Assembly: GCA_030448005.1 (NCBI GenBank)
Contig: JAUJNT010000003.1
Span: 295,061 to 359,060 of the forward strand
Source of the DNA: Thermoleophilaceae bacterium
Lineage (GTDB): Bacteria; Actinomycetota; Thermoleophilia; Solirubrobacterales; Thermoleophilaceae
DNA: 64,000 bases
Direction: 5' to 3'
Shown: in pieces, positions 1-64,000 of the stretch
Numbering within the stretch: the stretch's first letter is position 1
Layout: each line of letters starts with the position of its first letter
Made by a program: the position numbers and the translations under genes
The notes under the pieces: generated by a model
The model's database searches: none
Seen by the model: only the letters and a program-made list of their open reading frames with translations
What the model was told of the DNA's origin: nothing

Positions 1-3168
<3,168 letters not shown>

Positions 3169-3174
3169 AATCGA

Positions 3175-3645
3175 GTGACCGTTTGGAAATCCAATCTCCC
3201 CGAGTGGAGCATTCTGATCCGCCGGCGGATGCCCTCCGATATACCTGGTGTGCTCCGCCTCTTCGACCGTCTCCTCGTCGCCCTCGGAGTCGCCCTGGTT
3301 CTTACCACCGGCGGCGTCGCGCTCCTGTCGCAAAAGGACGGCGGCGGGGAGCAGTCCGCGAGCGCCTCGCAGGTCGAGGGCCCGGTGAGCAAGGAGGGCC
3401 GTGTGGGGATCAAGGCGTTCAAGTACATGCCCGCTGCGGTCACGGTCAAGGCCGGCTCGAAGGTCACCTTCGTGAACGACGACACCGCCGACCACACGGC
3501 AACCTCCACCGCAGGCGGGGCGTTTGACACCGACAGGATCGAGAAGGGCAAGAGCGGGAGCATCACGCTTCGCAAGCCGGGTAGCTTCGACTACATCTGC
3601 GCCTATCACCCGTTCATGAAGGGCAAGATCCGGGTGGTGCGCTGA
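3175..3645 (+). CDS. Membrane-anchored cupredoxin (plastocyanin-like)
   Basis: A small type-1 copper protein for electron transfer outside the membrane. An N-terminal hydrophobic segment (about residues 27-50, VLRLFDRLLVALGVALVL) should act as signal or anchor. The cupredoxin domain follows, with the expected copper ligands His107 (DHTATS), Cys142, His145 and Met148 (YICAYHPFM). The GTG at 3175 lies 6 bp after dnaE2; the ATG at 3229, just before the hydrophobic segment, is an equally good start. The stop overlaps the next gene's ATG by one base (TGATG), so the two are probably translated together. Redox partner unknown. Confidence 0.85.
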   Translation: MTVWKSNLPEWSILIRRRMPSDIPGVLRLFDRLLVALGVALVLTTGGVALLSQKDGGGEQSASASQVEGPVSKEGRVGIKAFKYMPAAVTVKAGSKVTFVNDDTADHTATSTAGGAFDTDRIEKGKSGSITLRKPGSFDYICAYHPFMKGKIRVVR

Positions 3646-4073
3646 TGCACGCCGGGGGGGGCGATCGTTTGAGGGTGGTGGGCGCGCTGTCCACGGTGGT
3701 GGTCGGGGCGGTGCACCTCCAGCAGTACGCCGACTTCATCAAGGACGTGCCCACCATCGGCGTGCTCTTCCTACTGAATGCCCTCGGGGCAGGGGTTGTC
3801 TGCCTTCTGCTCGCCACACGCGCCCGCGTGCTTGGCGCGCTCGTGGGAATCGCGTTGTCGGCAACGGCGCTCGTGTCGATCGCGATCTCGCGCTACGTCG
3901 CCGGCGGGTTGTTCGACTACGTCGAGCCGACGCTGAGAGGGCCGGTGCTGATCTCGGTGCTCGCCGAGGTCATCGCCGTGGTATCCCTCTCCGCCTACCT
4001 GGCCGGTGCACGCTCTGCGCCGAAACCCGGTTCTCGGGGGGAGCGGCGGGCGCTTCCCTCTACAGCCAGGTAG
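3645..4073 (+). CDS. Four-helix integral membrane protein, unknown function
   Basis: About 142 residues, mostly hydrophobic, with about four predicted membrane segments (LRVVGALSTVVVGAVHL, IGVLFLLNALGAGVVCLLL, VLGALVGIALSATALVSIA, ISVLAEVIAVVSLSAYL) and a short polar tail. It starts one base inside the cupredoxin stop codon. Context suggests a membrane partner of that copper protein, but I recognise no family and see no haem or metal motif. HLQQY after the first helix is the only conspicuous polar stretch near a helix end. Confidence 0.7.
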   Translation: MHAGGGDRLRVVGALSTVVVGAVHLQQYADFIKDVPTIGVLFLLNALGAGVVCLLLATRARVLGALVGIALSATALVSIAISRYVAGGLFDYVEPTLRGPVLISVLAEVIAVVSLSAYLAGARSAPKPGSRGERRALPSTAR

Positions 4074-4200
4074 CACGGATGGGCCCGAGAGGGCCACTCC
4101 AACATCCGTCGAGGCCGGGAGAGGCGACCATAACCTCCGGCCCGAGGCGACGTTATAGGAAGAAGACGTTGCACCGTAAACCAGGCAAGGAGAGCCATCC

Positions 4201-4743
4201 ATGAAGCGACTTTTCATTCCGCTGGGCCTGCTGGCGGCCCTGGCGCTGCCCGCCACCGCGGCGGCCGTACCGACAGACGCAGACAAGCGCGAGGGCAAGC
4301 AGGAGTGCCGTCAAATGCTGAGGACCGTGGACACACGCGCGAACTTCGTCCAGATCGTGAAGCTCGAGGCGAGGGCCAACAGCAAGAATGCCTTCGGTCG
4401 CTGCGTCAAGGTGCGCACCGCCGATGCGACGAGCGAGCGCAGCACAGCGTTCAAGGCGGCCAAGGAGGCATGCGGGACCCTCAAGCGCGCGCCCGGCACC
4501 AAGGGCAAGCCTGCCAATCCCGGAGCCTACGGCCGGTGTGTGTCGGCCGCTGCACGGGCCCTCAACGCCAAGGCGGATGCCGAGCAGAGGGACGAGAGCC
4601 TGAACCCGGCGAAGACCTGCCGCGGCCTGCAGAAGGCCGACGCGGATGCGTTCAAGGCCGCGTACCCCGGCAAGAACGCCTTCGGCAAGTGCGTCTCGAC
4701 GGTGGCCAAGGCCCAGAACGACGAGACCCAGACGCCTGCCTGA
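4201..4743 (+). CDS. Secreted protein with three paired-cysteine repeats
   Basis: A 180-residue protein with a clear Sec signal peptide (MKRLFIPLGLLAALALP, cleavage probably after ATAAA). The mature part holds three related units, each beginning with a Cys and ending in a Cys within an aromatic-Gly-basic-Cys-Val motif: Cys36...NAFGRCV (Cys68), Cys91...GAYGRCV (Cys113), Cys140...NAFGKCV (Cys164). Six cysteines suggest three disulphides after export. A good Shine-Dalgarno (AAGGAGAG) precedes the ATG, and a strong 12-bp hairpin follows the stop, so the gene is probably monocistronic. I do not recognise the family. Confidence 0.8.
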   Translation: MKRLFIPLGLLAALALPATAAAVPTDADKREGKQECRQMLRTVDTRANFVQIVKLEARANSKNAFGRCVKVRTADATSERSTAFKAAKEACGTLKRAPGTKGKPANPGAYGRCVSAAARALNAKADAEQRDESLNPAKTCRGLQKADADAFKAAYPGKNAFGKCVSTVAKAQNDETQTPA

Positions 4744-4768
4744 TCGGCACGGCCGGCACTGGGTAGGA

Positions 4769-4796
4769 CGGGAAAGGGGCTTCGGCCCCTTTCCCG
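4769..4796 (+). terminator. Hairpin terminator after secreted repeat protein
   Basis: A perfect 12-bp stem (CGGGAAAGGGGC with its complement) closed by a TTCG tetraloop, 26 bp after the stop at 4743. There is no T run, so it may be an intrinsic terminator of the GC-rich actinobacterial kind or an mRNA-stabilising end. Confidence 0.75.
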
Positions 4797-4843
4797 CGTC
4801 CAGGGGCCGGAATGGGACCCCGAACGCAGGTAGCGTTGGGGGG

Positions 4844-5764
4844 ATGAGCGGCCGAATCCTGGTGGGCACCTCGAGCTGGGCAGACCCGGGCTTCATCAAG
4901 GACTGGTACCCGCCAGGGATGCCCGCGCGGGACCGGCTGCCCTGGTACGCGGAGCGCTTTGAGTGCGTCGAGCTGAACTCGAGCTTCTACGCGGTGCCGG
5001 AGCGCTCGACGGTGAAGCGCTGGTGTGAGGTCACACCCGAGGGCTTCGTCTTCGACGTGAAGCTCCACCGCCTGCTATCGCGCCACTCCGCCGCGCCCGA
5101 CTCGCTGCCGCCAGAGCTCCGTGAGCGGGCAACGACAACCGCGCGCGGGCGCGTCGAGCTCACCTCCGAGCTCGAGTCCGCGCTCATCCGCCAGGTCCTC
5201 CACGCGATCGAGCCCCTCGAGAACGCCGGCAAGCTCGGCGCGCTGCTCCTGCAGCTCACGCCGGCCTTCTCCCCCAAGCGCCATGTGCTCGAAGAGCTCG
5301 AGTCGCTCGTCGAAGCCGTGGCGCCGCGCCGGCTCGCGGTCGAGCTGCGCAACCGCCGCTGGGTCGAGGACGAGCGGGCGGGGGAGACGCTCGCGTGGTT
5401 CTCCGAGCGCGGGGTCGCCTTCGTGTGCGTCGATGCGCCCGTGGGCGATGAGATTCCGGTGATGCCCCCGCTCGACGCCGTAACTCGCGACGACCTGGCC
5501 TACCTGCGCATCCACGGGCGCAACCTTGCGGGATACATGCACGGCAAGAGCGTGGCGGAGCGCTTCGGCTGGATCTACGGCGATGAGGAGCTACAGGAGA
5601 TAGAGGGCCGCGTGCGCGGGCTGGCGGACGGGGCGGCCGAGGTCCATGTCCTCTTCAACAACAACCGGGATGACGACGCCCCGAGCGCCGCTCGGCGCTT
5701 CCGCGCGCTGCTGGGCCAGGACCCCGGGCCTCCGCCCGAGGATCCCCAGCTCAGTCTTTCCTAG
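4844..5764 (+). CDS. DUF72 (YecE-like) family protein
   Basis: A 306-residue DUF72 protein with a TIM-barrel-like fold. Family hallmarks are visible: GTSSWADPGF at residues 6-15, the WYP-containing loop, the ELNSSFYAVP segment, AVELRNRRW in the middle, and YLRIHGRN and LFNNNRDDDAP toward the C-terminus. The biochemical role of the family is not established. The chosen ATG lies in GGGGGGATG and puts the conserved GTSSW at the normal distance from the N-terminus; the frame is open further upstream but without family similarity. Confidence 0.88.
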   Translation: MSGRILVGTSSWADPGFIKDWYPPGMPARDRLPWYAERFECVELNSSFYAVPERSTVKRWCEVTPEGFVFDVKLHRLLSRHSAAPDSLPPELRERATTTARGRVELTSELESALIRQVLHAIEPLENAGKLGALLLQLTPAFSPKRHVLEELESLVEAVAPRRLAVELRNRRWVEDERAGETLAWFSERGVAFVCVDAPVGDEIPVMPPLDAVTRDDLAYLRIHGRNLAGYMHGKSVAERFGWIYGDEELQEIEGRVRGLADGAAEVHVLFNNNRDDDAPSAARRFRALLGQDPGPPPEDPQLSLS

Positions 5765-5936
5765 GCTCGGCTGCCCGCTCGAGCCGCTCGTGGCGATCCT
5801 CTCCGAGGGCCGAGCGCGCCGAGACACCCACGCGCGCGAGGCTGTAGCGGCGGCGCACCGGCCCCTGCTTCGGGGCGGTCGCGAGGGAGCGGGGCACCAG
5901 CATGTACCGGTTGACCGGCTGCCCATCTCGCGCCAT
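5751..5936 (-). CDS. Small basic ORF, 61 aa, convergent with DUF72 gene
   Basis: A 61-residue basic ORF containing NRYMLVPRSLA and VRRRYSLARVGVSARSALG. Third-position G+C is high, like the window's real genes. It fills the space between the DUF72 gene, which it overlaps tail-to-tail by 14 bp, and the RsbW-like gene. No family recognised, no membrane segment, and no clear ribosome-binding site. Plausible but unproven. Confidence 0.4.
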   Translation of the reverse strand: MARDGQPVNRYMLVPRSLATAPKQGPVRRRYSLARVGVSARSALGEDRHERLERAAEPRKD

Positions 5937-6018
5937 GCGGACATGATCGAGACCCGAGGCGCCTCAGTACTCCGCCCGGCGTCCAAAGATCGAACGCGGC
6001 GGTTCGACCACCTGTCGG

Positions 6019-6432
6019 TCAGGCGCGGGCCATCTCAAACCAGACGCGCTGGCAGCCGGGGTCCGCTCCCACTCCCCAGTCGTCACAGAGGCGGTCCAGC
6101 AGGAATAGGCCCCACCCGGGATTGGCTTCATGCCGGCGCTCGCGCGCCGTGGGGGTGAACGCCGCGCCGCGGTTTGCCACCTCCACGTAAACGTTCGCGG
6201 GACGCACCGCCACCGTCAGCTCGACGGTGGTGGCGCCGGCGTGGCGCACGGAGTTCGATACGAGCTCTGTCACGAGCAGCCTGATGTTCTCGAGCAACGG
6301 CGGATCGAGGCCCTCGTGGAGGCGTGCCAGCTCCCGTCTCGCGCGCCCGGCGGCGAGGGAGCCCCCCTCCATCCGGATCCAGAACCCGTCCTCGGGGCCA
6401 TCGAGCTGGTGTGTTGGCGATGCGCTACGCAT
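6019..6432 (-). CDS. RsbW-like anti-sigma factor / ATP-binding protein
   Basis: A 137-residue HATPase_c_2 (GHKL) protein of the RsbW/SpoIIAB-like group common in actinobacteria. Such proteins act as anti-sigma factors or regulatory kinases. The N-box is LVTELVSNSVRHAG, and the G-box end is GWGLFLLDRLCDDWGV. The ATG at 6432 is preceded by GGAGGTGATC, fully complementary to the 16S rRNA 3' end; longer frames extend upstream but would bypass this signal. No anti-anti-sigma or sigma partner is adjacent. It is divergent from the MBL gene. Confidence 0.85.
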   Translation of the reverse strand: MRSASPTHQLDGPEDGFWIRMEGGSLAAGRARRELARLHEGLDPPLLENIRLLVTELVSNSVRHAGATTVELTVAVRPANVYVEVANRGAAFTPTARERRHEANPGWGLFLLDRLCDDWGVGADPGCQRVWFEMARA

Positions 6433-6595
6433 CGTGTCGCTGATCACCTCCCCTGCTTCGTTCGATCTGTCCCTTGCGGGCCGGTCTGGCGGTTGTGTAC
6501 CCAGAAGGGGCGCGGGAGCAACATGTGACTGTGGGACGGGCGCGGGTGGTCGCGGGCCCGACACGAATCCATGGCAGGATCTCGAGGGAGTGTCC

Positions 6596-7327
6596 GTGCA
6601 AGACGGGGACCGCGACCCGACCGGAGTGAGGCGCGTGCGGGCGCCCAACCCGTCCGCGATGACCCTCGACGGCACGAACACATACGTCCTCGGCGGTTGG
6701 GTGGTGGATCCCGGACCGGCCGACGAAGGGCACCTGCGGGCTGTGCAGTCGGCGCTCGACGGGCCGCTCGAGGGCATCGTCCTTACCCACTCCCACGCCG
6801 ACCATTCCGAGGGCGCAGAGCCCCTTTCAGAGCGCTCCGGCGGAGCGCCGGTGACCCTGCCGCGCGGCGGTCAGCGGATCGGCCCCCTTCGGGCCGTGGC
6901 CACCCCGGGCCATGCCCCCGACCACGTCTGCCTGATCGCGGGCACCACGTGCTTTGCGGGCGACACGGTGATGGGCGAGGGAAGCGTGTTCATCTCGCCC
7001 GATGAGGGCTCCCTGTCTGCCTATCTGGACTCGCTGCGCACGCTTCGCGGTCTCGACCTCGAGGTGCTCTGCCCGGGCCACGGCCCCTACGTCTGGAGGC
7101 CGCGCGCAAAGATCGAGGAGTACATCGCCCACCGCCTGGAGCGCGAGCGGCTTCTCCTCGAGGCCCTCGCGGCGGGCGCTCGAAGCGAGGATGAGCTGCT
7201 GGAGCGCGCCTGGAGCGACGCACCGCCCGCGCTGGGCCCCGCGGCGGCGCTCACGCTGAGGGCCCATCTGAGAAAGCTGGCCGACGAGGGGAGAGTCCCG
7301 AGCGGCCTGGAGGACGGGCTGCTCTGA
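6596..7327 (+). CDS. MBL-fold metallo-hydrolase (LACTB2-like)
   Basis: A 243-residue metallo-beta-lactamase-fold hydrolase. The zinc motif THSHADHSEG lies near residue 64, GHAPDHVCL supplies the next His and FAGDTVMGEG the bridging Asp; CPGHGPYV gives the last His. A short C-terminal winged-helix-like segment follows (RAHLRKLADEGRV). This architecture matches LACTB2-like hydrolases, which include nucleases and thioesterases, so the substrate is uncertain. The GTG at 6596 is preceded by GAGGGAG at good spacing; GTG 6590 is an alternative. Confidence 0.8.
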   Translation: MQDGDRDPTGVRRVRAPNPSAMTLDGTNTYVLGGWVVDPGPADEGHLRAVQSALDGPLEGIVLTHSHADHSEGAEPLSERSGGAPVTLPRGGQRIGPLRAVATPGHAPDHVCLIAGTTCFAGDTVMGEGSVFISPDEGSLSAYLDSLRTLRGLDLEVLCPGHGPYVWRPRAKIEEYIAHRLERERLLLEALAAGARSEDELLERAWSDAPPALGPAAALTLRAHLRKLADEGRVPSGLEDGLL

Positions 7328-7409
7328 ACCGGCGTTTTCGCTTCGCGGCGCGCGAGATGACGCGCGGATCGGCACACGCGCGTCTGGTTCGAGTTCGACC
7401 TGTCAGCGG

Positions 7410-7520
7410 TCAGCCGGCCGCCAGGCTCATGTACGGGCGGATCACCGTGCCGGCCTCGGTCGACAGCGCCTCCACACGGTCGCAGAGCCGCCTCGCGATC
7501 CACAGGCCGTAGCCGCGCTC
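7410..7520 (-). pseudogene. Remnant of an RsbW-like ATPase C-terminus
   Basis: Translation of the minus strand gives a 36-codon tail beginning ERGYGLWIARRLCDR and ending MSLAAG before TGA. This is the typical last part of the actinobacterial HATPase_c_2 family (compare GWGLFLLDRLCDDWGV in the intact gene 1 kb away). An in-frame TAG sits immediately upstream at 7521-7523, and no family sequence precedes it. I read it as the stump of a deleted anti-sigma-type gene. The remainder of 7328-7623 shows no gene. Confidence 0.6.
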
Positions 7521-7623
7521 CTAACTGAACAGCGGCTCAGGTCACGCCGTGGCGAAGCTCGGTCCGGCGGTGCGTCATCATTGGGTGTCGACCGTCCGTG
7601 CCGGCTCCGGCGCGAGGCCCACC

Positions 7624-8184
7624 ATGATCTCAACCAACCAGTTCAAGAACGGCACGCACATCGAGGTCGACGGCGTGGTCTTCAAGATCATCGACTTCCA
7701 GCACGTGAAGCCCGGCAAGGGAGGGGCCTTCGTGCGCACCAAGCTCAAGCGGGTCAGCGACGGCGCGGCGCTCGACAAGACCTTCAGGGCAGGCGAGAAG
7801 TTCCGCCCGATCCGCACCGAGACGCGCAAGATGCAGTACCTCTACTCCGACGGCACGGACGCCCACCTCATGGACGTCCAGACCTACGAGCAGCTCACGA
7901 TCCCCGAGGACCAGGTCAGGGACTCACTGCGCTGGGTCAAGGAGAGCGACGAGGTGGACATCCTCTACGTGGACGAGCGCCCCACGGACCTTCAGGTGCC
8001 GAGCGCCGTGGAGCTCGCGGTGGCCGAGACCGAGCCGGGCGTGAAGGGTGACACCGTGTCCGGCGGCGGCGACAAGCCCGCCACGCTCGAGTCCGGGGTG
8101 GCGGTGAGGGTGCCGCTGTTCGTGAACGTGGGCGACCGCGTGCGCGTGGACACGCGCTCGGGCGAGTACGTCTCCCGCGCCTAG
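7624..8184 (+). CDS. efp: Translation elongation factor P
   Basis: EF-P relieves ribosome stalling at polyproline stretches. At 186 residues it has the normal size and three-domain arrangement. The KOW-like N-terminal domain carries the loop KPGKGGAFVRTKLKR with the tip lysine, and the C-terminal OB domain has the conserved FVNVGDRVRVDTRSGEYVSR. The ATG at 7624 gives MISTNQFKNG, the usual start. It is followed after 8 bp by nusB, and the arrangement efp-nusB is common in actinobacteria. Confidence 0.97.
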   Translation: MISTNQFKNGTHIEVDGVVFKIIDFQHVKPGKGGAFVRTKLKRVSDGAALDKTFRAGEKFRPIRTETRKMQYLYSDGTDAHLMDVQTYEQLTIPEDQVRDSLRWVKESDEVDILYVDERPTDLQVPSAVELAVAETEPGVKGDTVSGGGDKPATLESGVAVRVPLFVNVGDRVRVDTRSGEYVSRA

Positions 8185-8192
8185 GTCCCAGG

Positions 8193-8576
8193 ATGCGCCG
8201 CACCGAACAGCGCCGGGCGGCGGTCGTGGCGCTCTATCAGTCAGACCTCAACCGGCGCAGCCCGCGCGAGGTGCTCGAGCCGACCGCGCGGACGTTCACC
8301 CGCGAGCTCGTGCAGGGGGTCGAGCACTGGCGGGAGGAGATCGACGGGCTGATCGAGCGCCACGCCGAGGGCTGGACGCTCGACCGCATAGCCCCACTTG
8401 AGCGCAACATCCTGCGCGTCGCCCTCTTCGAGGTGCTGCACCGAAGCGATGTGCCGGCCGAGGTGGCGATCGACGAGGCGGTCGAGGCCGCAAAGGAACT
8501 CTGCGGGACGGAGGCGCCCGGCTTCCTCAACGGCATCCTCGGCGCCGTGCTACGCGAGAGCGTCGGGTCCGCGTGA
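8193..8576 (+). CDS. nusB: Transcription antitermination protein NusB
   Basis: A 127-residue NusB that binds boxA RNA with NusE (S10) for rRNA antitermination. Characteristic segments are RRAAVVALYQSDL at the start, RIAPLERNILRVALFE in the middle and EVAIDEAVEAAKEL...FLNGILG at the end. It follows efp closely and overlaps the next gene by 4 bp (GTGA), indicating one operon. Confidence 0.95.
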   Translation: MRRTEQRRAAVVALYQSDLNRRSPREVLEPTARTFTRELVQGVEHWREEIDGLIERHAEGWTLDRIAPLERNILRVALFEVLHRSDVPAEVAIDEAVEAAKELCGTEAPGFLNGILGAVLRESVGSA

Positions 8577-8776
8577 GCGCCGAGCTCGACGCGCTGGTCG
8601 GTGAGCTGGAGGACGCGGCGTCGAGGCTGCGAGCCGGCCACCTCGGCGCAGAGGAGGCGGCCGCCCTCGTGGAGCGCTGTGCGGAGCTCGCCGGCCGGGC
8701 GGGGTCGGAGCTCGACCGCGCCGCCCGCGAGGCCGAGCGCGAGGCCCCGGACGGGGGCCAGGAGCAGCTTCTCTGA
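8573..8776 (+). CDS. xseB: Exodeoxyribonuclease VII small subunit
   Basis: A 67-residue helical protein with the XseB pattern: ELDALVGELEDAASRLRAG, then AALVERCAELAGRAGSEL. It would pair with the XseA large subunit to degrade single-stranded DNA, but no xseA is in this window. The GTG start overlaps the nusB stop. The small size and the position between nusB and the prenyl synthase support the call. Confidence 0.75.
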   Translation: MSAELDALVGELEDAASRLRAGHLGAEEAAALVERCAELAGRAGSELDRAAREAEREAPDGGQEQLL

Positions 8777-8823
8777 GAGCGGACGCCGCGCAGGCCGTCT
8801 TTCCCGTCGACCTGCAGGAGCGG

Positions 8824-9663
8824 GTGGACGCTTACCTCGCCGACCTGCACTTCGGTGACGAGCCCGGCACCGCCGGGCTCGACGAGGCCATGCGCTACTC
8901 CCTGCTCGCCGGCGGCAAGCGCATCCGTCCAGTGCTGGCGCTTGCCACCGCCGAGGCGCTCGGGCGGGAACCGCAGGAGGTGATGCCGCTGGCCGTGGCG
9001 CTCGAGATGATCCACACCTACTCGCTCATCCACGACGACCTGCCCGCCATGGACGACGACGGGCTGCGCCGCGGCAAGCCCACCTGTCACGTGGCCTACG
9101 GCGAGGACGTGGCGATACTCGCGGGCGACGGCCTGTTCGCCGAGGCGCTGGCCCTCGTGCTCACGCGCCAGCGAGGAGCGCCCGGCGACGTGCTGGCGGC
9201 CGCTGCCGAGCTGACCGCGGCCGCCGGGGTGGGGGGGATGGTCGGCGGCCAGTACCTCGACGTCACGGCCTCGAGCGAGCTGGATCCCGCCGGTCTGCGG
9301 CGGGTGCACGAGCTCAAGACGGGGCGCCTGATCGCCGCTTCGGTCGGCTGCGTGCTGCTGCTGGGGTGTGTCGATGGGCCCGCCACGCTGCACTACGGCC
9401 GGTTTGCCGAAGAACTTGGCGTGTTGTTCCAGATCGTGGACGACATACTCGACGTGACCGGCAAGGACGCGGAGCTCGGCAAGCCGAGCGGATCGGACGA
9501 GCGCCATGGCAAACCCACCTACGTGAGCGTCTTCGGCCTCGATCGCGCCAGGGAGCTTGCCCGGGAGTCCCACGCGGAGGCCCGGGGCGCCCTCCGGCAG
9601 TCCAACGGGAGCACTGCACGGCTCGAGGCGATCGCCGACTACATTCTGATGAGGCAGACATGA
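8824..9663 (+). CDS. Polyprenyl (farnesyl/geranylgeranyl) diphosphate synthase
   Basis: A class I trans-isoprenyl diphosphate synthase joining IPP to allylic diphosphates. The first Asp-rich motif is DDLPAMDDD, the second is VDDILD, and GGKRIRP lies near the N-terminus. Product chain length cannot be read from sequence alone. The GTG at 8824 has CAGGAG in front but truncates the first helix. The same frame reaches a CTG at 8773 overlapping the xseB stop (CTGA), which would restore about 17 residues. It overlaps dxs by 4 bp (ATGA), joining two isoprenoid steps. Confidence 0.9.
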   Translation: MDAYLADLHFGDEPGTAGLDEAMRYSLLAGGKRIRPVLALATAEALGREPQEVMPLAVALEMIHTYSLIHDDLPAMDDDGLRRGKPTCHVAYGEDVAILAGDGLFAEALALVLTRQRGAPGDVLAAAAELTAAAGVGGMVGGQYLDVTASSELDPAGLRRVHELKTGRLIAASVGCVLLLGCVDGPATLHYGRFAEELGVLFQIVDDILDVTGKDAELGKPSGSDERHGKPTYVSVFGLDRARELARESHAEARGALRQSNGSTARLEAIADYILMRQT

Positions 9664-11609
9664 CGCCGCTTATCGACAACATCGACGGGCCCGAGGACCT
9701 GAAGGGCCTGACCGATGACCAGCTGGCCCAGGTGGCCCAGGAGGTCCGCGGGCAGATCATCGAGACGATCGGCGAGATCGGCGGGCACTTCGGCGCCAAC
9801 CTGGGCGCCTGCGAGCTCGCGGTGGCCATTCACAGCCTGCTCGACTCCCCGCGGGACAAGGTGCTCTGGGACGTGGGCCATCAGGCCTACCCGCACAAGC
9901 TGCTCACCGGCCGACGCGCCGAGCTACACACGATCCGCAAGTACGGCGGGCTGGCGCCATTCTGCTCGGTGGCCGAGTCCCCTCACGACATCATGGGCGC
10001 AGGTCATGCCTCGACCTCGGTGTCGTATGCGGTCGGCCTCAAGGAGGCGATGCGGCGGGGCTACGGCGAGGACGGCAAGGTCGTGGCCGTGATCGGGGAC
10101 GGCGCTCTCACCGGCGGCGTGGCCTTCGAGGCGCTTCACAACGCCGGCGGCCTCGACGAGCCGATCGTGATCGTGGTGAACGACAACGGCATGTCGATCT
10201 CCCCCAACGTCGGCGCGCTGTCGCGCTACTTCAACCGGATACGGATGAACCCGAAGCTGCACAAGGCCAGGGCGGACGTGGAGGAGGGCCTCACAAGGCT
10301 CCCCGGCATCGGCGAGCGGATCGAGCGGCTGGGCCCGATCGTGAAGGAGTCGCTGAAGGCCTACTGGGCGCCCGGGCTGTTCTTCGAGGAGCTCGACCTG
10401 GCCTACATGGGCGTGATCGACGGCCACGACATCCCGGCACTGCGCGAGACGATCGGCGAGGCACTCGAGGCCGACCGTCCCGTAGTGGTGCACTGCAAGA
10501 CCATCAAGGGCAAGGGCTTCGCGGCAGCCGAGGACGGCGGGCTCGAGGGCATGGAGAGATGGCACGCCGCCAAGCCGGCCTCGATCCTGAACGGTGCGCC
10601 CGCACCCAAGCCGGCGACCCCCGTCGAACCGCCGCCCGGGCCCGCCAAGGCGCCGCAGTACACCGCGGTGTTCGGAAACGCCCTCCTCGAGGAGGCCCGC
10701 CGCGACCGCCGCGTGATCGGCATCACCGCGGCCATGAACACGGGCACCGGGCTCGACATCCTCCAGAGGGAGCTGCCCGAGCGCTACTACGACGTGGGCA
10801 TCGCCGAGCAGCACGCCGTGCTGTTCGCCTCCGGGCTCGCGCTCCAGGGAGCCAAGCCCGTACTCGCCATCTACTCGACCTTCCTCCAGCGCGGCTTCGA
10901 CCAGATGGTCCACGACGTCTGCCTGCAGAAGCTGAACGTGGTCTTCGCGATGGACCGCGCCGGTCTCGTGGGCGACGACGGGCCGACCCACCACGGGGCC
11001 TTTGACATCTCCTACACGCGCAGCCTGCCCCACATGACGCTGATGGCTCCCCGGGACGAGGCCGAGCTGGTCCACATGCTCCACACGGCGCTCGTCTACG
11101 ACGACGGCCCGGTGGGCATCCGCTACCCCCGCGGCGAGGCCGAGGGCGCGCCGCTGCCGGCGATCCCCGAGCCGCTCGAGATCGGCCGCGGCGAGGTGCT
11201 CCGAGAAGGCGAGCGGGTGGCATTCCTGGGTTACGGCTACGGGGTCCCGGTGGCGCTCGGCGCCGCCCGGCGGCTCTCGGAGGCGCACGGGGTCGACCCC
11301 ACGGTGGCCGACGCCCGCTTTGCCAAGCCCCTCGACGGCGAGCTGATCGCCTCGCTTGCCTCCGAGCACGACCTGCTCGTGACGGTGGAGGAGAACGTGC
11401 TGGCCGGCGGCTTCGGGTCGGCGGTTCTCGAGCACCTGGCCGACAACGACCTGATGGGCGATGTCCGCGTGCTTCGCATCGGGCTCCCCGACCGCTATGT
11501 GACCCACGGCACACCGGCGCTGTTGCGCGAAGAGGTCGGCCTCACCCCCGAGGCGGTGGCCGAGCGGGTGGCAGAGGCCGTGCTGGCCCCGCGCGGGGCG
11601 CTGGCCTAG
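9660..11609 (+). CDS. dxs: 1-deoxy-D-xylulose-5-phosphate synthase
   Basis: A thiamine-diphosphate enzyme condensing pyruvate and glyceraldehyde 3-phosphate in the first step of the MEP isoprenoid pathway. At 649 residues it has normal length. Visible motifs are GHQAYPHKLLTGR, the GDGALTGG...VNDNGMSISPN cofactor region, the catalytic-Glu segment GIAEQHAVLFASG, and the transketolase C-terminal domain (ENVLAGGFGSAV). ATG 9660 overlaps the upstream prenyl synthase stop, so precursor supply and chain elongation are co-expressed. Confidence 0.97.
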   Translation: MTPLIDNIDGPEDLKGLTDDQLAQVAQEVRGQIIETIGEIGGHFGANLGACELAVAIHSLLDSPRDKVLWDVGHQAYPHKLLTGRRAELHTIRKYGGLAPFCSVAESPHDIMGAGHASTSVSYAVGLKEAMRRGYGEDGKVVAVIGDGALTGGVAFEALHNAGGLDEPIVIVVNDNGMSISPNVGALSRYFNRIRMNPKLHKARADVEEGLTRLPGIGERIERLGPIVKESLKAYWAPGLFFEELDLAYMGVIDGHDIPALRETIGEALEADRPVVVHCKTIKGKGFAAAEDGGLEGMERWHAAKPASILNGAPAPKPATPVEPPPGPAKAPQYTAVFGNALLEEARRDRRVIGITAAMNTGTGLDILQRELPERYYDVGIAEQHAVLFASGLALQGAKPVLAIYSTFLQRGFDQMVHDVCLQKLNVVFAMDRAGLVGDDGPTHHGAFDISYTRSLPHMTLMAPRDEAELVHMLHTALVYDDGPVGIRYPRGEAEGAPLPAIPEPLEIGRGEVLREGERVAFLGYGYGVPVALGAARRLSEAHGVDPTVADARFAKPLDGELIASLASEHDLLVTVEENVLAGGFGSAVLEHLADNDLMGDVRVLRIGLPDRYVTHGTPALLREEVGLTPEAVAERVAEAVLAPRGALA

Positions 11610-11769
11610 GACCTAGAGACAGGCTCATACCGCCGAGCGGCGGGGACGAGGCCGCTCTCCGGAGCGGGGCGGTGGCGAGGCGGCCTTGCCTCGTAGGGCC
11701 TTGACAGGGTGCCACGCGCCTCCCGGGCGGCATCCGGGGGTTCACCACCGTACGGAGCCACCGGGCTGC

Positions 11770-12135
11770 TTATGGGCCGGACGCCGCGCTGTAGCGCGTG
11801 TTCACCGCCATGAGCAGCTGTGCGAGCGCGGTGGTGGCAAAGAGGGCCAGCGCGGCGGGCTCGCCGACGGCACCGAAGGCGAGTGCGGTGAAGAGGAGCC
11901 CCGCAGCCAGGCCGCGGTCATATGCCTTGTGCGCTAGGACGGGGATCGTGCCGCGTCCACTCGTGGCCGTGCCGGCGATGCCGATCCCGAGCGCGAGCGC
12001 ACCTGTGAAGAGGCCCGCGACGATGGCCGCCGGGCTCATGAGGAGCGCTATGGGGAGCAGGAGCAGGGCAATGCCCAGCACCATGAGCAGGCTAGACCGC
12101 ACCTGGTGAGACAGGGGTCGGACAGGGTCACGCAC
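11770..12135 (-). CDS. Small membrane protein, unknown function
   Basis: About 121 residues with four hydrophobic segments (LLMVLGIALLLLPIALL, AAIVAGLFTGALALGIGIAG, GLAAGLLFTALAFGAVG, ALALFATTALAQLLMAV). The GTG at 12135 is chosen because the sequence further upstream is not hydrophobic and runs toward tlyA; an ATG sits inside the first helix. It is transcribed against dxs and divergently from tlyA. No family recognised; a short polar RDPVRPLSHQVR N-terminus is likely cytoplasmic. Confidence 0.6.
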   Translation of the reverse strand: MRDPVRPLSHQVRSSLLMVLGIALLLLPIALLMSPAAIVAGLFTGALALGIGIAGTATSGRGTIPVLAHKAYDRGLAAGLLFTALAFGAVGEPAALALFATTALAQLLMAVNTRYSAASGP

Positions 12136-12189
12136 TTTGAGGCTAGTCCCGGCCCGGCAGCGGGGTGTGCGGGTCGTCACACTGCGCCG

Positions 12190-12984
12190 ATGCCAAAGCA
12201 ACGTCTGGACACGCTGCTGGCCGAGCGCGGCCTGTACGAGAGCCGGTCGCGAGCCGCCGCTGCGGTGCTGGCCGGAGATGTGCGCCTCGGTGGCGACGGG
12301 CGCCGGGCCTCCAAGCCCGGTCAGATGGTCACCGAGGACGTCAGCGTCGAGGTGGCCAAGCCGCCGCCGTTCGTGTCGCGCGCAGGCGTGAAGCTAGCCA
12401 ACGCGCTCGACTCGTTCGCGATCGACCCGGCCGGCCGCCGCTGCCTGGACCTGGGTGCCGCCACCGGGGGCTTCACCGACTGCCTGCTCCAGCGCGGCGC
12501 GGAGGCGGTGATCGCCGCGGACGTGGCCTACGGTGAGCTCCACTGGAAGCTTCGACAGGATGCGAGGGTGACCGTGCTCGAGCGCACCAACGCGCGCTCG
12601 CTCTCTCCGGACATCCTGCCGTGGGCGGCTGACCTCGTGGTTGCCGATCTCTCCTTCATCTCGCTGGGCAAGGTCCTCCCCGCGGTGCTCCAGTGCGTCG
12701 CGCCGGCGTTCGACCTCGTGGCGCTCGTAAAGCCCCAGTTCGAGCTCGGTCGCGGCCGGGTGGGTAAGGGTGGGGTGGTGCGCTCCGTCGACGATCGCCG
12801 CGATGCGCTCGTGGCGGTCGGAAAGCTCGCGCGTGACGAGCTCGGCCTGGCGGTTATCTCTTACGCCTCCTCCGGGCTTCCCGGACCCGCCGGCAACCGC
12901 GAGAGCTTCGTCCGGATCGCCGAGTCGGGACGGGCCGGGACCGTCCAGGATCTCGAAGCGGCCGTGCGAAGGGCGGAGCCGTGA
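12190..12984 (+). CDS. tlyA: TlyA family rRNA (cytidine-2'-O)-methyltransferase
   Basis: A 264-residue protein with an N-terminal S4 RNA-binding domain (RLDTLLAERGLYESRSRA) and an FtsJ-type SAM methyltransferase domain (CLDLGAATGGFTDCLLQRGA; catalytic-region VVADLSFISLGKVLP, ALVKPQFELGR). TlyA methylates 16S and 23S rRNA and affects capreomycin sensitivity in mycobacteria. ATG 12190 gives MPKQRLDTLL, typical of the family. It overlaps nadK by 4 bp (GTGA). Confidence 0.93.
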   Translation: MPKQRLDTLLAERGLYESRSRAAAAVLAGDVRLGGDGRRASKPGQMVTEDVSVEVAKPPPFVSRAGVKLANALDSFAIDPAGRRCLDLGAATGGFTDCLLQRGAEAVIAADVAYGELHWKLRQDARVTVLERTNARSLSPDILPWAADLVVADLSFISLGKVLPAVLQCVAPAFDLVALVKPQFELGRGRVGKGGVVRSVDDRRDALVAVGKLARDELGLAVISYASSGLPGPAGNRESFVRIAESGRAGTVQDLEAAVRRAEP

Positions 12985-13841
12985 ACGCGCCTGCGACCAT
13001 CACCCTCTTCACCCGCCGCCGGACCGCACATACGCCGGCCGGCGTCGCGCGGGTGGCCGAGATGGCCGCCGAGGCGGGGGTGGAGCTCCGGATCCCCGTG
13101 GAGGAGGTGGAGAAGCACGAGCTCACGGGCCTGCCGGGCAACGCGATCCTCGGCTGCGAGGCGGACGCGCCAACCGACCTGGCGCTCGTGCTGGGCGGAG
13201 ACGGGACGATCCTCTCCACGATGCGGAGGTTCGCCGGCCGGAAGGTCCCGGTGTTCGCGATCAACTTCGGCACGATCGGCTTTCTCGCCACGGCCGAGCG
13301 CGAGGACCTCGACGGCGGCATCGCTCGCGCCTTCGGGGGCGACTTCGACGTGCTCGCGCTGCCCGCGCTGGCGGTCTCGACCGGGCATGAGGAGTACATC
13401 GGGATCAACGACCTCTCCTTCCACAGGCGCCAGGACCTGCGGGTGGCCGAGCTGGGCTACTCGGTGGTCGGCGAGGAGCTCGGCGACGTGCGAAGCGACG
13501 GGCTCGTGGTCTCGACGCCCGCGGGCTCGACCGGCTACAACCTCGCAAACGGCGGCCCCGTGCTCGCCTGGGGAGTGGAGGGCTACGTGGTGTCGTTCAT
13601 CGCGCCGCACACCCTCACGGCGCGGGCTCTCGTGGTGGCGCCCGATGACGTCCTGCAGGTGGTCAACCGCTCCTCCGAGGAGCCGGTCGACATCATGACC
13701 GACGGCCGCAGCGTCAGCACCCTCGAGCCCCAGGGGCGAGCCGAGGTTCGCTTCCGCCACGACGTGGCCTTCCTCGCCCAGGCTCCGGGCGCGAGCTTCT
13801 ACCACCGGCTGCGGGAGAAGTTCGGGCGGCTGAGCCACTGA
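12981..13841 (+). CDS. nadK: NAD kinase
   Basis: Phosphorylates NAD+ to NADP+. The kinase signature LVLGGDGTILS is at about residues 70-80, followed by INFGTIGFLA, the INDLSFHR substrate motif and STPAGSTGYNLANGGP. At 286 residues it has the usual length. The GTG start lies within the tlyA stop. The tlyA-nadK-recN order is conserved in many Gram-positive bacteria. Confidence 0.96.
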   Translation: MNAPATITLFTRRRTAHTPAGVARVAEMAAEAGVELRIPVEEVEKHELTGLPGNAILGCEADAPTDLALVLGGDGTILSTMRRFAGRKVPVFAINFGTIGFLATAEREDLDGGIARAFGGDFDVLALPALAVSTGHEEYIGINDLSFHRRQDLRVAELGYSVVGEELGDVRSDGLVVSTPAGSTGYNLANGGPVLAWGVEGYVVSFIAPHTLTARALVVAPDDVLQVVNRSSEEPVDIMTDGRSVSTLEPQGRAEVRFRHDVAFLAQAPGASFYHRLREKFGRLSH

Positions 13842-13848
13842 GCACCGA

Positions 13849-13869
13849 CCTCCCGGGTAACGCGGGAGG
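13849..13869 (+). terminator. Hairpin after nadK with alternative pairing
   Basis: CCTCCCG pairs with CGGGAGG across a 7-nt loop, 8 bp after nadK. The same right arm can instead pair with CCTCCC just downstream (13873-13878), giving two mutually exclusive stems. No T run follows. It is probably a terminator or mRNA end between nadK and recN. Confidence 0.5.
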
Positions 13870-13976
13870 CCGCCTCCCCGACAACTTGGCGCCCTCTCCG
13901 GAACAAGCGGGAATCGGTCCGGTCGGCTGGGCCCCGTAAATCCCGCTCCGTCGGGGGGCGCTGGTACACCAAGGTC

Positions 13977-17526
<3,550 letters not shown>

Positions 17527-17542
17527 GCGCGCGACCAGGGGT

Positions 17543-18727
17543 GTGACGGCGGCTCGCGCGATCGGAGCGTTCGGCCCGTACAGACTCAGCCCGCGCCCGC
17601 CGCGGGCCTCCCCTCAGGAGCGTGAGCGCCTTGCCGAGGACTTCGCCCGGCTGTGCGAGATCCCGAGTCCTTCTGGGCTCGAGCGCGAGGTGGCCGACGC
17701 GGTGGGCACCGAGCTACGCGCCGCCGGCCTCCAGGTTGAGGAGGACGGCAGCGGCCCCGCCACCGGGTCCCAGGCGGGCAACCTGCTGGCGCGCCTGCCC
17801 GCCCCCCACGGCGCACGGACGATCCTGCTGTGCGCCCACCTCGACACGGTGCCTCTCGCCGCTCCCGTGCAGGTGGTCCGGGAGGAGGGCGTGTTCACAA
17901 ACGCCAACGCGGCCATCCTCGGGGCAGACAACAAGGCCGCCGTGGCCGTACTGCTCGGGGTGGCGCGGCGACTCGGCCGCGAGAGCTCGCCGGTCGGTGT
18001 AGAGCTGCTCTTCACCACCTGTGAGGAGCTCGCGCTGCGCGGGGTGAAGGAGGTCGACCGCGCCGCCCTGCGCTCGGAGTTCGGCTTCGTGTTCGATCAC
18101 GCCAGCCCGATCGGCGAGCTGATCGTGGCGGCGCCCACCTACTACCGCATCGAGGCGCGCTTCCACGGGGCCGCCGCCCACGCGGGAATACGGCCCGAGG
18201 ACGGACGCAACGCGATAGACGCAGCGGCGAGGGCCCTCGCCGCGATGCAGACGGGCCGGCTCGACGAGAATACGACGGCAAACGTCGGGGTGATCGAGGG
18301 GGGAAGCGCGGCGAACGTGGTGGCCGAGCACTGCCGCGTGGAGCTCGAGGCGCGCTCCCTCGACGACGACCGCGCCGGAGCGGTCATGGGTCAGATGGTC
18401 GACCGCCTGGGGGAGGCCGCCACCGACTCGGAGTGCGACGTCGAGACGGTGGTGGAGCAGCTCTTTCGCGCCTATCGGCTGGCCCGCACCGCGCCGCAGG
18501 TTCGTGCGGCGGCGGCGGCGCTCGAGGCGCTCGGCATCGAGCCGAGCTACGTTGCCACCGGCGGGGGAAGCGACGCCAACGCGTTGGTCGCCGCGAGGCT
18601 GCCGGTCCTCAACGTGGCCAACGGCACCGAGCGAAACCACCAGCCGGACGAATCGGTCACCGCGGAGGCGCTCGAGACGATGCTCGATGTGACCCTGGGG
18701 ATCGTCGAGCGGTCGGCGGAGGTCTAG
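17543..18727 (+). CDS. M20 family zinc peptidase (PepT-like)
   Basis: A 394-residue M20/M28-clan di-zinc peptidase resembling tripeptidase T. Zinc ligands and catalytic residues are visible: LLCAHLDTVPL, ILGADNKAAVA, FTTCEELALRGVKE (catalytic Glu pair), FDHASPIGE, and the late His in NGTERNHQPDE. The lid/dimerisation domain carries the GAAAHAGIRPEDGRNAI segment typical of the family. It starts 16 bp after pyrG and ends 5 bp before the NUDIX gene. Peptide substrate not determinable. Confidence 0.88.
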   Translation: MTAARAIGAFGPYRLSPRPPRASPQERERLAEDFARLCEIPSPSGLEREVADAVGTELRAAGLQVEEDGSGPATGSQAGNLLARLPAPHGARTILLCAHLDTVPLAAPVQVVREEGVFTNANAAILGADNKAAVAVLLGVARRLGRESSPVGVELLFTTCEELALRGVKEVDRAALRSEFGFVFDHASPIGELIVAAPTYYRIEARFHGAAAHAGIRPEDGRNAIDAAARALAAMQTGRLDENTTANVGVIEGGSAANVVAEHCRVELEARSLDDDRAGAVMGQMVDRLGEAATDSECDVETVVEQLFRAYRLARTAPQVRAAAAALEALGIEPSYVATGGGSDANALVAARLPVLNVANGTERNHQPDESVTAEALETMLDVTLGIVERSAEV

Positions 18728-18732
18728 CCGGG

Positions 18733-19275
18733 GTGGGCTTCGAGCGCATCGACAGCGAGGAGATATGGCAGGGCCATATCGGAGGCGTGCGGGTGGACAC
18801 CTTTCGCTACGAGGACGGCCAAGAGGCAACACGGGAGATCGTGAGCCACCCAGGCGCGGTCACGGTTTTGCCCTTTGAGCCCCCATCGCGGGGGGCGGGG
18901 GGGTGGATCTGGCTCGTGCGCCAGCCCCGCGAGCCGGTGGGCGAACAGGCGCTGCTCGAGCTGCCCGCCGGCAAGATCGACGTGCCGGGCGAGGACCTGC
19001 TCGAGACCGCAAAGCGCGAGCTGGCCGAGGAGATCGGCATGGCGGCCCGCGAGTGGCGCCACCTCGTGAGCTTCTACAACTCGCCCGGGCTGCTCTCCGA
19101 GGAGAACCACCTCTTCCTTGCGCAGGACCTCTACGAGCAGACGGCAAACTCCGGCGAGGAGGAGCGGATCGAGATCGTGCGGCTGCCGATCGCTGAGCTC
19201 GACGCCACGATCGCCGGGCTGAAGGACGCCAAGACGCTGATCGGGCTGCTCTGGCTGCGCAGTTTCCTGCTCTGA
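18733..19275 (+). CDS. NUDIX hydrolase, ADP-ribose pyrophosphatase-like
   Basis: A 180-residue NUDIX protein of the ADP-ribose pyrophosphatase type. The box region is GKIDVPGEDLL...AKRELAEEIGM; it has one extra residue before the first Glu relative to the textbook GX5E pattern, a variant I believe occurs in actinobacterial members. The upstream LLELPAG and downstream FYNSPGLLSEENHLFLA are typical of ADPRases. GTG 18733 lies 5 bp after the peptidase gene. Confidence 0.88.
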   Translation: MGFERIDSEEIWQGHIGGVRVDTFRYEDGQEATREIVSHPGAVTVLPFEPPSRGAGGWIWLVRQPREPVGEQALLELPAGKIDVPGEDLLETAKRELAEEIGMAAREWRHLVSFYNSPGLLSEENHLFLAQDLYEQTANSGEEERIEIVRLPIAELDATIAGLKDAKTLIGLLWLRSFLL

Positions 19276-19344
19276 GCGCCCGCCGCCCATGAGCGCGGTC
19301 TTGCACGGTCAAGGGATGCGCAGCGGCCGGGCGAAGGACGTGCC

Positions 19345-20358
19345 GTGGCCACCGTCGCCCAGAAGGACTCGGCTGGGACGCCGGATGCCTCAAGCCCTCA
19401 GAAGAGGTTGGCGGCGTCGAGGAACGCCACGAGCCCGCGCGGTCCGGCCGCTCTGCATCCGTTCGAGCACCTCGTGCTCGACTTCCTGGCCTATCTGGAG
19501 TTCGAGCGCGGCCTGTCGCGCAACACCCTCGAGGCCTACCGCTCGGACCTCCTGCAGTTTGGGCGCTATCTCGAGGAGCGGGGCGTCAACGCGATCGAGG
19601 CCGACGGGGCCATGGTCGGCGATTTCCTGGCGGCTCTCGGAGGCGCTGGCGGCCGCGCGGCATCGCCCGCGACGATCCACCGCAAGGCGGCATGCCTGCG
19701 CTCCTTCTACCGTCATCTGCGCCGCGAGGGGATCCGCGACTCGGACCCGACCGCGAGCCTCAGCTCGCCGCGCCGAGGCAGGCGACTGCCGCAGGTGCTG
19801 ACCCGGGGCGAGGTCGACCGCCTGCTGGCCCAGCCGCGGGGCACCGAGCCCACCGACCTGCGCGATCGCGCACTGCTCGAGCTGATGTACGCCTGCGGCC
19901 TGCGCGCCTCTGAGGCCACCGGCCTCGAGGTGGCGGACGTGGACCTGGACGACCTCGTGCTGCGCGCCCGGGGAAAGGGGTCCCGGGAGCGCGTGGTGCC
20001 AATTGGAGCCGTAGCAGCCGACGCCGTGCGCCGCTACCTCGAGCGCGGCCGGCCGCCACTCGTGGGCCCGCGTTCAGAGGTCTGCCTGTTCGTCAACTTT
20101 CGCGGCGCTTCCCTCACCCGCCAGGGGCTGTACAAGATCGTGCGCGGGCACGCAGCAAGCGCGGGGCTGGCGGGAAGGATGAGCCCGCACACGCTGCGCC
20201 ACACCTTCGCGACCCACCTGCTGGCCGGTGGCTGTGACCTGCGCTCGGTCCAGGAGATGCTGGGCCACGCCGACGTGGCCACCACCCAGCTCTACACCCA
20301 CCTCTCGAGCGAGCGGCTGAAGGACGTCTACTTCCGGGCACACCCCCGGGCCACCTGA
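19345..20358 (+). CDS. xerD: Tyrosine recombinase XerD
   Basis: A site-specific recombinase resolving chromosome dimers with XerC. A core-binding domain (FLAYLEFERGLSRNTLEAYRSD) is followed by the catalytic domain with Arg (ACGLRASEATGLE), the HTLRHTFATHL box, GHADV and the nucleophile Tyr in TTQLYTHLS. The annotated GTG gives an unusual polar extension of about 38 residues before the conserved core, and its DNA matches a degraded 39-bp repeat (19362-19394). The true start may therefore be later. It follows the recN-pyrG-NUDIX block as in other actinobacteria. Confidence 0.93.
   Translation: MATVAQKDSAGTPDASSPQKRLAASRNATSPRGPAALHPFEHLVLDFLAYLEFERGLSRNTLEAYRSDLLQFGRYLEERGVNAIEADGAMVGDFLAALGGAGGRAASPATIHRKAACLRSFYRHLRREGIRDSDPTASLSSPRRGRRLPQVLTRGEVDRLLAQPRGTEPTDLRDRALLELMYACGLRASEATGLEVADVDLDDLVLRARGKGSRERVVPIGAVAADAVRRYLERGRPPLVGPRSEVCLFVNFRGASLTRQGLYKIVRGHAASAGLAGRMSPHTLRHTFATHLLAGGCDLRSVQEMLGHADVATTQLYTHLSSERLKDVYFRAHPRAT
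19362..19394. repeat. Degraded 39-bp repeat copy in xerD 5' end
   Basis: About 33 bp in the first codons of xerD align with the recN-pyrG repeats: shared AAGGACTCGGC, then TGGGACGCCGGATGCCTC against TGGATACCGAATGCTTC. It encodes KDSAGTPDASS in the non-conserved N-terminal extension. Alignment was by eye, with several mismatches. Confidence 0.5.
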
Positions 20359-20443
20359 GCGTCGGCTGTCGGGTCGTCTCGGGTTCCGGACCGACTCCCC
20401 CCTGCGCAGCGCCGTTGCCCCCTCGCCTGCTAGAACCGGACGC

Positions 20444-21103
20444 GTGCGCCCATTCGCCGCATCCGCCCTGGCCGCCGGCCTCCTGCTGTTAGCCGGCTGC
20501 GGCAACGAGCGCGTGAGCTCCGGGAGCCTCTTCGACGTTCCGGAGGGCAAGGCCACCCGCGCGCTCAGCTACCCGCAAGCCGGGCTGAAGGTGACCGTGC
20601 CGAAGGAGTTCGACGTAAAGGCCGCGACGCCGCCGCAGCTCTTCCGGGCCTCGCTGAACGCCGCTTTCATATCGAGCTTCGCCTATCGCCGGGCGGAGCA
20701 GCTGCCGAAGACCCGCGAGGACCTCGTGGCAGCGCGCCGCCGTCTCGTGGACGCCGCCAAGAAGCGCGACAAGACCTTTCGGCTCAAGAGCGACAAGTTG
20801 ACGAAGGTGGACGGGGCGCCCGCCATCGAGCTGCTCGGCGACCAGACGATCTTCAAGGGCAGGCTGCGCTTGCGAAGCCTGCACGTCTACAGGGGCAACG
20901 GGGAGTACGTGGTGGAGCTCGTGGCGCCGGTCGCCGCCTTCGCCCGCCTCGATCGCGCGAGCTTTCCCACCATCCGGAGGACCCTCGACGTGACCGGCGA
21001 GGTGAAGAAGCCGAAGAAGGCAGCGAAGAAGCCGAAGAAGAGGCCCGACCCGAAGAAGAAGGAGCCCGGCCCCGAGGAGCCCGCGCCGAGCACGGGAGAC
21101 TGA
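20444..21103 (+). CDS. Lipoprotein of unknown function with Lys/Pro-rich tail
   Basis: 219 residues with a lipoprotein signal peptide (LAAGLLLLAGCGN; lipobox LAGC). The body has a mixed alpha/beta pattern without a family I recognise (for example GLKVTVPKEFDVK, HVYRGNGEYVVELVAPV). The last 45 residues are a low-complexity basic tail (KKPKKAAKKPKKRPDPKKK) that could bind wall polymers or nucleic acid. Its stop overlaps the mutM ATG by one base. Third-position G+C is normal for the window. Confidence 0.75.
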   Translation: MRPFAASALAAGLLLLAGCGNERVSSGSLFDVPEGKATRALSYPQAGLKVTVPKEFDVKAATPPQLFRASLNAAFISSFAYRRAEQLPKTREDLVAARRRLVDAAKKRDKTFRLKSDKLTKVDGAPAIELLGDQTIFKGRLRLRSLHVYRGNGEYVVELVAPVAAFARLDRASFPTIRRTLDVTGEVKKPKKAAKKPKKRPDPKKKEPGPEEPAPSTGD

Positions 21104-21960
21104 TGCCCGAGCTGCCCGAGGTCGAGACGATCCGGCGCCAGCTCGCTCCGCACATGGAGGGCCGCACGCTCCTCGAGCTCGAGGTGCTCGACCCGCGCTG
21201 GTGCTCGCCGGCTCACCGCCAGGAGGTTGCCGCCGCCGTCCGCGGTCGCCTGATCGAACGGCTGTCGCGCCGCGGCAAGTACCTGCTGGTCGACCTCGAG
21301 GAGGAGGTCACGCTCGTGATGCACCTGCGGATGACCGGCACGCTGCTGCTGGTGGCCGAGGAGGATGACCACGACGGGCGATCGCATCTGCGCGCTCGCC
21401 TGACCCTCGAGGACGGCCGCCGCGTGCTCTTCTGCGATCCACGTCGCTTCGGCACGGGCGAGGTGCTGCTGGGGGCGGACACGGTGGAGGACTACTTCTC
21501 CTCCCGCCTGGGTGTAGAGCCGCTCTCACCGGACTTCACCGCCGAGGCCCTCGGGGCGCTCGCGCGCAACCGCAAGGCGCCGGTCAAGGCCTTCCTGCTC
21601 ACCCAGGAGCGGGTGGCGGGCGTGGGGAACATCTACGCGGACGAGGCCCTCTTCCGTGCCCGCCTTCATCCCCTGCGGCCCGTGGGCACGCTGAAGCGCG
21701 GGCAGATCGCCTCGCTGCGCGATGCCGTGGTTGAGTCCCTCGAAGCCGGAATCGACGCCCGGGGGGCCACGATCGACGACTTCCGCCACACCGACGGCGC
21801 CCGCGGGTCCTTCCAGAACCGCTTCCTCGTCCATCGCCGGGAGGGGGAGCCCTGTCCGCGCTGTGGCTCTTCGATTCGCAAGCTGCGCGCCGCGGGGAGG
21901 GGCACGTATGTCTGCCCCCGTTGCCAGCCCAGGCCGCGGGCGGCCCGTCCGGCCCGCTGA
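21103..21960 (+). CDS. mutM: Formamidopyrimidine-DNA glycosylase
   Basis: Removes 8-oxoguanine and other oxidised purines and cleaves the abasic site. The mature N-terminus PELPEVETIRRQL provides the catalytic Pro and Glu. KAFLLTQERVAGVGNIYADEAL is split by conserved residues around GVGNIY, and a C-terminal zinc finger (CPRC...CPRC) follows the H2TH region. At 285 residues it has the usual length. It continues directly into recO. Confidence 0.96.
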   Translation: MPELPEVETIRRQLAPHMEGRTLLELEVLDPRWCSPAHRQEVAAAVRGRLIERLSRRGKYLLVDLEEEVTLVMHLRMTGTLLLVAEEDDHDGRSHLRARLTLEDGRRVLFCDPRRFGTGEVLLGADTVEDYFSSRLGVEPLSPDFTAEALGALARNRKAPVKAFLLTQERVAGVGNIYADEALFRARLHPLRPVGTLKRGQIASLRDAVVESLEAGIDARGATIDDFRHTDGARGSFQNRFLVHRREGEPCPRCGSSIRKLRAAGRGTYVCPRCQPRPRAARPAR

Positions 21961-21975
21961 GCAACATCTAGGACG

Positions 21976-22695
21976 ATGGCCGGAACGTTCAAGACAGAGG
22001 CAGTGGTGCTGCGATCGATCCGCTATGGCGAAGCCGACCGTGTGCTGCATCTCTACAGCGCCGACCACGGCCGGGTCGGCGCGGTGGCCAAGGGGGCCCG
22101 ACGGATGCGCTCGCGGCTCGGGGGACGACTCGAGCCGATGGCGCGGGTGAACCTCGTACTCCACCGCGGGCGCGGCGAGCTCTGCACGGTCACGGCCGCC
22201 GACACGATCCACGCCCACCCCGCGCTGCGGGAGCGGCGGGCCTCTCTTGAGCGCGCGGTGCAGGCCTGCGAGGCGGTGTTGCGGTTGCTCGACTCGGCGG
22301 AGCCGAACCCGGCGGCCTATAATTTACTCTGCAACCAGCTCGGCCTACTCGACTCACACGCCCGAGCGGCCGGCCGTGCCCAGGCGCTCGCGTTCCGGGC
22401 GAAGCTGCTACTGGCGGCGGGCTTTTCCCCCGAGCTCGCTTCGTGTGTCTCCTGCGGGGAGAGGGAGGAGCTGACCGGGTTCTCCCCCGCGGCGGGAGGA
22501 GTCGTCTGCGGTAGCTGCGAGGCGGGCTCCTTCCCGCTCGGCGCTGAGGCGCACGAGTTCCTGGTCAGGGCGCTGGCAAACCCTCTCTCGAAAGCGCCAG
22601 AGGCCCCGGACAGGGCACTGAGCCAGGCCGACCGCGCGCTGGCAGAGACACTCGAGCATCACGCCCACGTGCGCCTGCCGCGCGTGGCGGCCTAG
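21976..22695 (+). CDS. recO: DNA repair protein RecO
   Basis: The recombination mediator that loads RecA with RecR. The OB-fold N-terminus (FKTEAVVLRSIRYGEADRV, then AVAKGARRMRSRLGG) is followed by a helical domain holding a four-Cys zinc site (CVSC and CGSC). 239 residues. It lies 15 bp after mutM, forming a small DNA-repair operon with it. Confidence 0.94.
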   Translation: MAGTFKTEAVVLRSIRYGEADRVLHLYSADHGRVGAVAKGARRMRSRLGGRLEPMARVNLVLHRGRGELCTVTAADTIHAHPALRERRASLERAVQACEAVLRLLDSAEPNPAAYNLLCNQLGLLDSHARAAGRAQALAFRAKLLLAAGFSPELASCVSCGEREELTGFSPAAGGVVCGSCEAGSFPLGAEAHEFLVRALANPLSKAPEAPDRALSQADRALAETLEHHAHVRLPRVAA

Positions 22696-22771
22696 CTTGA
22701 GCGTCAGATGGCGGGCGCGCAAGCGCGGGCGGGGGGACGGTGCGCGCGCGATCTGCGACCAGGACCGGCGG

Positions 22772-22794
22772 GGGGCTCCTGGGGCGCGAGCCCC
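22772..22794. terminator. Hairpin between convergent recO and phosphatase genes
   Basis: GGGGCTC pairs with GAGCCCC around a 9-nt loop in the spacer between the convergent genes. A T-rich stretch (TCCTTCCTTAT) follows a few bases later on the plus strand, although that stretch already reads as the end of the phosphatase gene. It could end both transcripts. Confidence 0.5.
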
Positions 22795-22797
22795 GGC

Positions 22798-23385
22798 CTA
22801 CTCCTTCCTTATATGCGACCCGTCGTTCCAGAGCTGCAGCGTCCTGTTCCCCCGCTCCCAACCGAGCACGCTGAGGGTGGCGGTGGAGAGGGCGAGGTTT
22901 GCGGCCCTCTCCGGGGCGATCCCCATCCAGCGGGCGCCGAGCACGCGTAGGAGGTGCCCGTGGGCAAAGCAGGCGACGTCGCCTTCGCACTCCAGCATGT
23001 CCCTGATCAGCGCGTCGCAGCGGGCGCCCACCTGCTCGGCGGTCTCCCCACCTGGGATCTTGTGGCTCCATAGGGTCCATCCCGGCGCGGTCTCGCGGAT
23101 CTCGGCGGTGGTGAGCCCCTCGTACTCCCCGTAGTCCCACTCCACCAGCTCCTCTCGCACCACCGCCTGGTCTCCGAGCCCGGCGAGCCTGCAGGTCTCC
23201 GCCGCCCGGGACAGGGGGCTCGTGAAGACCGCCGCGAACTCCCGGCCGGCCAGGCGCCTGCCGAGCGCCTCCGCGTGGCGGCGGCCGTTGTCGGTCAGCG
23301 GGATGTCGCTAGTGCCGGTGTGCCGGAGGTTGAGGCTCCACTCGGTCTCGCCGTGCCTTGCCAGGACTATCTCGGGGTTCGACAT
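22798..23385 (-). CDS. Histidine phosphatase (phosphoglycerate mutase family)
   Basis: A 195-residue histidine phosphatase. The RHG motif VLARHGETEWSLN holds the phospho-acceptor His near residue 11, TSPLSRAAET gives the second Arg, EWDYGEYEGLT the acid, and CFAHGHLLRVL the second His. ATG 23385, in front of SNPEIVLARHG, is the natural start; the frame stays open far upstream opposite dgt, but that part is not coding-like. Substrate unknown; sugar or small-molecule phosphates are usual. Confidence 0.9.
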   Translation of the reverse strand: MSNPEIVLARHGETEWSLNLRHTGTSDIPLTDNGRRHAEALGRRLAGREFAAVFTSPLSRAAETCRLAGLGDQAVVREELVEWDYGEYEGLTTAEIRETAPGWTLWSHKIPGGETAEQVGARCDALIRDMLECEGDVACFAHGHLLRVLGARWMGIAPERAANLALSTATLSVLGWERGNRTLQLWNDGSHIRKE

Positions 23386-23595
23386 GCCGAAGAGTCTCTC
23401 CCGCAGGGCTACACACCGCAACCCTCTGGCGCGCGGTTTCCCGTCGGCGTATGCACCCGAGGGGTCGAACGACCTGTATCGCATTTCCCACCGCGCGGGT
23501 GGCCGCCGCTCAGGCCCCGGTCGCACCAGACTGATCTCGGCGCCCCCGGGACCGGGCGCTGTCAGACACGAAAGGCTTCCTGAGACAATCCCGGC

Positions 23596-24615
23596 GTGGC
23601 AATCGAGACCTCGAGTGGCAGCGCCCTGACCGGCTTTGCCGCACGCATGGCAGGGCTCGAGGAGCAGATCCTTCAGCCGCTGGCGACCCGCTCCTACCCC
23701 GCCAGGCGCGACCGGCCCGAAGACGACTCCAGCCACCGCACGCCCTTTCAGCGCGACCGCGACCGGATCGTGCACACGAAGGCGTTTCGCCGTCTCAAGC
23801 ACAAGACGCAGGTGTTCATCGCACCGGAGGGCGATCACTACCGCACCCGGCTGACGCACACGCTCGAGGCCTGCGGTATCGGACGCAACGTGGCACGCGC
23901 CCTGCGGCTGAACGAAGACCTCACGGAGGCGATCGGACTGGGGCACGACCTCGGCCATCCGCCGTTCGGGCATATCGGCGAGGCGGTGCTCGACGAGTGC
24001 CTCCAGGCGCGCTACGGCATCCGGTTTCGCCACAACGGGCACTCGCTGCGCACCGTCGAGCGCCTCGAGCGCGACGGCGCGGGCCTCAACCTGACCGAGC
24101 AGGTGCGCGACGGCATCCTCAACCACACCGGCCCCGGCAGGCCGGCGACGCCTGAGGGCAGGATCGTGCGGGTGGTCGACCGGATCGCCTACATCAATCA
24201 CGACATCGACGACGCCCTGCGCGCGGGCGTGATCACCTTCGACGAGCTGCCGGGCGAGGAGATCAAGGCCCTCGGCCACAGTGGCTCGGAGCGGATCGAG
24301 ACGCTGGTGTCCGACCTCCTCGAGCGCTCGCAGAGGGCCGGGGACATCGTTCAGGGCGACGACGTGGGCGCCGCCATGCTGCGGTTGCGCAAGTTCATGT
24401 TCGAGCGCGTCTACCTGGGCGAGGATGCCCAGAGCCAGAGGAGCCGGATCGAGCGCATGCTCCGCGTCCTGTTCGACCACTACGCCGATCACCTCCCGCC
24501 GCCGGTCACGCCCGGTGCGGCGGAGCACGAACGCGTGGTCGACTACCTGGCGGGAATGACCGACAGGTATGCCATCCGGGCGTTCTCCGAGCTGTCGGTG
24601 CCGCAGGGCTTTTGA
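23596..24615 (+). CDS. dgt: dGTPase-like deoxynucleoside triphosphate triphosphohydrolase
   Basis: An HD-domain dNTP triphosphohydrolase. HD-site residues are visible in RTRLTHTLEACGIGRNVA, LGHDLGHPPFGHIGE and VDRIAYINHDIDDALR. The N-terminal FQRDRDRIVHTKAFRRLKHK matches the family. 339 residues. It overlaps dnaG by 4 bp; the dgt-dnaG-sigma order is the actinobacterial form of the macromolecular synthesis operon. Confidence 0.94.
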   Translation: MAIETSSGSALTGFAARMAGLEEQILQPLATRSYPARRDRPEDDSSHRTPFQRDRDRIVHTKAFRRLKHKTQVFIAPEGDHYRTRLTHTLEACGIGRNVARALRLNEDLTEAIGLGHDLGHPPFGHIGEAVLDECLQARYGIRFRHNGHSLRTVERLERDGAGLNLTEQVRDGILNHTGPGRPATPEGRIVRVVDRIAYINHDIDDALRAGVITFDELPGEEIKALGHSGSERIETLVSDLLERSQRAGDIVQGDDVGAAMLRLRKFMFERVYLGEDAQSQRSRIERMLRVLFDHYADHLPPPVTPGAAEHERVVDYLAGMTDRYAIRAFSELSVPQGF

Positions 24616-26399
24616 TCGCGGTGGCCCCGCGCTACACGCAGGACTCGATCGAGCGCACGCGCGAGGCGGTGGACATGGTGGAGCTCGTGTCCACGCGCAC
24701 CGAGCTGCGCCGGGTGGGGTCGCGGTGGGTGGGTCTCTGCCCGTTTCACGACGAGCGCACCCCCTCCTTCTCCGTCGACGCGGAGCGCAAGCTGTACAAC
24801 TGCTTCGGCTGCGGGGTCGGGGGAGATGCCATCACGTTCGTGAGAGAGCTCGAGGCGCTCGACTTCCCCGACGCGGTCGAGGCGCTGGCCGAGCGCTACC
24901 ACGTCGAGCTCAAGCGCGAGCGAGAGGACCCCGAGGAGGAGGAGCGCCGCAGGCGGCGCGAGCGGCTGCTCGCCCTGCTCGAGCGCGCGGCCAACTTCTA
25001 TGCCACCTACCTGCACGAGTCGAGCGAGGCGAGGCGGGCGCGTGAGTACCTGGCCGAGCGAGGGCTCTCTGCCGAGGTGTTGCGGGCGTTCCGGGTCGGC
25101 TACTCGCCGAAGGCGTGGGATCGCCTGCTTGTGGGCGCCCAGCGGGACGGCTTCAAACCCGAGGAGCTGCTGGGCGCGGGCCTCGTGCAGCGCTCGCGCT
25201 CGGGAGGGCTGCTCGACCGCTTCCGCGGCCGGATCATGTTCCCGCTGGCCGATGCCCGCGGACGGGTGCTCGGGTTCGGCGCGAGGGCGATGCGCGACGA
25301 GCAGGGCGCGAAGTACATCAACACCTCCGAGAGCGACATCTACCACAAGGGTCGCCAGCTATTCGGCATCGACCGCGCCCGCTCGGCGGCGGCCAAGGCA
25401 GGCCGGATCGTGGTCGTCGAGGGCTATACCGACGTCCTGGCGCTCCACCAGGCGGGGATCGAGGAGACCGTGGCCATCATGGGTACCGCGCTGACGCAGG
25501 ACCAGCTCGGTGAGCTCTCGCGGGCGGCCGGGCGCGAGGGCACGGTGTTCCTCGCCTTTGACGCCGACCGCTCCGGGCAGGAGGCGATGCTGCGCGCCGC
25601 CCGAATAGCCGAGGACCGGGACCTCGAGCTGCGGGTAGTGCGGATGCCCGCGGGCAAGGACCCGGCCGAGCTGGTGGCGGCGGAGGGGGTCGAGGCGGTC
25701 GTCGATCGACTTGCTTCGGCCTTGTCTATGCTTGAGTTCGCGGTCGGGAGGGCGCTTGAGGACGAGGATCTGGAAACGCCGGTCGGCAGGGATCGGGCAC
25801 TGGGGAGGGTCCGTGAGTTGATCGCGGCAGCCCCTGAGCGAAGTGCCCGCCGCGACCACCTGGTGCGCCTGGTGGCGGACCGCCTGGACGTGCCGGTGGA
25901 TTACGTGATCGCGACCGTGGGGCGCCCGGCGGCAGGCGCCGAGTCTCCTGTCGTCCCCGGGCCCGAGCAGCGGGCAACGTCGCCGCCTGCTGTTGCCAGG
26001 CTCGATGCAGAGGGTGTCTTCCTCGCTCTGTGCGCTGCCGCCGGCAAGGCCGGCGAGAGCTATCTGAGCCGCGTGAGCGACTCCCACCTCTCCTCCGGGA
26101 TGCTGCGCCGGGCCCGGGACCACCTCATCGGCCATCCGGGCGACCCGTTGGCGGACCTGCCCGGGGACGACCACGAGCTCGCGACGCTTCTCACCGCCCT
26201 TGCTGTGCAGGCCGACTCGCTGGAGGCGCCCGGCGAGGGCCGTCTGCACACGGACTTCCTCCATCTCGACAAGCGGCGCATCGAGCGCGAGCTGCGCCAC
26301 GCTCGCGCCGACGGTGACTTCGCCCGGCAGGGTGAGCTGGCCGCTGCGCTGCAGCAGGTCCGCCGTGAGCTCGACACCGCGATGGGCCAGGACTCATGA
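24612..26399 (+). CDS. dnaG: DNA primase DnaG
   Basis: Makes RNA primers at the fork. A CHC2 zinc domain lies near residues 45-75 ([12 protein letters not shown]...YNCFGCG), followed by the RNA polymerase domain with TOPRIM motifs ([29 protein letters not shown]) and a weakly conserved helicase-binding C-terminus. TTG 24612 is within the dgt stop; GTG 24621 is an alternative. The stop overlaps the sigma factor ATG. Confidence 0.96.
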
Positions 26400-27352
26400 C
26401 ACAGCAGCCGCGGGACCAGGAGCTCGTAGTGGAGCGCCCAGATCCCTACGACGAGTACGACGAGGGCGGTGTGAGCAGCGCGGGGCTGGCCGCCGCTCCG
26501 CCCGAGGGGGGCACCGAGGACGCCGTTCGTCTCTACCTGCAGAGCATCGGCCGCATCGCGCTGCTGACACGAGAGGACGAGGTGCGCCTGGCAAAGCGGG
26601 TGGAGCAGAACGACATGGCGGCCAAGAGCGCGCTGATCGAGGCCAACCTGCGCCTCGTGGTCTCAATGGCCAAGCGCTACCAAGGGCGCGGTCTCACCCT
26701 CCTCGACCTGATCCAGGAGGGCAACATGGGGCTCATCCGGGCCGTCGAGAAGTTCGACTGGCGCCGCGGGTTCAAGTTCTCCACCTACGCCACCTGGTGG
26801 ATCCGGCAGTCGATGACCCGTGCGCTGGCCGACCAGTCACGCACCATCCGGATCCCGGTGCACATGGTCGAGCGCCTCAACCGGGTGTCTCGCGCCCGCC
26901 GCGAGCTCTGGCAGGAGCTCGAGCGCGACCCGACGCCCGAGGAGATCGGCAGAAAGGCCGAGATGCCGGCGGACACGGTCGAGGAGCTGCTCAACATGGG
27001 CCAGGACCCCGTCTCCCTGCAGGCGCCGGTGGGCGCGGGCGAGGACACCGCAGAGTTGGGTGACTTCATCTCCGACCAGGCCCGGGACAGGCCCGAGGAG
27101 CTGGTCTCGAAGAGACTGCGAGACGAGAACGTCCAGCGGCTGCTCGACGGGTTGCCGGGACGTGAGCGGCGCGTGATCGAGCTTCGCTACGGCATCGATC
27201 CAGAGGGGCCGATGACCCTCGAGGACATCGGGAAGCAGCTCGGCCTCACGCGAGAGCGGGTCCGGCAGATCGAGGTGAAGACCCTCCACATGCTCAAGGC
27301 CTCCGGGCGCGCCGACGTGCTCGAGGGGACAGTCGAGGAGCCGCAGGGGTAG
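26396..27352 (+). CDS. Primary-type sigma-70 factor (RpoD/SigA-like)
   Basis: A 318-residue group 1/2 sigma factor. Region 1.2 is [15 protein letters not shown]; region 2 includes [36 protein letters not shown] and [13 protein letters not shown]. Region 3 starts at [11 protein letters not shown] and region 4 is [14 protein letters not shown]...[14 protein letters not shown]. The N-terminal region 1.1 is very short, as in some group 2 factors, but its place after dnaG favours the housekeeping role. Confidence 0.92.
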
Positions 27353-27449
27353 GCGGGGAGCGGGTCCGCGCTGGCATGTGTGGTCCCGTACGCAGCGCTG
27401 GTTTCCGCCCGTGGTCAGCCTCGAGTGCTCGCTATGCTGACGACCGCGG

Positions 27450-27520
27450 TCCCCGATGATGTAATGGCAACATGCCTGACTGTTAATCAGGTCATGGTGG
27501 TTCGAGTCCACCTCGGGGAG
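27450..27520 (+). tRNA. tRNA-Asn (GTT)
   Basis: A 71-nt cloverleaf. Acceptor stem TCCCCGA/TCGGGGA, D stem ATGT/ACAT, anticodon stem CCTGA/TCAGG with loop CTGTTAA (anticodon GTT), T stem GGTGG/CCACC with TTCGAGT loop; discriminator G. CCA is not encoded. The 3' half is overlapped on the other strand by the HNH gene. Confidence 0.95.
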
Positions 27521-28227
27521 TTCCGGGCTGCAGAAGCCCGTGCGGCTCTTCGGAGACCTCGCAGGTTCGGTAGCCCGCTTCGACTTCCGCGTGGCAGTTC
27601 GAGCAGAGCAGCACGCACTTCAGTGCCTCGATCCTGGCTTTCGAGACTACGAGTCAAGCCCTCGTGTGAGATCGCGAAAACCTTGTCCGCTCGGTCGACG
27701 TGGTGGAACTCAAGCGCGGCCTGGCAGCGATCGTACCCGCACAGCCGACAGCGTCCTCCGGCTTCCCTGACGAGGGTGGCCTTTACGCGCCGACGCCAAG
27801 AGCTCACGTGCTCCTGCCGACACCGCGAGCAGCGGTAGTAGCCGCGGCCCTCGAGATGGAAGACGGTGAGCCCGTGCCGGCCGCAGCGCCTCTCGACCTT
27901 CTTAGGCGCCACTGCGGGGTCGACCCGCCGCGTCCGGCCTACTCGGTCGATATTCCACCGCGCGAGCCAGTAGCGCACGGTCGAGATCGACCGTTCGAGC
28001 GCCTCGCCCATTTCCTTCAATGTCGCGCCTTGCGCGGCAAGTGTCTCCAGTTGCGCCCGGTCGGGTGCTCCGCGAGCCGCGAACTTCTCGCTCCCGTTGG
28101 CCTTTAGCCCGTACTTGCGCGCCCAGTAGGCCACGGTGGACCCGTGCAGTCCCAGTTCGCGCCCTATTTCCTCTTGCGAGGCGCCTCCCGCGAAACGTTG
28201 ATCGAGCCACCACCGCTGCACGAACAC
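27487..28227 (-). pseudogene. HNH endonuclease with HTH repeats, frameshifted near the end
   Basis: The N-terminal half has two helix-turn-helix-like units (SQEEIGRELGLHGSTVAYWARK; TLKEMGEALERSISTVRYWLAR). Paired Cys motifs follow (YYRCSRC, CRLCGYDRC) and then the first HNH box ALEFHHVDRADK. Past LTRSLES the frame gives non-family sequence, but a one-base shift near 27635-27640 restores RIEALKCVLLCSNCHAEVE, the second half of the HNH site. The restored frame would end at 27492 inside tRNA-Asn. Either a mutation or a base-call error has broken it. GTG start uncertain. Confidence 0.7.
27524..27540 (+). terminator. Hairpin after tRNA-Asn
   Basis: CGGGCT pairs with AGCCCG across a GCAGA loop, four bases after the tRNA end. 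No T run. Likely the tRNA transcript end; it lies inside the 3' end of the opposing HNH gene. Confidence 0.45.
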
Positions 28228-28254
28228 ACGTTCGCAGAGCAGCCGGACGGAAGA

Positions 28255-29472
28255 TCACGCCGGGGCCAGACCCTCCAGCGCCCGCGCCGCCATTTCGCCG
28301 CCGTCGTGTCGCTCGGCCCAGCCCCTCAGCCGGGCGGCCCCCTGCGCGTATGCCTGGTCGGCCAGCACCTTCCTCACCGCCAGCCTTACCCCGCGCGCTG
28401 TCACCAGGCGCCGCGGGAGCGAGACCCCGCAGCCCGACCAGGCGAGTCGTGCCGCGTTCTCTGCCATGTCGCCCGCCGCAGGGCAGCCCACCACCGGCAC
28501 GCCGCTGGCCAGCGCGCGCGCCACCGTTCCGTGGCCTGCGTGGCATACCACCGCGGCGCAGCGGGGCATGGTGCGCGCGTAGGAGAGCCAGTCGACTACG
28601 CGTGCGTTTCTCGGCGGACGTAGCGGCTCGACCGGGGCGCGGCGGTTGGTGGTGGCGATCACGCGAACGGGCTCTCGTGCGAGGCCGTCGAGCGCGGCGC
28701 GCAGGAGCCGGCCGTTGGGATCCTGGGAGGTGCTAGGCGCCACGAGCACGAGCGGCTCGTCGCCCGGCGGCAGCTCGGTCTCCGGGGAGGGCTGCTCCCA
28801 CAGCAGCGGTCCGGTCACCCGCACCGAGGGGTCCCAGGCGTGGCGAGGGTACTCGAGCTGGGGGAAGGTGGCGACGACGGCCAGCTCGCGCGAGATGCCG
28901 CCGTGCGGATAGTCGAGCGGCGCCAGGCCGACCCGTTCGCGGGCGCCGTTCAGCTCCACCCGCCCGCGTTCCTCACCGCGGGCGAGGACCGGTCGCCACA
29001 GTCCCCACATGGCAGACCCCACCGGCGTGCGCGGCAGCCGCGCACCGGCCGAGTAGGGCGGGAGCCCCGGCTCGGAGGTGGGCAGGACGTGGGGCACCAG
29101 CGTGGCCCACCGCCGTCCCTCCATCTGCGCGGCCAGCGAGCCGGCCACGGTGAGGATGTCGGCCACCACCACGTGGGGATCGACCTCGCGGATCAGCGGC
29201 ACGGTCTCCCGGGCGGCTCGCACGGCCGCGCTGTAGGGCGTGATCGCGCTGCCGTTCGACCAGACCTCGTACTCGGGCGCCGGGGCAAAGGCAATCCCCT
29301 CGCGCTCCACGTGGTCCTGCCAGCTGCTCCACGTCTGCAGGCACACGCTGTGCCCGCGGGCCACGAGCGCGCGTGCCAGCGCGATCGCCGGGAACGCGTG
29401 GCCGGGGTCGCCGAAGGCGGCGAGCAGGAACCGCCGCGCCGGTCCGCGCTCTGGCGACCGTGCCTCGGTCAG
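28255..29472 (-). CDS. GT-B glycosyltransferase (MGT/UDP-glycosyltransferase-like)
   Basis: A family-1-type glycosyltransferase similar to macrolide or sterol transferases, moving a sugar from a nucleotide donor to a small acceptor. The N-terminal Rossmann strand reads FLLAAFGDPGHAFPAIALA, and the donor-binding C-terminal signature is VCHAGHGTVARALASGVPVVG. That N-terminus lies upstream of the first GTG (29364). The only start including it is a CTG at 29472 overlapping the LLM stop (CTGA), so I use that, with doubt. Acceptor unknown. Confidence 0.8.
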   Translation of the reverse strand: MTEARSPERGPARRFLLAAFGDPGHAFPAIALARALVARGHSVCLQTWSSWQDHVEREGIAFAPAPEYEVWSNGSAITPYSAAVRAARETVPLIREVDPHVVVADILTVAGSLAAQMEGRRWATLVPHVLPTSEPGLPPYSAGARLPRTPVGSAMWGLWRPVLARGEERGRVELNGARERVGLAPLDYPHGGISRELAVVATFPQLEYPRHAWDPSVRVTGPLLWEQPSPETELPPGDEPLVLVAPSTSQDPNGRLLRAALDGLAREPVRVIATTNRRAPVEPLRPPRNARVVDWLSYARTMPRCAAVVCHAGHGTVARALASGVPVVGCPAAGDMAENAARLAWSGCGVSLPRRLVTARGVRLAVRKVLADQAYAQGAARLRGWAERHDGGEMAARALEGLAPA

Positions 29473-30530
29473 AGAAGCTCCGCGAGGTCGCGGATCATCC
29501 GCTTGCGTTCCTCGGGGTCGAAGGCCATCGGTGTGCAGATGAGTGAGCCGACCCCCGCGTCCCTGTACACGGCCAGGCGCTCGGCGACCCGCTCCTTGGG
29601 CCCGACGAGCGAGGTCTGGTCGATCAGCTCGTCGGGCAGGGCGCGCGCGGCCTCGTCCTTCTTGCCCTCCAGGTAGAGGTTCTGCACCTCGTCGGCCGCC
29701 TCCTCGAACCCGTAGCGGCGCACGAGCGCGTTGTAGAAGTTCTTGTCGCGCGAGCCCATGCCTCCCACGTAGAGCGCCACCAGCGGTCGCAGGGCGTCAC
29801 GGGCGCGCTCGATGTCGTCGTCGATCGAGACGTTCACGCTGGGGGCGATGTCGAACGATTCGTCGATCTTCTTGGCGCCTGCCCCCTGCGACGGTGGGTT
29901 CCCCGCCCGCGCGGCGCCCTCCTCGAGCAGCTCCCTGAACTCGGCCACGCGCTCGGGCGAGAAGAAGGTGGGAAGCCAGCCGTCGGCGATCTCGCCGGTG
30001 AGCTGCGTGTTCTTCGGCCCGATGGCGGCGATGTATATAGGTATCCGCTCCTGCACCGTGCCGATCGTCAGCTTGAGCGCCTTTCCCGGCCCGTCAGGCA
30101 GTGGCAACGTGTAGATCTCGCCGTGGTACTCGAGCCGCTCCCGCGCGAGCGCCTTGCGCAGGATCTCCACGTACTCCCGCGTGCGCCGCAGCTGCCTGGC
30201 GAACGGCTGGCCGTGCCAGCCCTCGGCCACCTGCGGGCCGGAGGAGCCGATGCCGAGGATCATGCGGCCCCCCGAGAGGTGGTCGAGCGTGGCCGCGGTC
30301 ATCGCGGTCATCGCCGGCGTGCGCCCGGGCATCTGGAAGATCGCCGAGCCGATGCGGATCTTCTCGGTGTTGGCGGCCAGCCAGCCCAGGACCGTGGCGG
30401 TGTCCGAGCCGTATGCCTCGGCGGCCCAGACCGAGTCGAACCCGGCGGCCTCGGCCTCGTGCACGATGTCCAGCTGCTGCCCGGCCGTCAGGCCGAGCCC
30501 CCAGTAACCCACGTGCAGTCCTAACCGCAA
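29469..30530 (-). CDS. LLM class F420-dependent oxidoreductase
   Basis: A 353-residue luciferase-like monooxygenase-superfamily protein of the F420-dependent group. The TIM-barrel start MRLGLHVGYWGLGLTAGQQL, AEAAGFDSVWAAEAYGSD, the LGIGSSGPQVAEGWHG loop and IYIAAIGPKNTQLTGEIADG are typical. TTG start at 30530. It overlaps the downstream glycosyltransferase by 4 bp, so they share an mRNA. Substrate unknown. Confidence 0.88.
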   Translation of the reverse strand: MRLGLHVGYWGLGLTAGQQLDIVHEAEAAGFDSVWAAEAYGSDTATVLGWLAANTEKIRIGSAIFQMPGRTPAMTAMTAATLDHLSGGRMILGIGSSGPQVAEGWHGQPFARQLRRTREYVEILRKALARERLEYHGEIYTLPLPDGPGKALKLTIGTVQERIPIYIAAIGPKNTQLTGEIADGWLPTFFSPERVAEFRELLEEGAARAGNPPSQGAGAKKIDESFDIAPSVNVSIDDDIERARDALRPLVALYVGGMGSRDKNFYNALVRRYGFEEAADEVQNLYLEGKKDEAARALPDELIDQTSLVGPKERVAERLAVYRDAGVGSLICTPMAFDPEERKRMIRDLAELL

Positions 30531-30990
30531 GTTGCAACGCCCCTTTCAGCGAACAGGAAAGACCTTGAAGTGGCCGACGGGCCTGCGTACCCTCACCGCT
30601 CCGGCGGTGGCGACTCGGCATCGTATGACCTGGCGGGAGGCGATCCTCACTTGAGACGACCGCAGCGACCTGCGACTCGGCTACGCCATGCCATCGAGGG
30701 AGGGAGGCCTGGGCGAGGCGATCGCCGCCCACCGGGTATCCCGGCAGGACCGGAAGACGTCCCGCCCGCCGGCCGCGCAGGCGCCACGGCGTGAGACGGG
30801 CGGTTGCGGTCTCATGGCCGAGTTGCGTGGCGCCACGGCTGGGCCTGGCTGCGGCCGGTCCGGCGACTCGACGAATACGAGCGCGCTCGACGAGCTAGCC
30901 GCTGCCGAGGCGCCGCCTCGAGAGCGCCAGCCGGTCTGACCGCTCCCCGGCTGCCTAGGCGCGCGCCCGAGAGCCAGCCGCCCGGCGCAC
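30531..30990. other. 460-bp spacer without a confident gene
   Basis: Lies between the start of the LLM gene and the end of the SDR gene, both on the minus strand. Short frames exist on both strands (for example a stretch reading GWAWLRPVRRLDEYERARR around 30830-30900), but none has a ribosome-binding site or a family I recognise. It may hold the LLM promoter and decayed coding sequence. Confidence 0.4.
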
Positions 30991-31710
30991 CTACATCGAA
31001 GCGCCCGCCCGGATGAACTGGAGCTCCGGGACTATGCAGGCGGGGGAGGTGCGCAGCAGGTAGCGGACGGCTTCCGCGATGTCCTCGGGCTGGATCATCT
31101 GCTCCTTTGGCACGTCCTCCACCCAGTCGGTCATCGCGGTGTTCACGAAGCCGGGGCAGAGCGCAGTGGCCTGGATGCCGTCGGCGGCATGCTCTTTGTG
31201 CAGCGCCTGGGTCAGGCCGACCACGCCGAACTTCGTGGCCGAGTAGGCGGCCAGCCAGCCCTGGCCGTACTTCCCGGCGATCGAGGCCATGTTCACCACC
31301 AGCGCCTTGCCGTGCTCGGCACCCGCCTTCTTGAGCATGGGCAGGCACTCGCGTGTCGTGAGGTAGACCGCGCGCAGGTTCACGTCGAGCTGCATGTCGA
31401 GCTTCTTGGTCTCGGCCTGGGCGATCGGGCCGCCGATTCCGACGCCTGCGCTGTTCACGAGCACATCCAGTCGGCCGAAGCGCTCCCGGTGCCTTTCCAC
31501 GAGGCCCTTGATGTGGTCCTCCTCGGCCATGTTGCCGGGCACGGCCTCGATGTCGAGGTCCTCGTCACGCAACAGCTCGGCCGCGGGGTGCAGCTTCTCG
31601 GGCCTGCGAGCGGACACGGTCAGCCGGTAGCCGTCCTGGCCGAGGGCCCGCGCGATGGCCAGACCTATGCCGCTAGAGCCGCCGGTGATCAAAGCTGCGC
31701 GCGCCTCCAA
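30991..31710 (-). CDS. Short-chain dehydrogenase/reductase
   Basis: A 239-residue classical SDR. Cofactor motif ITGGSSGIGLAIARAL at the N-terminus, NSAGVG in the middle, catalytic Ser in VNMASIAGKYG and the YSATKFG Tyr/Lys pair. Arg residues after the second strand (SARRPEKL) suggest NADP(H). The substrate cannot be inferred. It is divergent from the lipoprotein gene; the intergenic 116 bp should hold both promoters. Confidence 0.9.
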   Translation of the reverse strand: MEARAALITGGSSGIGLAIARALGQDGYRLTVSARRPEKLHPAAELLRDEDLDIEAVPGNMAEEDHIKGLVERHRERFGRLDVLVNSAGVGIGGPIAQAETKKLDMQLDVNLRAVYLTTRECLPMLKKAGAEHGKALVVNMASIAGKYGQGWLAAYSATKFGVVGLTQALHKEHAADGIQATALCPGFVNTAMTDWVEDVPKEQMIQPEDIAEAVRYLLRTSPACIVPELQFIRAGASM

Positions 31711-31826
31711 GCGGTCTCCTCGTTTCTCGACTGGGGAACCTGGTCGCAGCCACCCTATTTGAACGCAACGTTAAGGCCGACGGGCCACCGCAGCGGCGGG
31801 TGCTCGCCGTCCCATACGCTTGCAGG

Positions 31827-32834
31827 ATGGAGGCAAGAGCAAGGAAGGTGGCGGCGGGGCTGGTGGCTGCTCTGGCGCTGGCGCTGGCCGGGACCGGCTG
31901 CGGCGAAGAGGACGACCGCACGGCAGACCGCCCGCCGCCGCCCGCAAAGCCGCCCGCGAAGCCCGAGGACTTCCCGAAGGCAGCGGGCAAGACCCTGACG
32001 CAGCTTCGTGCTCAGGTGAGGGCCGAGGGCCCGGTGCTCGCACCCTCGGTGTCCGAGCTCGAGCCCGGCAAGAACCGCTTCGGCTTCGGCCTCTTCGACG
32101 CTGCTCGCTCCCAGATCGCCGACGCGCCGGTCGCGGTCTATGTCGCGCCTGTCGGCGGCCGGAAGGCAAGCGGCCCTTTCCCGGCACGCTACGAGTCCCT
32201 CGCGGTCAAGCCGCAATACCAGAGTCGATCGGTGGCCTCTGACCCCGACGCGGCCAAGGCGCTGTACGTGTCGCAAGTCGTCTTCCCGAAGGCGGGCCGC
32301 TACGAGGTGATGGGTGTCGCACGGCTCGACAATCGCCTCGTGGCCGCCACCCCGGCTGGCGCCGCCATCAAGGTCTCCAAGGACAGCGCGGTGCCCGAGG
32401 TGGGCGAGCGCGCGCCGAAGACCGACACACCCACGAAGGCCGATGCCGGCGGGGACATCTCGAAGATCGACACCCGCGTGCCTCCGTCCACGATGCACGA
32501 GGTGAGCTTCGCCGATGTCGTTGGCAAGCGGCCGGCGATCCTCCTGTTCGCCACGCCCGCCCTCTGCCAAAGCCGCGTGTGTGGGCCGGTCGTGGACATC
32601 GCCGAGCAGATCAAGGCCCGCCGCGGCAGGGAGGCCGCCTTCGTGCACATGGAGATCTTCCGGAACAACGAGCTGGACCAGGGCTACCGGCCGCAGGTCG
32701 TGGAGTGGGGGCTGCCCACCGAGCCCTGGCTGTTTGCCGTCGATCGCCGCGGGAGGGTGGCGGCCAGGATCGAGGGTGCCTTCAGCGCCGGCGAGCTCGA
32801 AAAGGCGGTCGACGCGGCCGTCAGAGGCGCGTGA
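31827..32834 (+). CDS. Lipoprotein with thioredoxin-like C-terminal domain
   Basis: 335 residues. Lipoprotein signal ALALALAGTGCGEED with Pro-rich linker, then a beta-rich middle domain (for example VFPKAGRYEVMGVARLDN, resembling extracytoplasmic copper-handling lipoproteins) and a thioredoxin-like domain. That domain has CQSRVC (two Cys separated by four residues, like peroxiredoxin/SCO-type sites rather than CXXC) and FAVDRRGRVAARIEGAFS. It probably acts in extracytoplasmic thiol or metal chemistry. ATG 31827 chosen just before the signal peptide. Confidence 0.78.
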   Translation: MEARARKVAAGLVAALALALAGTGCGEEDDRTADRPPPPAKPPAKPEDFPKAAGKTLTQLRAQVRAEGPVLAPSVSELEPGKNRFGFGLFDAARSQIADAPVAVYVAPVGGRKASGPFPARYESLAVKPQYQSRSVASDPDAAKALYVSQVVFPKAGRYEVMGVARLDNRLVAATPAGAAIKVSKDSAVPEVGERAPKTDTPTKADAGGDISKIDTRVPPSTMHEVSFADVVGKRPAILLFATPALCQSRVCGPVVDIAEQIKARRGREAAFVHMEIFRNNELDQGYRPQVVEWGLPTEPWLFAVDRRGRVAARIEGAFSAGELEKAVDAAVRGA

Positions 32835-33509
32835 GTGTGGTCGTCCCGGGTGCACTCGTGGCCGGAGCTCGAGGACGAGCTCGCCTCGTGCCACAGGCCG
32901 TTCATGCTCGATCTCGTCCGCCACGGCCAGACTGAGGCCAACGCCGAGCGCCGCTTCAGCGGGGCGTCCGACGTCGACCTGACCGAGCTCGGGGAACGGC
33001 AGGCGCGCGAGATGGGATCGCGGCTCACCGAGCGCTATGACCTCGCTTTCCACTCGTCGCTCACTCGAAGCAGGCGAACGCTCGAGCTGGCACTTCAGTC
33101 ATCTGGGGCGCGGGCGGAGTCGGTGATCGAGGACCCGCGGCTTGCCGAGCGCAGCCTTGGGGTGCTGGAGGGACGGCCGATCATGCCGATCCCGCAGTAC
33201 GAGGCGGGGGACTTGGCCTATGCACCGGAGGGCGGAGAGCCCTACACCTCCGTCGCCCAGCGCGTGCTGTCCTTCCTGGCGGATCTGGGACGCGCCGCCC
33301 GCGAGCGGCCCGAGCCGCTCCGGGCGCTGGCATGCACCCACGTCGGGCCGATGCGCGTCCTGATCCCCGTCCTCAGACAGGCAGGCGACCCTGCCCAAGT
33401 CCTGACCGCCAGGTACGCAAACGCAGAGGTCTTCAGCTTCGAGGTCTCGGAACTGGTGATCCCGCCGTTCTTGGCCGATCCCCTGCTCGGGCGCCCGCGC
33501 GGGCTATGA
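32835..33509 (+). CDS. Histidine phosphatase family protein
   Basis: Phosphoglycerate-mutase-like fold with LVRHGQTEANAERRFSG, SSLTRSRRTLELA, an acid-bearing ERSLGVLEG and a second His in ACTHVGPMRVLI. GTG 32835 abuts the lipoprotein stop, but ATG 32904 (MLDLVRHG) is the more family-like start. It overlaps the BON gene tail-to-tail by 6 bp. Substrate unknown. Confidence 0.85.
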   Translation: MWSSRVHSWPELEDELASCHRPFMLDLVRHGQTEANAERRFSGASDVDLTELGERQAREMGSRLTERYDLAFHSSLTRSRRTLELALQSSGARAESVIEDPRLAERSLGVLEGRPIMPIPQYEAGDLAYAPEGGEPYTSVAQRVLSFLADLGRAARERPEPLRALACTHVGPMRVLIPVLRQAGDPAQVLTARYANAEVFSFEVSELVIPPFLADPLLGRPRGL

Positions 33510-34127
33510 CCCCTTGTCCTTCTTCGCCTCCGGGGGCTCCTTGCTTCCGAGGGGGGCGGGCTGGCGTCCGCGATCCTCCTTGGCGAGCTCCTTCGGGGTG
33601 GGCTCGGCTCCTTCGGGGTTCTTCCCGGAGTTGATCCGCCGGCGTTGAGAGCTCGGGGGCTTGCCCTTTGTCGTCTTCGTCTTACGTTGGCGGGCGGGCG
33701 TGTCGGAGCGCGTGGGGGAGGGGGTCTTCGGTAGGTGAAGGAGGTTCTCCACGCGCTGCACCTCGGGGATCGCCGCCGTCCTCGCCTCGAGCTCGTTGAT
33801 CAGCTCGGGCGTCTTTGCCTCGCCGCGAAGGTGGACCACCCTTCCGACGGCGTTCACGCTCACCTTGCTCTTCACGCCACGAGTCCCGCGGAAGATCTCC
33901 GACTCCACCTTGCGTGCCAGCGCGGTGTCGGTGATCTCGGGCTTCGGGGGGGCCTGGCTCTCCGGCGCGCGCGCTTCCGTCTTGTCGGGACCTCCGCTTT
34001 CTTGGGCTGGGCCAGGAGCGGGGACCTCCGAGCTCCCCAGCGCTCGCCGGCCGCCCTCGACCGCGCCCGCGGCCACGCGGCCCGCGAGGCCGAGCGCCCG
34101 TCCAGCCATCGTGATGGGATTGAGCAT
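33504..34127 (-). CDS. BON-domain protein with disordered tail
   Basis: 207 residues. A short N-terminal Gly/Ala stretch (MAGRALGLAGRVAAGAVEG), a Pro-rich linker, then one BON domain near residues 65-135 (ALARKVESEIFRG, KVSVNAVGRVVHLRGE, IPEVQRVENLLHL). A basic, Pro/Lys-rich tail of about 70 residues follows. BON domains usually bind membranes or lipids; the role here is unknown. It is followed by the convergent phosphatase gene. Confidence 0.8.
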   Translation of the reverse strand: MLNPITMAGRALGLAGRVAAGAVEGGRRALGSSEVPAPGPAQESGGPDKTEARAPESQAPPKPEITDTALARKVESEIFRGTRGVKSKVSVNAVGRVVHLRGEAKTPELINELEARTAAIPEVQRVENLLHLPKTPSPTRSDTPARQRKTKTTKGKPPSSQRRRINSGKNPEGAEPTPKELAKEDRGRQPAPLGSKEPPEAKKDKGS

Positions 34128-34313
34128 GGGATACCTCCGTCGTAGGAACCATGGAAACCCTCCCCCGGGGCCGCCCTCGGTAAACCGGTGGGATCAGCCG
34201 GCACAGCCCCGGTAGCCTCTATTCGTGTCGCTCCCGGGTCTCGTCCTTCGGGGTGCGTCGAACGGGCAGCCTGGCATGAGCCCGTCCGACTGTGCCCTCG
34301 GAGACCTGGCTCT

Positions 34314-34388
<75 letters not shown>

Positions 34389-34392
34389 CTCC

Positions 34393-34424
34393 AGAAAGCC
34401 CCGCTGCCACGGGGTTTTCTGCTT
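34393..34424 (+). terminator. Intrinsic terminator for tRNA-Met, carried by the element
   Basis: An 11-bp stem (AGAAAGCCCCG with CGGGGTTTTCT, one G-T pair) and a 6-nt loop (CTGCCA), then GCTT. It is just inside the left att site, so integration replaced the tRNA's native downstream sequence with an element-borne terminator. Confidence 0.7.
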
Positions 34425-34460
34425 ACCGGGGCGCGGTTGCCATCGGCGACATTTGGGTCT

Positions 34461-34481
34461 GGGTCGGCGCCTGGGTCGGCA
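34461..34481. repeat. Left subterminal repeat, candidate integrase arm site
   Basis: Two copies of GGGTCGGC spaced 11 bp, in a 21-bp block. It matches 38184-38203 near the other end except for a single-base indel. The position just inside the att site fits arm-type integrase or excisionase sites. Confidence 0.6.
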
Positions 34482-34522
34482 CCCCGCAATCCCGCCGCGC
34501 CGCCAGTCACCATCCCGACGCG

Positions 34523-34897
34523 ATGGGATCTCCCGCGAAGGTGCGCGAGGTGCTCGCCGAACGGCGGCAGGCCGGGCTGGACTTCGGCGCGGCGTGGCCG
34601 GCGGCGCTCGAGGCGCTCGAGCCTGCCGAGCGGACAGAGTGGCTTGAGACGCTCGAGGACACGAGGGCCGCATGGCGGGCTGCCTTCCGCGGCGAGCCGG
34701 CGACACGGGCCCAGTGGGCCCTTCACGCGGTGGGTGAGGATCCTGAGCGGGAGGTTGCTACCGGCCTACCCGATGCGTGGGAACGCTGCTGTCTGCTCTG
34801 TAGCGGCCTGATCCCCGCTCAGCGTGACCGGCGGGCGCTCTACTGCTCGCATCGCTGCCAGAGGCAGGCACACAGAGGCGGCCGGCTAGCCGCTTAG
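34523..34897 (+). CDS. Small zinc-finger protein of the element
   Basis: 124 residues. A helical N-terminal part (KVREVLAERRQAGLDFGAAW) is followed by a C-terminal Cys cluster: CLLC, then after about 18 residues YCSHRCQRQAHRGG. This Cys-X2-C...YCS-X2-C-X3-A-basic pattern occurs in small actinobacterial mobile-element proteins and likely binds zinc. Function unknown. Its TAG stop interlocks with the TAA of the opposite gene (TTAG). ATG 34523 is the first good start after the arm repeat. Confidence 0.7.
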   Translation: MGSPAKVREVLAERRQAGLDFGAAWPAALEALEPAERTEWLETLEDTRAAWRAAFRGEPATRAQWALHAVGEDPEREVATGLPDAWERCCLLCSGLIPAQRDRRALYCSHRCQRQAHRGGRLAA

Positions 34898-35538
34898 AGC
34901 TGTTCGCCAGCCAGGCGCGGGCGAGTAGGGCCGAGGAAGCCTTTCTCGCGTGCGCGCTGGACATACCTGCCGGCGGTCGAACGCGAAACGTGGAGTTCCT
35001 CCGCGACGGTTGCCGTAGGCGGCTTGCCTTCCACCAGGGCGGCACGGTAGGCGCGGGCGACATTTCGTAGCTCCTCGTCTCCTACCCGCCCTCCGCTGTA
35101 TTTGCGGCCGCCGGCGCCCTTCGCGGCTTGGAATTGCTTCGACCGCGGCAGGCCGACAACGGGGATCGCCACCCATTCATCGTCAATCCGGTAGTGGTGG
35201 ACGTGCGCATCCTCGCCGTCTTCAGTCACGAAGATTGGCTCCCCCGGCGCGGCTTGAATCGCCAGTTGCGTGGCTGCGTCAACCGCTAGGTCCACGTATG
35301 TCTTTAGGGGGATGTCCCGCAGAGCCGTCCCGGTGATTGGCTTCCCTTCGAGGCCTCGCTCGAGGCGGAGCTCTGTGCAGACCGGCCGGCCCCCCTCCAC
35401 AGCAACCTCTATGTGGCAGGTGGGGTCAGCCGAATTATCTGGCTCGATCGTCGCGCTGAAGCGGTTCCAGACGGCGTAGCCAGGTCGGTGGCGGATGAGT
35501 TCGGCGTCGGGGTGCGGCTCATTGATCGTCGCTTTCAT
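34894..35538 (-). CDS. Element protein with C-terminal helix-turn-helix
   Basis: 214 residues from ATG 35538. The N-terminal half is beta-rich (HIEVAVEGGRPVCTELRLE) with no known fold name. A linker containing GAGGRKYSGGRVGDEEL leads to a C-terminal HTH (ARAYRAALVEGKPPTATVAE, then HVSRSTAGRYVQRAREKGFL). This arrangement is typical of actinobacterial prophage and integrative-element proteins that may regulate or aid maintenance. It is divergent from the XRE gene, sharing a 113-bp operator region. Confidence 0.72.
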   Translation of the reverse strand: MKATINEPHPDAELIRHRPGYAVWNRFSATIEPDNSADPTCHIEVAVEGGRPVCTELRLERGLEGKPITGTALRDIPLKTYVDLAVDAATQLAIQAAPGEPIFVTEDGEDAHVHHYRIDDEWVAIPVVGLPRSKQFQAAKGAGGRKYSGGRVGDEELRNVARAYRAALVEGKPPTATVAEELHVSRSTAGRYVQRAREKGFLGPTRPRLAGEQL

Positions 35539-35651
35539 CTGAACCAGCCTTGCAGGTTGGCAACATCCTGTCAACGCTGGCTCAGTTTGCTGACTGGCTC
35601 AGATGCCGTCAGCCATGCGCCCAGCCGTCAACACTGTGCCACCCTTATGGC
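35539..35651. promoter_or_regulatory. Divergent control region with direct repeats
   Basis: The spacer between the HTH-protein and XRE genes is AT-richer than its surroundings. It has CTGGCTCAG twice (35577-35585, 35594-35602; 17 bp apart), GCCGTCA twice further right, and the short palindrome GTTGGCAAC. It looks like a regulator switch region; operators for the XRE protein are the obvious guess. Confidence 0.5.
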
Positions 35652-35903
35652 ATGACGACTCTCGCCGCTCCCCCGGTGACCGAGATCACACTCCTAATGG
35701 AAGCGCGAGAAGCGGCCCAGTCGGGCCGCGCCGCTCGACTGCGGAGCGCTGCCGGGCTTTCTCAGCGTGAAGTTGCCCGTGCGGTAGGTGTGACCGCCGG
35801 CTGCATCACGCGATGGGAGAGTGGGGAGCGACGCCCAACCGGACAGATGGCGGTCGAGTACGGCCGTGTGCTGCGCGAGATAGCGGAGGGCCTGCTGCGA
35901 TGA
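35652..35903 (+). CDS. XRE-family transcriptional regulator
   Basis: 83 residues with one lambda-repressor-like HTH: RAARLRSAAGLSQREVARAV, then GVTAGCITRWESGERRPTG. There is no extra ligand or protease domain. The position next to divergent promoters inside the element suggests a repressor or an excision/maintenance control protein. ATG 35652 follows TTATGGC. The stop overlaps a possible tiny ORF (ATGA). Confidence 0.78.
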   Translation: MTTLAAPPVTEITLLMEAREAAQSGRAARLRSAAGLSQREVARAVGVTAGCITRWESGERRPTGQMAVEYGRVLREIAEGLLR

Positions 35904-35932
35904 GCGCAGCCCTCTCCCTCCTGAAAGTCAAA

Positions 35933-35954
35933 GGCTCCGCGGTGGTGCGGAGCC
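35933..35954 (-). terminator. Strong hairpin in the element
   Basis: A perfect 8-bp stem GGCTCCGC/GCGGAGCC with a GGTGGT loop. On the minus strand it is followed by TTTGACTTTC, giving a partial U tract, so leftward transcripts may stop here; it may also act on the XRE transcript. Confidence 0.45.
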
Positions 35955-36026
35955 CTCGACAACGAACCACCTCGGCACCTGGAGTGCCGGAAGATGTGCG
36001 TTCAGGGTAGTCGCCTCGCCGGCAGT

Positions 36027-36131
36027 ATGGGCGGAGGCGCAGGCATCGCCTTGGTGGCCCGTCGTGGCCTTGCGCGGTTCTGGCGCAGGCGTCTCGCTGA
36101 GCTGGCGGACAGCAGAGGGACGGGCCGATGA
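36027..36131 (+). CDS. Tiny basic ORF, 34 aa, coupled to zinc-ribbon gene
   Basis: Starts ATGGGCGGAGG and reads GIALVARRGLARFWRRRLAE, a short amphipathic basic helix. Its stop overlaps the next gene's ATG (ATGA), the same coupling used elsewhere in the element. No ribosome-binding site is obvious and no family is known. Confidence 0.35.
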   Translation: MGGGAGIALVARRGLARFWRRRLAELADSRGTGR

Positions 36132-36394
36132 CTCGGATTCGCGCCGGCACCCTCGAGCACGGAGACACGCTCGTCTCGGCCGACGCCTGCAGCTTCTGCG
36201 GGGAGCGCGCCGCTAACGGGGCTTTCTGGATGGGCGCTCAAGAGATTGTCGTGTGTTCGATCTGCGCCGCCACTGGACAGCTTGGGAAGCTGCTCGGCGA
36301 TGCCGCGCACGATGCGGCAGCGCTCGAGCGCGCCTTGCAGGCAACCGCGCTTCAGGCGTGGCGGGCGCTTGCACTTGCGAAGGAGCGCGGATGA
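36128..36394 (+). CDS. Zinc-ribbon protein upstream of primase-polymerase
   Basis: 88 residues with CSFC and, 18 residues later, CSIC, a four-Cys zinc ribbon resembling the ClpX-type zinc-binding module. A helical C-terminus (ERALQATALQAWRALALA) follows. It overlaps the primase-polymerase start by 4 bp (ATGA), so it probably works with replication or its control. Confidence 0.65.
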   Translation: MTRIRAGTLEHGDTLVSADACSFCGERAANGAFWMGAQEIVVCSICAATGQLGKLLGDAAHDAAALERALQATALQAWRALALAKERG

Positions 36395-37425
36395 ACGCGA
36401 TCCCGACCGAGCTTCGAGACCTCGCACAGTGGGTGATCTGGCGTCGCGAGACTCGCGAGGGGAAGCCGACCAAGGTTCCCTACCGCGCCACCGGCCAAGG
36501 GCACGCCGCCGTGGACAACCCTGCAACCTGGGCCAGCTTCGAGCAGGCAATCCAAGCGTCCGCGAAGGCAGACGGGATCGGGTTCGTGTTCACCGCCGCA
36601 GATCCTTTTGTCGGCGTTGACCTGGACAACTGCTGCACAGACGGCCGGCTTCACCCGAAGGCCGCCGAAGTCCTTCTGCGGCTCGACTCTTACAGCGAGT
36701 TCAGCCAATCCGGGACGGGCGCGCACGTGATCGTCCGCGGGCAGCTGAACGGCACACGAAACCGGACAGGCAAAGCCCCCTGGGGAGGCGGCCTCGAGGT
36801 ATACGAGCGGGGCGGGTTCTTCTGTATGACCGGCGACCTGATCGCGGGGGCGCCGACATCCATTGAGCCCCGGCAGGCGGAGCTCGACCAGGTGCTCGAA
36901 GCCGTGCTGCCGCCCTCCCGGCCCAGCGCTGCGGCTCCGGTGCGTCCTACAGTGCCGGCGCTCCCCGACGACGCGGAGCTGCTGGAGCGCGCGCGATCGG
37001 CGAGAAACGGCGCCACCTTCGAGGGGCTTTGGCGAGGCGAGCTGAACGGGCACGCATCGCGGAGTGAGGCAGACCTCGCCTTCTGTAGCCTGCTCGCGTT
37101 CTGGGCCGGCCCGGACCCGGCGCGCATCGACCGGCTGTTCCGCTCTAGCGGCCTCATGCGCGACAAATGGGACACCCCCGCGGTGAATCCACTTATGGGG
37201 CGCAGACAATCGCCCGTGCGCTCGAAGGGCGCACTCAGTTCTTCGAGCCGAGGCAGCCCGCCCGGCCGGCTACTCCCACTCCCGGGGTTTCCTCCGTTCC
37301 CTCCGTTTCCTCCAAGGTTGATACGTGGCCAGAGCCGCCAGCCGAGGACGGCCGAAGGTGCAGGTGCGGGAGCAGTTCTACCGAGGCAAGCGCAGGCGGC
37401 TCAAGAGCGGCCACGGGCGCCGTGA
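36391..37425 (+). pseudogene. Primase-polymerase (NrS-1-like), frameshifted and truncated
   Basis: The N-terminal domain looks like the archaeo-eukaryotic primase-type polymerase of phage NrS-1 and actinobacterial elements: LAQWVIWRRETREGKPTKVP at the start, metal-binding DLDN (Asp77, Asp79), SGTGAH (residues 107-112) and GGLEVYERGGFF. A helix-bundle domain follows (FCSLLAFWAG, IDRLFRSSGLMRDKWD). After the run of five C at 37175-37179 the expected RGESTYGAQTIARALEG is in the -1 frame, so one C seems lost. That frame then reaches WPEPPAED, where homologues enter a helicase/DUF3987 region, absent here. Confidence 0.75.
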
Positions 37426-37789
37426 CGTCCCGCTATCGGCTGGGATGGCGGAACGGCTCAGGAGGCGCCGCAGGGACGCCTACGGGGGCGAGAGCGCGCC
37501 AGTGTTCGCATCGGTGACCGGGAGTGAGCTGCACCCCTCGAACGTGCGGAGCCGCGTGCTCGTGCCCGCGGTCGAGAGCGTGGGGCTCCCGTGGGTCACC
37601 TTCCATACGTTCAGGCACACGAGCGCTTCGCTTCTGTTCGACGGGGGCCGCAACGTCAAGCAGGTGCAGGAGTGGCTCGGCCACGCCGACCCGGGGTTCA
37701 CGTTGCGGACCTACGTGCATCTCCTCGATGACGGTCTTGGTGGAGCCGACTTCCTAGACGACGCGGTCGCCCTGCCGGTCGTCGCATAG
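37325..37789 (+). pseudogene. Tyrosine integrase, catalytic C-terminal fragment
   Basis: 154 codons of a phage-type integrase. Family sequence begins at GRPKVQVREQFYRGKRRRLKS, the beta-hairpin with the catalytic Lys. WVTFHTFRHTSASLLFDGG (HxxR), GHADPGFTLRTYVHLL (His and nucleophile Tyr) follow. The arm-binding and core-binding domains and the first catalytic Arg are missing. The break joins the WPEPPAED segment of the upstream gene around 37340-37355, so a deletion fused the two. Almost certainly inactive alone. Confidence 0.8.
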
Positions 37790-37934
37790 ACGGAGGCGCA
37801 GCGGCCTGGCCGAATCGGTGCACCGTGCCGCTTTCAGGCGAAAGGGGCAGTCCTGCGCGCAAGCGCACTCGCAGGCGAAAGCGGCAGCAGCGCACGGTGG
37901 AACCCGCACGTGGGCTGCGGCATACTGACCGACG
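37790..37934. repeat. Short direct repeats upstream of small membrane gene
   Basis: CAGGCGAAAGGGGCAG (37835-37850) and CAGGCGAAAGCGGCAG (37872-37887) are 37 bp apart and differ in one base. They could be regulator or integrase-accessory sites. Confidence 0.4.
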
Positions 37935-38162
37935 ATGAGCACCCGCTTCTGGAGTTCTCCCGCCGCGACCTGGCGGCTTGCGCGATTCGCCGTTATGGCT
38001 CTCGGTGGATTTCTCGCTCTACAGGGGATTGTGGACGCGTGGATCGCCATGGTTGTCGGCGTGGTCGTTGCCACCCTCTTGCTCATCGACGAGCTGCTCT
38101 CCCGCCGCCGTATCGCCCGCCGCGCCGGGATCACTGATCAGAGCGGCGGCGCTTCCCCTTAG
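37935..38162 (+). CDS. Small two-helix membrane protein at element right end
   Basis: 75 residues: LARFAVMALGGFLALQGIV and IAMVVGVVVATLLLIDELL form two membrane helices, with a basic RRRIARRAG tail. It lies between the integrase fragment and the right att site, the usual place for cargo. No toxin or immunity family recognised; a cargo, superinfection-exclusion or type I toxin-like role is only speculation. Confidence 0.6.
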   Translation: MSTRFWSSPAATWRLARFAVMALGGFLALQGIVDAWIAMVVGVVVATLLLIDELLSRRRIARRAGITDQSGGASP

Positions 38163-38183
38163 AGGCAAGAGCAGGAGTCAGCG

Positions 38184-38203
38184 GGGTCGGCGCCGGGTCG
38201 GCA
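38184..38203. repeat. Right subterminal repeat, candidate integrase arm site
   Basis: GGGTCGGC twice, spaced 10 bp, in a 20-bp block matching 34461-34481 apart from one missing base. It lies 108 bp inside the right att site. Confidence 0.6.
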
Positions 38204-38310
38204 GGCTGTACGGAAACAGCCGCAAACCAGGAGGCGTTCGCAGAGCTAGATTCGGCTCTGTAAAGCGGAAAACAGGGACCAGCCGCAACCCCCCGCAAGC
38301 TAGGGGGCAC

Positions 38311-38354
38311 ACTCATAATCCGTAGGTCCCAGGTTCGAGTCCTGGCCGGCCCAC
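38311..38354 (+). repeat. Right attachment site (attR), tRNA-Met 3' fragment
   Basis: The second 44-bp copy of the tRNA-Met 3' half, without a 5' half, so not a functional tRNA. Just upstream, CCCCC and GGGGG (38290-38306) can form a hairpin next to the crossover region. Confidence 0.92.
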
Positions 38355-38389
38355 TCTAAAACCTGCATCGACCTGCGTGGAGGGCGGCG

Positions 38390-40942
38390 CTAGAGGCGTG
38401 GGTCGACGGGCTCGCTCTCCAGCGCCAGCACGCCGAAGGCGCACTCATGGACGCGGTAGAGCGGTTCGCGCCTGACGAAGCGCTCGAGCGCCTCGACGCC
38501 GAGTCCGAACTCACGCACGGCCAGCGAGCGCTTGCGGCCGAGACCTCGACCGCGGAGTCGGTCGATCTGCGAGGGGTCCGCGTACTCCGGCCCGTAGATG
38601 ATACGCAGGTACTCCCGCCCACGGCACTTGATGCCCGGTTGGGCGAGCCCCTTTCGTCCGTGGGCAAGGAAGGACCAGGGCTTTACGACCATGCCCTCCC
38701 CACCTGCCCCGGTCATCGCCTCCCACCACGCTACCGCCTCGGCCTGGCTGGACTCGTCGGTGACGTCGACGACCCGCCGTTCGGTGTGCTGCAGCCAGTC
38801 GGGGTCCGCCGCTATGAGCTGATCGCACCGATCGAGGTGCCAGCCGTGGTCGCGGTCGACGAACACCCCGGACTCGGCGGCGAGCAGGTGAAAGGGGGCT
38901 AGCCGTAGATCGGCGATCCCATCCACCTGCCAGACGTAGCGCCGGTAGGACTCGGTGTAGCGCTCGACGTGCCCGGCGCGGACACGCTGACGGTCGAGCA
39001 GCCCGTCGAGCTCCAGCCCTCGCGCCGAGGCGGCTTCGAGCGTCGCGAGCGTGGCGCCGAGTCCGGCACGCGCGGCGGCTCCGACCGCCGCGTACTGGCG
39101 GCGCACCAGCTCCAGCGCCTTCGCCGACCAGGGCATCAGCTCGCAGTCGAGCAGGACCCAGCCCGTGCCGAGCTCGTCCCACAGCGAGCTCTGAGTGGCG
39201 GCCGTGCGGACACGGCTGAGGATGCCCTCGGTGAGGGCGCGATCGTCGAAGAACGGTCGGCCCGTGCGCGTGAAGACGGCGCCCGTGTCGCCCGTGTCGA
39301 CGCCGAAGCGCTGCCTGGCCACCTCGGCATCGCGGCAGACGATGACGATCGCCCGTGAGCCCATGTGCTTCTCCTCGCACACGACCCGGGCGACACCGCT
39401 CGAGCGGTACTCCGCGAAGGCCTCCGACGGATGCTCGAGCAGCTCGGGCCGCTGCGAGGTGGCGGTGGGCGCCATCGTCGGCGGCAGGTGGATCACCCAG
39501 CGGGGATCCATCGCAAAGCGGCTCATCACCTCGATCGCCGCCGTGGCCTGGTCCTCCCGGATGGTCACCGTCCGGGTCAGGCGCGTCTGGACGATGCGCT
39601 TGCCGGCCACGTCCTCGATGTCGAGGAGGAACGCGGGCCGGTCTTCCTGGGCGACACTCGGCGCGGCATCCTCGGGCGCCAGGAAGGGCTTCGCGGGCTC
39701 GTAGTACCTCCGGCGCGCCGGAACCGACACGAGCTCGCGCTCCGGCCAGCGCAGGGCGGTCAGCTTGCCGCCGAACACGCAGCCGGTGTCGATGTTGATC
39801 GTGTCGTTGAGCCACTCGGCCTCTGCCACGGGCGTGTGGCCGTACACGACCGCGGCGTGGCCGCGGTAGTCGCTTGCCCACCCGAGCCGTACGGGCAGGC
39901 CGAGCTCATCGGTCTCTCCGGTCGTCTCCCCGAAGAGAGCGAAGTCGCGGACCCGGCCCGAGGATCGGCCCTGGTACTCCTCCTTCATCCCGGCGTGCGC
40001 CACCACGAGACCGCCGCCGTCGAGCACGACATGGCTGACGAGCTTGTCGAGGAAGTCCCGGGCGCGCTCCCGGAACTCCGGAGGCCTGTGCTCGAGCTGC
40101 GCAAGCGACTCGGCGAGCCCGTGGGTGATGCGGACGTCGCGCCCCTTCAGCTTTCGGACGAGCTTGATGTCGTGGTTGCCCGGCAGGCAGATCGCGGTGC
40201 CCTGCTCGGACATGCGCATCACGAGCTCGAGGACCTTCGGCGTGTCGGGACCCCTGTCGACGTAGTCACCGACGAACACGGCTCGGCGGCCCTCGGGAGG
40301 CATCACGCCGACGCCGCCGGGCGCCACCTCGTATCCCAGCTCGCCGAGCAGCTCGACCAGCTCTCCGTAACAGCCATGCACGTCGCCGATCACATCGAAG
40401 GGCCCGGACTCGGCGCGCCTGTCGGTCCAGAGCGGCTTGCGGGTGATCTCCGCGGCGTCCACCTGCTCCGGCGTGCGCAGCACCCAGACGCGGCGGAACC
40501 CCTCGCGCCCGAGCCCCTTGAGCGACTTCTTCAGCTGCGAGCGCTGGCGGCGAACGACATGTGGGCCGAAGTTCCGGTTGGGCCGCATGTCATTGCGCTC
40601 CTGGCAGAGAGCCTCGGGCATGTCGAGCACCACGGCCACCGGGAACAGGTCGCGGCGCCTGGCAAGCTCGATCAGCGGCTTGCGCGCCTCGCGCTGCACG
40701 TTCGTGGCGTCGACCACGGTGAGGCGTGGCTGCGCGAGTCGAAGGTCCGCGATGAAGTTGAGGACCGCGAAGGCGTCCCCGGTGGCGGCTTGGTCGTTCT
40801 CGTCGTCGGCGACCAGCCCGCGGCAAAGGTCCGAGGAGATCACCTCCGTGGGCTTGAAGTGCGCGCGCGCGAACGAGCTCTTGCCCGACCCCGAAGGGCC
40901 GATGAGAACGACGAGGCTGGGATCGGGAAGGTCGATCCTCAC
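38390..40942 (-). CDS. pnkp: Polynucleotide kinase-phosphatase-ligase Pnkp (RNA repair)
   Basis: An 850-residue three-domain RNA end-healing and sealing enzyme of the bacterial Pnkp/Hen1 pathway, which repairs tRNAs cut by ribotoxins. Kinase: P-loop GPSGSGKSS (residues 15-23). Metallophosphoesterase: GDVHGCYGE (from 186), GDYVDRGPD (from 225), GNHD (from 255) and YGHTPV. Adenylyltransferase: Lys525 in CEEKHMGSRA, with ECELMPW-like LDCELMPW and EGMVVKPW downstream. Length and domain order match the family. The GTG start overlaps the hen1 stop by 4 bp. It ends 36 bp from the element's attR. Confidence 0.96.
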   Translation of the reverse strand: MRIDLPDPSLVVLIGPSGSGKSSFARAHFKPTEVISSDLCRGLVADDENDQAATGDAFAVLNFIADLRLAQPRLTVVDATNVQREARKPLIELARRRDLFPVAVVLDMPEALCQERNDMRPNRNFGPHVVRRQRSQLKKSLKGLGREGFRRVWVLRTPEQVDAAEITRKPLWTDRRAESGPFDVIGDVHGCYGELVELLGELGYEVAPGGVGVMPPEGRRAVFVGDYVDRGPDTPKVLELVMRMSEQGTAICLPGNHDIKLVRKLKGRDVRITHGLAESLAQLEHRPPEFRERARDFLDKLVSHVVLDGGGLVVAHAGMKEEYQGRSSGRVRDFALFGETTGETDELGLPVRLGWASDYRGHAAVVYGHTPVAEAEWLNDTINIDTGCVFGGKLTALRWPERELVSVPARRRYYEPAKPFLAPEDAAPSVAQEDRPAFLLDIEDVAGKRIVQTRLTRTVTIREDQATAAIEVMSRFAMDPRWVIHLPPTMAPTATSQRPELLEHPSEAFAEYRSSGVARVVCEEKHMGSRAIVIVCRDAEVARQRFGVDTGDTGAVFTRTGRPFFDDRALTEGILSRVRTAATQSSLWDELGTGWVLLDCELMPWSAKALELVRRQYAAVGAAARAGLGATLATLEAASARGLELDGLLDRQRVRAGHVERYTESYRRYVWQVDGIADLRLAPFHLLAAESGVFVDRDHGWHLDRCDQLIAADPDWLQHTERRVVDVTDESSQAEAVAWWEAMTGAGGEGMVVKPWSFLAHGRKGLAQPGIKCRGREYLRIIYGPEYADPSQIDRLRGRGLGRKRSLAVREFGLGVEALERFVRREPLYRVHECAFGVLALESEPVDPRL

Positions 40943-42321
40943 CGCTCGAAGACCGCCATCTGCGTGGGCGGGCCCACCTCGGGATCGTCGGGCCCCACGG
41001 GTATGAACCGCGCGGAGTACCCATGGCGGGTCCCGACCTGCTGCGCCCAGGCGGCGAACTCCTCACGCGTCCACTCGAAGCGGTGGTCGGGATGGCGCAG
41101 GTTGCCGGCAGGCAGCGTCTCCCAGCGCACGTTGTACTCGACGTTCGGCGTGGTCACGACCACGGTGCCGGGGCGGGCTGAGCCGAACACGTTCTGCTCC
41201 GCGGCTGCGAGGCGCGGCGGGTCGAGGTGCTCGATCACCTCGACGAGCGCGGCGGCGTCGTAGCCCACGAGCCGCTTGTCGCGGTACGTGAGCGGGCTGT
41301 GCAGGAGCTTGATCCGCTCACGCCGGTCGTCTGAGAGCGTGTCGAGCTTCAGGCGGCGGGCGGCCCGCTCGAGTGAGCGCACCGAGACATCGACGCCGAC
41401 GACCTCTTGGTAGCCCGCACGCATCAGCCGCGCGAGCAGCGCACCGGACCCGCACCCGAGGTCGAGCACCCGCCGAGCGCCGGAGGCTTCGAGCACCGAC
41501 TCGACCGTGCCGAGGCGCTGGTCGCGTAGGGACACGCGCTCCTCCAGGGCCTCTTCGCGCTCCTCGTCATCGCCGTGATCGGCAGTCGGCGCTGTTTCGT
41601 CGAGCTGCGCAAACGCCGGGTGGTAGAGCTGTGCCTGGTGCTTGAGGTAGCGCCGCACGATCAGGTCGCGCTCTGGGTGCTGACCGAGCCAGCCCTCGCC
41701 ACGGCGCATGAGCTTCTCGATCTCCGTGTCGTCCACCCAGTAGTGCTTGTCGTCGTCGAGCACCGGCAGCAGCACGTACAGGTGGTTGAGCAGGTCGGCC
41801 AGCCGCACCTCGGCCCGTAGGCGCAGCCCCACGTGGCGGCCCTCGCCCCACTCCGGGAATTGGGGATCGAGCTGCAGCGGCGTGGCATCCACCGAGTAGC
41901 CGAGCGGCTCGAAGAGACCTCGCACGAGCGATTCTCCGCCGCGAGCGGGGACGGCCGGCAATGACGCTTCGAGCGGGATCGCCGAGCCGACGAGCTCGGG
42001 GCGCTCCTTGCACGTGCCCGCCATGGCGGTCTTGAACACGTTCACCAGCCCGACCGACATGAAGGACGACGCCGCGTACGGGCGGTCGTTCACGTACTCG
42101 GCGAGCGCGAAGGAGCCCGCGCCGCTACCGCGGCGCACGAGCCCGACCGGATCGACGTCCACGAGCAGGGCGACACGGCAGAGCTCCCGCGACGCCTCCG
42201 GGTAGAAGACGTGCGCCTGGCCGAACGGCAGCCCGAAGGTCTGCGGACGCTCCGGATGCTTGTGCAGCAGGAATCCCAGGTCGGTGGCCGGGCGGTGGGT
42301 CGTCGAGATGGTCAGTAGCAC
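40939..42321 (-). CDS. hen1: 3'-terminal RNA ribose 2'-O-methyltransferase Hen1
   Basis: 460 residues. The N-terminal half is the Hen1-specific domain that works with Pnkp ligase (LGFLLHKHPERPQTFGLPFG, YVNDRPYAASSFMSVG). The C-terminal half is a SAM methyltransferase (RVLDLGCGSGALLARL) with the Mn-binding ALVEVIEHLD segment and TTPNVEYNVRW. It methylates the 2'-OH at the break before sealing so the repaired site resists recutting. GTG 42321 precedes LLTISTTHRPATDLGFLL, the normal family start. Confidence 0.95.
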   Translation of the reverse strand: MLLTISTTHRPATDLGFLLHKHPERPQTFGLPFGQAHVFYPEASRELCRVALLVDVDPVGLVRRGSGAGSFALAEYVNDRPYAASSFMSVGLVNVFKTAMAGTCKERPELVGSAIPLEASLPAVPARGGESLVRGLFEPLGYSVDATPLQLDPQFPEWGEGRHVGLRLRAEVRLADLLNHLYVLLPVLDDDKHYWVDDTEIEKLMRRGEGWLGQHPERDLIVRRYLKHQAQLYHPAFAQLDETAPTADHGDDEEREEALEERVSLRDQRLGTVESVLEASGARRVLDLGCGSGALLARLMRAGYQEVVGVDVSVRSLERAARRLKLDTLSDDRRERIKLLHSPLTYRDKRLVGYDAAALVEVIEHLDPPRLAAAEQNVFGSARPGTVVVTTPNVEYNVRWETLPAGNLRHPDHRFEWTREEFAAWAQQVGTRHGYSARFIPVGPDDPEVGPPTQMAVFER

Positions 42322-42338
42322 GTCCCCGACCCTATTCG

Positions 42339-42383
42339 GCGGGGCAGCCCCGCGGCGGCCTATCGTGACGCGGCGTGCGTCAC
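42339..42383. promoter_or_regulatory. Palindromes in the hen1 / AGPS divergent region
   Basis: GCGGGGC-A-GCCCCGC (42339-42353) and GTGACG-7 nt-CGTCAC (42365-42383) lie in the 111 bp between divergent genes. They are symmetrical enough to be operators controlling either direction. Confidence 0.45.
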
Positions 42384-42432
42384 TGGTCCATCCCAGAGGG
42401 TGGCGAGCGCACGGGCGCGGTACGGTCTGGCG

Positions 42433-44163
42433 ATGAGCGCATCGGTACGGGTTCCGGATGCACGACAGGCGCAACCTCCTGCAGCGGTCAACGGAAGGAA
42501 GGCTGCCGCCGGAATGAAGTGGTGGGGCTGGGGCCAGGAGGGGATCTCCTTCACCCACGAGGACAAGCCCGCTCTGCGTCCGTTCATCATGCGCCACCTC
42601 GGCCTGGACATGGAGAGGACAACCTCTCGGCCCGTCGCCTTCGAGGACCTCGACATCCCCGCCCCCGCTGTCGGCGCCGAGCTGCGAGGGGCCCTCGAGC
42701 GGGCCGTCGCGGTCGAGCGGGTCTCGACAGACCCCCTCGACCGGGTGATCCACGCCCGCGGCAAGAGCCTCCGGGACCTCGTGCGCCACCGCCGCGGCGA
42801 GCTCGGCCGGCTCCCCGACGTGGTGCTGCGACCGCGCGACGAGGAGGAGGTCACCGCCATCCTGCGAGCCGCCCTCGAAGCCGACGCCGTCGTGATCCCC
42901 TTCGGCGGCGGCACCAGCATCTCCGGGAGCCTCGAGGCGCGGCCGGCCGAGACCCGCACCGTGATCTCGGTGGACCTCGGCCTGCTGGACCGGGTGTTGG
43001 CGATCGACGACGCGTCGCGTCTTGCGCGCGTGCAGTCCGGTGTCTTCGGCCCGCACCTCGAGAAGCAGCTGAACGCGCAGGGGTTCACGCTCGGGCACTT
43101 TCCGGACAGCTTCACCCACTCGACGCTCGGGGGCTGGATCGCCACCCGCTCGTCAGGGATGCAGTCGGACCGCTACGGCGACATGGCCGACCTGACGCGG
43201 GGGCTTCGGGTGGTCACCCCCTCGGGGATGCTTGTGACCCGACCGGTGCCGAGCACGTCGACGGGCCCGAGCGTGCGGGAGATGGTGCTGGGCAGCGAGG
43301 GACGGTTGGGCATCATCACCGAGGCCACCGTGCACGTCCGCCGCCTTCCCGCCCGCCGGACGATCCTCGGCTACCTCTTCCCCTCCTGGGCTGAGTCGCT
43401 CGCCGCTATGCGCGACATCGCCGCAAGCGAGGCCTCGCCCTCGGTGACCCGCGTTTCGGATGCCAACGAGACGCAGTTCTCCCTTGCCACGAAGAAGAAG
43501 GACACGCTGGTCGACCGCCTCAAGTCGAAGGCGCTGAAGGAATACCTCGAGCGCCGGCGCGGCTTCGACGTCGAGGCCATGTGCCTTTCGTTCATCGGCT
43601 ACGAGGGCGGCGAGAGGCACATCGCGGCGCAACGCAAGCTCGTCGGTTGCATCGTCGCCCGCCACGGCGGCCTCTGCGTGGGCGAGGGCCCCGGTTCGCT
43701 CTACGACCAGAAGAAGTTCGACACTCCCTACATCCGCGACTACCTGCTCGATCGCGGAGCGCTGGGCGACGTGTCGGAGACCGCCGCGCCGTGGAGTGCG
43801 CTTCCGCTCGTGTACGACAACGTGGCGACCTCGGCCCACGGCGCCTTCGACGACCTCGGCGTACGGGGATACCTGATGTGCCACCTGTCGCACTCCTACC
43901 ACGCGGGCGCGTGCCTCTACTTCACGTTCGCCTTCAAGCCATCCGGGAAGCGAGACGGGCTGGAGGAGTATGACGCCGTCAAGTCCGCGATACAGCAGGC
44001 GTTCGTGGACTCCGGCGCCACGCTCTCCCACCACCACGGTGTGGGCACCGAGCACGCGAGCTGGCTCGAGCAGGACATCTCGGCGCCGGGCGTGCTGATG
44101 TTGCGGGCGCTCTTCGACGGCGCCGACCCGGGAGCCAACCTCAACCCGGGGAAGATCGTCTGA
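42433..44163 (+). CDS. FAD-binding oxidase, alkylglycerone-phosphate synthase-like
   Basis: A 576-residue VAO/PCMH-type flavoprotein resembling alkyl-DHAP synthase, which swaps an acyl for an alkyl group to make the ether bond. MKWWGWGQEGISF, the FAD segment VVIPFGGGTSISG, FPDSFTHSTLGGWIATRSSG and the active-site histidines in LSHHHGVGTEHASWL match AGPS. ATG 42433 chosen; GTG 42400 is also in frame. It leads a lipid-related operon with plsC and an SDR. Confidence 0.88.
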   Translation: MSASVRVPDARQAQPPAAVNGRKAAAGMKWWGWGQEGISFTHEDKPALRPFIMRHLGLDMERTTSRPVAFEDLDIPAPAVGAELRGALERAVAVERVSTDPLDRVIHARGKSLRDLVRHRRGELGRLPDVVLRPRDEEEVTAILRAALEADAVVIPFGGGTSISGSLEARPAETRTVISVDLGLLDRVLAIDDASRLARVQSGVFGPHLEKQLNAQGFTLGHFPDSFTHSTLGGWIATRSSGMQSDRYGDMADLTRGLRVVTPSGMLVTRPVPSTSTGPSVREMVLGSEGRLGIITEATVHVRRLPARRTILGYLFPSWAESLAAMRDIAASEASPSVTRVSDANETQFSLATKKKDTLVDRLKSKALKEYLERRRGFDVEAMCLSFIGYEGGERHIAAQRKLVGCIVARHGGLCVGEGPGSLYDQKKFDTPYIRDYLLDRGALGDVSETAAPWSALPLVYDNVATSAHGAFDDLGVRGYLMCHLSHSYHAGACLYFTFAFKPSGKRDGLEEYDAVKSAIQQAFVDSGATLSHHHGVGTEHASWLEQDISAPGVLMLRALFDGADPGANLNPGKIV

Positions 44164-44219
44164 GGCCCCGCTTCACGACGCTGAGAAACCCGCGCGAGCG
44201 GCGGGAGTACTTCCAGGAC

Positions 44220-45098
44220 ATGCCTGAGGGAGGATCCAGTGGTCTGGCGACCGAGGCGCGGCCAGGGTTCGGGGAGACGGGCCGCGATTGTGCAAGCCTC
44301 GACGTGCCCTGGGCGCGCCGCGGACTGGCGCGCGGGGTGCGTGAGTTGATCCTGTGTGGGGTGCTGGGCCCCGCAATGGTGCTCTACACCCGCCGCACGG
44401 TCGTCGGAAAAGAGCGCCTGCTAGATCTCGAGGCGCCGGTCCTCTTCGTGGCCAACCACTCGAGCCACATGGACACGCCGGCCATCCTGCGGGCCCTACC
44501 GGGCAGGTGGCGCCGGCGCACGGCGGTAGCGGCCGCCGCGGACTACTTCTACCGCAAGCGCGGCGTTGCGCAGATCATGTCGCTGGTGTTCAACACGGTT
44601 CCCGTGCGGCGAGACGGCGGTGGCCTCGCGCCCGGGTCGGCCTCACATCTGGACCGGCTGATCGAGGAGCGCTGGAACCTGCTGCTCTTTGCCGAGGGCA
44701 CACGGTCGCGCGACGGCATCGTCGGGCGGCTGCGCTCGGGCGCAGCTGTGCTGGCGGCCGAGCACGGCCTGCATATCGTGCCGATCCACGTGTCGGGTAC
44801 CCGCGACGCGATGCCCCGGGGGCGAAAGTGGATGCATCGCAAGCGGGGACGCCCCGGCTCGCGCCGCCACCCGACCGAGATCCGGTTCGGGCCTCCGATC
44901 CGACCGCGTGAGGGCGAGAGCCGTGCCGAGGTCATGGAGCGGGTGCGCGTGTTCCTCGCGGCGTCCGGAGCCTCCACGACGCCGGACGAGCGAAGCCTCG
45001 TGCGTGACGCGGGCCCCGGCGCTCGGGTGCCCGCCGAGCCCGGGCGCCCCGCAGTCGGGCCCCGCGCCGAGGCCGGGCGGCCGCCGGTGCACCCGTAG
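44220..45098 (+). CDS. PlsC-type lysophospholipid acyltransferase
   Basis: A 1-acyl/alkyl-glycerol-3-phosphate acyltransferase-like protein. The catalytic NHSSHMD is near residue 82, the glycerophosphate-binding EGTRSR near 160, and VPIHVSGT after it. 292 residues with an extra N-terminal segment and a Pro/Arg-rich C-terminus. Downstream of the AGPS-like gene, it would fit acylating sn-2 of an ether lipid. Confidence 0.87.
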   Translation: MPEGGSSGLATEARPGFGETGRDCASLDVPWARRGLARGVRELILCGVLGPAMVLYTRRTVVGKERLLDLEAPVLFVANHSSHMDTPAILRALPGRWRRRTAVAAAADYFYRKRGVAQIMSLVFNTVPVRRDGGGLAPGSASHLDRLIEERWNLLLFAEGTRSRDGIVGRLRSGAAVLAAEHGLHIVPIHVSGTRDAMPRGRKWMHRKRGRPGSRRHPTEIRFGPPIRPREGESRAEVMERVRVFLAASGASTTPDERSLVRDAGPGARVPAEPGRPAVGPRAEAGRPPVHP

Positions 45099-45100
45099 CC

Positions 45101-46111
45101 GTGGCGCGCGTATTTGTCACAGGTGGAAGCGGCTTCATCGGCGGCGCCCTCGTCGGCACGCTGCTCGAGCGGGGCGACGAGGTGGTGGCCCTCGCTCGCT
45201 CCGCGGCCACGGCCCGCGCGCTTGCGGGCCGCGGGACCGAGGTGGTGCAGGGCGACGTGCTGGATGAAGACGCCCTCGCGGCGGGCATGTCGGGGTGCTC
45301 GCTGGCCTATCACGTCGCCGGAGTCAACTCGCACTGCCCGTCTGACCCCGCGATGCTCATGCGCGTCAACGTGGGTGGGGCCGTCGCAGCGGTGCGGGCA
45401 GCCGCCCGGGCGGGTGTCGGCCGGGTGGTGTACACGTCCTCGGCGGCATCGCTCGGGGAGCCGGTCGGCGCCGTGGGACGCGAGGACACGCCCCACCGGG
45501 GCTCATACCTGTCCGTCTATGACCGGTCCAAGCACGAGGGCGAGCGGGCCGCCTTCGGGGCGGCGCGGCACGCAGGGGTCGAGCTGGTGGCCCTCAATCC
45601 CTCTTCGGTACAAGGGCCCGGGCGCTCTGGCGGAAACGGAAAGATCGTGATCGCCTATCTGAACGGGCGGCTTCCGGTCTTCGTGGACACCTGGATCAGC
45701 CTCGTTGACATCGACGACTGCACGCAGGGCCACCTGCTGGCCGCCGAGCGGGGGCGCGCCGGAGAGCGCTACGTGCTGAACGGCTCGACGATCACCTCTG
45801 ACGAGGCGCTCGAGATCATCTCGCAGCTTGCCGGGGTGCGCGACCGCGTTCGCATCGTCCCACCGTGGGTGGCCAGGACCGCCGCCGCGCTCGCCGAGGG
45901 CGCCTCCCGGGCGCGGCGCCGCACGTCGCCCGTTTGCAGGGCGAGAGTGCGCACGATCCTGCACGGCCACCGCTACGACGGCTCGCGCGCGACGGAGGAG
46001 CTCGGCCTGAGCTATACCCCCGTCGCGCACACCTTCCGGCGGACCATCGATTGGGCCGTGGCGGAAGGACTCGTCACGCGCCCACTGCCGCGCGGCACCT
46101 CGCCTAGCTGA
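45101..46111 (+). CDS. Extended SDR: NAD-dependent epimerase / 3-beta-HSD-like reductase
   Basis: 336 residues. Rossmann motif VFVTGGSGFIGGALV at the N-terminus, YHVAGVNSH, catalytic YTSSAAS and YDRSKHEGE (Tyr/Lys). It resembles dihydroflavonol reductase/3-beta-hydroxysteroid dehydrogenase-type enzymes. Starting 2 bp after plsC, it probably reduces an intermediate in the same lipid pathway. It overlaps the small basic gene tail-to-tail. Confidence 0.85.
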   Translation: MARVFVTGGSGFIGGALVGTLLERGDEVVALARSAATARALAGRGTEVVQGDVLDEDALAAGMSGCSLAYHVAGVNSHCPSDPAMLMRVNVGGAVAAVRAAARAGVGRVVYTSSAASLGEPVGAVGREDTPHRGSYLSVYDRSKHEGERAAFGAARHAGVELVALNPSSVQGPGRSGGNGKIVIAYLNGRLPVFVDTWISLVDIDDCTQGHLLAAERGRAGERYVLNGSTITSDEALEIISQLAGVRDRVRIVPPWVARTAAALAEGASRARRRTSPVCRARVRTILHGHRYDGSRATEELGLSYTPVAHTFRRTIDWAVAEGLVTRPLPRGTSPS

Positions 46112-46409
46112 AGAACCCGCGCGGCACCGGGCGCCTGCTCGGGCTCATCGGCGCGTCGGGATCGACCTCCCTGGCCTCGTCCTCCTCCTTGCCGTCCGGG
46201 CGCTTATACACGAAGCGGCTGGGGTGGGACTCGCCCTTGATCCCTCTGAAGTAACCACTGGTCCCGGGCATTCCCTCATCGGGCTCGGCCTGCTGCCACC
46301 CGGTGTCCCAGACGTTCTTCTTGCCGGACTTGCCGCGCTTCTCCTGCTTGGCCTCCGGTGCCTTCTGGGACATCGACGGGCTGCTCTTTTTACGGAATGG
46401 CATCTTCAC
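46104..46409 (-). CDS. Small basic protein A (GYxxGxK / RPDGK type)
   Basis: 101 residues, Lys/Arg/Ser-rich and probably disordered. MKMPFRKKSS at the start; GMPGTSGYFRGIKG and YKRPDGKEED in the middle. The same skeleton occurs in the 85-residue protein at 46873-47130, so the two are paralogues. Highly charged with no membrane segment. It might bind nucleic acid or ribosomes, but nothing proves this. Confidence 0.7.
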   Translation of the reverse strand: MKMPFRKKSSPSMSQKAPEAKQEKRGKSGKKNVWDTGWQQAEPDEGMPGTSGYFRGIKGESHPSRFVYKRPDGKEEDEAREVDPDAPMSPSRRPVPRGFFS

Positions 46410-46512
46410 GCTCTCGACTCCTTGATTCGAGTTTTCCGGGCCGGCAGAGCAGCGCCAGCCCGCGCCGATGGACCGACATCCGGGTTGTAGCCGAGTAGGG
46501 CGTCATACGTAA

Positions 46513-46549
46513 GTGCGATTCGCACCTAGCAGGCGAGCTGGCGCGCCAG
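46513..46549. promoter_or_regulatory. Two palindromes between divergent small genes
   Basis: GTGCGA-T-TCGCAC (46513-46525) and CTGGCGCGCCAG (46538-46549) sit in the spacer between small protein A (leftward) and the Cys-rich ORF (rightward). Candidate operators. Confidence 0.5.
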
Positions 46550-46589
46550 GGGACGTTTCGTACCCAGACAGAAGGGGAGACTCCAGTTT

Positions 46590-46835
46590 ATGAAGGCATG
46601 CTGCCCACCCGGAGAGGGGTGCAACGGGCCAACTGGGTACCAGGATCCGTGCGCCCTGTACCTCTGTCGCCGCAGCCGGCGCCCGGAGGCAGAGCGCGCA
46701 CTGCGGCTGTGGGAGCGCTTCGACGAGGCACGGCGAGACCAGGCATCACGTCATCACCGTCGGACCCTCCGGCGGGCCTACCAGCGCACGCGTGACAAGG
46801 CGGTGTCCTCCCCCTGGACACCCACCGCTGCCTGA
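46590..46835 (+). CDS. Small Cys-rich ORF, 81 aa
   Basis: Begins MKACCPPGEGCNG with further Cys at PCALYLC, then a long Arg-rich helix (LRLWERFDEARRDQASRHH). AAGGGGAG lies about 12 bp upstream of the ATG, and third-position G+C is fairly high. The N-terminal cysteines could bind a metal. No family recognised; it lies between the two paralogous small basic genes. Confidence 0.5.
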   Translation: MKACCPPGEGCNGPTGYQDPCALYLCRRSRRPEAERALRLWERFDEARRDQASRHHRRTLRRAYQRTRDKAVSSPWTPTAA

Positions 46836-46872
46836 GCGGCATTGCTGCTCAGACAGCGGGCGGCGCGAGCGG

Positions 46873-47130
46873 CTACCCGAACCAGCGCTTCTTCTTGATC
46901 ACCTTGTCCGGCTTGCCGTCGGGACGGCGGGTCAGGAAGAAGGTGGGCAGAGCGGTCTTCGGACCGTTGGGGTAACCGGCCGAGCCCGGGAAGCCGTCCG
47001 ACCCCGTGTTCTGGGCGAGTTCACGATCCGCCACCGCCCGCTTCTGCGGCTGGGCCTGCCTCTGCATCTTGCGATTGGAACCGCCTGCCCCGCGTCCCTG
47101 GGGGGCCTTGCTCTTCCTCCCGAACTTCAT
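46873..47130 (-). CDS. Small basic protein B, paralogue of protein A
   Basis: 85 residues. MKFGRKSKAPQGRG at the start, GFPGSAGYPNGPKT and LTRRPDGKPDKVIKKKRWFG toward the end, matching protein A in GxPGxxGYxxGxK and RPDGK. It has AAAGGAG at ideal spacing before the ATG, so it is well expressed or at least well initiated. Role unknown. Confidence 0.75.
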   Translation of the reverse strand: MKFGRKSKAPQGRGAGGSNRKMQRQAQPQKRAVADRELAQNTGSDGFPGSAGYPNGPKTALPTFFLTRRPDGKPDKVIKKKRWFG

Positions 47131-47276
47131 GTACGAGCTCCTTTGTTTGTTGAACTGCGACCGGCGCGCCCATGTTCCCAGGGACGGCGCCTATGTGCAA
47201 GGCGCATCTACTGGCGCGTGGATCTTCGCCTGCTCGGTGCAACCGGGCCTCGAGGGAGGCGTTAGCCTCGCGCGGC

Positions 47277-48974
47277 GTGGCTTCGCAGCTGATCCCTTGG
47301 TGGCGCTCGGGGGTGGTGCTCCAGGTCTACCCGCGCTCGTTCGCCGACTCGAACGGCGACGGGGTGGGCGACCTCGCGGGCGTGACCTCGAGGCTGGACC
47401 ACCTCGTCGACCTCGGCGTGGACGCGGTCTGGCTATCTCCCTTCTACCGCTCGCCGATGGCGGACTTCGGCTACGACGTGAGCGATTACAGGGACGTCGA
47501 CCCGACCTTCGGCACGCTCGCAGACGCCGACGCCCTGCTCGAAGGCGCGCACGCGCGTGGGCTACGGGTGATCTTCGACTGGGTTCCCAACCACACCTCG
47601 GACCAGCACGAGTGGTTCCTGGCCTCCCGCTCGAGCCGCGTCGACCCCAAGCGCTCCTGGTATGTATGGCGCGATCCGGGACCCGGCGGCGCACCTCCCA
47701 ACAACTGGATCTCGAACTTCAAGCTCCACGGCGACGTGCCGGCCTGGACCTTCGACGCGCACACGGGCCAGTCCTACCTGCACTCGTTCCTCCCCGAGCA
47801 GCCAGACCTCAACTGGGACGACCCCGAGGTACCCCAGGCGATGCACGACGTCCTTCGCTTCTGGCTCGACCGCGGGGTCGACGGGTTCCGCATCGACGTC
47901 GCGCACGCGCTGGGCAAGGACCCCGAGCTGGGCGACGACGAGCCGGGCCGGCCCCATCACGAGGACTGGCCGAGCGTCCACCCCCGGCTGCGCGCGATCC
48001 GCGGCGTGCTCGAGGAGTACGAGGGCGACCGGATGGCCGTCGGCGAGGTCTACCTGCTCGACCAGAAGGCCCTCGCGCCGTACGTGAGCACCGGCGACGA
48101 GCTGCACATGGTGCACAACTTCGTCTTCCTCAACCTGCCCTGGTCGGCCGCCGGGTTCCGCGCGACCGTCGATGAGTTCGAGGAGCTCGCCGGACCGGGG
48201 GCGTGGCCCGCGTGGTGCCTGGGAAACCACGACCACTCCCGGATCGCGACCCGCTACGGCCCCGGCCCCGCCCGTGTGGCGGCGATGCTGCTGCTGACCC
48301 TTCGGGGCACGCCGTTCCTCTTCCAGGGAGACGAGCTCGGGCTGACCGACGTCGAGGTGCCGCCCGACCGGGTGGTCGATGTGGATGGGCGCGACCCCGA
48401 GCGAGCCCCGATCCCGTGGGCGCCCCCCTCGAGCGCCGGCCCCGGAGCCGGGTTCACCACCGGCGAGCCATGGCTGCCGGTCACTCCCGACGCCGAGCGG
48501 GTGGCCGCCTCGGTGCAGGCGCACGACCCCGAGTCGATGCTCTCCCTTCACCGGGAGCTGCTGGCGCTTCGCCGCGCCACCCCCGCGCTGCGAGACGGCT
48601 CCTACCGCGCGCTCGAGGCCGGCGAGGACATCTACGCCTACGAGCGCGGGGGAGAGGTCACCGTGGCGCTCAACTTCGCCCGGGAGCCGCGCGCGGTTGA
48701 TGCGACCGGCCGGGGCGTGCTTGTGCTCTCGACTCGCCCCGGCAGGAAACGCGGCGGGGAGGTGGACCTTGCCGACCTGGTGCTCGAAGCCGACGAGGGA
48801 GTGATCGTCGCAAGCGCGCCCCGGGGCGGGAGTCGCGCGCCGCTGGGGCGGGAGTCGAGCGCGGCTAGGGCGGGAGCCGCCGTCCCGGCCTTCGGACGCG
48901 CAGCCAGCGGAAGTCGTGAGGCTCGAGGTCGAGCTTCGCACACCCGCCGTCCAGCCCGTGCACGTCAGCGCTGA
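47277..48974 (+). CDS. GH13 alpha-glucosidase (oligo-1,6-glucosidase type)
   Basis: 565 residues. YPRSFADSNGDGVGDLAGV at the N-terminus, nucleophile Asp in GVDGFRIDVAHALG, acid/base Glu in MAVGEVYLLD, transition-state Asp in CLGNHDHSRI. It fits the GH13 subgroups that hydrolyse alpha-glucosidic oligosaccharides. The last 35 or so residues (Arg/Ala-rich) read antisense through the end of the neighbouring GH13 gene, a 110-bp tail overlap, so the natural stop may have been lost. GTG 47277 chosen at ASQLIPWWRSGV; no good ribosome-binding site. Confidence 0.85.
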   Translation: MASQLIPWWRSGVVLQVYPRSFADSNGDGVGDLAGVTSRLDHLVDLGVDAVWLSPFYRSPMADFGYDVSDYRDVDPTFGTLADADALLEGAHARGLRVIFDWVPNHTSDQHEWFLASRSSRVDPKRSWYVWRDPGPGGAPPNNWISNFKLHGDVPAWTFDAHTGQSYLHSFLPEQPDLNWDDPEVPQAMHDVLRFWLDRGVDGFRIDVAHALGKDPELGDDEPGRPHHEDWPSVHPRLRAIRGVLEEYEGDRMAVGEVYLLDQKALAPYVSTGDELHMVHNFVFLNLPWSAAGFRATVDEFEELAGPGAWPAWCLGNHDHSRIATRYGPGPARVAAMLLLTLRGTPFLFQGDELGLTDVEVPPDRVVDVDGRDPERAPIPWAPPSSAGPGAGFTTGEPWLPVTPDAERVAASVQAHDPESMLSLHRELLALRRATPALRDGSYRALEAGEDIYAYERGGEVTVALNFAREPRAVDATGRGVLVLSTRPGRKRGGEVDLADLVLEADEGVIVASAPRGGSRAPLGRESSAARAGAAVPAFGRAASGSREARGRASHTRRPARARQR

Positions 48975-50538
48975 ACAGGTCGATCAGAGCCTCGGCGTCG
49001 CCCGGACGGTCGAGCTCGATCGTCACCTTGGCCTTCTTGCCACCCAGCTCATGGACTGCCACGATCGTGGAGCCCTCCCAGTCGCAGCGGTGCAGGAGCA
49101 CCGACGGCGCGCCGCCATCGAGTACCTCGAGCGTGCCGAAGCCGATCTCTGGGCATTCCCGCCGGCGGCGGATGAGCCGCTCGAACCAGTTGAGCAGGGA
49201 GCCGTGGTCGCGGCGCTGCCGGGTCACGTTGACCTTTGCGGGCCCGAATCGGTCGTCGTCGGTGACCGGGCGGCACAGCGCGTCCGCCACGGGCATGGTC
49301 GAGAACCCGGCGTTTGGCTCATCTGACCACTGCATCGGGGAGCGCACGCTCAGGCGCCCCTCGATCGCCAGGTTCTCGCCCATCCCGATCTCCTCGCCGT
49401 AGAAGAGCACGGGTGTGCCGGGAAGGGAGAAGGCAAGGCTGTAGACCATGCGGATCGCCTGCTGGTCTGCGTCGAGCATCGGCGGCAGGCGACGGCGCAG
49501 GCCCCGGTCGTAGAGCTGCAGCGACTCGTCCGGTCCGAAGGCGGCGAACACCTCCTCGCGCTCTGCCTTTGAGAGCTTGTCGAGCGTCAGCTCGTCGTGG
49601 TTTCGCACGAAGCGTCCCCACTGGCAGTCCGTCGGAATCTCAGGGGCCTCGCGGAGCGCGTTGCGAAGCGGCTCGGCCTCCCCGCGCGCGAGCGCCAGGT
49701 ACATCGACTGCATGCCGAAGAAGTCGAACAGCATGTGCAGCTCATCGCCGTCCTCGTCGCCGAAGAACTCGCGCGCGACAGGCGGCTCGAGGTTCACCTC
49801 CCCTAGCAGCATCGCCTCGCCGTTCCGGCGTGAGGCAAACGCGCGCAGGTCGCGCATCAGCTCATGCGGGTCCACCATGGCGCCCTCCGGCATGCCCATC
49901 GGCTCGAGCATGAAGGGCACCGCGTCCACGCGGAAGCCCGAGAGCCCCTGCTCGAGCCAGAAGCCCATCACCTGCGCGATCTCGTCGCGGACGGCGGGGT
50001 TGGCCACGTTCAGGTCGGGCTGGTGGGAGTAGAAGCGGTGGAGGTAGAACTGCTCCGCCCGCTCGTCCCACGCCCAGTTGGAGCTCTCCTTGTCCGGGAA
50101 GACGACGTCCCCGGGCTTCTCCTCGGGCTTCTCATCGGACCACACGTAGAAGTCGCGGTAGGGCGAGTCGCGGTCGGCGCGCGCGGCCTGAAACCAGGGG
50201 TGCTGATCGGAGGTGTGGTTCATCACGAGGTCGGCGATCACCCGTATGCCGCGGTCGCGTGCGGTGCGCACGAACTCGACGAAGTCGCCGTGGGTGCCCA
50301 GCCGCGGATCGACGGCGTAGAAGTCGGAGATGTCATAGCCGTCGTCGAGTCCGGGGGACTCGTAGAAGGGCATCAGCCACACGCACGACACGCCCATGCC
50401 GCCGAGGTAATCGAGCCGGTCGGTCAGCCCGCGCAGGTCCCCGCAGCCGTCGCCGTCGGAGTCGTAGAAGGTCTCGACGTCAAGGCAGTACACCACCGCG
50501 TTCTTCCACCACAGATCGCTCGTGGCCTTGAGGCTCAT
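48865..50538 (-). CDS. GH13 trehalose synthase-like enzyme
   Basis: 557 residues. WKNAVVYCLDVETFYDSDGD resembles the maltose alpha-glucosyltransferase (trehalose synthase, GH13_16) N-terminus. Nucleophile in LSGFRVDAVPFML, acid/base in MLLGEVNLEP, third Asp in FVRNHDELTLDKLSKAE; a beta-sandwich C-domain follows. It may interconvert maltose and trehalose or be a related glucosyltransferase. ATG 50538 overlaps the LLM stop by 4 bp. Confidence 0.85.
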   Translation of the reverse strand: MSLKATSDLWWKNAVVYCLDVETFYDSDGDGCGDLRGLTDRLDYLGGMGVSCVWLMPFYESPGLDDGYDISDFYAVDPRLGTHGDFVEFVRTARDRGIRVIADLVMNHTSDQHPWFQAARADRDSPYRDFYVWSDEKPEEKPGDVVFPDKESSNWAWDERAEQFYLHRFYSHQPDLNVANPAVRDEIAQVMGFWLEQGLSGFRVDAVPFMLEPMGMPEGAMVDPHELMRDLRAFASRRNGEAMLLGEVNLEPPVAREFFGDEDGDELHMLFDFFGMQSMYLALARGEAEPLRNALREAPEIPTDCQWGRFVRNHDELTLDKLSKAEREEVFAAFGPDESLQLYDRGLRRRLPPMLDADQQAIRMVYSLAFSLPGTPVLFYGEEIGMGENLAIEGRLSVRSPMQWSDEPNAGFSTMPVADALCRPVTDDDRFGPAKVNVTRQRRDHGSLLNWFERLIRRRRECPEIGFGTLEVLDGGAPSVLLHRCDWEGSTIVAVHELGGKKAKVTIELDRPGDAEALIDLFSADVHGLDGGCAKLDLEPHDFRWLRVRRPGRRLPP

Positions 50539-51503
50539 TCGGAGAGCTTCGGGAGGACGTGCTCGCCGAAGGCGTCGATGAAGGCGGTCTGGTCCCGGCC
50601 CACGTGGTGCACGTTGATCTCCTCGAAGCCAAGGTCGGTGAGCTCGCGCAGCCACGCCACGTGCTGGTCGAGGTCGGAGGAGATCAGCACCGTCTCGCGC
50701 ACCTTGTCGGGCGTCACGTCCTCCGCCTCGGCAAGGCGGTCGAAGTCCTCTGCCAGCTCGAGGTCCCAGCAGGTGGGGGGCGGGAAGACGTTGGTGCGCC
50801 ACTGATCGAAGGCAACCGCGAGCGCCTCCTCCTCGCTGGGTGCCCAAGACAGATGCACCTGCAGGACCAGGCGCTTTCCCTCGCCACCGTTTCCGCGAAA
50901 CGCCGCCACCATCTCGTTCAGCTTGTCGTGGGGCTGGTTCACCGTGGCGAGGCCATCGGCCCACTCGCCGGCCCAGCGCGCGGTTTCCACGCTCACCGCC
51001 GGTCCTATCAGCGGCGGCGGCTCCGCCGGGAGGGTGTAGAGCTTCGCACGGTCCACCTTCACCAGCCCGTCGTGGGACACCGTCTCACCGCCGAACAGGC
51101 GCCGCATGATCTGCACGCACTCGCCGAGGCGGGCGTTGCGCGTCTCCTTGTCGGGCCACGGGTCGCCGGTGATGTGCTCGTTCTGGGCCTCGCCGCTGCC
51201 CACCGCCACCCAGAGCCGGCCGGGGAACATCTCACAGAGCGTGGCGGCGGCCTGGGCCACGATCGCTGGGTGGTAGCGCTGCCCCGGGGCGTTCACCACG
51301 CCGAAGGGCAGGTCCGTGGCTCCCATCGCTGCGCCGAGCCACGACCACGCAAAGCCCGACTCGCCCTGGCGCTCGCTCCAGGGGGAGAAGTGGTCCGAGC
51401 ACATGATGGCCCCGAAGCCGGCCGCCTCCGCGTGCCTGGCGTGCTCGAGCAGCCGGCTCGGTGGGATCTGCTCGTGGGAGCAGTGCAGGCCGACGAGGGG
51501 CAC
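50535..51503 (-). CDS. LLM-type flavin oxidoreductase coupled to GH13 gene
   Basis: A 322-residue luciferase-superfamily protein. MPLVGLHCSHEQIPPS, ARHAEAAGFGAIMCSDHFSPW, LWVAVGSGEAQNEHITGDPW and the C-terminal DLGFEEINVHHVGRDQ resemble the 'probable non-F420 flavinoid oxidoreductase' group more than classical F420 enzymes. ATGA overlap with the GH13 gene means co-translation. Substrate unknown. Confidence 0.85.
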   Translation of the reverse strand: MPLVGLHCSHEQIPPSRLLEHARHAEAAGFGAIMCSDHFSPWSERQGESGFAWSWLGAAMGATDLPFGVVNAPGQRYHPAIVAQAAATLCEMFPGRLWVAVGSGEAQNEHITGDPWPDKETRNARLGECVQIMRRLFGGETVSHDGLVKVDRAKLYTLPAEPPPLIGPAVSVETARWAGEWADGLATVNQPHDKLNEMVAAFRGNGGEGKRLVLQVHLSWAPSEEEALAVAFDQWRTNVFPPPTCWDLELAEDFDRLAEAEDVTPDKVRETVLISSDLDQHVAWLRELTDLGFEEINVHHVGRDQTAFIDAFGEHVLPKLSE

Positions 51504-51530
51504 GGGTGGAGGCTACCCGCGGAAGGGCCT

Positions 51531-51655
51531 GCCGACACGGATGGATCCTGCGCGCGGACGGGCTCGGCGACACGGACAGGATCCTGCCCCGCGGACGAGC
51601 TCGGCGACACGGACAGGATCCTGCCGCGCGGACGAGCTCGCCGACACGGCGACCC
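51531..51655. repeat. Tandem 37-bp repeat array
   Basis: Units 51531-51565 (35 bp), 51566-51602 and 51603-51639 (37 bp each, one mismatch), then a partial unit to about 51655. Each holds GACACGGACAGGATCCTGCC and GCGGACGAGCTC; GGATCC is palindromic. It lies between the LLM start and the protease stop. The core (CGGC, ACGGAC, GGATCCT) distantly resembles the 39-bp family at the window start. Confidence 0.75.
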
Positions 51656-51670
51656 TTTGCGGCGCCTGCC

Positions 51671-53974
51671 CTAGAAATGCCCGATCGTCACGAGCGCGAA
51701 GTCCTGCGGTCCGTGCGGCACGTTCGACCCCACGACGTCCACGGTCCACGTGCCGGCTGCCGGCTTGGACACGTGCACGAGCTCGGCGTTGTTGCGCGCG
51801 TCGAGACCCCTCGCGCCTCCCCGCCGCCCGTTGCCGGCGACCTTCGAGCCGTCCGGAGCGGTGACGATCAGGTTGAGGTCGTTCACGAGCGCCGGCCCCG
51901 GGAAGTCCGAGTAGGCGAGCGCCACGCGCAGCGGCTGTCCCTTGGACTTGACCCGCAGCTCCCGGGAGTGCGCCTTGCCGGTCTGGAGCCCGGGGGCGAC
52001 TTCGAAGAAGTGGCTCGAAGCCGACCCTCGAGGCGCGAGCACCCCGTCCAGGTCGAGGCGCCCGAAGCCCTGCTCGTTATCCACCACCGCGCCGCGCTCC
52101 CCGTAGCCGCTCAGCCTCGCGGCGCCCGCCATCAGCGCGGCCTTCAGCAGGGCGGCGGTGGGCTGGGCCACCCCCTGCTCCGTTCGCAGATACTCGCGCA
52201 CCACCGCCACGGCGCCCGCGGCGAGCGGGCACGCCATGCTCGTGCCGCCCATGTGGAAGTACAGCCGGCTCGGCTGGAAGGGCGCCCACGCCACGTTGTT
52301 GAGGGGCAGCATCCGCGACCGCGTCGAGAGGATGAACGTGCCGGGCGCCACCACCTCGGGCTTGACTCGCCCGTCGCTGGTAGGACCGCGGCTGCTGAAG
52401 GCCACCACCTGCTTCGGGTCGTTTGCCATCGGGTCGCCCGCGTGCGGGGCCACGGGGAAGTCCTGAGGCCACCATCGGTCGTAGGTGGCGGCGTTGAACT
52501 CCGGTCGCTTGTTCTCGCACGCGCCGACCGTGATGCAGTTCTTCGCCGTGCCCGGTGAGGTCACGCTCATCGGGTTGATCCTGCCGTCGCCGTCGGCGTC
52601 TGACCCGTCGTTCCCGGCGGCCACGAGCACGCAGAAGTCCTTGTGCTCCCAGACCCATTCGTCGAGCGCGCGGCAGGACTCGTCGTAGGCGCCCGGCTGG
52701 CCACCGCCCCAGGAGTTCGAGTGGATGCGGGCGCCGTCGCTGAAGGCGTCGGAGAAGATGTCCTTCAGGTCCGCCGGGATGCCCGCCAGCATGTAGCGCC
52801 CGAACCGCTGGAGGTCCGCCGGGTCCTTCCAGTCGCACGCCTGCTCGATCGCCTGGAACACCAGCTTCGCCTCGTGGGCAAAGCCCCGAATCGGGCCCGC
52901 AAGCCCCGGCTTGCCCTCGGAGGCGACTCCGCTTCCGAGCACCGAGCCCGACACGTGGGTGCCGTGGCCGCTTCCCAGATCGGCGGGTCCGTCGTCGGCG
53001 CCGGGGTTGTTCACGTACGGCGCGAAGTCCGGGGTCATCGGGTAGCTCCTCACGGAGGCCACCCTGCCCTCGAAGTCCGGGTGGATCGCGTTCGGGTCGC
53101 CGGTGTCGATGCCGGTGTCGCACACGGCCACCGTCTCCCCGCTTCCACTCAGACCGAGCCCGGACGTGCCGAGGGAGGTCTTCGTGCCGGTCACTGTGGC
53201 CGCCACGTCGTTGCTCGGGCGGTTCACGGCCCGCCGCCTGACCTTGCGCACGCCGTGGATCGCGGCCAGCTGCTGGAGCCGCTGGCCCTCCTCGTCGCCG
53301 TCCTTGGGCCGAACCACCAGGATCTGCGCCTTCGGCTCGTTCATCACGACCTCGAAGCCGAGCTTCTTCACACGCGGGATCGCGTCGACCGCCTCCTCGG
53401 GCCCGAAGAACTCGACGGTGTAGGCGTCGGGAAGGAGCTGGGTGCGCGGCAGCTCGGGCGCGTCCCCCTGCTCGATCTCCTGGCTGAGGGACTCATCCAG
53501 ACGCGCCCTGGCGGGCAGGTGCCCTACCCAGCGCACGTACTTGGCGGATGCGATCTTGGCCAGCGCGGCTTCGTCGGCGCGCACGACGTAGGTGAAGTCT
53601 CTGTAGGGCTCGCGCGGCTCTCCGCCGGCGCGTTTCACGCCGGCGAGCCACTGGGCCTTGATCGGGCCCTTGAACTGCACGAGATAGTGGTGGGGACCCG
53701 GGTCGAGCTCCTCCGCGCTCTCGTATGCCGGGTGCTCCTGGGTCTTGCCCTTGGCCTGGACCCGCGGGATGGTGGTGTCGATCTCGCCGTCGGGAAGCGG
53801 GATCTCGTAGAGGTCGGTGATGTCCTGCACCAGGTGCTCGCGCGCGAGCCGCTTGGCCTGCGCCGGCGACGCCTCTACCACGGCGAAGCCGTCGTAGGGC
53901 TCGAGCACCTTCACACCGTCGAGCCGAGCGTCCTGCTCCTGCTTGCCCACGAAGACCTTCAGGATGCGGTTCAT
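51671..53974 (-). CDS. Subtilisin-like serine protease (S8) without signal peptide
   Basis: 767 residues. About 270 N-terminal residues hold repeated propeptide-like units (VLEPYDGFAVVEASPAQ; HHYLVQFKGPIKAQWL; YTVEFFGPEEAVDAIP). The S8 domain has Asp286 (VAVCDTGID), His337 (GSGHGTHVSG), oxyanion Asn455 (VAAGNDGS) and Ser579 (GGTSMACP). A C-terminal beta domain (residues 645-767) resembles P/pre-peptidase C-type domains. No hydrophobic signal follows MNRILKVFVG, which is odd for this family. ATG 53974. Confidence 0.88.
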   Translation of the reverse strand: MNRILKVFVGKQEQDARLDGVKVLEPYDGFAVVEASPAQAKRLAREHLVQDITDLYEIPLPDGEIDTTIPRVQAKGKTQEHPAYESAEELDPGPHHYLVQFKGPIKAQWLAGVKRAGGEPREPYRDFTYVVRADEAALAKIASAKYVRWVGHLPARARLDESLSQEIEQGDAPELPRTQLLPDAYTVEFFGPEEAVDAIPRVKKLGFEVVMNEPKAQILVVRPKDGDEEGQRLQQLAAIHGVRKVRRRAVNRPSNDVAATVTGTKTSLGTSGLGLSGSGETVAVCDTGIDTGDPNAIHPDFEGRVASVRSYPMTPDFAPYVNNPGADDGPADLGSGHGTHVSGSVLGSGVASEGKPGLAGPIRGFAHEAKLVFQAIEQACDWKDPADLQRFGRYMLAGIPADLKDIFSDAFSDGARIHSNSWGGGQPGAYDESCRALDEWVWEHKDFCVLVAAGNDGSDADGDGRINPMSVTSPGTAKNCITVGACENKRPEFNAATYDRWWPQDFPVAPHAGDPMANDPKQVVAFSSRGPTSDGRVKPEVVAPGTFILSTRSRMLPLNNVAWAPFQPSRLYFHMGGTSMACPLAAGAVAVVREYLRTEQGVAQPTAALLKAALMAGAARLSGYGERGAVVDNEQGFGRLDLDGVLAPRGSASSHFFEVAPGLQTGKAHSRELRVKSKGQPLRVALAYSDFPGPALVNDLNLIVTAPDGSKVAGNGRRGGARGLDARNNAELVHVSKPAAGTWTVDVVGSNVPHGPQDFALVTIGHF

Positions 53975-54072
53975 CGGCTGCTCCTCTCGCGTGTGCGAGT
54001 TGCTGGCAGGTCAGGGGCGACCCTACCGCGACCCGCCCCGCTCGACCAGGCCACCGCTAGCCTGTCCGCGCG

Positions 54073-54792
54073 ATGAGCGCGCCGAGAGAAGTGGTGATCC
54101 TCTGCGGGGGGAGGGGAACCCGTCTGCAGGAGCACACCAGGGAGATCCCCAAGCCGTTGGTTGAGATCGGGGGCCGGCCGATCCTGTGGCACGTGATCCA
54201 GATCTACGCCGCCCAGGGCTTCAGCAGCTTCGTGCTGTGCACCGGCTATCGCGGCGAGATGATCGAGCGCTTCGTAAAGGCCGAGCCGTGGCCAGAGGGC
54301 ACGCGGCTGGCGTGTGTGGACACCGGGCTCGACACGCCGACCGGAGGGCGGTTGCACCTGGTGAGGGATCGCGTCGACCGGCGGCCCTTCTGTGCCACCT
54401 ACTCCGATGGCGTGGCCGACATCGACCTCGATGCGCTCTGGCGAGACCACGCGGCGTCGGGCAGGACGGCGACGATGACCGTGGTCCAGCCCGAGCTCCA
54501 GTTCGGGGTCACCGAGCTCGGCGAGAACGGGCAGGTGCGCGGCTTCAAGGAGAAGCCGAAGTCCCAGCACTGGATCAACGGAGGCTTCTTCTGCTTCGAG
54601 CCGGAGGTATTCGACTACCTCGATCGCGACAGCGTGCTCGAGCGCACACCCCTTGAGCGCCTGGCCGCCGAAGGCCGGCTGAACGGATATCGCCATACCG
54701 GGTTCTGGGAGTGCATGGACACCTACAAGGACTCAGTGCAGCTGAACGACCTGTGGCAGAAGGAGCGTCCACCCTGGAAGGTCTGGTCCTAG
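54073..54792 (+). CDS. Sugar nucleotidyltransferase, glucose-1-phosphate cytidylyltransferase-like
   Basis: 239 residues. NTP-transferase signature ILCGGRGTRLQEHTREIPKP, then LVEIGGRPILWHVIQIYAAQG; YSDGVADIDLDAL supplies the metal Asp; FKEKPKSQHWINGGFFCFE is typical of the RfbF group. It makes CDP-glucose or another activated hexose for surface polysaccharide. It lies just before a GT4 gene. Confidence 0.87.
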   Translation: MSAPREVVILCGGRGTRLQEHTREIPKPLVEIGGRPILWHVIQIYAAQGFSSFVLCTGYRGEMIERFVKAEPWPEGTRLACVDTGLDTPTGGRLHLVRDRVDRRPFCATYSDGVADIDLDALWRDHAASGRTATMTVVQPELQFGVTELGENGQVRGFKEKPKSQHWINGGFFCFEPEVFDYLDRDSVLERTPLERLAAEGRLNGYRHTGFWECMDTYKDSVQLNDLWQKERPPWKVWS

Positions 54793-54803
54793 AGGCGCGA
54801 GCG

Positions 54804-55898
54804 CTGAGCGGGGGCCTGCGCGTCGCGCTCCTCAGCCCGGCCTACTGGCCCGAGGTGCGCCGCGGCACCGAGCGCTTCGCCCGTGACCTGGCGACGGGGC
54901 TGATCGAGCGGGGCCACCGGCCCAGCCTCATCACGAGCCACCCGGGCCCACCCTCGACGGCACTCGAGGACGGCCTGGTCGTGCGGCGCAACCGGCGCCC
55001 GCCCGAGCGCTGGCTTCACCCACTCGGCTTCGAGAGCTACCTCACCCACTGGCCGCTCACCTACGGGTCCCTGCGCCGGAGCGGACCGGACCTGGCACAC
55101 GCCCTGCACCATGCCGACGCCCTGGCGGCCGCCCGCTGGGCCAGGCACACCGGTCGCCCGTCTGTCTTCTCGTTCATGGGCATCCCCTCGGCCGAGGGGT
55201 TTGGCCACCGCAGGCTGCTTGGCCGCGTGATGCAGGCTGCGGTGGCGGGGACCAACGCGCTCGTCGTGCTCAGCAATGCCGCGGCCGAGCGCTTCCAGAG
55301 CCTCCTGGACGTGGAGGCCCGGGTGATCCCGCCGGGCGTGAACACGCACGCGTTCGCGCCCGGGGGCGAGCGAGCCGAGCACCCCACTGTTTTCTGCGGC
55401 GCCGACCCGGCCGAGCCGCGCAAGCGCGTGTCGCTGCTCGTGGAGGCCTTCAAGATCGTCAGGCGCTCGCTCCCCGCCGCGCGGCTCGTGCTCTCAAGAC
55501 CCCGCCGGGGATCGGCCCACCATGTGAGCGCGGAGGAGGGCATCGAGCTCCGTGACGTCGACGCCCCCCGTGCCCTCACCGCCGCCTACCGCGAGGCCTG
55601 GGCCTCCGCCCTGCCCTCCTACTCGGAGGCGTTCGGGCTGGTGCTGCTCGAGGCGCTCGCCTGCGGCACCCCAGTGGTGGGGAGCAACCTGGACGGGATT
55701 CCCGAGCTCGTGGACCGCGAGTCGATCGGGCGGACGTTCGACGGCGACAGACCGGAGCCGCTGGCCCGCGCGCTGCTCGAGACGATCGAGCTCGCACGCG
55801 ATCCGGCCACGCCGGCGGCCTGCAGGGAACGCGCCGAGGAGCTCAGCCAGGAGCGCTGCACGGAGCGCTACCTGCAGCTCTACCGCGAGCTTCTCTAG
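54804..55898 (+). CDS. GT4 family glycosyltransferase
   Basis: A GT-B retaining transferase. N-terminal LRVALLSPAYWPEVRRGTER is the usual GT4 opening, FSFMGIPSAEGFGHRRLLG in the middle, and the donor site PSYSEAFGLVLLEALACGTPV (E-X7-E). No ATG/GTG/TTG lies at the natural start. GTG 54753 is in frame but inside the previous gene; CTG 54804, after an AGG, fits the family N-terminus and is used here. Role: transfer to a glycan or glycolipid. Confidence 0.83.
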   Translation: MSGGLRVALLSPAYWPEVRRGTERFARDLATGLIERGHRPSLITSHPGPPSTALEDGLVVRRNRRPPERWLHPLGFESYLTHWPLTYGSLRRSGPDLAHALHHADALAAARWARHTGRPSVFSFMGIPSAEGFGHRRLLGRVMQAAVAGTNALVVLSNAAAERFQSLLDVEARVIPPGVNTHAFAPGGERAEHPTVFCGADPAEPRKRVSLLVEAFKIVRRSLPAARLVLSRPRRGSAHHVSAEEGIELRDVDAPRALTAAYREAWASALPSYSEAFGLVLLEALACGTPVVGSNLDGIPELVDRESIGRTFDGDRPEPLARALLETIELARDPATPAACRERAEELSQERCTERYLQLYRELL

Positions 55899-55954
55899 CC
55901 GGCCGGGCGCGGCGCCCGGAAGGAACTTCGCGGCGGCGGGCGAAGAACCACCTC

Positions 55955-56806
55955 GTGAAGATGACGGGCACCACCGCACTGACCCTGTCCGCCGAGATCC
56001 GCCAGCGCTTCGACGAGTTCTCGCGCTCGCAAAAGGACGTCGGGCAGTACATAGTCGACCACCTCGACGAGGCCTCGTTCCACACAGCCGAGGAGCTCGC
56101 GCGTCGCGCGAACACCTCGAGCTCGACGGTGGTTCGCTTCGCTCAGGCGCTCGGATTCGAGGGGTTCCCCGAGCTGCAGGCCGCCGCCCGCGAGGAATAC
56201 CGCCGCGCGCGGGAGGGAGCCGACGGAGTAGTGGACCTGGCAAACCCGCCGCTCTTCCCGATCGACCAGACCGAGTTCGAGGCGGCCTTGGCGGCCGACC
56301 ACGTGAACGTGGAGGAGAGCGCCCGGCGGCTCGACCGCGACGAGGTCACGGCGTCCATCGAGCTGATCTCACGCGCCGATCGCATCGTGCTCTGCGGCAC
56401 CGACCAGATGGCCTTCTTCGCCAGCTACCTGCGCCACCTGCTGATGCTGCTCGACCTGCGCTGCGAGGTGGTGGCGAGTCCGAGCCAGGAGGGGCTCGCA
56501 AAGCTCGGCCGGATCGACGAGCGCACCGTGCTGGTCGGCTTCTCCGCCGGCCGCCCGCATCCGCTCGTGGTGCGCGCGCTGAAGCTCGCCCGCAACCGCC
56601 GCGCGGCCACGATCGCGGTGGCGGACGCCACGCTCTCTGAGGTGGCGAAGCTCGCAGACCACAAGCTCTTCTACTCCTCCAACAGCCCCGCCTACGTGCG
56701 CTCGCACTCGGCGCTCCTGGCGGTGGTCCAGGCCCTGGCCTACGGCGTCTACGCGCTGGATGAGTCGGCCTATGCCGATCGGATCAAGGCGTTTCGGCTG
56801 AAGTAG
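55955..56806 (+). CDS. RpiR/MurR family transcriptional regulator
   Basis: 283 residues with an N-terminal HTH_6 (VGQYIVDHLDEASFHTAEEL, then ANTSSSTVVRFAQALGFEG) and a C-terminal SIS domain (RADRIVLCGTDQMAFFAS, VLVGFSAGRPHPLVV) sensing phosphosugars. It may control the sugar-related genes before it or a distant operon. GTG 55955; ATG 55961 is an alternative start. Confidence 0.88.
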   Translation: MKMTGTTALTLSAEIRQRFDEFSRSQKDVGQYIVDHLDEASFHTAEELARRANTSSSTVVRFAQALGFEGFPELQAAAREEYRRAREGADGVVDLANPPLFPIDQTEFEAALAADHVNVEESARRLDRDEVTASIELISRADRIVLCGTDQMAFFASYLRHLLMLLDLRCEVVASPSQEGLAKLGRIDERTVLVGFSAGRPHPLVVRALKLARNRRAATIAVADATLSEVAKLADHKLFYSSNSPAYVRSHSALLAVVQALAYGVYALDESAYADRIKAFRLK

Positions 56807-56827
56807 GCGGGCGCCGGCGCGACGGCG

Positions 56828-56975
56828 GTGAAGGCCATGCTCGAGGCGGAGGGCGAACCCGTCCTCACCCGCTCGGAGGCCGAGCACATGGCGACGGCTC
56901 GTGGACGAGCCTGAAGCGGCCATCGCCGACCTGGCCGGCGCCCTGGCGCGAGCCGAGCCCCGCCTGTCGTCTTGA
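56828..56975 (+). pseudogene. Possible short coding remnant before pdxS
   Basis: One frame reads VKAMLEAEGEPVLTRSEAEH then stops; another nearby frame reads [20 protein letters not shown] and ends in TGA. Together they look like a frameshifted tail of a helical protein. No family assigned. Confidence 0.25.
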
Positions 56976-57001
56976 GGCCCACGGGCGACGCGTGTCGTAC
57001 C

Positions 57002-57898
57002 ATGGACAGCGTGAGAGAAGAGGGCACGTTCCGGGTGAAGTCAGGCCTCGCCGAGATGCTCAAGGGCGGCGTGATCATGGACGTCGTCAGCGCCGAGCAG
57101 GCGCGTGTGGCCGAGGGCGCGGGCGCCGCCGCGGTGATGGCGCTCGAGCGCGTGCCGGCGGACATCCGCGCGGCCGGTGGCGTCGCCCGGATGGCCGACC
57201 CGACGAAGGTCGAGGAGATCCAGCAGGCGGTCACGGTCCCCGTGATGGCCAAGGCCCGGATCGGCCATTACGTGGAGGCCGAGGTGCTCCAGGCGCTCGA
57301 GGTGGACTACATCGACGAGTCCGAGGTGCTGACGCCGGCCGACAACGCCAACCACATCGACAAGTGGGCCTTCACGGTTCCTTTCGTGTGCGGAGCAACC
57401 AACCTCGGTGAGGCGCTGCGGCGGATCGCAGAGGGCGCAGCCATGATCCGCAGCAAGGGTGAGGCGGGGACAGGGAACGTGGTCGAGGCGGTCACGCACA
57501 TGCGGGCGATCGGGAGCGAGATCCGCCGGCTCGGCACGCTCGACGCCTCAGAGCTGGCCGCGGCCGCGAAGGACCTGCGGGCGCCGCTCGAGATCGTGCG
57601 CTCCGTTGCCTCGGCAAGGAAGCTGCCCGTCGTCATGTTCTCGGCCGGAGGTATCGCGACCCCCTCGGACGCCGCGCTCATGATGCGCCTAGGGGCCGAG
57701 GGCGTGTTCGTGGGCTCCGGCATCTTCAAGGCAGAGGATCCCGAGCGCACCGCCGCGGCGATCGTGGAGGCCACCACCCACTTCGAGGATGCAGCCCGCA
57801 TCGCCGCCGCCTCACGCGACCTGGGCGCGCCCATGGCGGGCACGGAGATCGGCGCGCTCGAGGCCGAGGGCGGCCTTCTTCAGAACCGCGGCTGGTAG
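57002..57898 (+). CDS. pdxS: Pyridoxal 5'-phosphate synthase, lyase subunit PdxS
   Basis: 298 residues. Assembles PLP from ribose 5-phosphate, glyceraldehyde 3-phosphate and ammonia supplied by Pdx[52 protein letters not shown], and [16 protein letters not shown] match the family; the catalytic Lys residues lie in AKARIGH and GGVIMD-flanking segments. ATG 57002. It forms an operon with pdxT. Confidence 0.97.
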
Positions 57899-57902
57899 CC
57901 CT

Positions 57903-58472
57903 GTGCCACTGGTCGGTGTGCTCGCCATCCAGGGCGACTTTCAGGCGCACTCCCAGGTCCTGCGGGGGCTGGGAGCGCAGGTCAGGGAGGTGCGTACCCC
58001 CGACGACCTTCACGGCGTGGACGGTCTCGTCATCCCCGGCGGGGAGTCCACCACGATGACGCTCGGCATCGAGCGCGAGGGGCTGGGAGAGCCGCTGCGC
58101 CGGCTCGTGCGATCCGGGAAGCCGACCCTCGGAACCTGCGCCGGGTTGATCATGCTCGACCGCGCCCACCTCGGGCTGCTCGACGTGGCATGCCGGCGCA
58201 ACGCCTTCGGGCGCCAGGTCAAGAGCTTCGAGGCGGACCTTGACCTGCCGGCTCTCGGCGGCGCGGTGCGCGCGGTCTTCATCAGGGCGCCGTGGGTGGC
58301 CGAGCACGGCGAGGAGGTCGAGGTGCTCGCGGAGGTCGACGGGCACCCGGTGGCGGTGCGCCAGGGCAACATCCTCGCGGTGGCATTCCACCCCGAGGCC
58401 AGCGGCGAGACGACCCTGCACGAGTGGCTGCTCGAGCAGGCTTCATCCACCAACGGAGGGCAAACAGGGTGA
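57903..58472 (+). CDS. pdxT: Pyridoxal 5'-phosphate synthase, glutaminase subunit PdxT
   Basis: 189 residues. A class I glutaminase: VLAIQGDFQAHSQVL at the start, IPGGESTTM, nucleophile Cys in TLGTCAGLIML and the His/Glu pair in AVAFHPEA. GTG 57903 lies 4 bp after pdxS. The stop overlaps the aminopeptidase GTG (GTGA). Confidence 0.96.
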   Translation: MPLVGVLAIQGDFQAHSQVLRGLGAQVREVRTPDDLHGVDGLVIPGGESTTMTLGIEREGLGEPLRRLVRSGKPTLGTCAGLIMLDRAHLGLLDVACRRNAFGRQVKSFEADLDLPALGGAVRAVFIRAPWVAEHGEEVEVLAEVDGHPVAVRQGNILAVAFHPEASGETTLHEWLLEQASSTNGGQTG

Positions 58473-59572
58473 AAGACCAACGTGCGGACGCGCTCGCGCA
58501 GATCCTGGTGGGCTACTCGGCCAAGGTGAAGCAGGGCGACGTGTGCGTGATCCAGGGGAGCACCGTGGCAGAGCCGCTCATCCAATCGGTCTACGAGGAG
58601 GTACTGCGGGCGGGCGGCCTGCCGATCATGCAACTGACGACCGATGAGGCCGCGGCTGCCTTCTTTCGACTGGCCTCAGACGAGCAGCTGAAATGGGTCC
58701 CGCCTACGGCCGAGTGGGCGGCCGAGAACGCAGACGTGCGCATCGCGATCATGGCCGAGGCCAACTCCCGCGCGCTCTCGCACGCCGATCCGAAGAAGCA
58801 GTCGCTCTCTCAGCAGGCGCGGAAGGGCCTGATGGAGACCTCGATGAAGCGCTCGGCGGCCGGCGAGTACCGCTGGGCACTCACGCTATTTCCCACGCAC
58901 GCATACGCGAGCGAGGCGGGGATGTCGCTGTCCGAGTACGAGGACTTCTACTACGGCGCCTGCCTTGCCACCGACAGCGATCCCGTGACCGCCTGGGAGC
59001 GCCAGTCCGACCAGGTGAACCGGCTGTCCGCGTGGATGGAGGGCAAGGAGCAGGTGCACATCACCGCCCCGGGCACCGACATCACCCTCGGCGTGGCAGG
59101 GCGCACCTGGATCCCCTGCGCGGGCAGCCACAACATGCCCGACGGCGAGTTCTTCACCGGGCCGATCGAGGACTCCGTGGAGGGCGAGGTGGCCTTTTCC
59201 TTCCCGGCCACCTACGCCGGCCGTGAGGTGGCGGGCGTGCGCTTCCGTTTCGAGGGCGGCAAAGTGGTGGACGCCGCGGCCGAGCGGGGAGAGGACTTCC
59301 TGATCGAGATGCTCGACTCAGACGAGGGCGCGCGGCGCCTCGGCGAGCTCGGCATCGGCACCAACTACGGGATCACGACCGGAACGAAGGAGATCCTGCT
59401 CGACGAGAAGATCGGTGGCACAGTCCACATGGCGATCGGCATGAGCTATCCCGAGACGGGGGGCACCAACAGCTCCGCGGTGCACTGGGACATGGTCTGT
59501 GACCTCCGCCGGGGCGGCTCGATCCATGTGGATGGGCAGGAGCTTCAGCGCGACGGGCGCTTCTTGGTCTGA
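58469..59572 (+). CDS. M29 family aminopeptidase
   Basis: 367 residues. A thermophilic-type metallo-aminopeptidase (AmpS/PepS family). Metal-binding residues lie in DGEFFTGPIEDSVEG (Glu), HMAIGMSYPETGGTN (His) and SSAVHWDMVCDLR (His, Asp). Overlap with pdxT shows it belongs to the PLP synthase transcript; the functional link is not obvious. Substrate specificity unknown. Confidence 0.92.
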   Translation: MKDQRADALAQILVGYSAKVKQGDVCVIQGSTVAEPLIQSVYEEVLRAGGLPIMQLTTDEAAAAFFRLASDEQLKWVPPTAEWAAENADVRIAIMAEANSRALSHADPKKQSLSQQARKGLMETSMKRSAAGEYRWALTLFPTHAYASEAGMSLSEYEDFYYGACLATDSDPVTAWERQSDQVNRLSAWMEGKEQVHITAPGTDITLGVAGRTWIPCAGSHNMPDGEFFTGPIEDSVEGEVAFSFPATYAGREVAGVRFRFEGGKVVDAAAERGEDFLIEMLDSDEGARRLGELGIGTNYGITTGTKEILLDEKIGGTVHMAIGMSYPETGGTNSSAVHWDMVCDLRRGGSIHVDGQELQRDGRFLV

Positions 59573-59635
59573 GTAGAACAGCCGAGGCCCAGCACTGGCG
59601 CCGGACCTCCGCAAATGGGCGGTTTCTTTCAACCA

Positions 59636-59664
59636 TTGAAGGCTCCTGACCTTTGGCGTAAGGT
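59636..59664 (+). promoter_or_regulatory. Sigma-70-type promoter upstream of DUF3494 gene
   Basis: TTGAAG, 17-bp spacer, TAAGGT. Good spacing and close to consensus for a high-GC actinobacterium. It leaves a leader of about 155 nt before the ATG at 59828. Confidence 0.55.
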
Positions 59665-59750
59665 GAGAATCGCTTCTGCGAATGCGCGTCTGTGCAGGCT
59701 CCGCCGGCCTTCATGTCTTCGGGACCTCGCTGGCCGCTTCTCGAAAGCCA

Positions 59751-59796
59751 CCCGGAAAAGCCGTTCCCGACGAGCGCCTCGGAAAGTCCTTCCGGG
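59751..59796 (+). other. Structured leader stem upstream of DUF3494 gene
   Basis: CCCGGAA (59751-59757) pairs perfectly with TTCCGGG (59790-59796) across 32 nt, 31 bp before the ATG. AAGGAGG precedes the start. It might modulate translation; I recognise no known riboswitch. Confidence 0.35.
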
Positions 59797-59827
59797 CAGT
59801 CTGCGCGCGCTCAAGGAGGTTTCGATT

Positions 59828-61084
59828 ATGGGCGCAGCAAATGCTCGAGATGACGCGGCAGGGACCCTTGCGGGTCGACGTGGCTACGTACCCCGTTTCT
59901 CCTGGACCTCGGGAGTGGTGGCGGTCGCCTGGCTGGTCGCACTGGCCCTGCCCGTGAACGAAGCACTGGGAGCGCAGCCGCCGGTCGGCCTTGGGACGGC
60001 CGACAGCTTTGCCGTCCTGGCGGGCTCAACGGTGACGAACACCGGCCCTTCGACGATCAACGGCGATCTCGGAGTCAGTCCCGGAGCGTCGGTGACCGGC
60101 TTTCCTCCTGGGACGGTGAACGGGGCCATCCACCGAGCCGACGCTGTTGCAACCCAGGCCAAGTCTGACCTCACGACCGCGTATAACGATGCCGCGGGAC
60201 GGACGCCGGCTTTGTCGGTGTCCGGGGACCTCGGCGGCCTCACGCTGACGCCGGGCGTTTACAGGTCCGGATCGTCCCTCGGCCTGACGGGGACTCTCAC
60301 GCTCGATGCCCAAGGCGATCCCAACGCCGTCTTCATCTTCCAGGCGGGCTCGACGCTGACCACAGCATCGGGGAGTCGCGTGAACGTCATAAACGGCGCA
60401 CAGCCGTGCAACGTCTTCTGGAAGGTCGGCAGCTCAGCCACGCTGGGGACCTCCTCTGTCTTCACCGGCAACATCTTGGCCTTGACGTCCATCTCGATGA
60501 ACAACGACGTCACGGTGCGCGGGCGAGCGCTGGCGCGAAATGGTGCCGTCACGTTGATCAACGACACGATCACCGCCGCGCGCTGTGCGCCCGGTACGAC
60601 CGGCGGTGGCGGGACCGGCGGCGGCGGTGGCGGGACCGGCGGCGGCGGGGAGCCCGGCGGTGGCGGCGGGGAGCCCGGCGGTGGCGGCGGCGGGACCGGT
60701 GGTGGCGGCGAGGGAACCGGCGGCGGCGGCGCAAGCGGTAACGGCGTGGCTGCCTTTACGACCAGCCCGCGTTCGGTGGCCAAGAGGGTCCTGAGGTTCG
60801 GCACTTCACGCTGCGTGGGTGGGACGTTCCGGGTCGTGGTCGCCGGCCTCTTCATCCGTCGAGTCGTCTTCTCGCTCGACGGGCGCACCATCGCGACCCG
60901 GAGCAGGTCCCCGTTCAGGGCGTTGGTGAGGGCCGGCCGTGGGCCCCACAGGGTGAGGGCGCGCGTCACGTTCAGCGACGGCACTCGTGCTGCCAATCTC
61001 GGCATGCGGTTCAGAGCGTGTGCCTCGGCAGAACGACGATTCCCGTTTCGCCGGCCGCGCGGGCCGAGCGGATTCACAGGCTGA
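59828..61084 (+). CDS. Secreted DUF3494 (ice-binding-like) protein with Gly-rich linker
   Basis: 418 residues. Signal or anchor (VVAVAWLVALALPVNEALG), then a DUF3494 beta-solenoid near residues 50-260: GTADSFAVLAGSTVTNTG, TVNGAIHRAD, FIFQAGSTL, CNVFWKVGSSATLG, SIFTGN-like VFTGNILAL. This family includes ice-binding proteins but also adhesin-like domains. A Gly-rich linker with repeated GGGG/T/E units (about 258-305) leads to an Arg-rich C-terminal domain with two or three Cys. Strong AAGGAGG ribosome-binding site. Confidence 0.88.
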   Translation: MGAANARDDAAGTLAGRRGYVPRFSWTSGVVAVAWLVALALPVNEALGAQPPVGLGTADSFAVLAGSTVTNTGPSTINGDLGVSPGASVTGFPPGTVNGAIHRADAVATQAKSDLTTAYNDAAGRTPALSVSGDLGGLTLTPGVYRSGSSLGLTGTLTLDAQGDPNAVFIFQAGSTLTTASGSRVNVINGAQPCNVFWKVGSSATLGTSSVFTGNILALTSISMNNDVTVRGRALARNGAVTLINDTITAARCAPGTTGGGGTGGGGGGTGGGGEPGGGGGEPGGGGGGTGGGGEGTGGGGASGNGVAAFTTSPRSVAKRVLRFGTSRCVGGTFRVVVAGLFIRRVVFSLDGRTIATRSRSPFRALVRAGRGPHRVRARVTFSDGTRAANLGMRFRACASAERRFPFRRPRGPSGFTG

Positions 61085-61143
61085 GCGCCACGCGTCGTGA
61101 TCGAGGGGTGACCCGGCGGGCGCCCCTTGGTCGCAGCGTGGCC

Positions 61144-61905
61144 ATGGCTGCGTGGCGAATCCCGATGAAGCCGACCGGCGTGGTGGTCGCCTGCTTGCTG
61201 TTGGCGCCTGCCGGCGCCCAGGCGGAGCAAGGTGCGGGAGCCGCTAGGGTCGTGGCGCGCCAGGAGACCGCCGTGCTGCTAGGTCCGCACCCGGCACGGA
61301 ACAGGCCGAGCGTCCACGGCAAGCTGGTCGGGTTCGTAAGTCTCCGCCGGCCGATCACGGGTGACCGGACGGTGCTGCCGGTGCTGGCGCATACTCGCGA
61401 CAGCGAAGGGCGCCCGTGGTTGCGCGTGCGCCTCCCGGGTCGCACGCTCGGCGCAAAGCCGCCGCCACGTACCGCGTGGATCCGTGCTTGGAGGACGCGG
61501 CGTTCCGCCACCGCCTGGCACATCGTCGTCAACACCAGGACGCGTCGTATGGCCGTCTACCGCGCCGGGCGGCGGTTGCGCGGCTATCCAGCCATCGTCG
61601 GCAACGGCTCGACGCCCACGCCGCTTGGCCAGTATTTCGTCGAGGAGAACGTGCAGTTGTCCGCCCGAGCGCCGGGCGCCCCTTTCGCGCTGGCCACCAG
61701 TGCCCGTTCGGCCGTGCTTCAAGAGTTCGCCGGGGGCCCCGGCCAGATCGCCCTACACGGCCTGCGCAACATCGGCGGACGACTCGGGACCGCCGTATCG
61801 CATGGCTGCATCCGACTGTCCAGTCGCGCCATCACGTGGCTCGCCAGGCGCATTGCCCCCGGCGTGCCCGTGTCCTTTGTGTATCCGCGGCGCCCTTCGC
61901 GCTAG
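61144..61905 (+). CDS. L,D-transpeptidase (YkuD domain)
   Basis: 253 residues. Signal sequence (MKPTGVVVACLLLAPAGAQA after the second Met) then a beta-rich region and YkuD domain: WHIVVNTRTRRMAVYRAG, IALHGLRNIGG and the catalytic Cys in VSHGCIRLSSRAI. It cross-links peptidoglycan (3-3) or attaches proteins. ATG 61144; ATG 61165 gives a cleaner signal peptide. Confidence 0.9.
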   Translation: MAAWRIPMKPTGVVVACLLLAPAGAQAEQGAGAARVVARQETAVLLGPHPARNRPSVHGKLVGFVSLRRPITGDRTVLPVLAHTRDSEGRPWLRVRLPGRTLGAKPPPRTAWIRAWRTRRSATAWHIVVNTRTRRMAVYRAGRRLRGYPAIVGNGSTPTPLGQYFVEENVQLSARAPGAPFALATSARSAVLQEFAGGPGQIALHGLRNIGGRLGTAVSHGCIRLSSRAITWLARRIAPGVPVSFVYPRRPSR

Positions 61906-61906
61906 C

Positions 61907-63016
61907 GTGCAAGCCGTGTCAGACGGCGAGCAAGCTCCGAACGGGGCCGCGGCCACGCGCAGCAACGGCCTTCCCCTCGAGGCGCCCCGGCCCGGCCTGA
62001 CGGTGCTCGTAACCGGGGGCGCGGGCTACATCGGCTGCGTGCTCGTGGAGCGTCTGCTCGACCGGGGCTACGGCGTGCGGGTGCTCGACCGGATGTACTG
62101 GGGCGAGGAGCCACTCGCGGCAGTCCGCGACCGGATCGAGCTGGTGGTGGCCGACGTGCGCCGGCTGCCGGCGGAGGCGCTGGAAGGCGTTGACGCGGTG
62201 ATCCACCTCGCCGGGCTCTCAAACGACCCGACGGCCGAGTACGACCCCGAGGCCAACTGGCAGATGAACGCGCTGGCCACGGAGGCGCTTGGCAACGCGT
62301 GCGTGGCCGCCGGGGTCGAGCGGCTGGTGTTCGCCTCGTCGTGCTCGCTCTATGACGGGCTGGCGCCGGGCATGCATGATGAGCAGTCCGCGCTCGAGCC
62401 GCGCGGAGCGTATGCCACGTCCAAGCGCTACGGGGAGGAGCGGCTGCTCGAGCTCGTGGACGAGGGGCTGTGCCCGGCGATCCTGCGCAATGGCACGGTC
62501 TACGGGTTCAGCCCGCGCATGCGCTTCGACCTCGTGGTGAACACGTTCGTGAAGGACGCTCTGCTGCACGAGCGCCTGGACCTGCACGGCGGCGGCTGGA
62601 TGTGGCGCCCGCTCGTGGACGTCAAGGACGTGGCCGACGCCATGATCGCCGTGATGGAGGCGCCCGCCGACGCCGTCCGCGGCGAGATCTTCAACGTCCT
62701 GCACTCCAACTACCAGATACGCGAGCTGGCGATGCTGGTGGCGGGGTCGGTGCAGCTGCTGGGCCGGAACGTCGCCCTCGCCGAGCAGTCGCTGCCACCG
62801 CGCACGCGCAGCTACGAGTGCTCGAACGCGAAGCTCGCGGGCCGGCTGGGCTTCAACCCGACCCACTCCGTGGTCGAGGCGGTCACCGACCTGCTGGGTC
62901 GCATCGATCTGGCCGACCGCTCCGAGTTGAGCGATCCCCGCTACTACAACATCCGCTGGCTCGAGCTGCTGAACGAGGTCGGTCCCAGGATCGAGCGTTT
63001 CGGCTCGGTGCTGTGA
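61907..63016 (+). CDS. NAD-dependent epimerase/dehydratase
   Basis: 369 residues. A GalE-like extended SDR: LTVLVTGGAGYIGCVLVERL, IHLAGLSNDPTAEYD, FASSCSLYDG and YATSKRYGEE (Tyr/Lys). It probably acts on a nucleotide-sugar for surface glycan; product unknown. GTG 61907 is 1 bp past the transpeptidase stop; GTG 61916 is an alternative. The stop overlaps the rmlD-like start (GTGA). Confidence 0.87.
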   Translation: MQAVSDGEQAPNGAAATRSNGLPLEAPRPGLTVLVTGGAGYIGCVLVERLLDRGYGVRVLDRMYWGEEPLAAVRDRIELVVADVRRLPAEALEGVDAVIHLAGLSNDPTAEYDPEANWQMNALATEALGNACVAAGVERLVFASSCSLYDGLAPGMHDEQSALEPRGAYATSKRYGEERLLELVDEGLCPAILRNGTVYGFSPRMRFDLVVNTFVKDALLHERLDLHGGGWMWRPLVDVKDVADAMIAVMEAPADAVRGEIFNVLHSNYQIRELAMLVAGSVQLLGRNVALAEQSLPPRTRSYECSNAKLAGRLGFNPTHSVVEAVTDLLGRIDLADRSELSDPRYYNIRWLELLNEVGPRIERFGSVL

Positions 63017-63900
63017 GTGCCCCACGCGCGCTGATCACCGGCGCCTCCGGTCAGCTCGGCTCTGACCTGCAGGAGGTGCTGGGGCAGAGGGGCTGGCAGC
63101 TCGACGCGCTGACGCACGCCGACCTCGACGTGACCGACGACCGCGCGGTGGCAGAGGCCTTCGAGGCCTCACAGCCCGAAGTGGTGTTCAACTGCGCGGC
63201 GTTCCACAACGTCGAGGTGTGCGAGGCCGAGGAGGACACGGCGGCCGCGGTGAACTTCAGAGCGGTCAAGCGGCTCGCCCAGCACGCTCAGGAGGCGAAA
63301 GCCACGCTCGTTCACCTGAGCACCAACTACGTCTTCGACGGGCGGCGCGCGGACGGGGGCTACGCCGAGTCGGACCTCCCGGCCCCGCGCAGCGTCTACG
63401 CCGTGTCGAAGCTTGCCGGCGAGCACGCCGCGGTCGCCTACTGCGAGCGCGCGCTGGTGGTGCGCGCCGCTGGGCTGTACGGCCTGCACGGATCGGGTTC
63501 GAAGGGCGGTAACTTCGTCACGCGGGTGCTGGCCCGTGCCCGCCAGCAGGGCGAGCTGAGGATGGTGGCCGATCAGCGGCTCAACCCCACGTTCACGGCC
63601 GACCTTGCGGTGGGTTTGGTTGCCGCGTTGGAGGCTGAGCTCTTCGGCCTGGTGCACTTGACCAGCTCTGGGGCGTGCTCCTGGCACGAGTTCACCGAGT
63701 CGATACTGGAGCTGGCCGGGGTCGAGGTGCCGGTCGAGGCGGTGGCCACGACGATTCCGCCGGGCGGTGCCGAGCGGCCGCTGAACGGCGTGCTCGTGAG
63801 CGAGGCGGCGCCGGCGGCGGGCCTCGAGGCGCTACGTCCCTGGCGCGAGGGGCTCGCCGACTACATGGGTCGGGCCGGTCTGACTCACGCTGGTTCCTAA
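63013..63900 (+). CDS. dTDP-4-dehydrorhamnose reductase (RmlD)-like
   Basis: 295 residues. RALITGASGQLGSDLQEVL, ADLDVTDDRAVAEAF, NCAAFHNVEVCEAEED, VHLSTNYVFDGRR and YAVSKLAGEHA fit the RmlD reductase of rhamnose synthesis. It is co-transcribed with the epimerase. NADPH-dependent reduction is inferred from the family; RmlA/B/C are not in this window. Confidence 0.88.
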   Translation: MSAPRALITGASGQLGSDLQEVLGQRGWQLDALTHADLDVTDDRAVAEAFEASQPEVVFNCAAFHNVEVCEAEEDTAAAVNFRAVKRLAQHAQEAKATLVHLSTNYVFDGRRADGGYAESDLPAPRSVYAVSKLAGEHAAVAYCERALVVRAAGLYGLHGSGSKGGNFVTRVLARARQQGELRMVADQRLNPTFTADLAVGLVAALEAELFGLVHLTSSGACSWHEFTESILELAGVEVPVEAVATTIPPGGAERPLNGVLVSEAAPAAGLEALRPWREGLADYMGRAGLTHAGS

Positions 63901-63914
63901 CTCGCGCGCGGCGC

Positions 63915-64000
63915 CGTCCTGGATAGGGGTCACAGGGGGGCCCCAGGGCAGGACTGTGGGGCTCGGGCCTGAAAGGCACGGCGATGTCGTCCTGGATAGG
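63915..64000. repeat. Direct repeat of CGTCCTGGATAGG at window end
   Basis: Identical 13-bp copies at 63915-63927 and 63988-64000, 73 bp apart, downstream of the rmlD-like gene. The second reaches the window edge, so a tandem array of about 73-bp units may begin here. Confidence 0.5.

Follow-up and report, generated by a model that had tools for sequence, protein, structure and literature searches.

Tyrosine-integrase elements that target tRNA genes include genomic islands and AICE-like elements with Prim-Pol replication. An AICE combines an integrase, a Rep or Prim-Pol replication gene and an FtsK/SpoIIIE transfer gene, and fragments retaining two or fewer of these components are treated as likely or possible AICE remnants, according to the part of PMC3218068 used here. 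Replication genes of the NrS-1 type have been characterized biochemically. As reported in the portion of PMC7102993 consulted, NrS-1 polymerase without its C-terminal region retains polymerisation and priming, and priming depends critically on its helix-bundle domain. The locus described here resembles tRNA-targeting and AICE-like elements in its att repeat from a tRNA 3' end, in an integrase adjoining att, and in a replication gene and small regulators inside; unlike them, its integrase is truncated and its length is at most half that of intact relatives (7.3-10.2 kb). No FtsK/SpoIIIE transfer gene was found among the eight scanned ORFs of the element, so it is not itself an AICE; by the definitions in that portion of PMC3218068, it falls in the known, ordinary class of AICE-type remnants. 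We consider, with a probability of about 0.83, that it carries a scar within the remnant of a replicating element once integrated at tRNA-Met, the later loss having most likely occurred by one illegitimate deletion.

The window (the whole 64,000-nucleotide stretch of DNA analysed) is part of contig C6 of a 3.23 Mb genome. Within it, exact 44-bp direct repeats of the tRNA-Met 3' end lie at both ends of a 3,966 bp element, with the integrase adjoining one of them (Table 1). The 20-bp core of the repeat occurs at two places in the window, both of them att sites, against 0.04 expected by chance, and the syntenic tRNA-Met stretches of three relatives (L101, L102 and L103, from G002, G001 and G005) each have a single place that matches both window repeats. 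The exact repeat at tRNA-Met and the single matching place in relatives together mark 34389-38354 as a roughly 4-kb integrated element, which a tyrosine integrase would have placed in the tRNA-Met gene. It contains a small ORF with cysteines, two HTH proteins, a further small ORF, and the primase-polymerase and integrase remnants; DNA at 34537-34683 shares 75% identity with the corresponding end of L009, an intact element carried by contig C2 of this genome. In another genome of the genus (L100 11073-16274, G002:C3) the identical 44-bp att sequence surrounds about 5.1 kb of unrelated genes, adjoining tRNA-Met and a different integrase (16424-17593). Beyond attR, the window (38400-54000) holds about 16 kb more before 54.1 kb than G001 and G005, where the genes of window 54.1-59.6 kb sit within several kb of tRNA-Met; this extra stretch may be further lineage-specific DNA.

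Table 1. Coordinates of features of the integrated element and its target, in window positions.
Feature	Position	Strand	Source
tRNA-Met gene (CAT), intact, integration target	34314..34389	+	ARAGORN
attL, 44-bp exact direct repeat, 3' part of tRNA-Met	34345..34388	+	
Small ORF, cysteines near C-terminus	34523..34897	+	
HTH protein, DUF6214-like	34894..35574	-	
XRE/HTH_3-type regulator (ORF bounds; true start may be 35653)	35550..35903	+	
Small CxxC ORF ahead of primase-polymerase	36128..36394	+	
NrS-1-type primase-polymerase: catalytic domain and first part of helix-bundle domain	36391..37176	+	
Continuation in another frame: rest of helix-bundle domain, linker, WPEPPAED	37167..37349	+	
Probable deletion scar: primase-polymerase reading to 37349, integrase reading from 37346	37344..37354	+	
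Integrase remnant, second half of catalytic domain, with HTFRH, LGHA, TYVHL	37346..37789	+	
About 400 bp absent from intact relative, with 75-aa ORF; right edge approximate	37769..38170	+	
Displaced integrase C-terminal tail, ...TETAANQEAFAELDSAL-stop	38206..38262	+	
Single CCGCAAAC motif	38220..38227	+	
CCGCAA-N4-CCGCAA, candidate integrase arm-type site	38283..38298	+	
attR, second copy of 44-bp repeat	38311..38354	+	

The left half of the junction is the remnant of an NrS-1-type primase-polymerase, and not a working member of that group. It matches the solved NrS-1 primase chains (6k9a; phmmer E 6.6e-35) and PHROG 1829 (phrog_1829; E 1.7e-77), and like other members (PF22763; PHROG 1829) it has a catalytic domain followed by a helix-bundle domain; unlike them, it has a helix bundle interrupted by a frameshift and no longer carries the C-terminal helicase region, which was lost at 37349, where the integrase remnant comes next. 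The Pfam profile for the NrS-1 polymerase helix-bundle domain (HBD, PF22763) is matched from 1 to 39 of its 64 positions by 36391-37185 (E 4e-19) and from 41 to 64 by the shifted frame 37167-37344 (E 0.0017, alone under the curated cut-off), which places a frameshift near 37176. Since the helix bundle is broken as well as the C-terminal region removed, little activity would be expected from what remains. The source genome is the only carrier of this gene among 61 near relatives, and carriers number 21 among the 396 phylum genomes (E 1e-5) and 5 among the 399 class genomes (E 1e-10), the source genome included in each case. The best identity to the window primase-polymerase across these three sets is 51%, and one close relative was found in viral contigs. 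A tblastn search with the linker (37176-37346) gave one weak plasmid match (E 4) and no phage match.

What normally follows the helix bundle can be seen in relatives of the primase-polymerase. A Pfam scan placed a helicase-type region after this domain in 13 of 14 relative ORFs (six DUF3987, four AAA_25, two DUF927 and one D5/DUF5906), and the fourteenth (L046) continues for about 620 residues with no Pfam match. This count leaves out L049, a near-copy of L050, and ORFs excluded as disrupted, truncated at contig ends, partial or distant (L057-L063, L043, L013, L117, L118); among these, L117 has an AAA_25 helicase part in an overlapping frame and L118 stops at a contig end. The primase-polymerase reading in the window stops at WPEPPAED (encoded by 37326-37349), which in alignment falls at the beginning of the DUF3987-type region of L122, L119, L121 and L123. 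In L119, from the same class, the linker reads PPTPLCEAAYHG ahead of DUF3987. The equivalent linker reads WPEPLSESAFHG in L122, a primase-polymerase fusion on a viral contig that is 35% identical to the window protein in its N-terminal part and 40-42% identical to L119 and L121 at this point. Eight residues alone would be a weak signal, and these count by their position. The expectation of the first-pass annotation that homologues carry a helicase/DUF3987 region after this point is thus borne out by the 13 of 14 ORFs and by this alignment. A WPEP-type helicase-start pattern, in viral contigs only, gave three stretches, and no plasmid match was returned when the beginning of the L119 helicase was used as a tblastn query. 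That no DUF3987 gene was found elsewhere in the source genome speaks for a deletion. Short helicase-free family models do exist, such as PHROG 13901 (341 positions), whose best phage match is a gene of 2,343 bp.

The right half is the second half of a tyrosine integrase catalytic domain. It contains HTFRH, LGHA and TYVHL, which we take to be the HxxR, H/LGH and Tyr catalytic motifs, and the stretch 37325-37786 matches Phage_integrase (PF00589) from position 60 to 169 of 172 (E 1.6e-12). With the match beginning at position 60, the N-terminal DNA-binding domains are absent, as is the segment with the first catalytic arginine. Aligned over 140 aa with residues 238-377 of the complete L083 integrase (G002:C6, same genus), the remnant shows 72% identity, and DNA homology to that gene starts at 37349 (E 1e-72); its identity to the L009 integrase (432 aa) is 55%. 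Everything ahead of the catalytic beta-hairpin is missing, about 237 residues by comparison with L083, as had been proposed from the sequence at first reading. Close relatives of this integrase were not found in viral contigs.

The two halves meet at one point. WPEPPAED abuts GRPKVQV (37346-37366), with the two readings overlapping by 4 nt in different frames, and the first-pass annotation was correct about this meeting. The truncated homologies on both sides of the join are far beyond chance, and the coincidence of the end of primase-polymerase homology with the start of integrase homology supports a deletion. Such a deletion would have begun where the helicase region begins and ended midway through the integrase catalytic domain; the gene remnants left by it are out of frame with each other and share at most a few bases at the join. 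A short microhomology would fit the 4-nt overlap but is not proved by it. A deletion joining the two genes, also the initial proposal, is the best reading, and the single event is favoured by parsimony. The description of the genes as fused does not hold: an in-frame primase-integrase fusion protein was considered and rejected, because the frames differ at the junction and no fused protein can result.

The size of the lost segment can be estimated from relatives. After the point equivalent to the join there are 398 codons in L119 and 412 in L122, and these helicase codons together with the roughly 237 lost integrase codons give a minimum loss of about 1.9 kb. Intact elements between att repeats measure 7,331 bp in L046 (at tRNA-Val), 9,845 bp in L009 and 10,211 bp in L083, against 3,966 bp here, and in all three the replication gene precedes the integrase. 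The equivalent interval is about 3.9 kb in L046; in L009 and L083, the beginning of the helicase domain and the integrase point lie about 6.2 kb and about 7.3 kb apart, respectively. These intervals suggest that the lost block was about 4-7 kb; the 1.5-2.5 kb first put forward lies near the minimum and falls short of the size that intact relatives point to. A near-identical intact copy for mapping the end points was not found among the 61 near-relative, 396 phylum and 399 class genomes.

Different origins of the junction have been weighed against a deletion. It is unlikely that illegitimate recombination between two integrative elements, one contributing the primase-polymerase and the other the integrase, made the join. 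The closest intact integrase relatives, L083 and L009, do belong to elements with an AAA_25-type replication protein and not this primase-polymerase, and tRNA sites draw several islands, as the other genes within the same 44-bp repeat in G002:C3 illustrate. However, L046 has a primase-polymerase and then an integrase on the same strand between its att repeats, replication modules vary freely among relatives, and the att arm on the integrase side fits the integrase clade, which shows this end of the element to be undisturbed. The frameshift, and in principle also the scar, could be assembly errors. The frameshift adjoins a short run of C, which speaks for a consensus error in a metagenome-type assembly, but the genome is in 9 contigs with 96% completeness, the scar sits in unique sequence with an intact att repeat on either side, and each half has one near-identical place in the genome only; joining two truncated genes would, moreover, require a misassembly and not a base error. 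An assembly or consensus origin for either feature is very improbable.

The least credible of these alternatives, with hardly any weight in our assessment, is that the 154-aa integrase ORF (GTG at 37325) is a functional stand-alone protein of conserved short architecture. The reading frame is uninterrupted up to its stop codon and still encodes the second half of the catalytic motifs, but it lacks the segment with the first catalytic arginine, and none of 19 related loci begins at the residue where the remnant starts: in 14 the integrase homology continues further upstream (some in other frames), three are cut by contig ends, and the remaining two (L079 and L082) stop at residue 172-175. Intact homologues with this short integrase, the finding that the first reading had named as decisive against a deletion, were thus looked for and not seen among these 19 loci, and a conserved short form is rejected. 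Under the deletion reading, the element would be unable to produce a complete integrase or a replicase with its helicase, and would by itself be fixed in place. The wider point is that a single join can knock out replication and excision together although the att sites remain perfect, a route to a fixed genomic scar. Overall, the case is one of ordinary island decay.

Further decay is seen in the helix-bundle frameshift and in about 400 bp placed in the 3' end of the integrase gene. The integrase match ends at 37768, and the tail of the L083 integrase (CTQTAANADGAKAADSAL...) is matched about 400 bp further on, by the displaced tail listed in Table 1. Across 61 genomes, the only full-length match to the intervening DNA is this DNA itself; nine other genomes have matches of 22-53 bp. 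Its 75-aa ORF (37935-38162, plus strand) has no family match at E 0.001 and, judged by eye, is probably membrane-spanning. No clear target duplication or terminal repeat was found around this DNA, the best being 5 and 7 bp.

Between the displaced tail and attR lies the paired motif CCGCAA-N4-CCGCAA, which occurs once in the window and in none of 100 shuffles. In the 852 kb examined it is found at three distinct places once overlapping loci are removed (10 hits in all): in the window, at L009 4148-4163 and at L083 69-84. In each it sits 12-13 bp ahead of an att core, although the three cores derive from different tRNA 3' ends, and an extra CCGCAAAC precedes the pair by 63 bp (window and L083) or 75 bp (L009). 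None of 18 other loci (L065-L082, some with short stretches) has the pair within 1.2 kb past the integrase. The motif may be the integrase arm site of this clade, for which it offers a simple and testable candidate. Because the window element shares it with the intact L009 element, the remnant might be a satellite-like passenger, excised or moved in trans by the L009 integrase. The differing att core and the far att arm, where GGGCAAC repeats seen by eye in L083 and L009 are absent in the window, argue against easy rescue, and we regard this as quite unlikely.

L083 itself shares with the window a related integrase, the integrase C-terminal tail and the paired motif ahead of att; it differs in having an att derived from another tRNA, an AAA_25 replication protein and a phage tape-measure-like gene. 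The last (L083 2556-4373; PHROG 1535, E 8e-21) lies between 36-bp att repeats (20-55 and 10231-10266), and L083 is possibly a defective prophage. Elsewhere in the window, a second tyrosine-recombinase-like gene is present at 19507-20334, with about 29-33% identity to the integrases of relatives.
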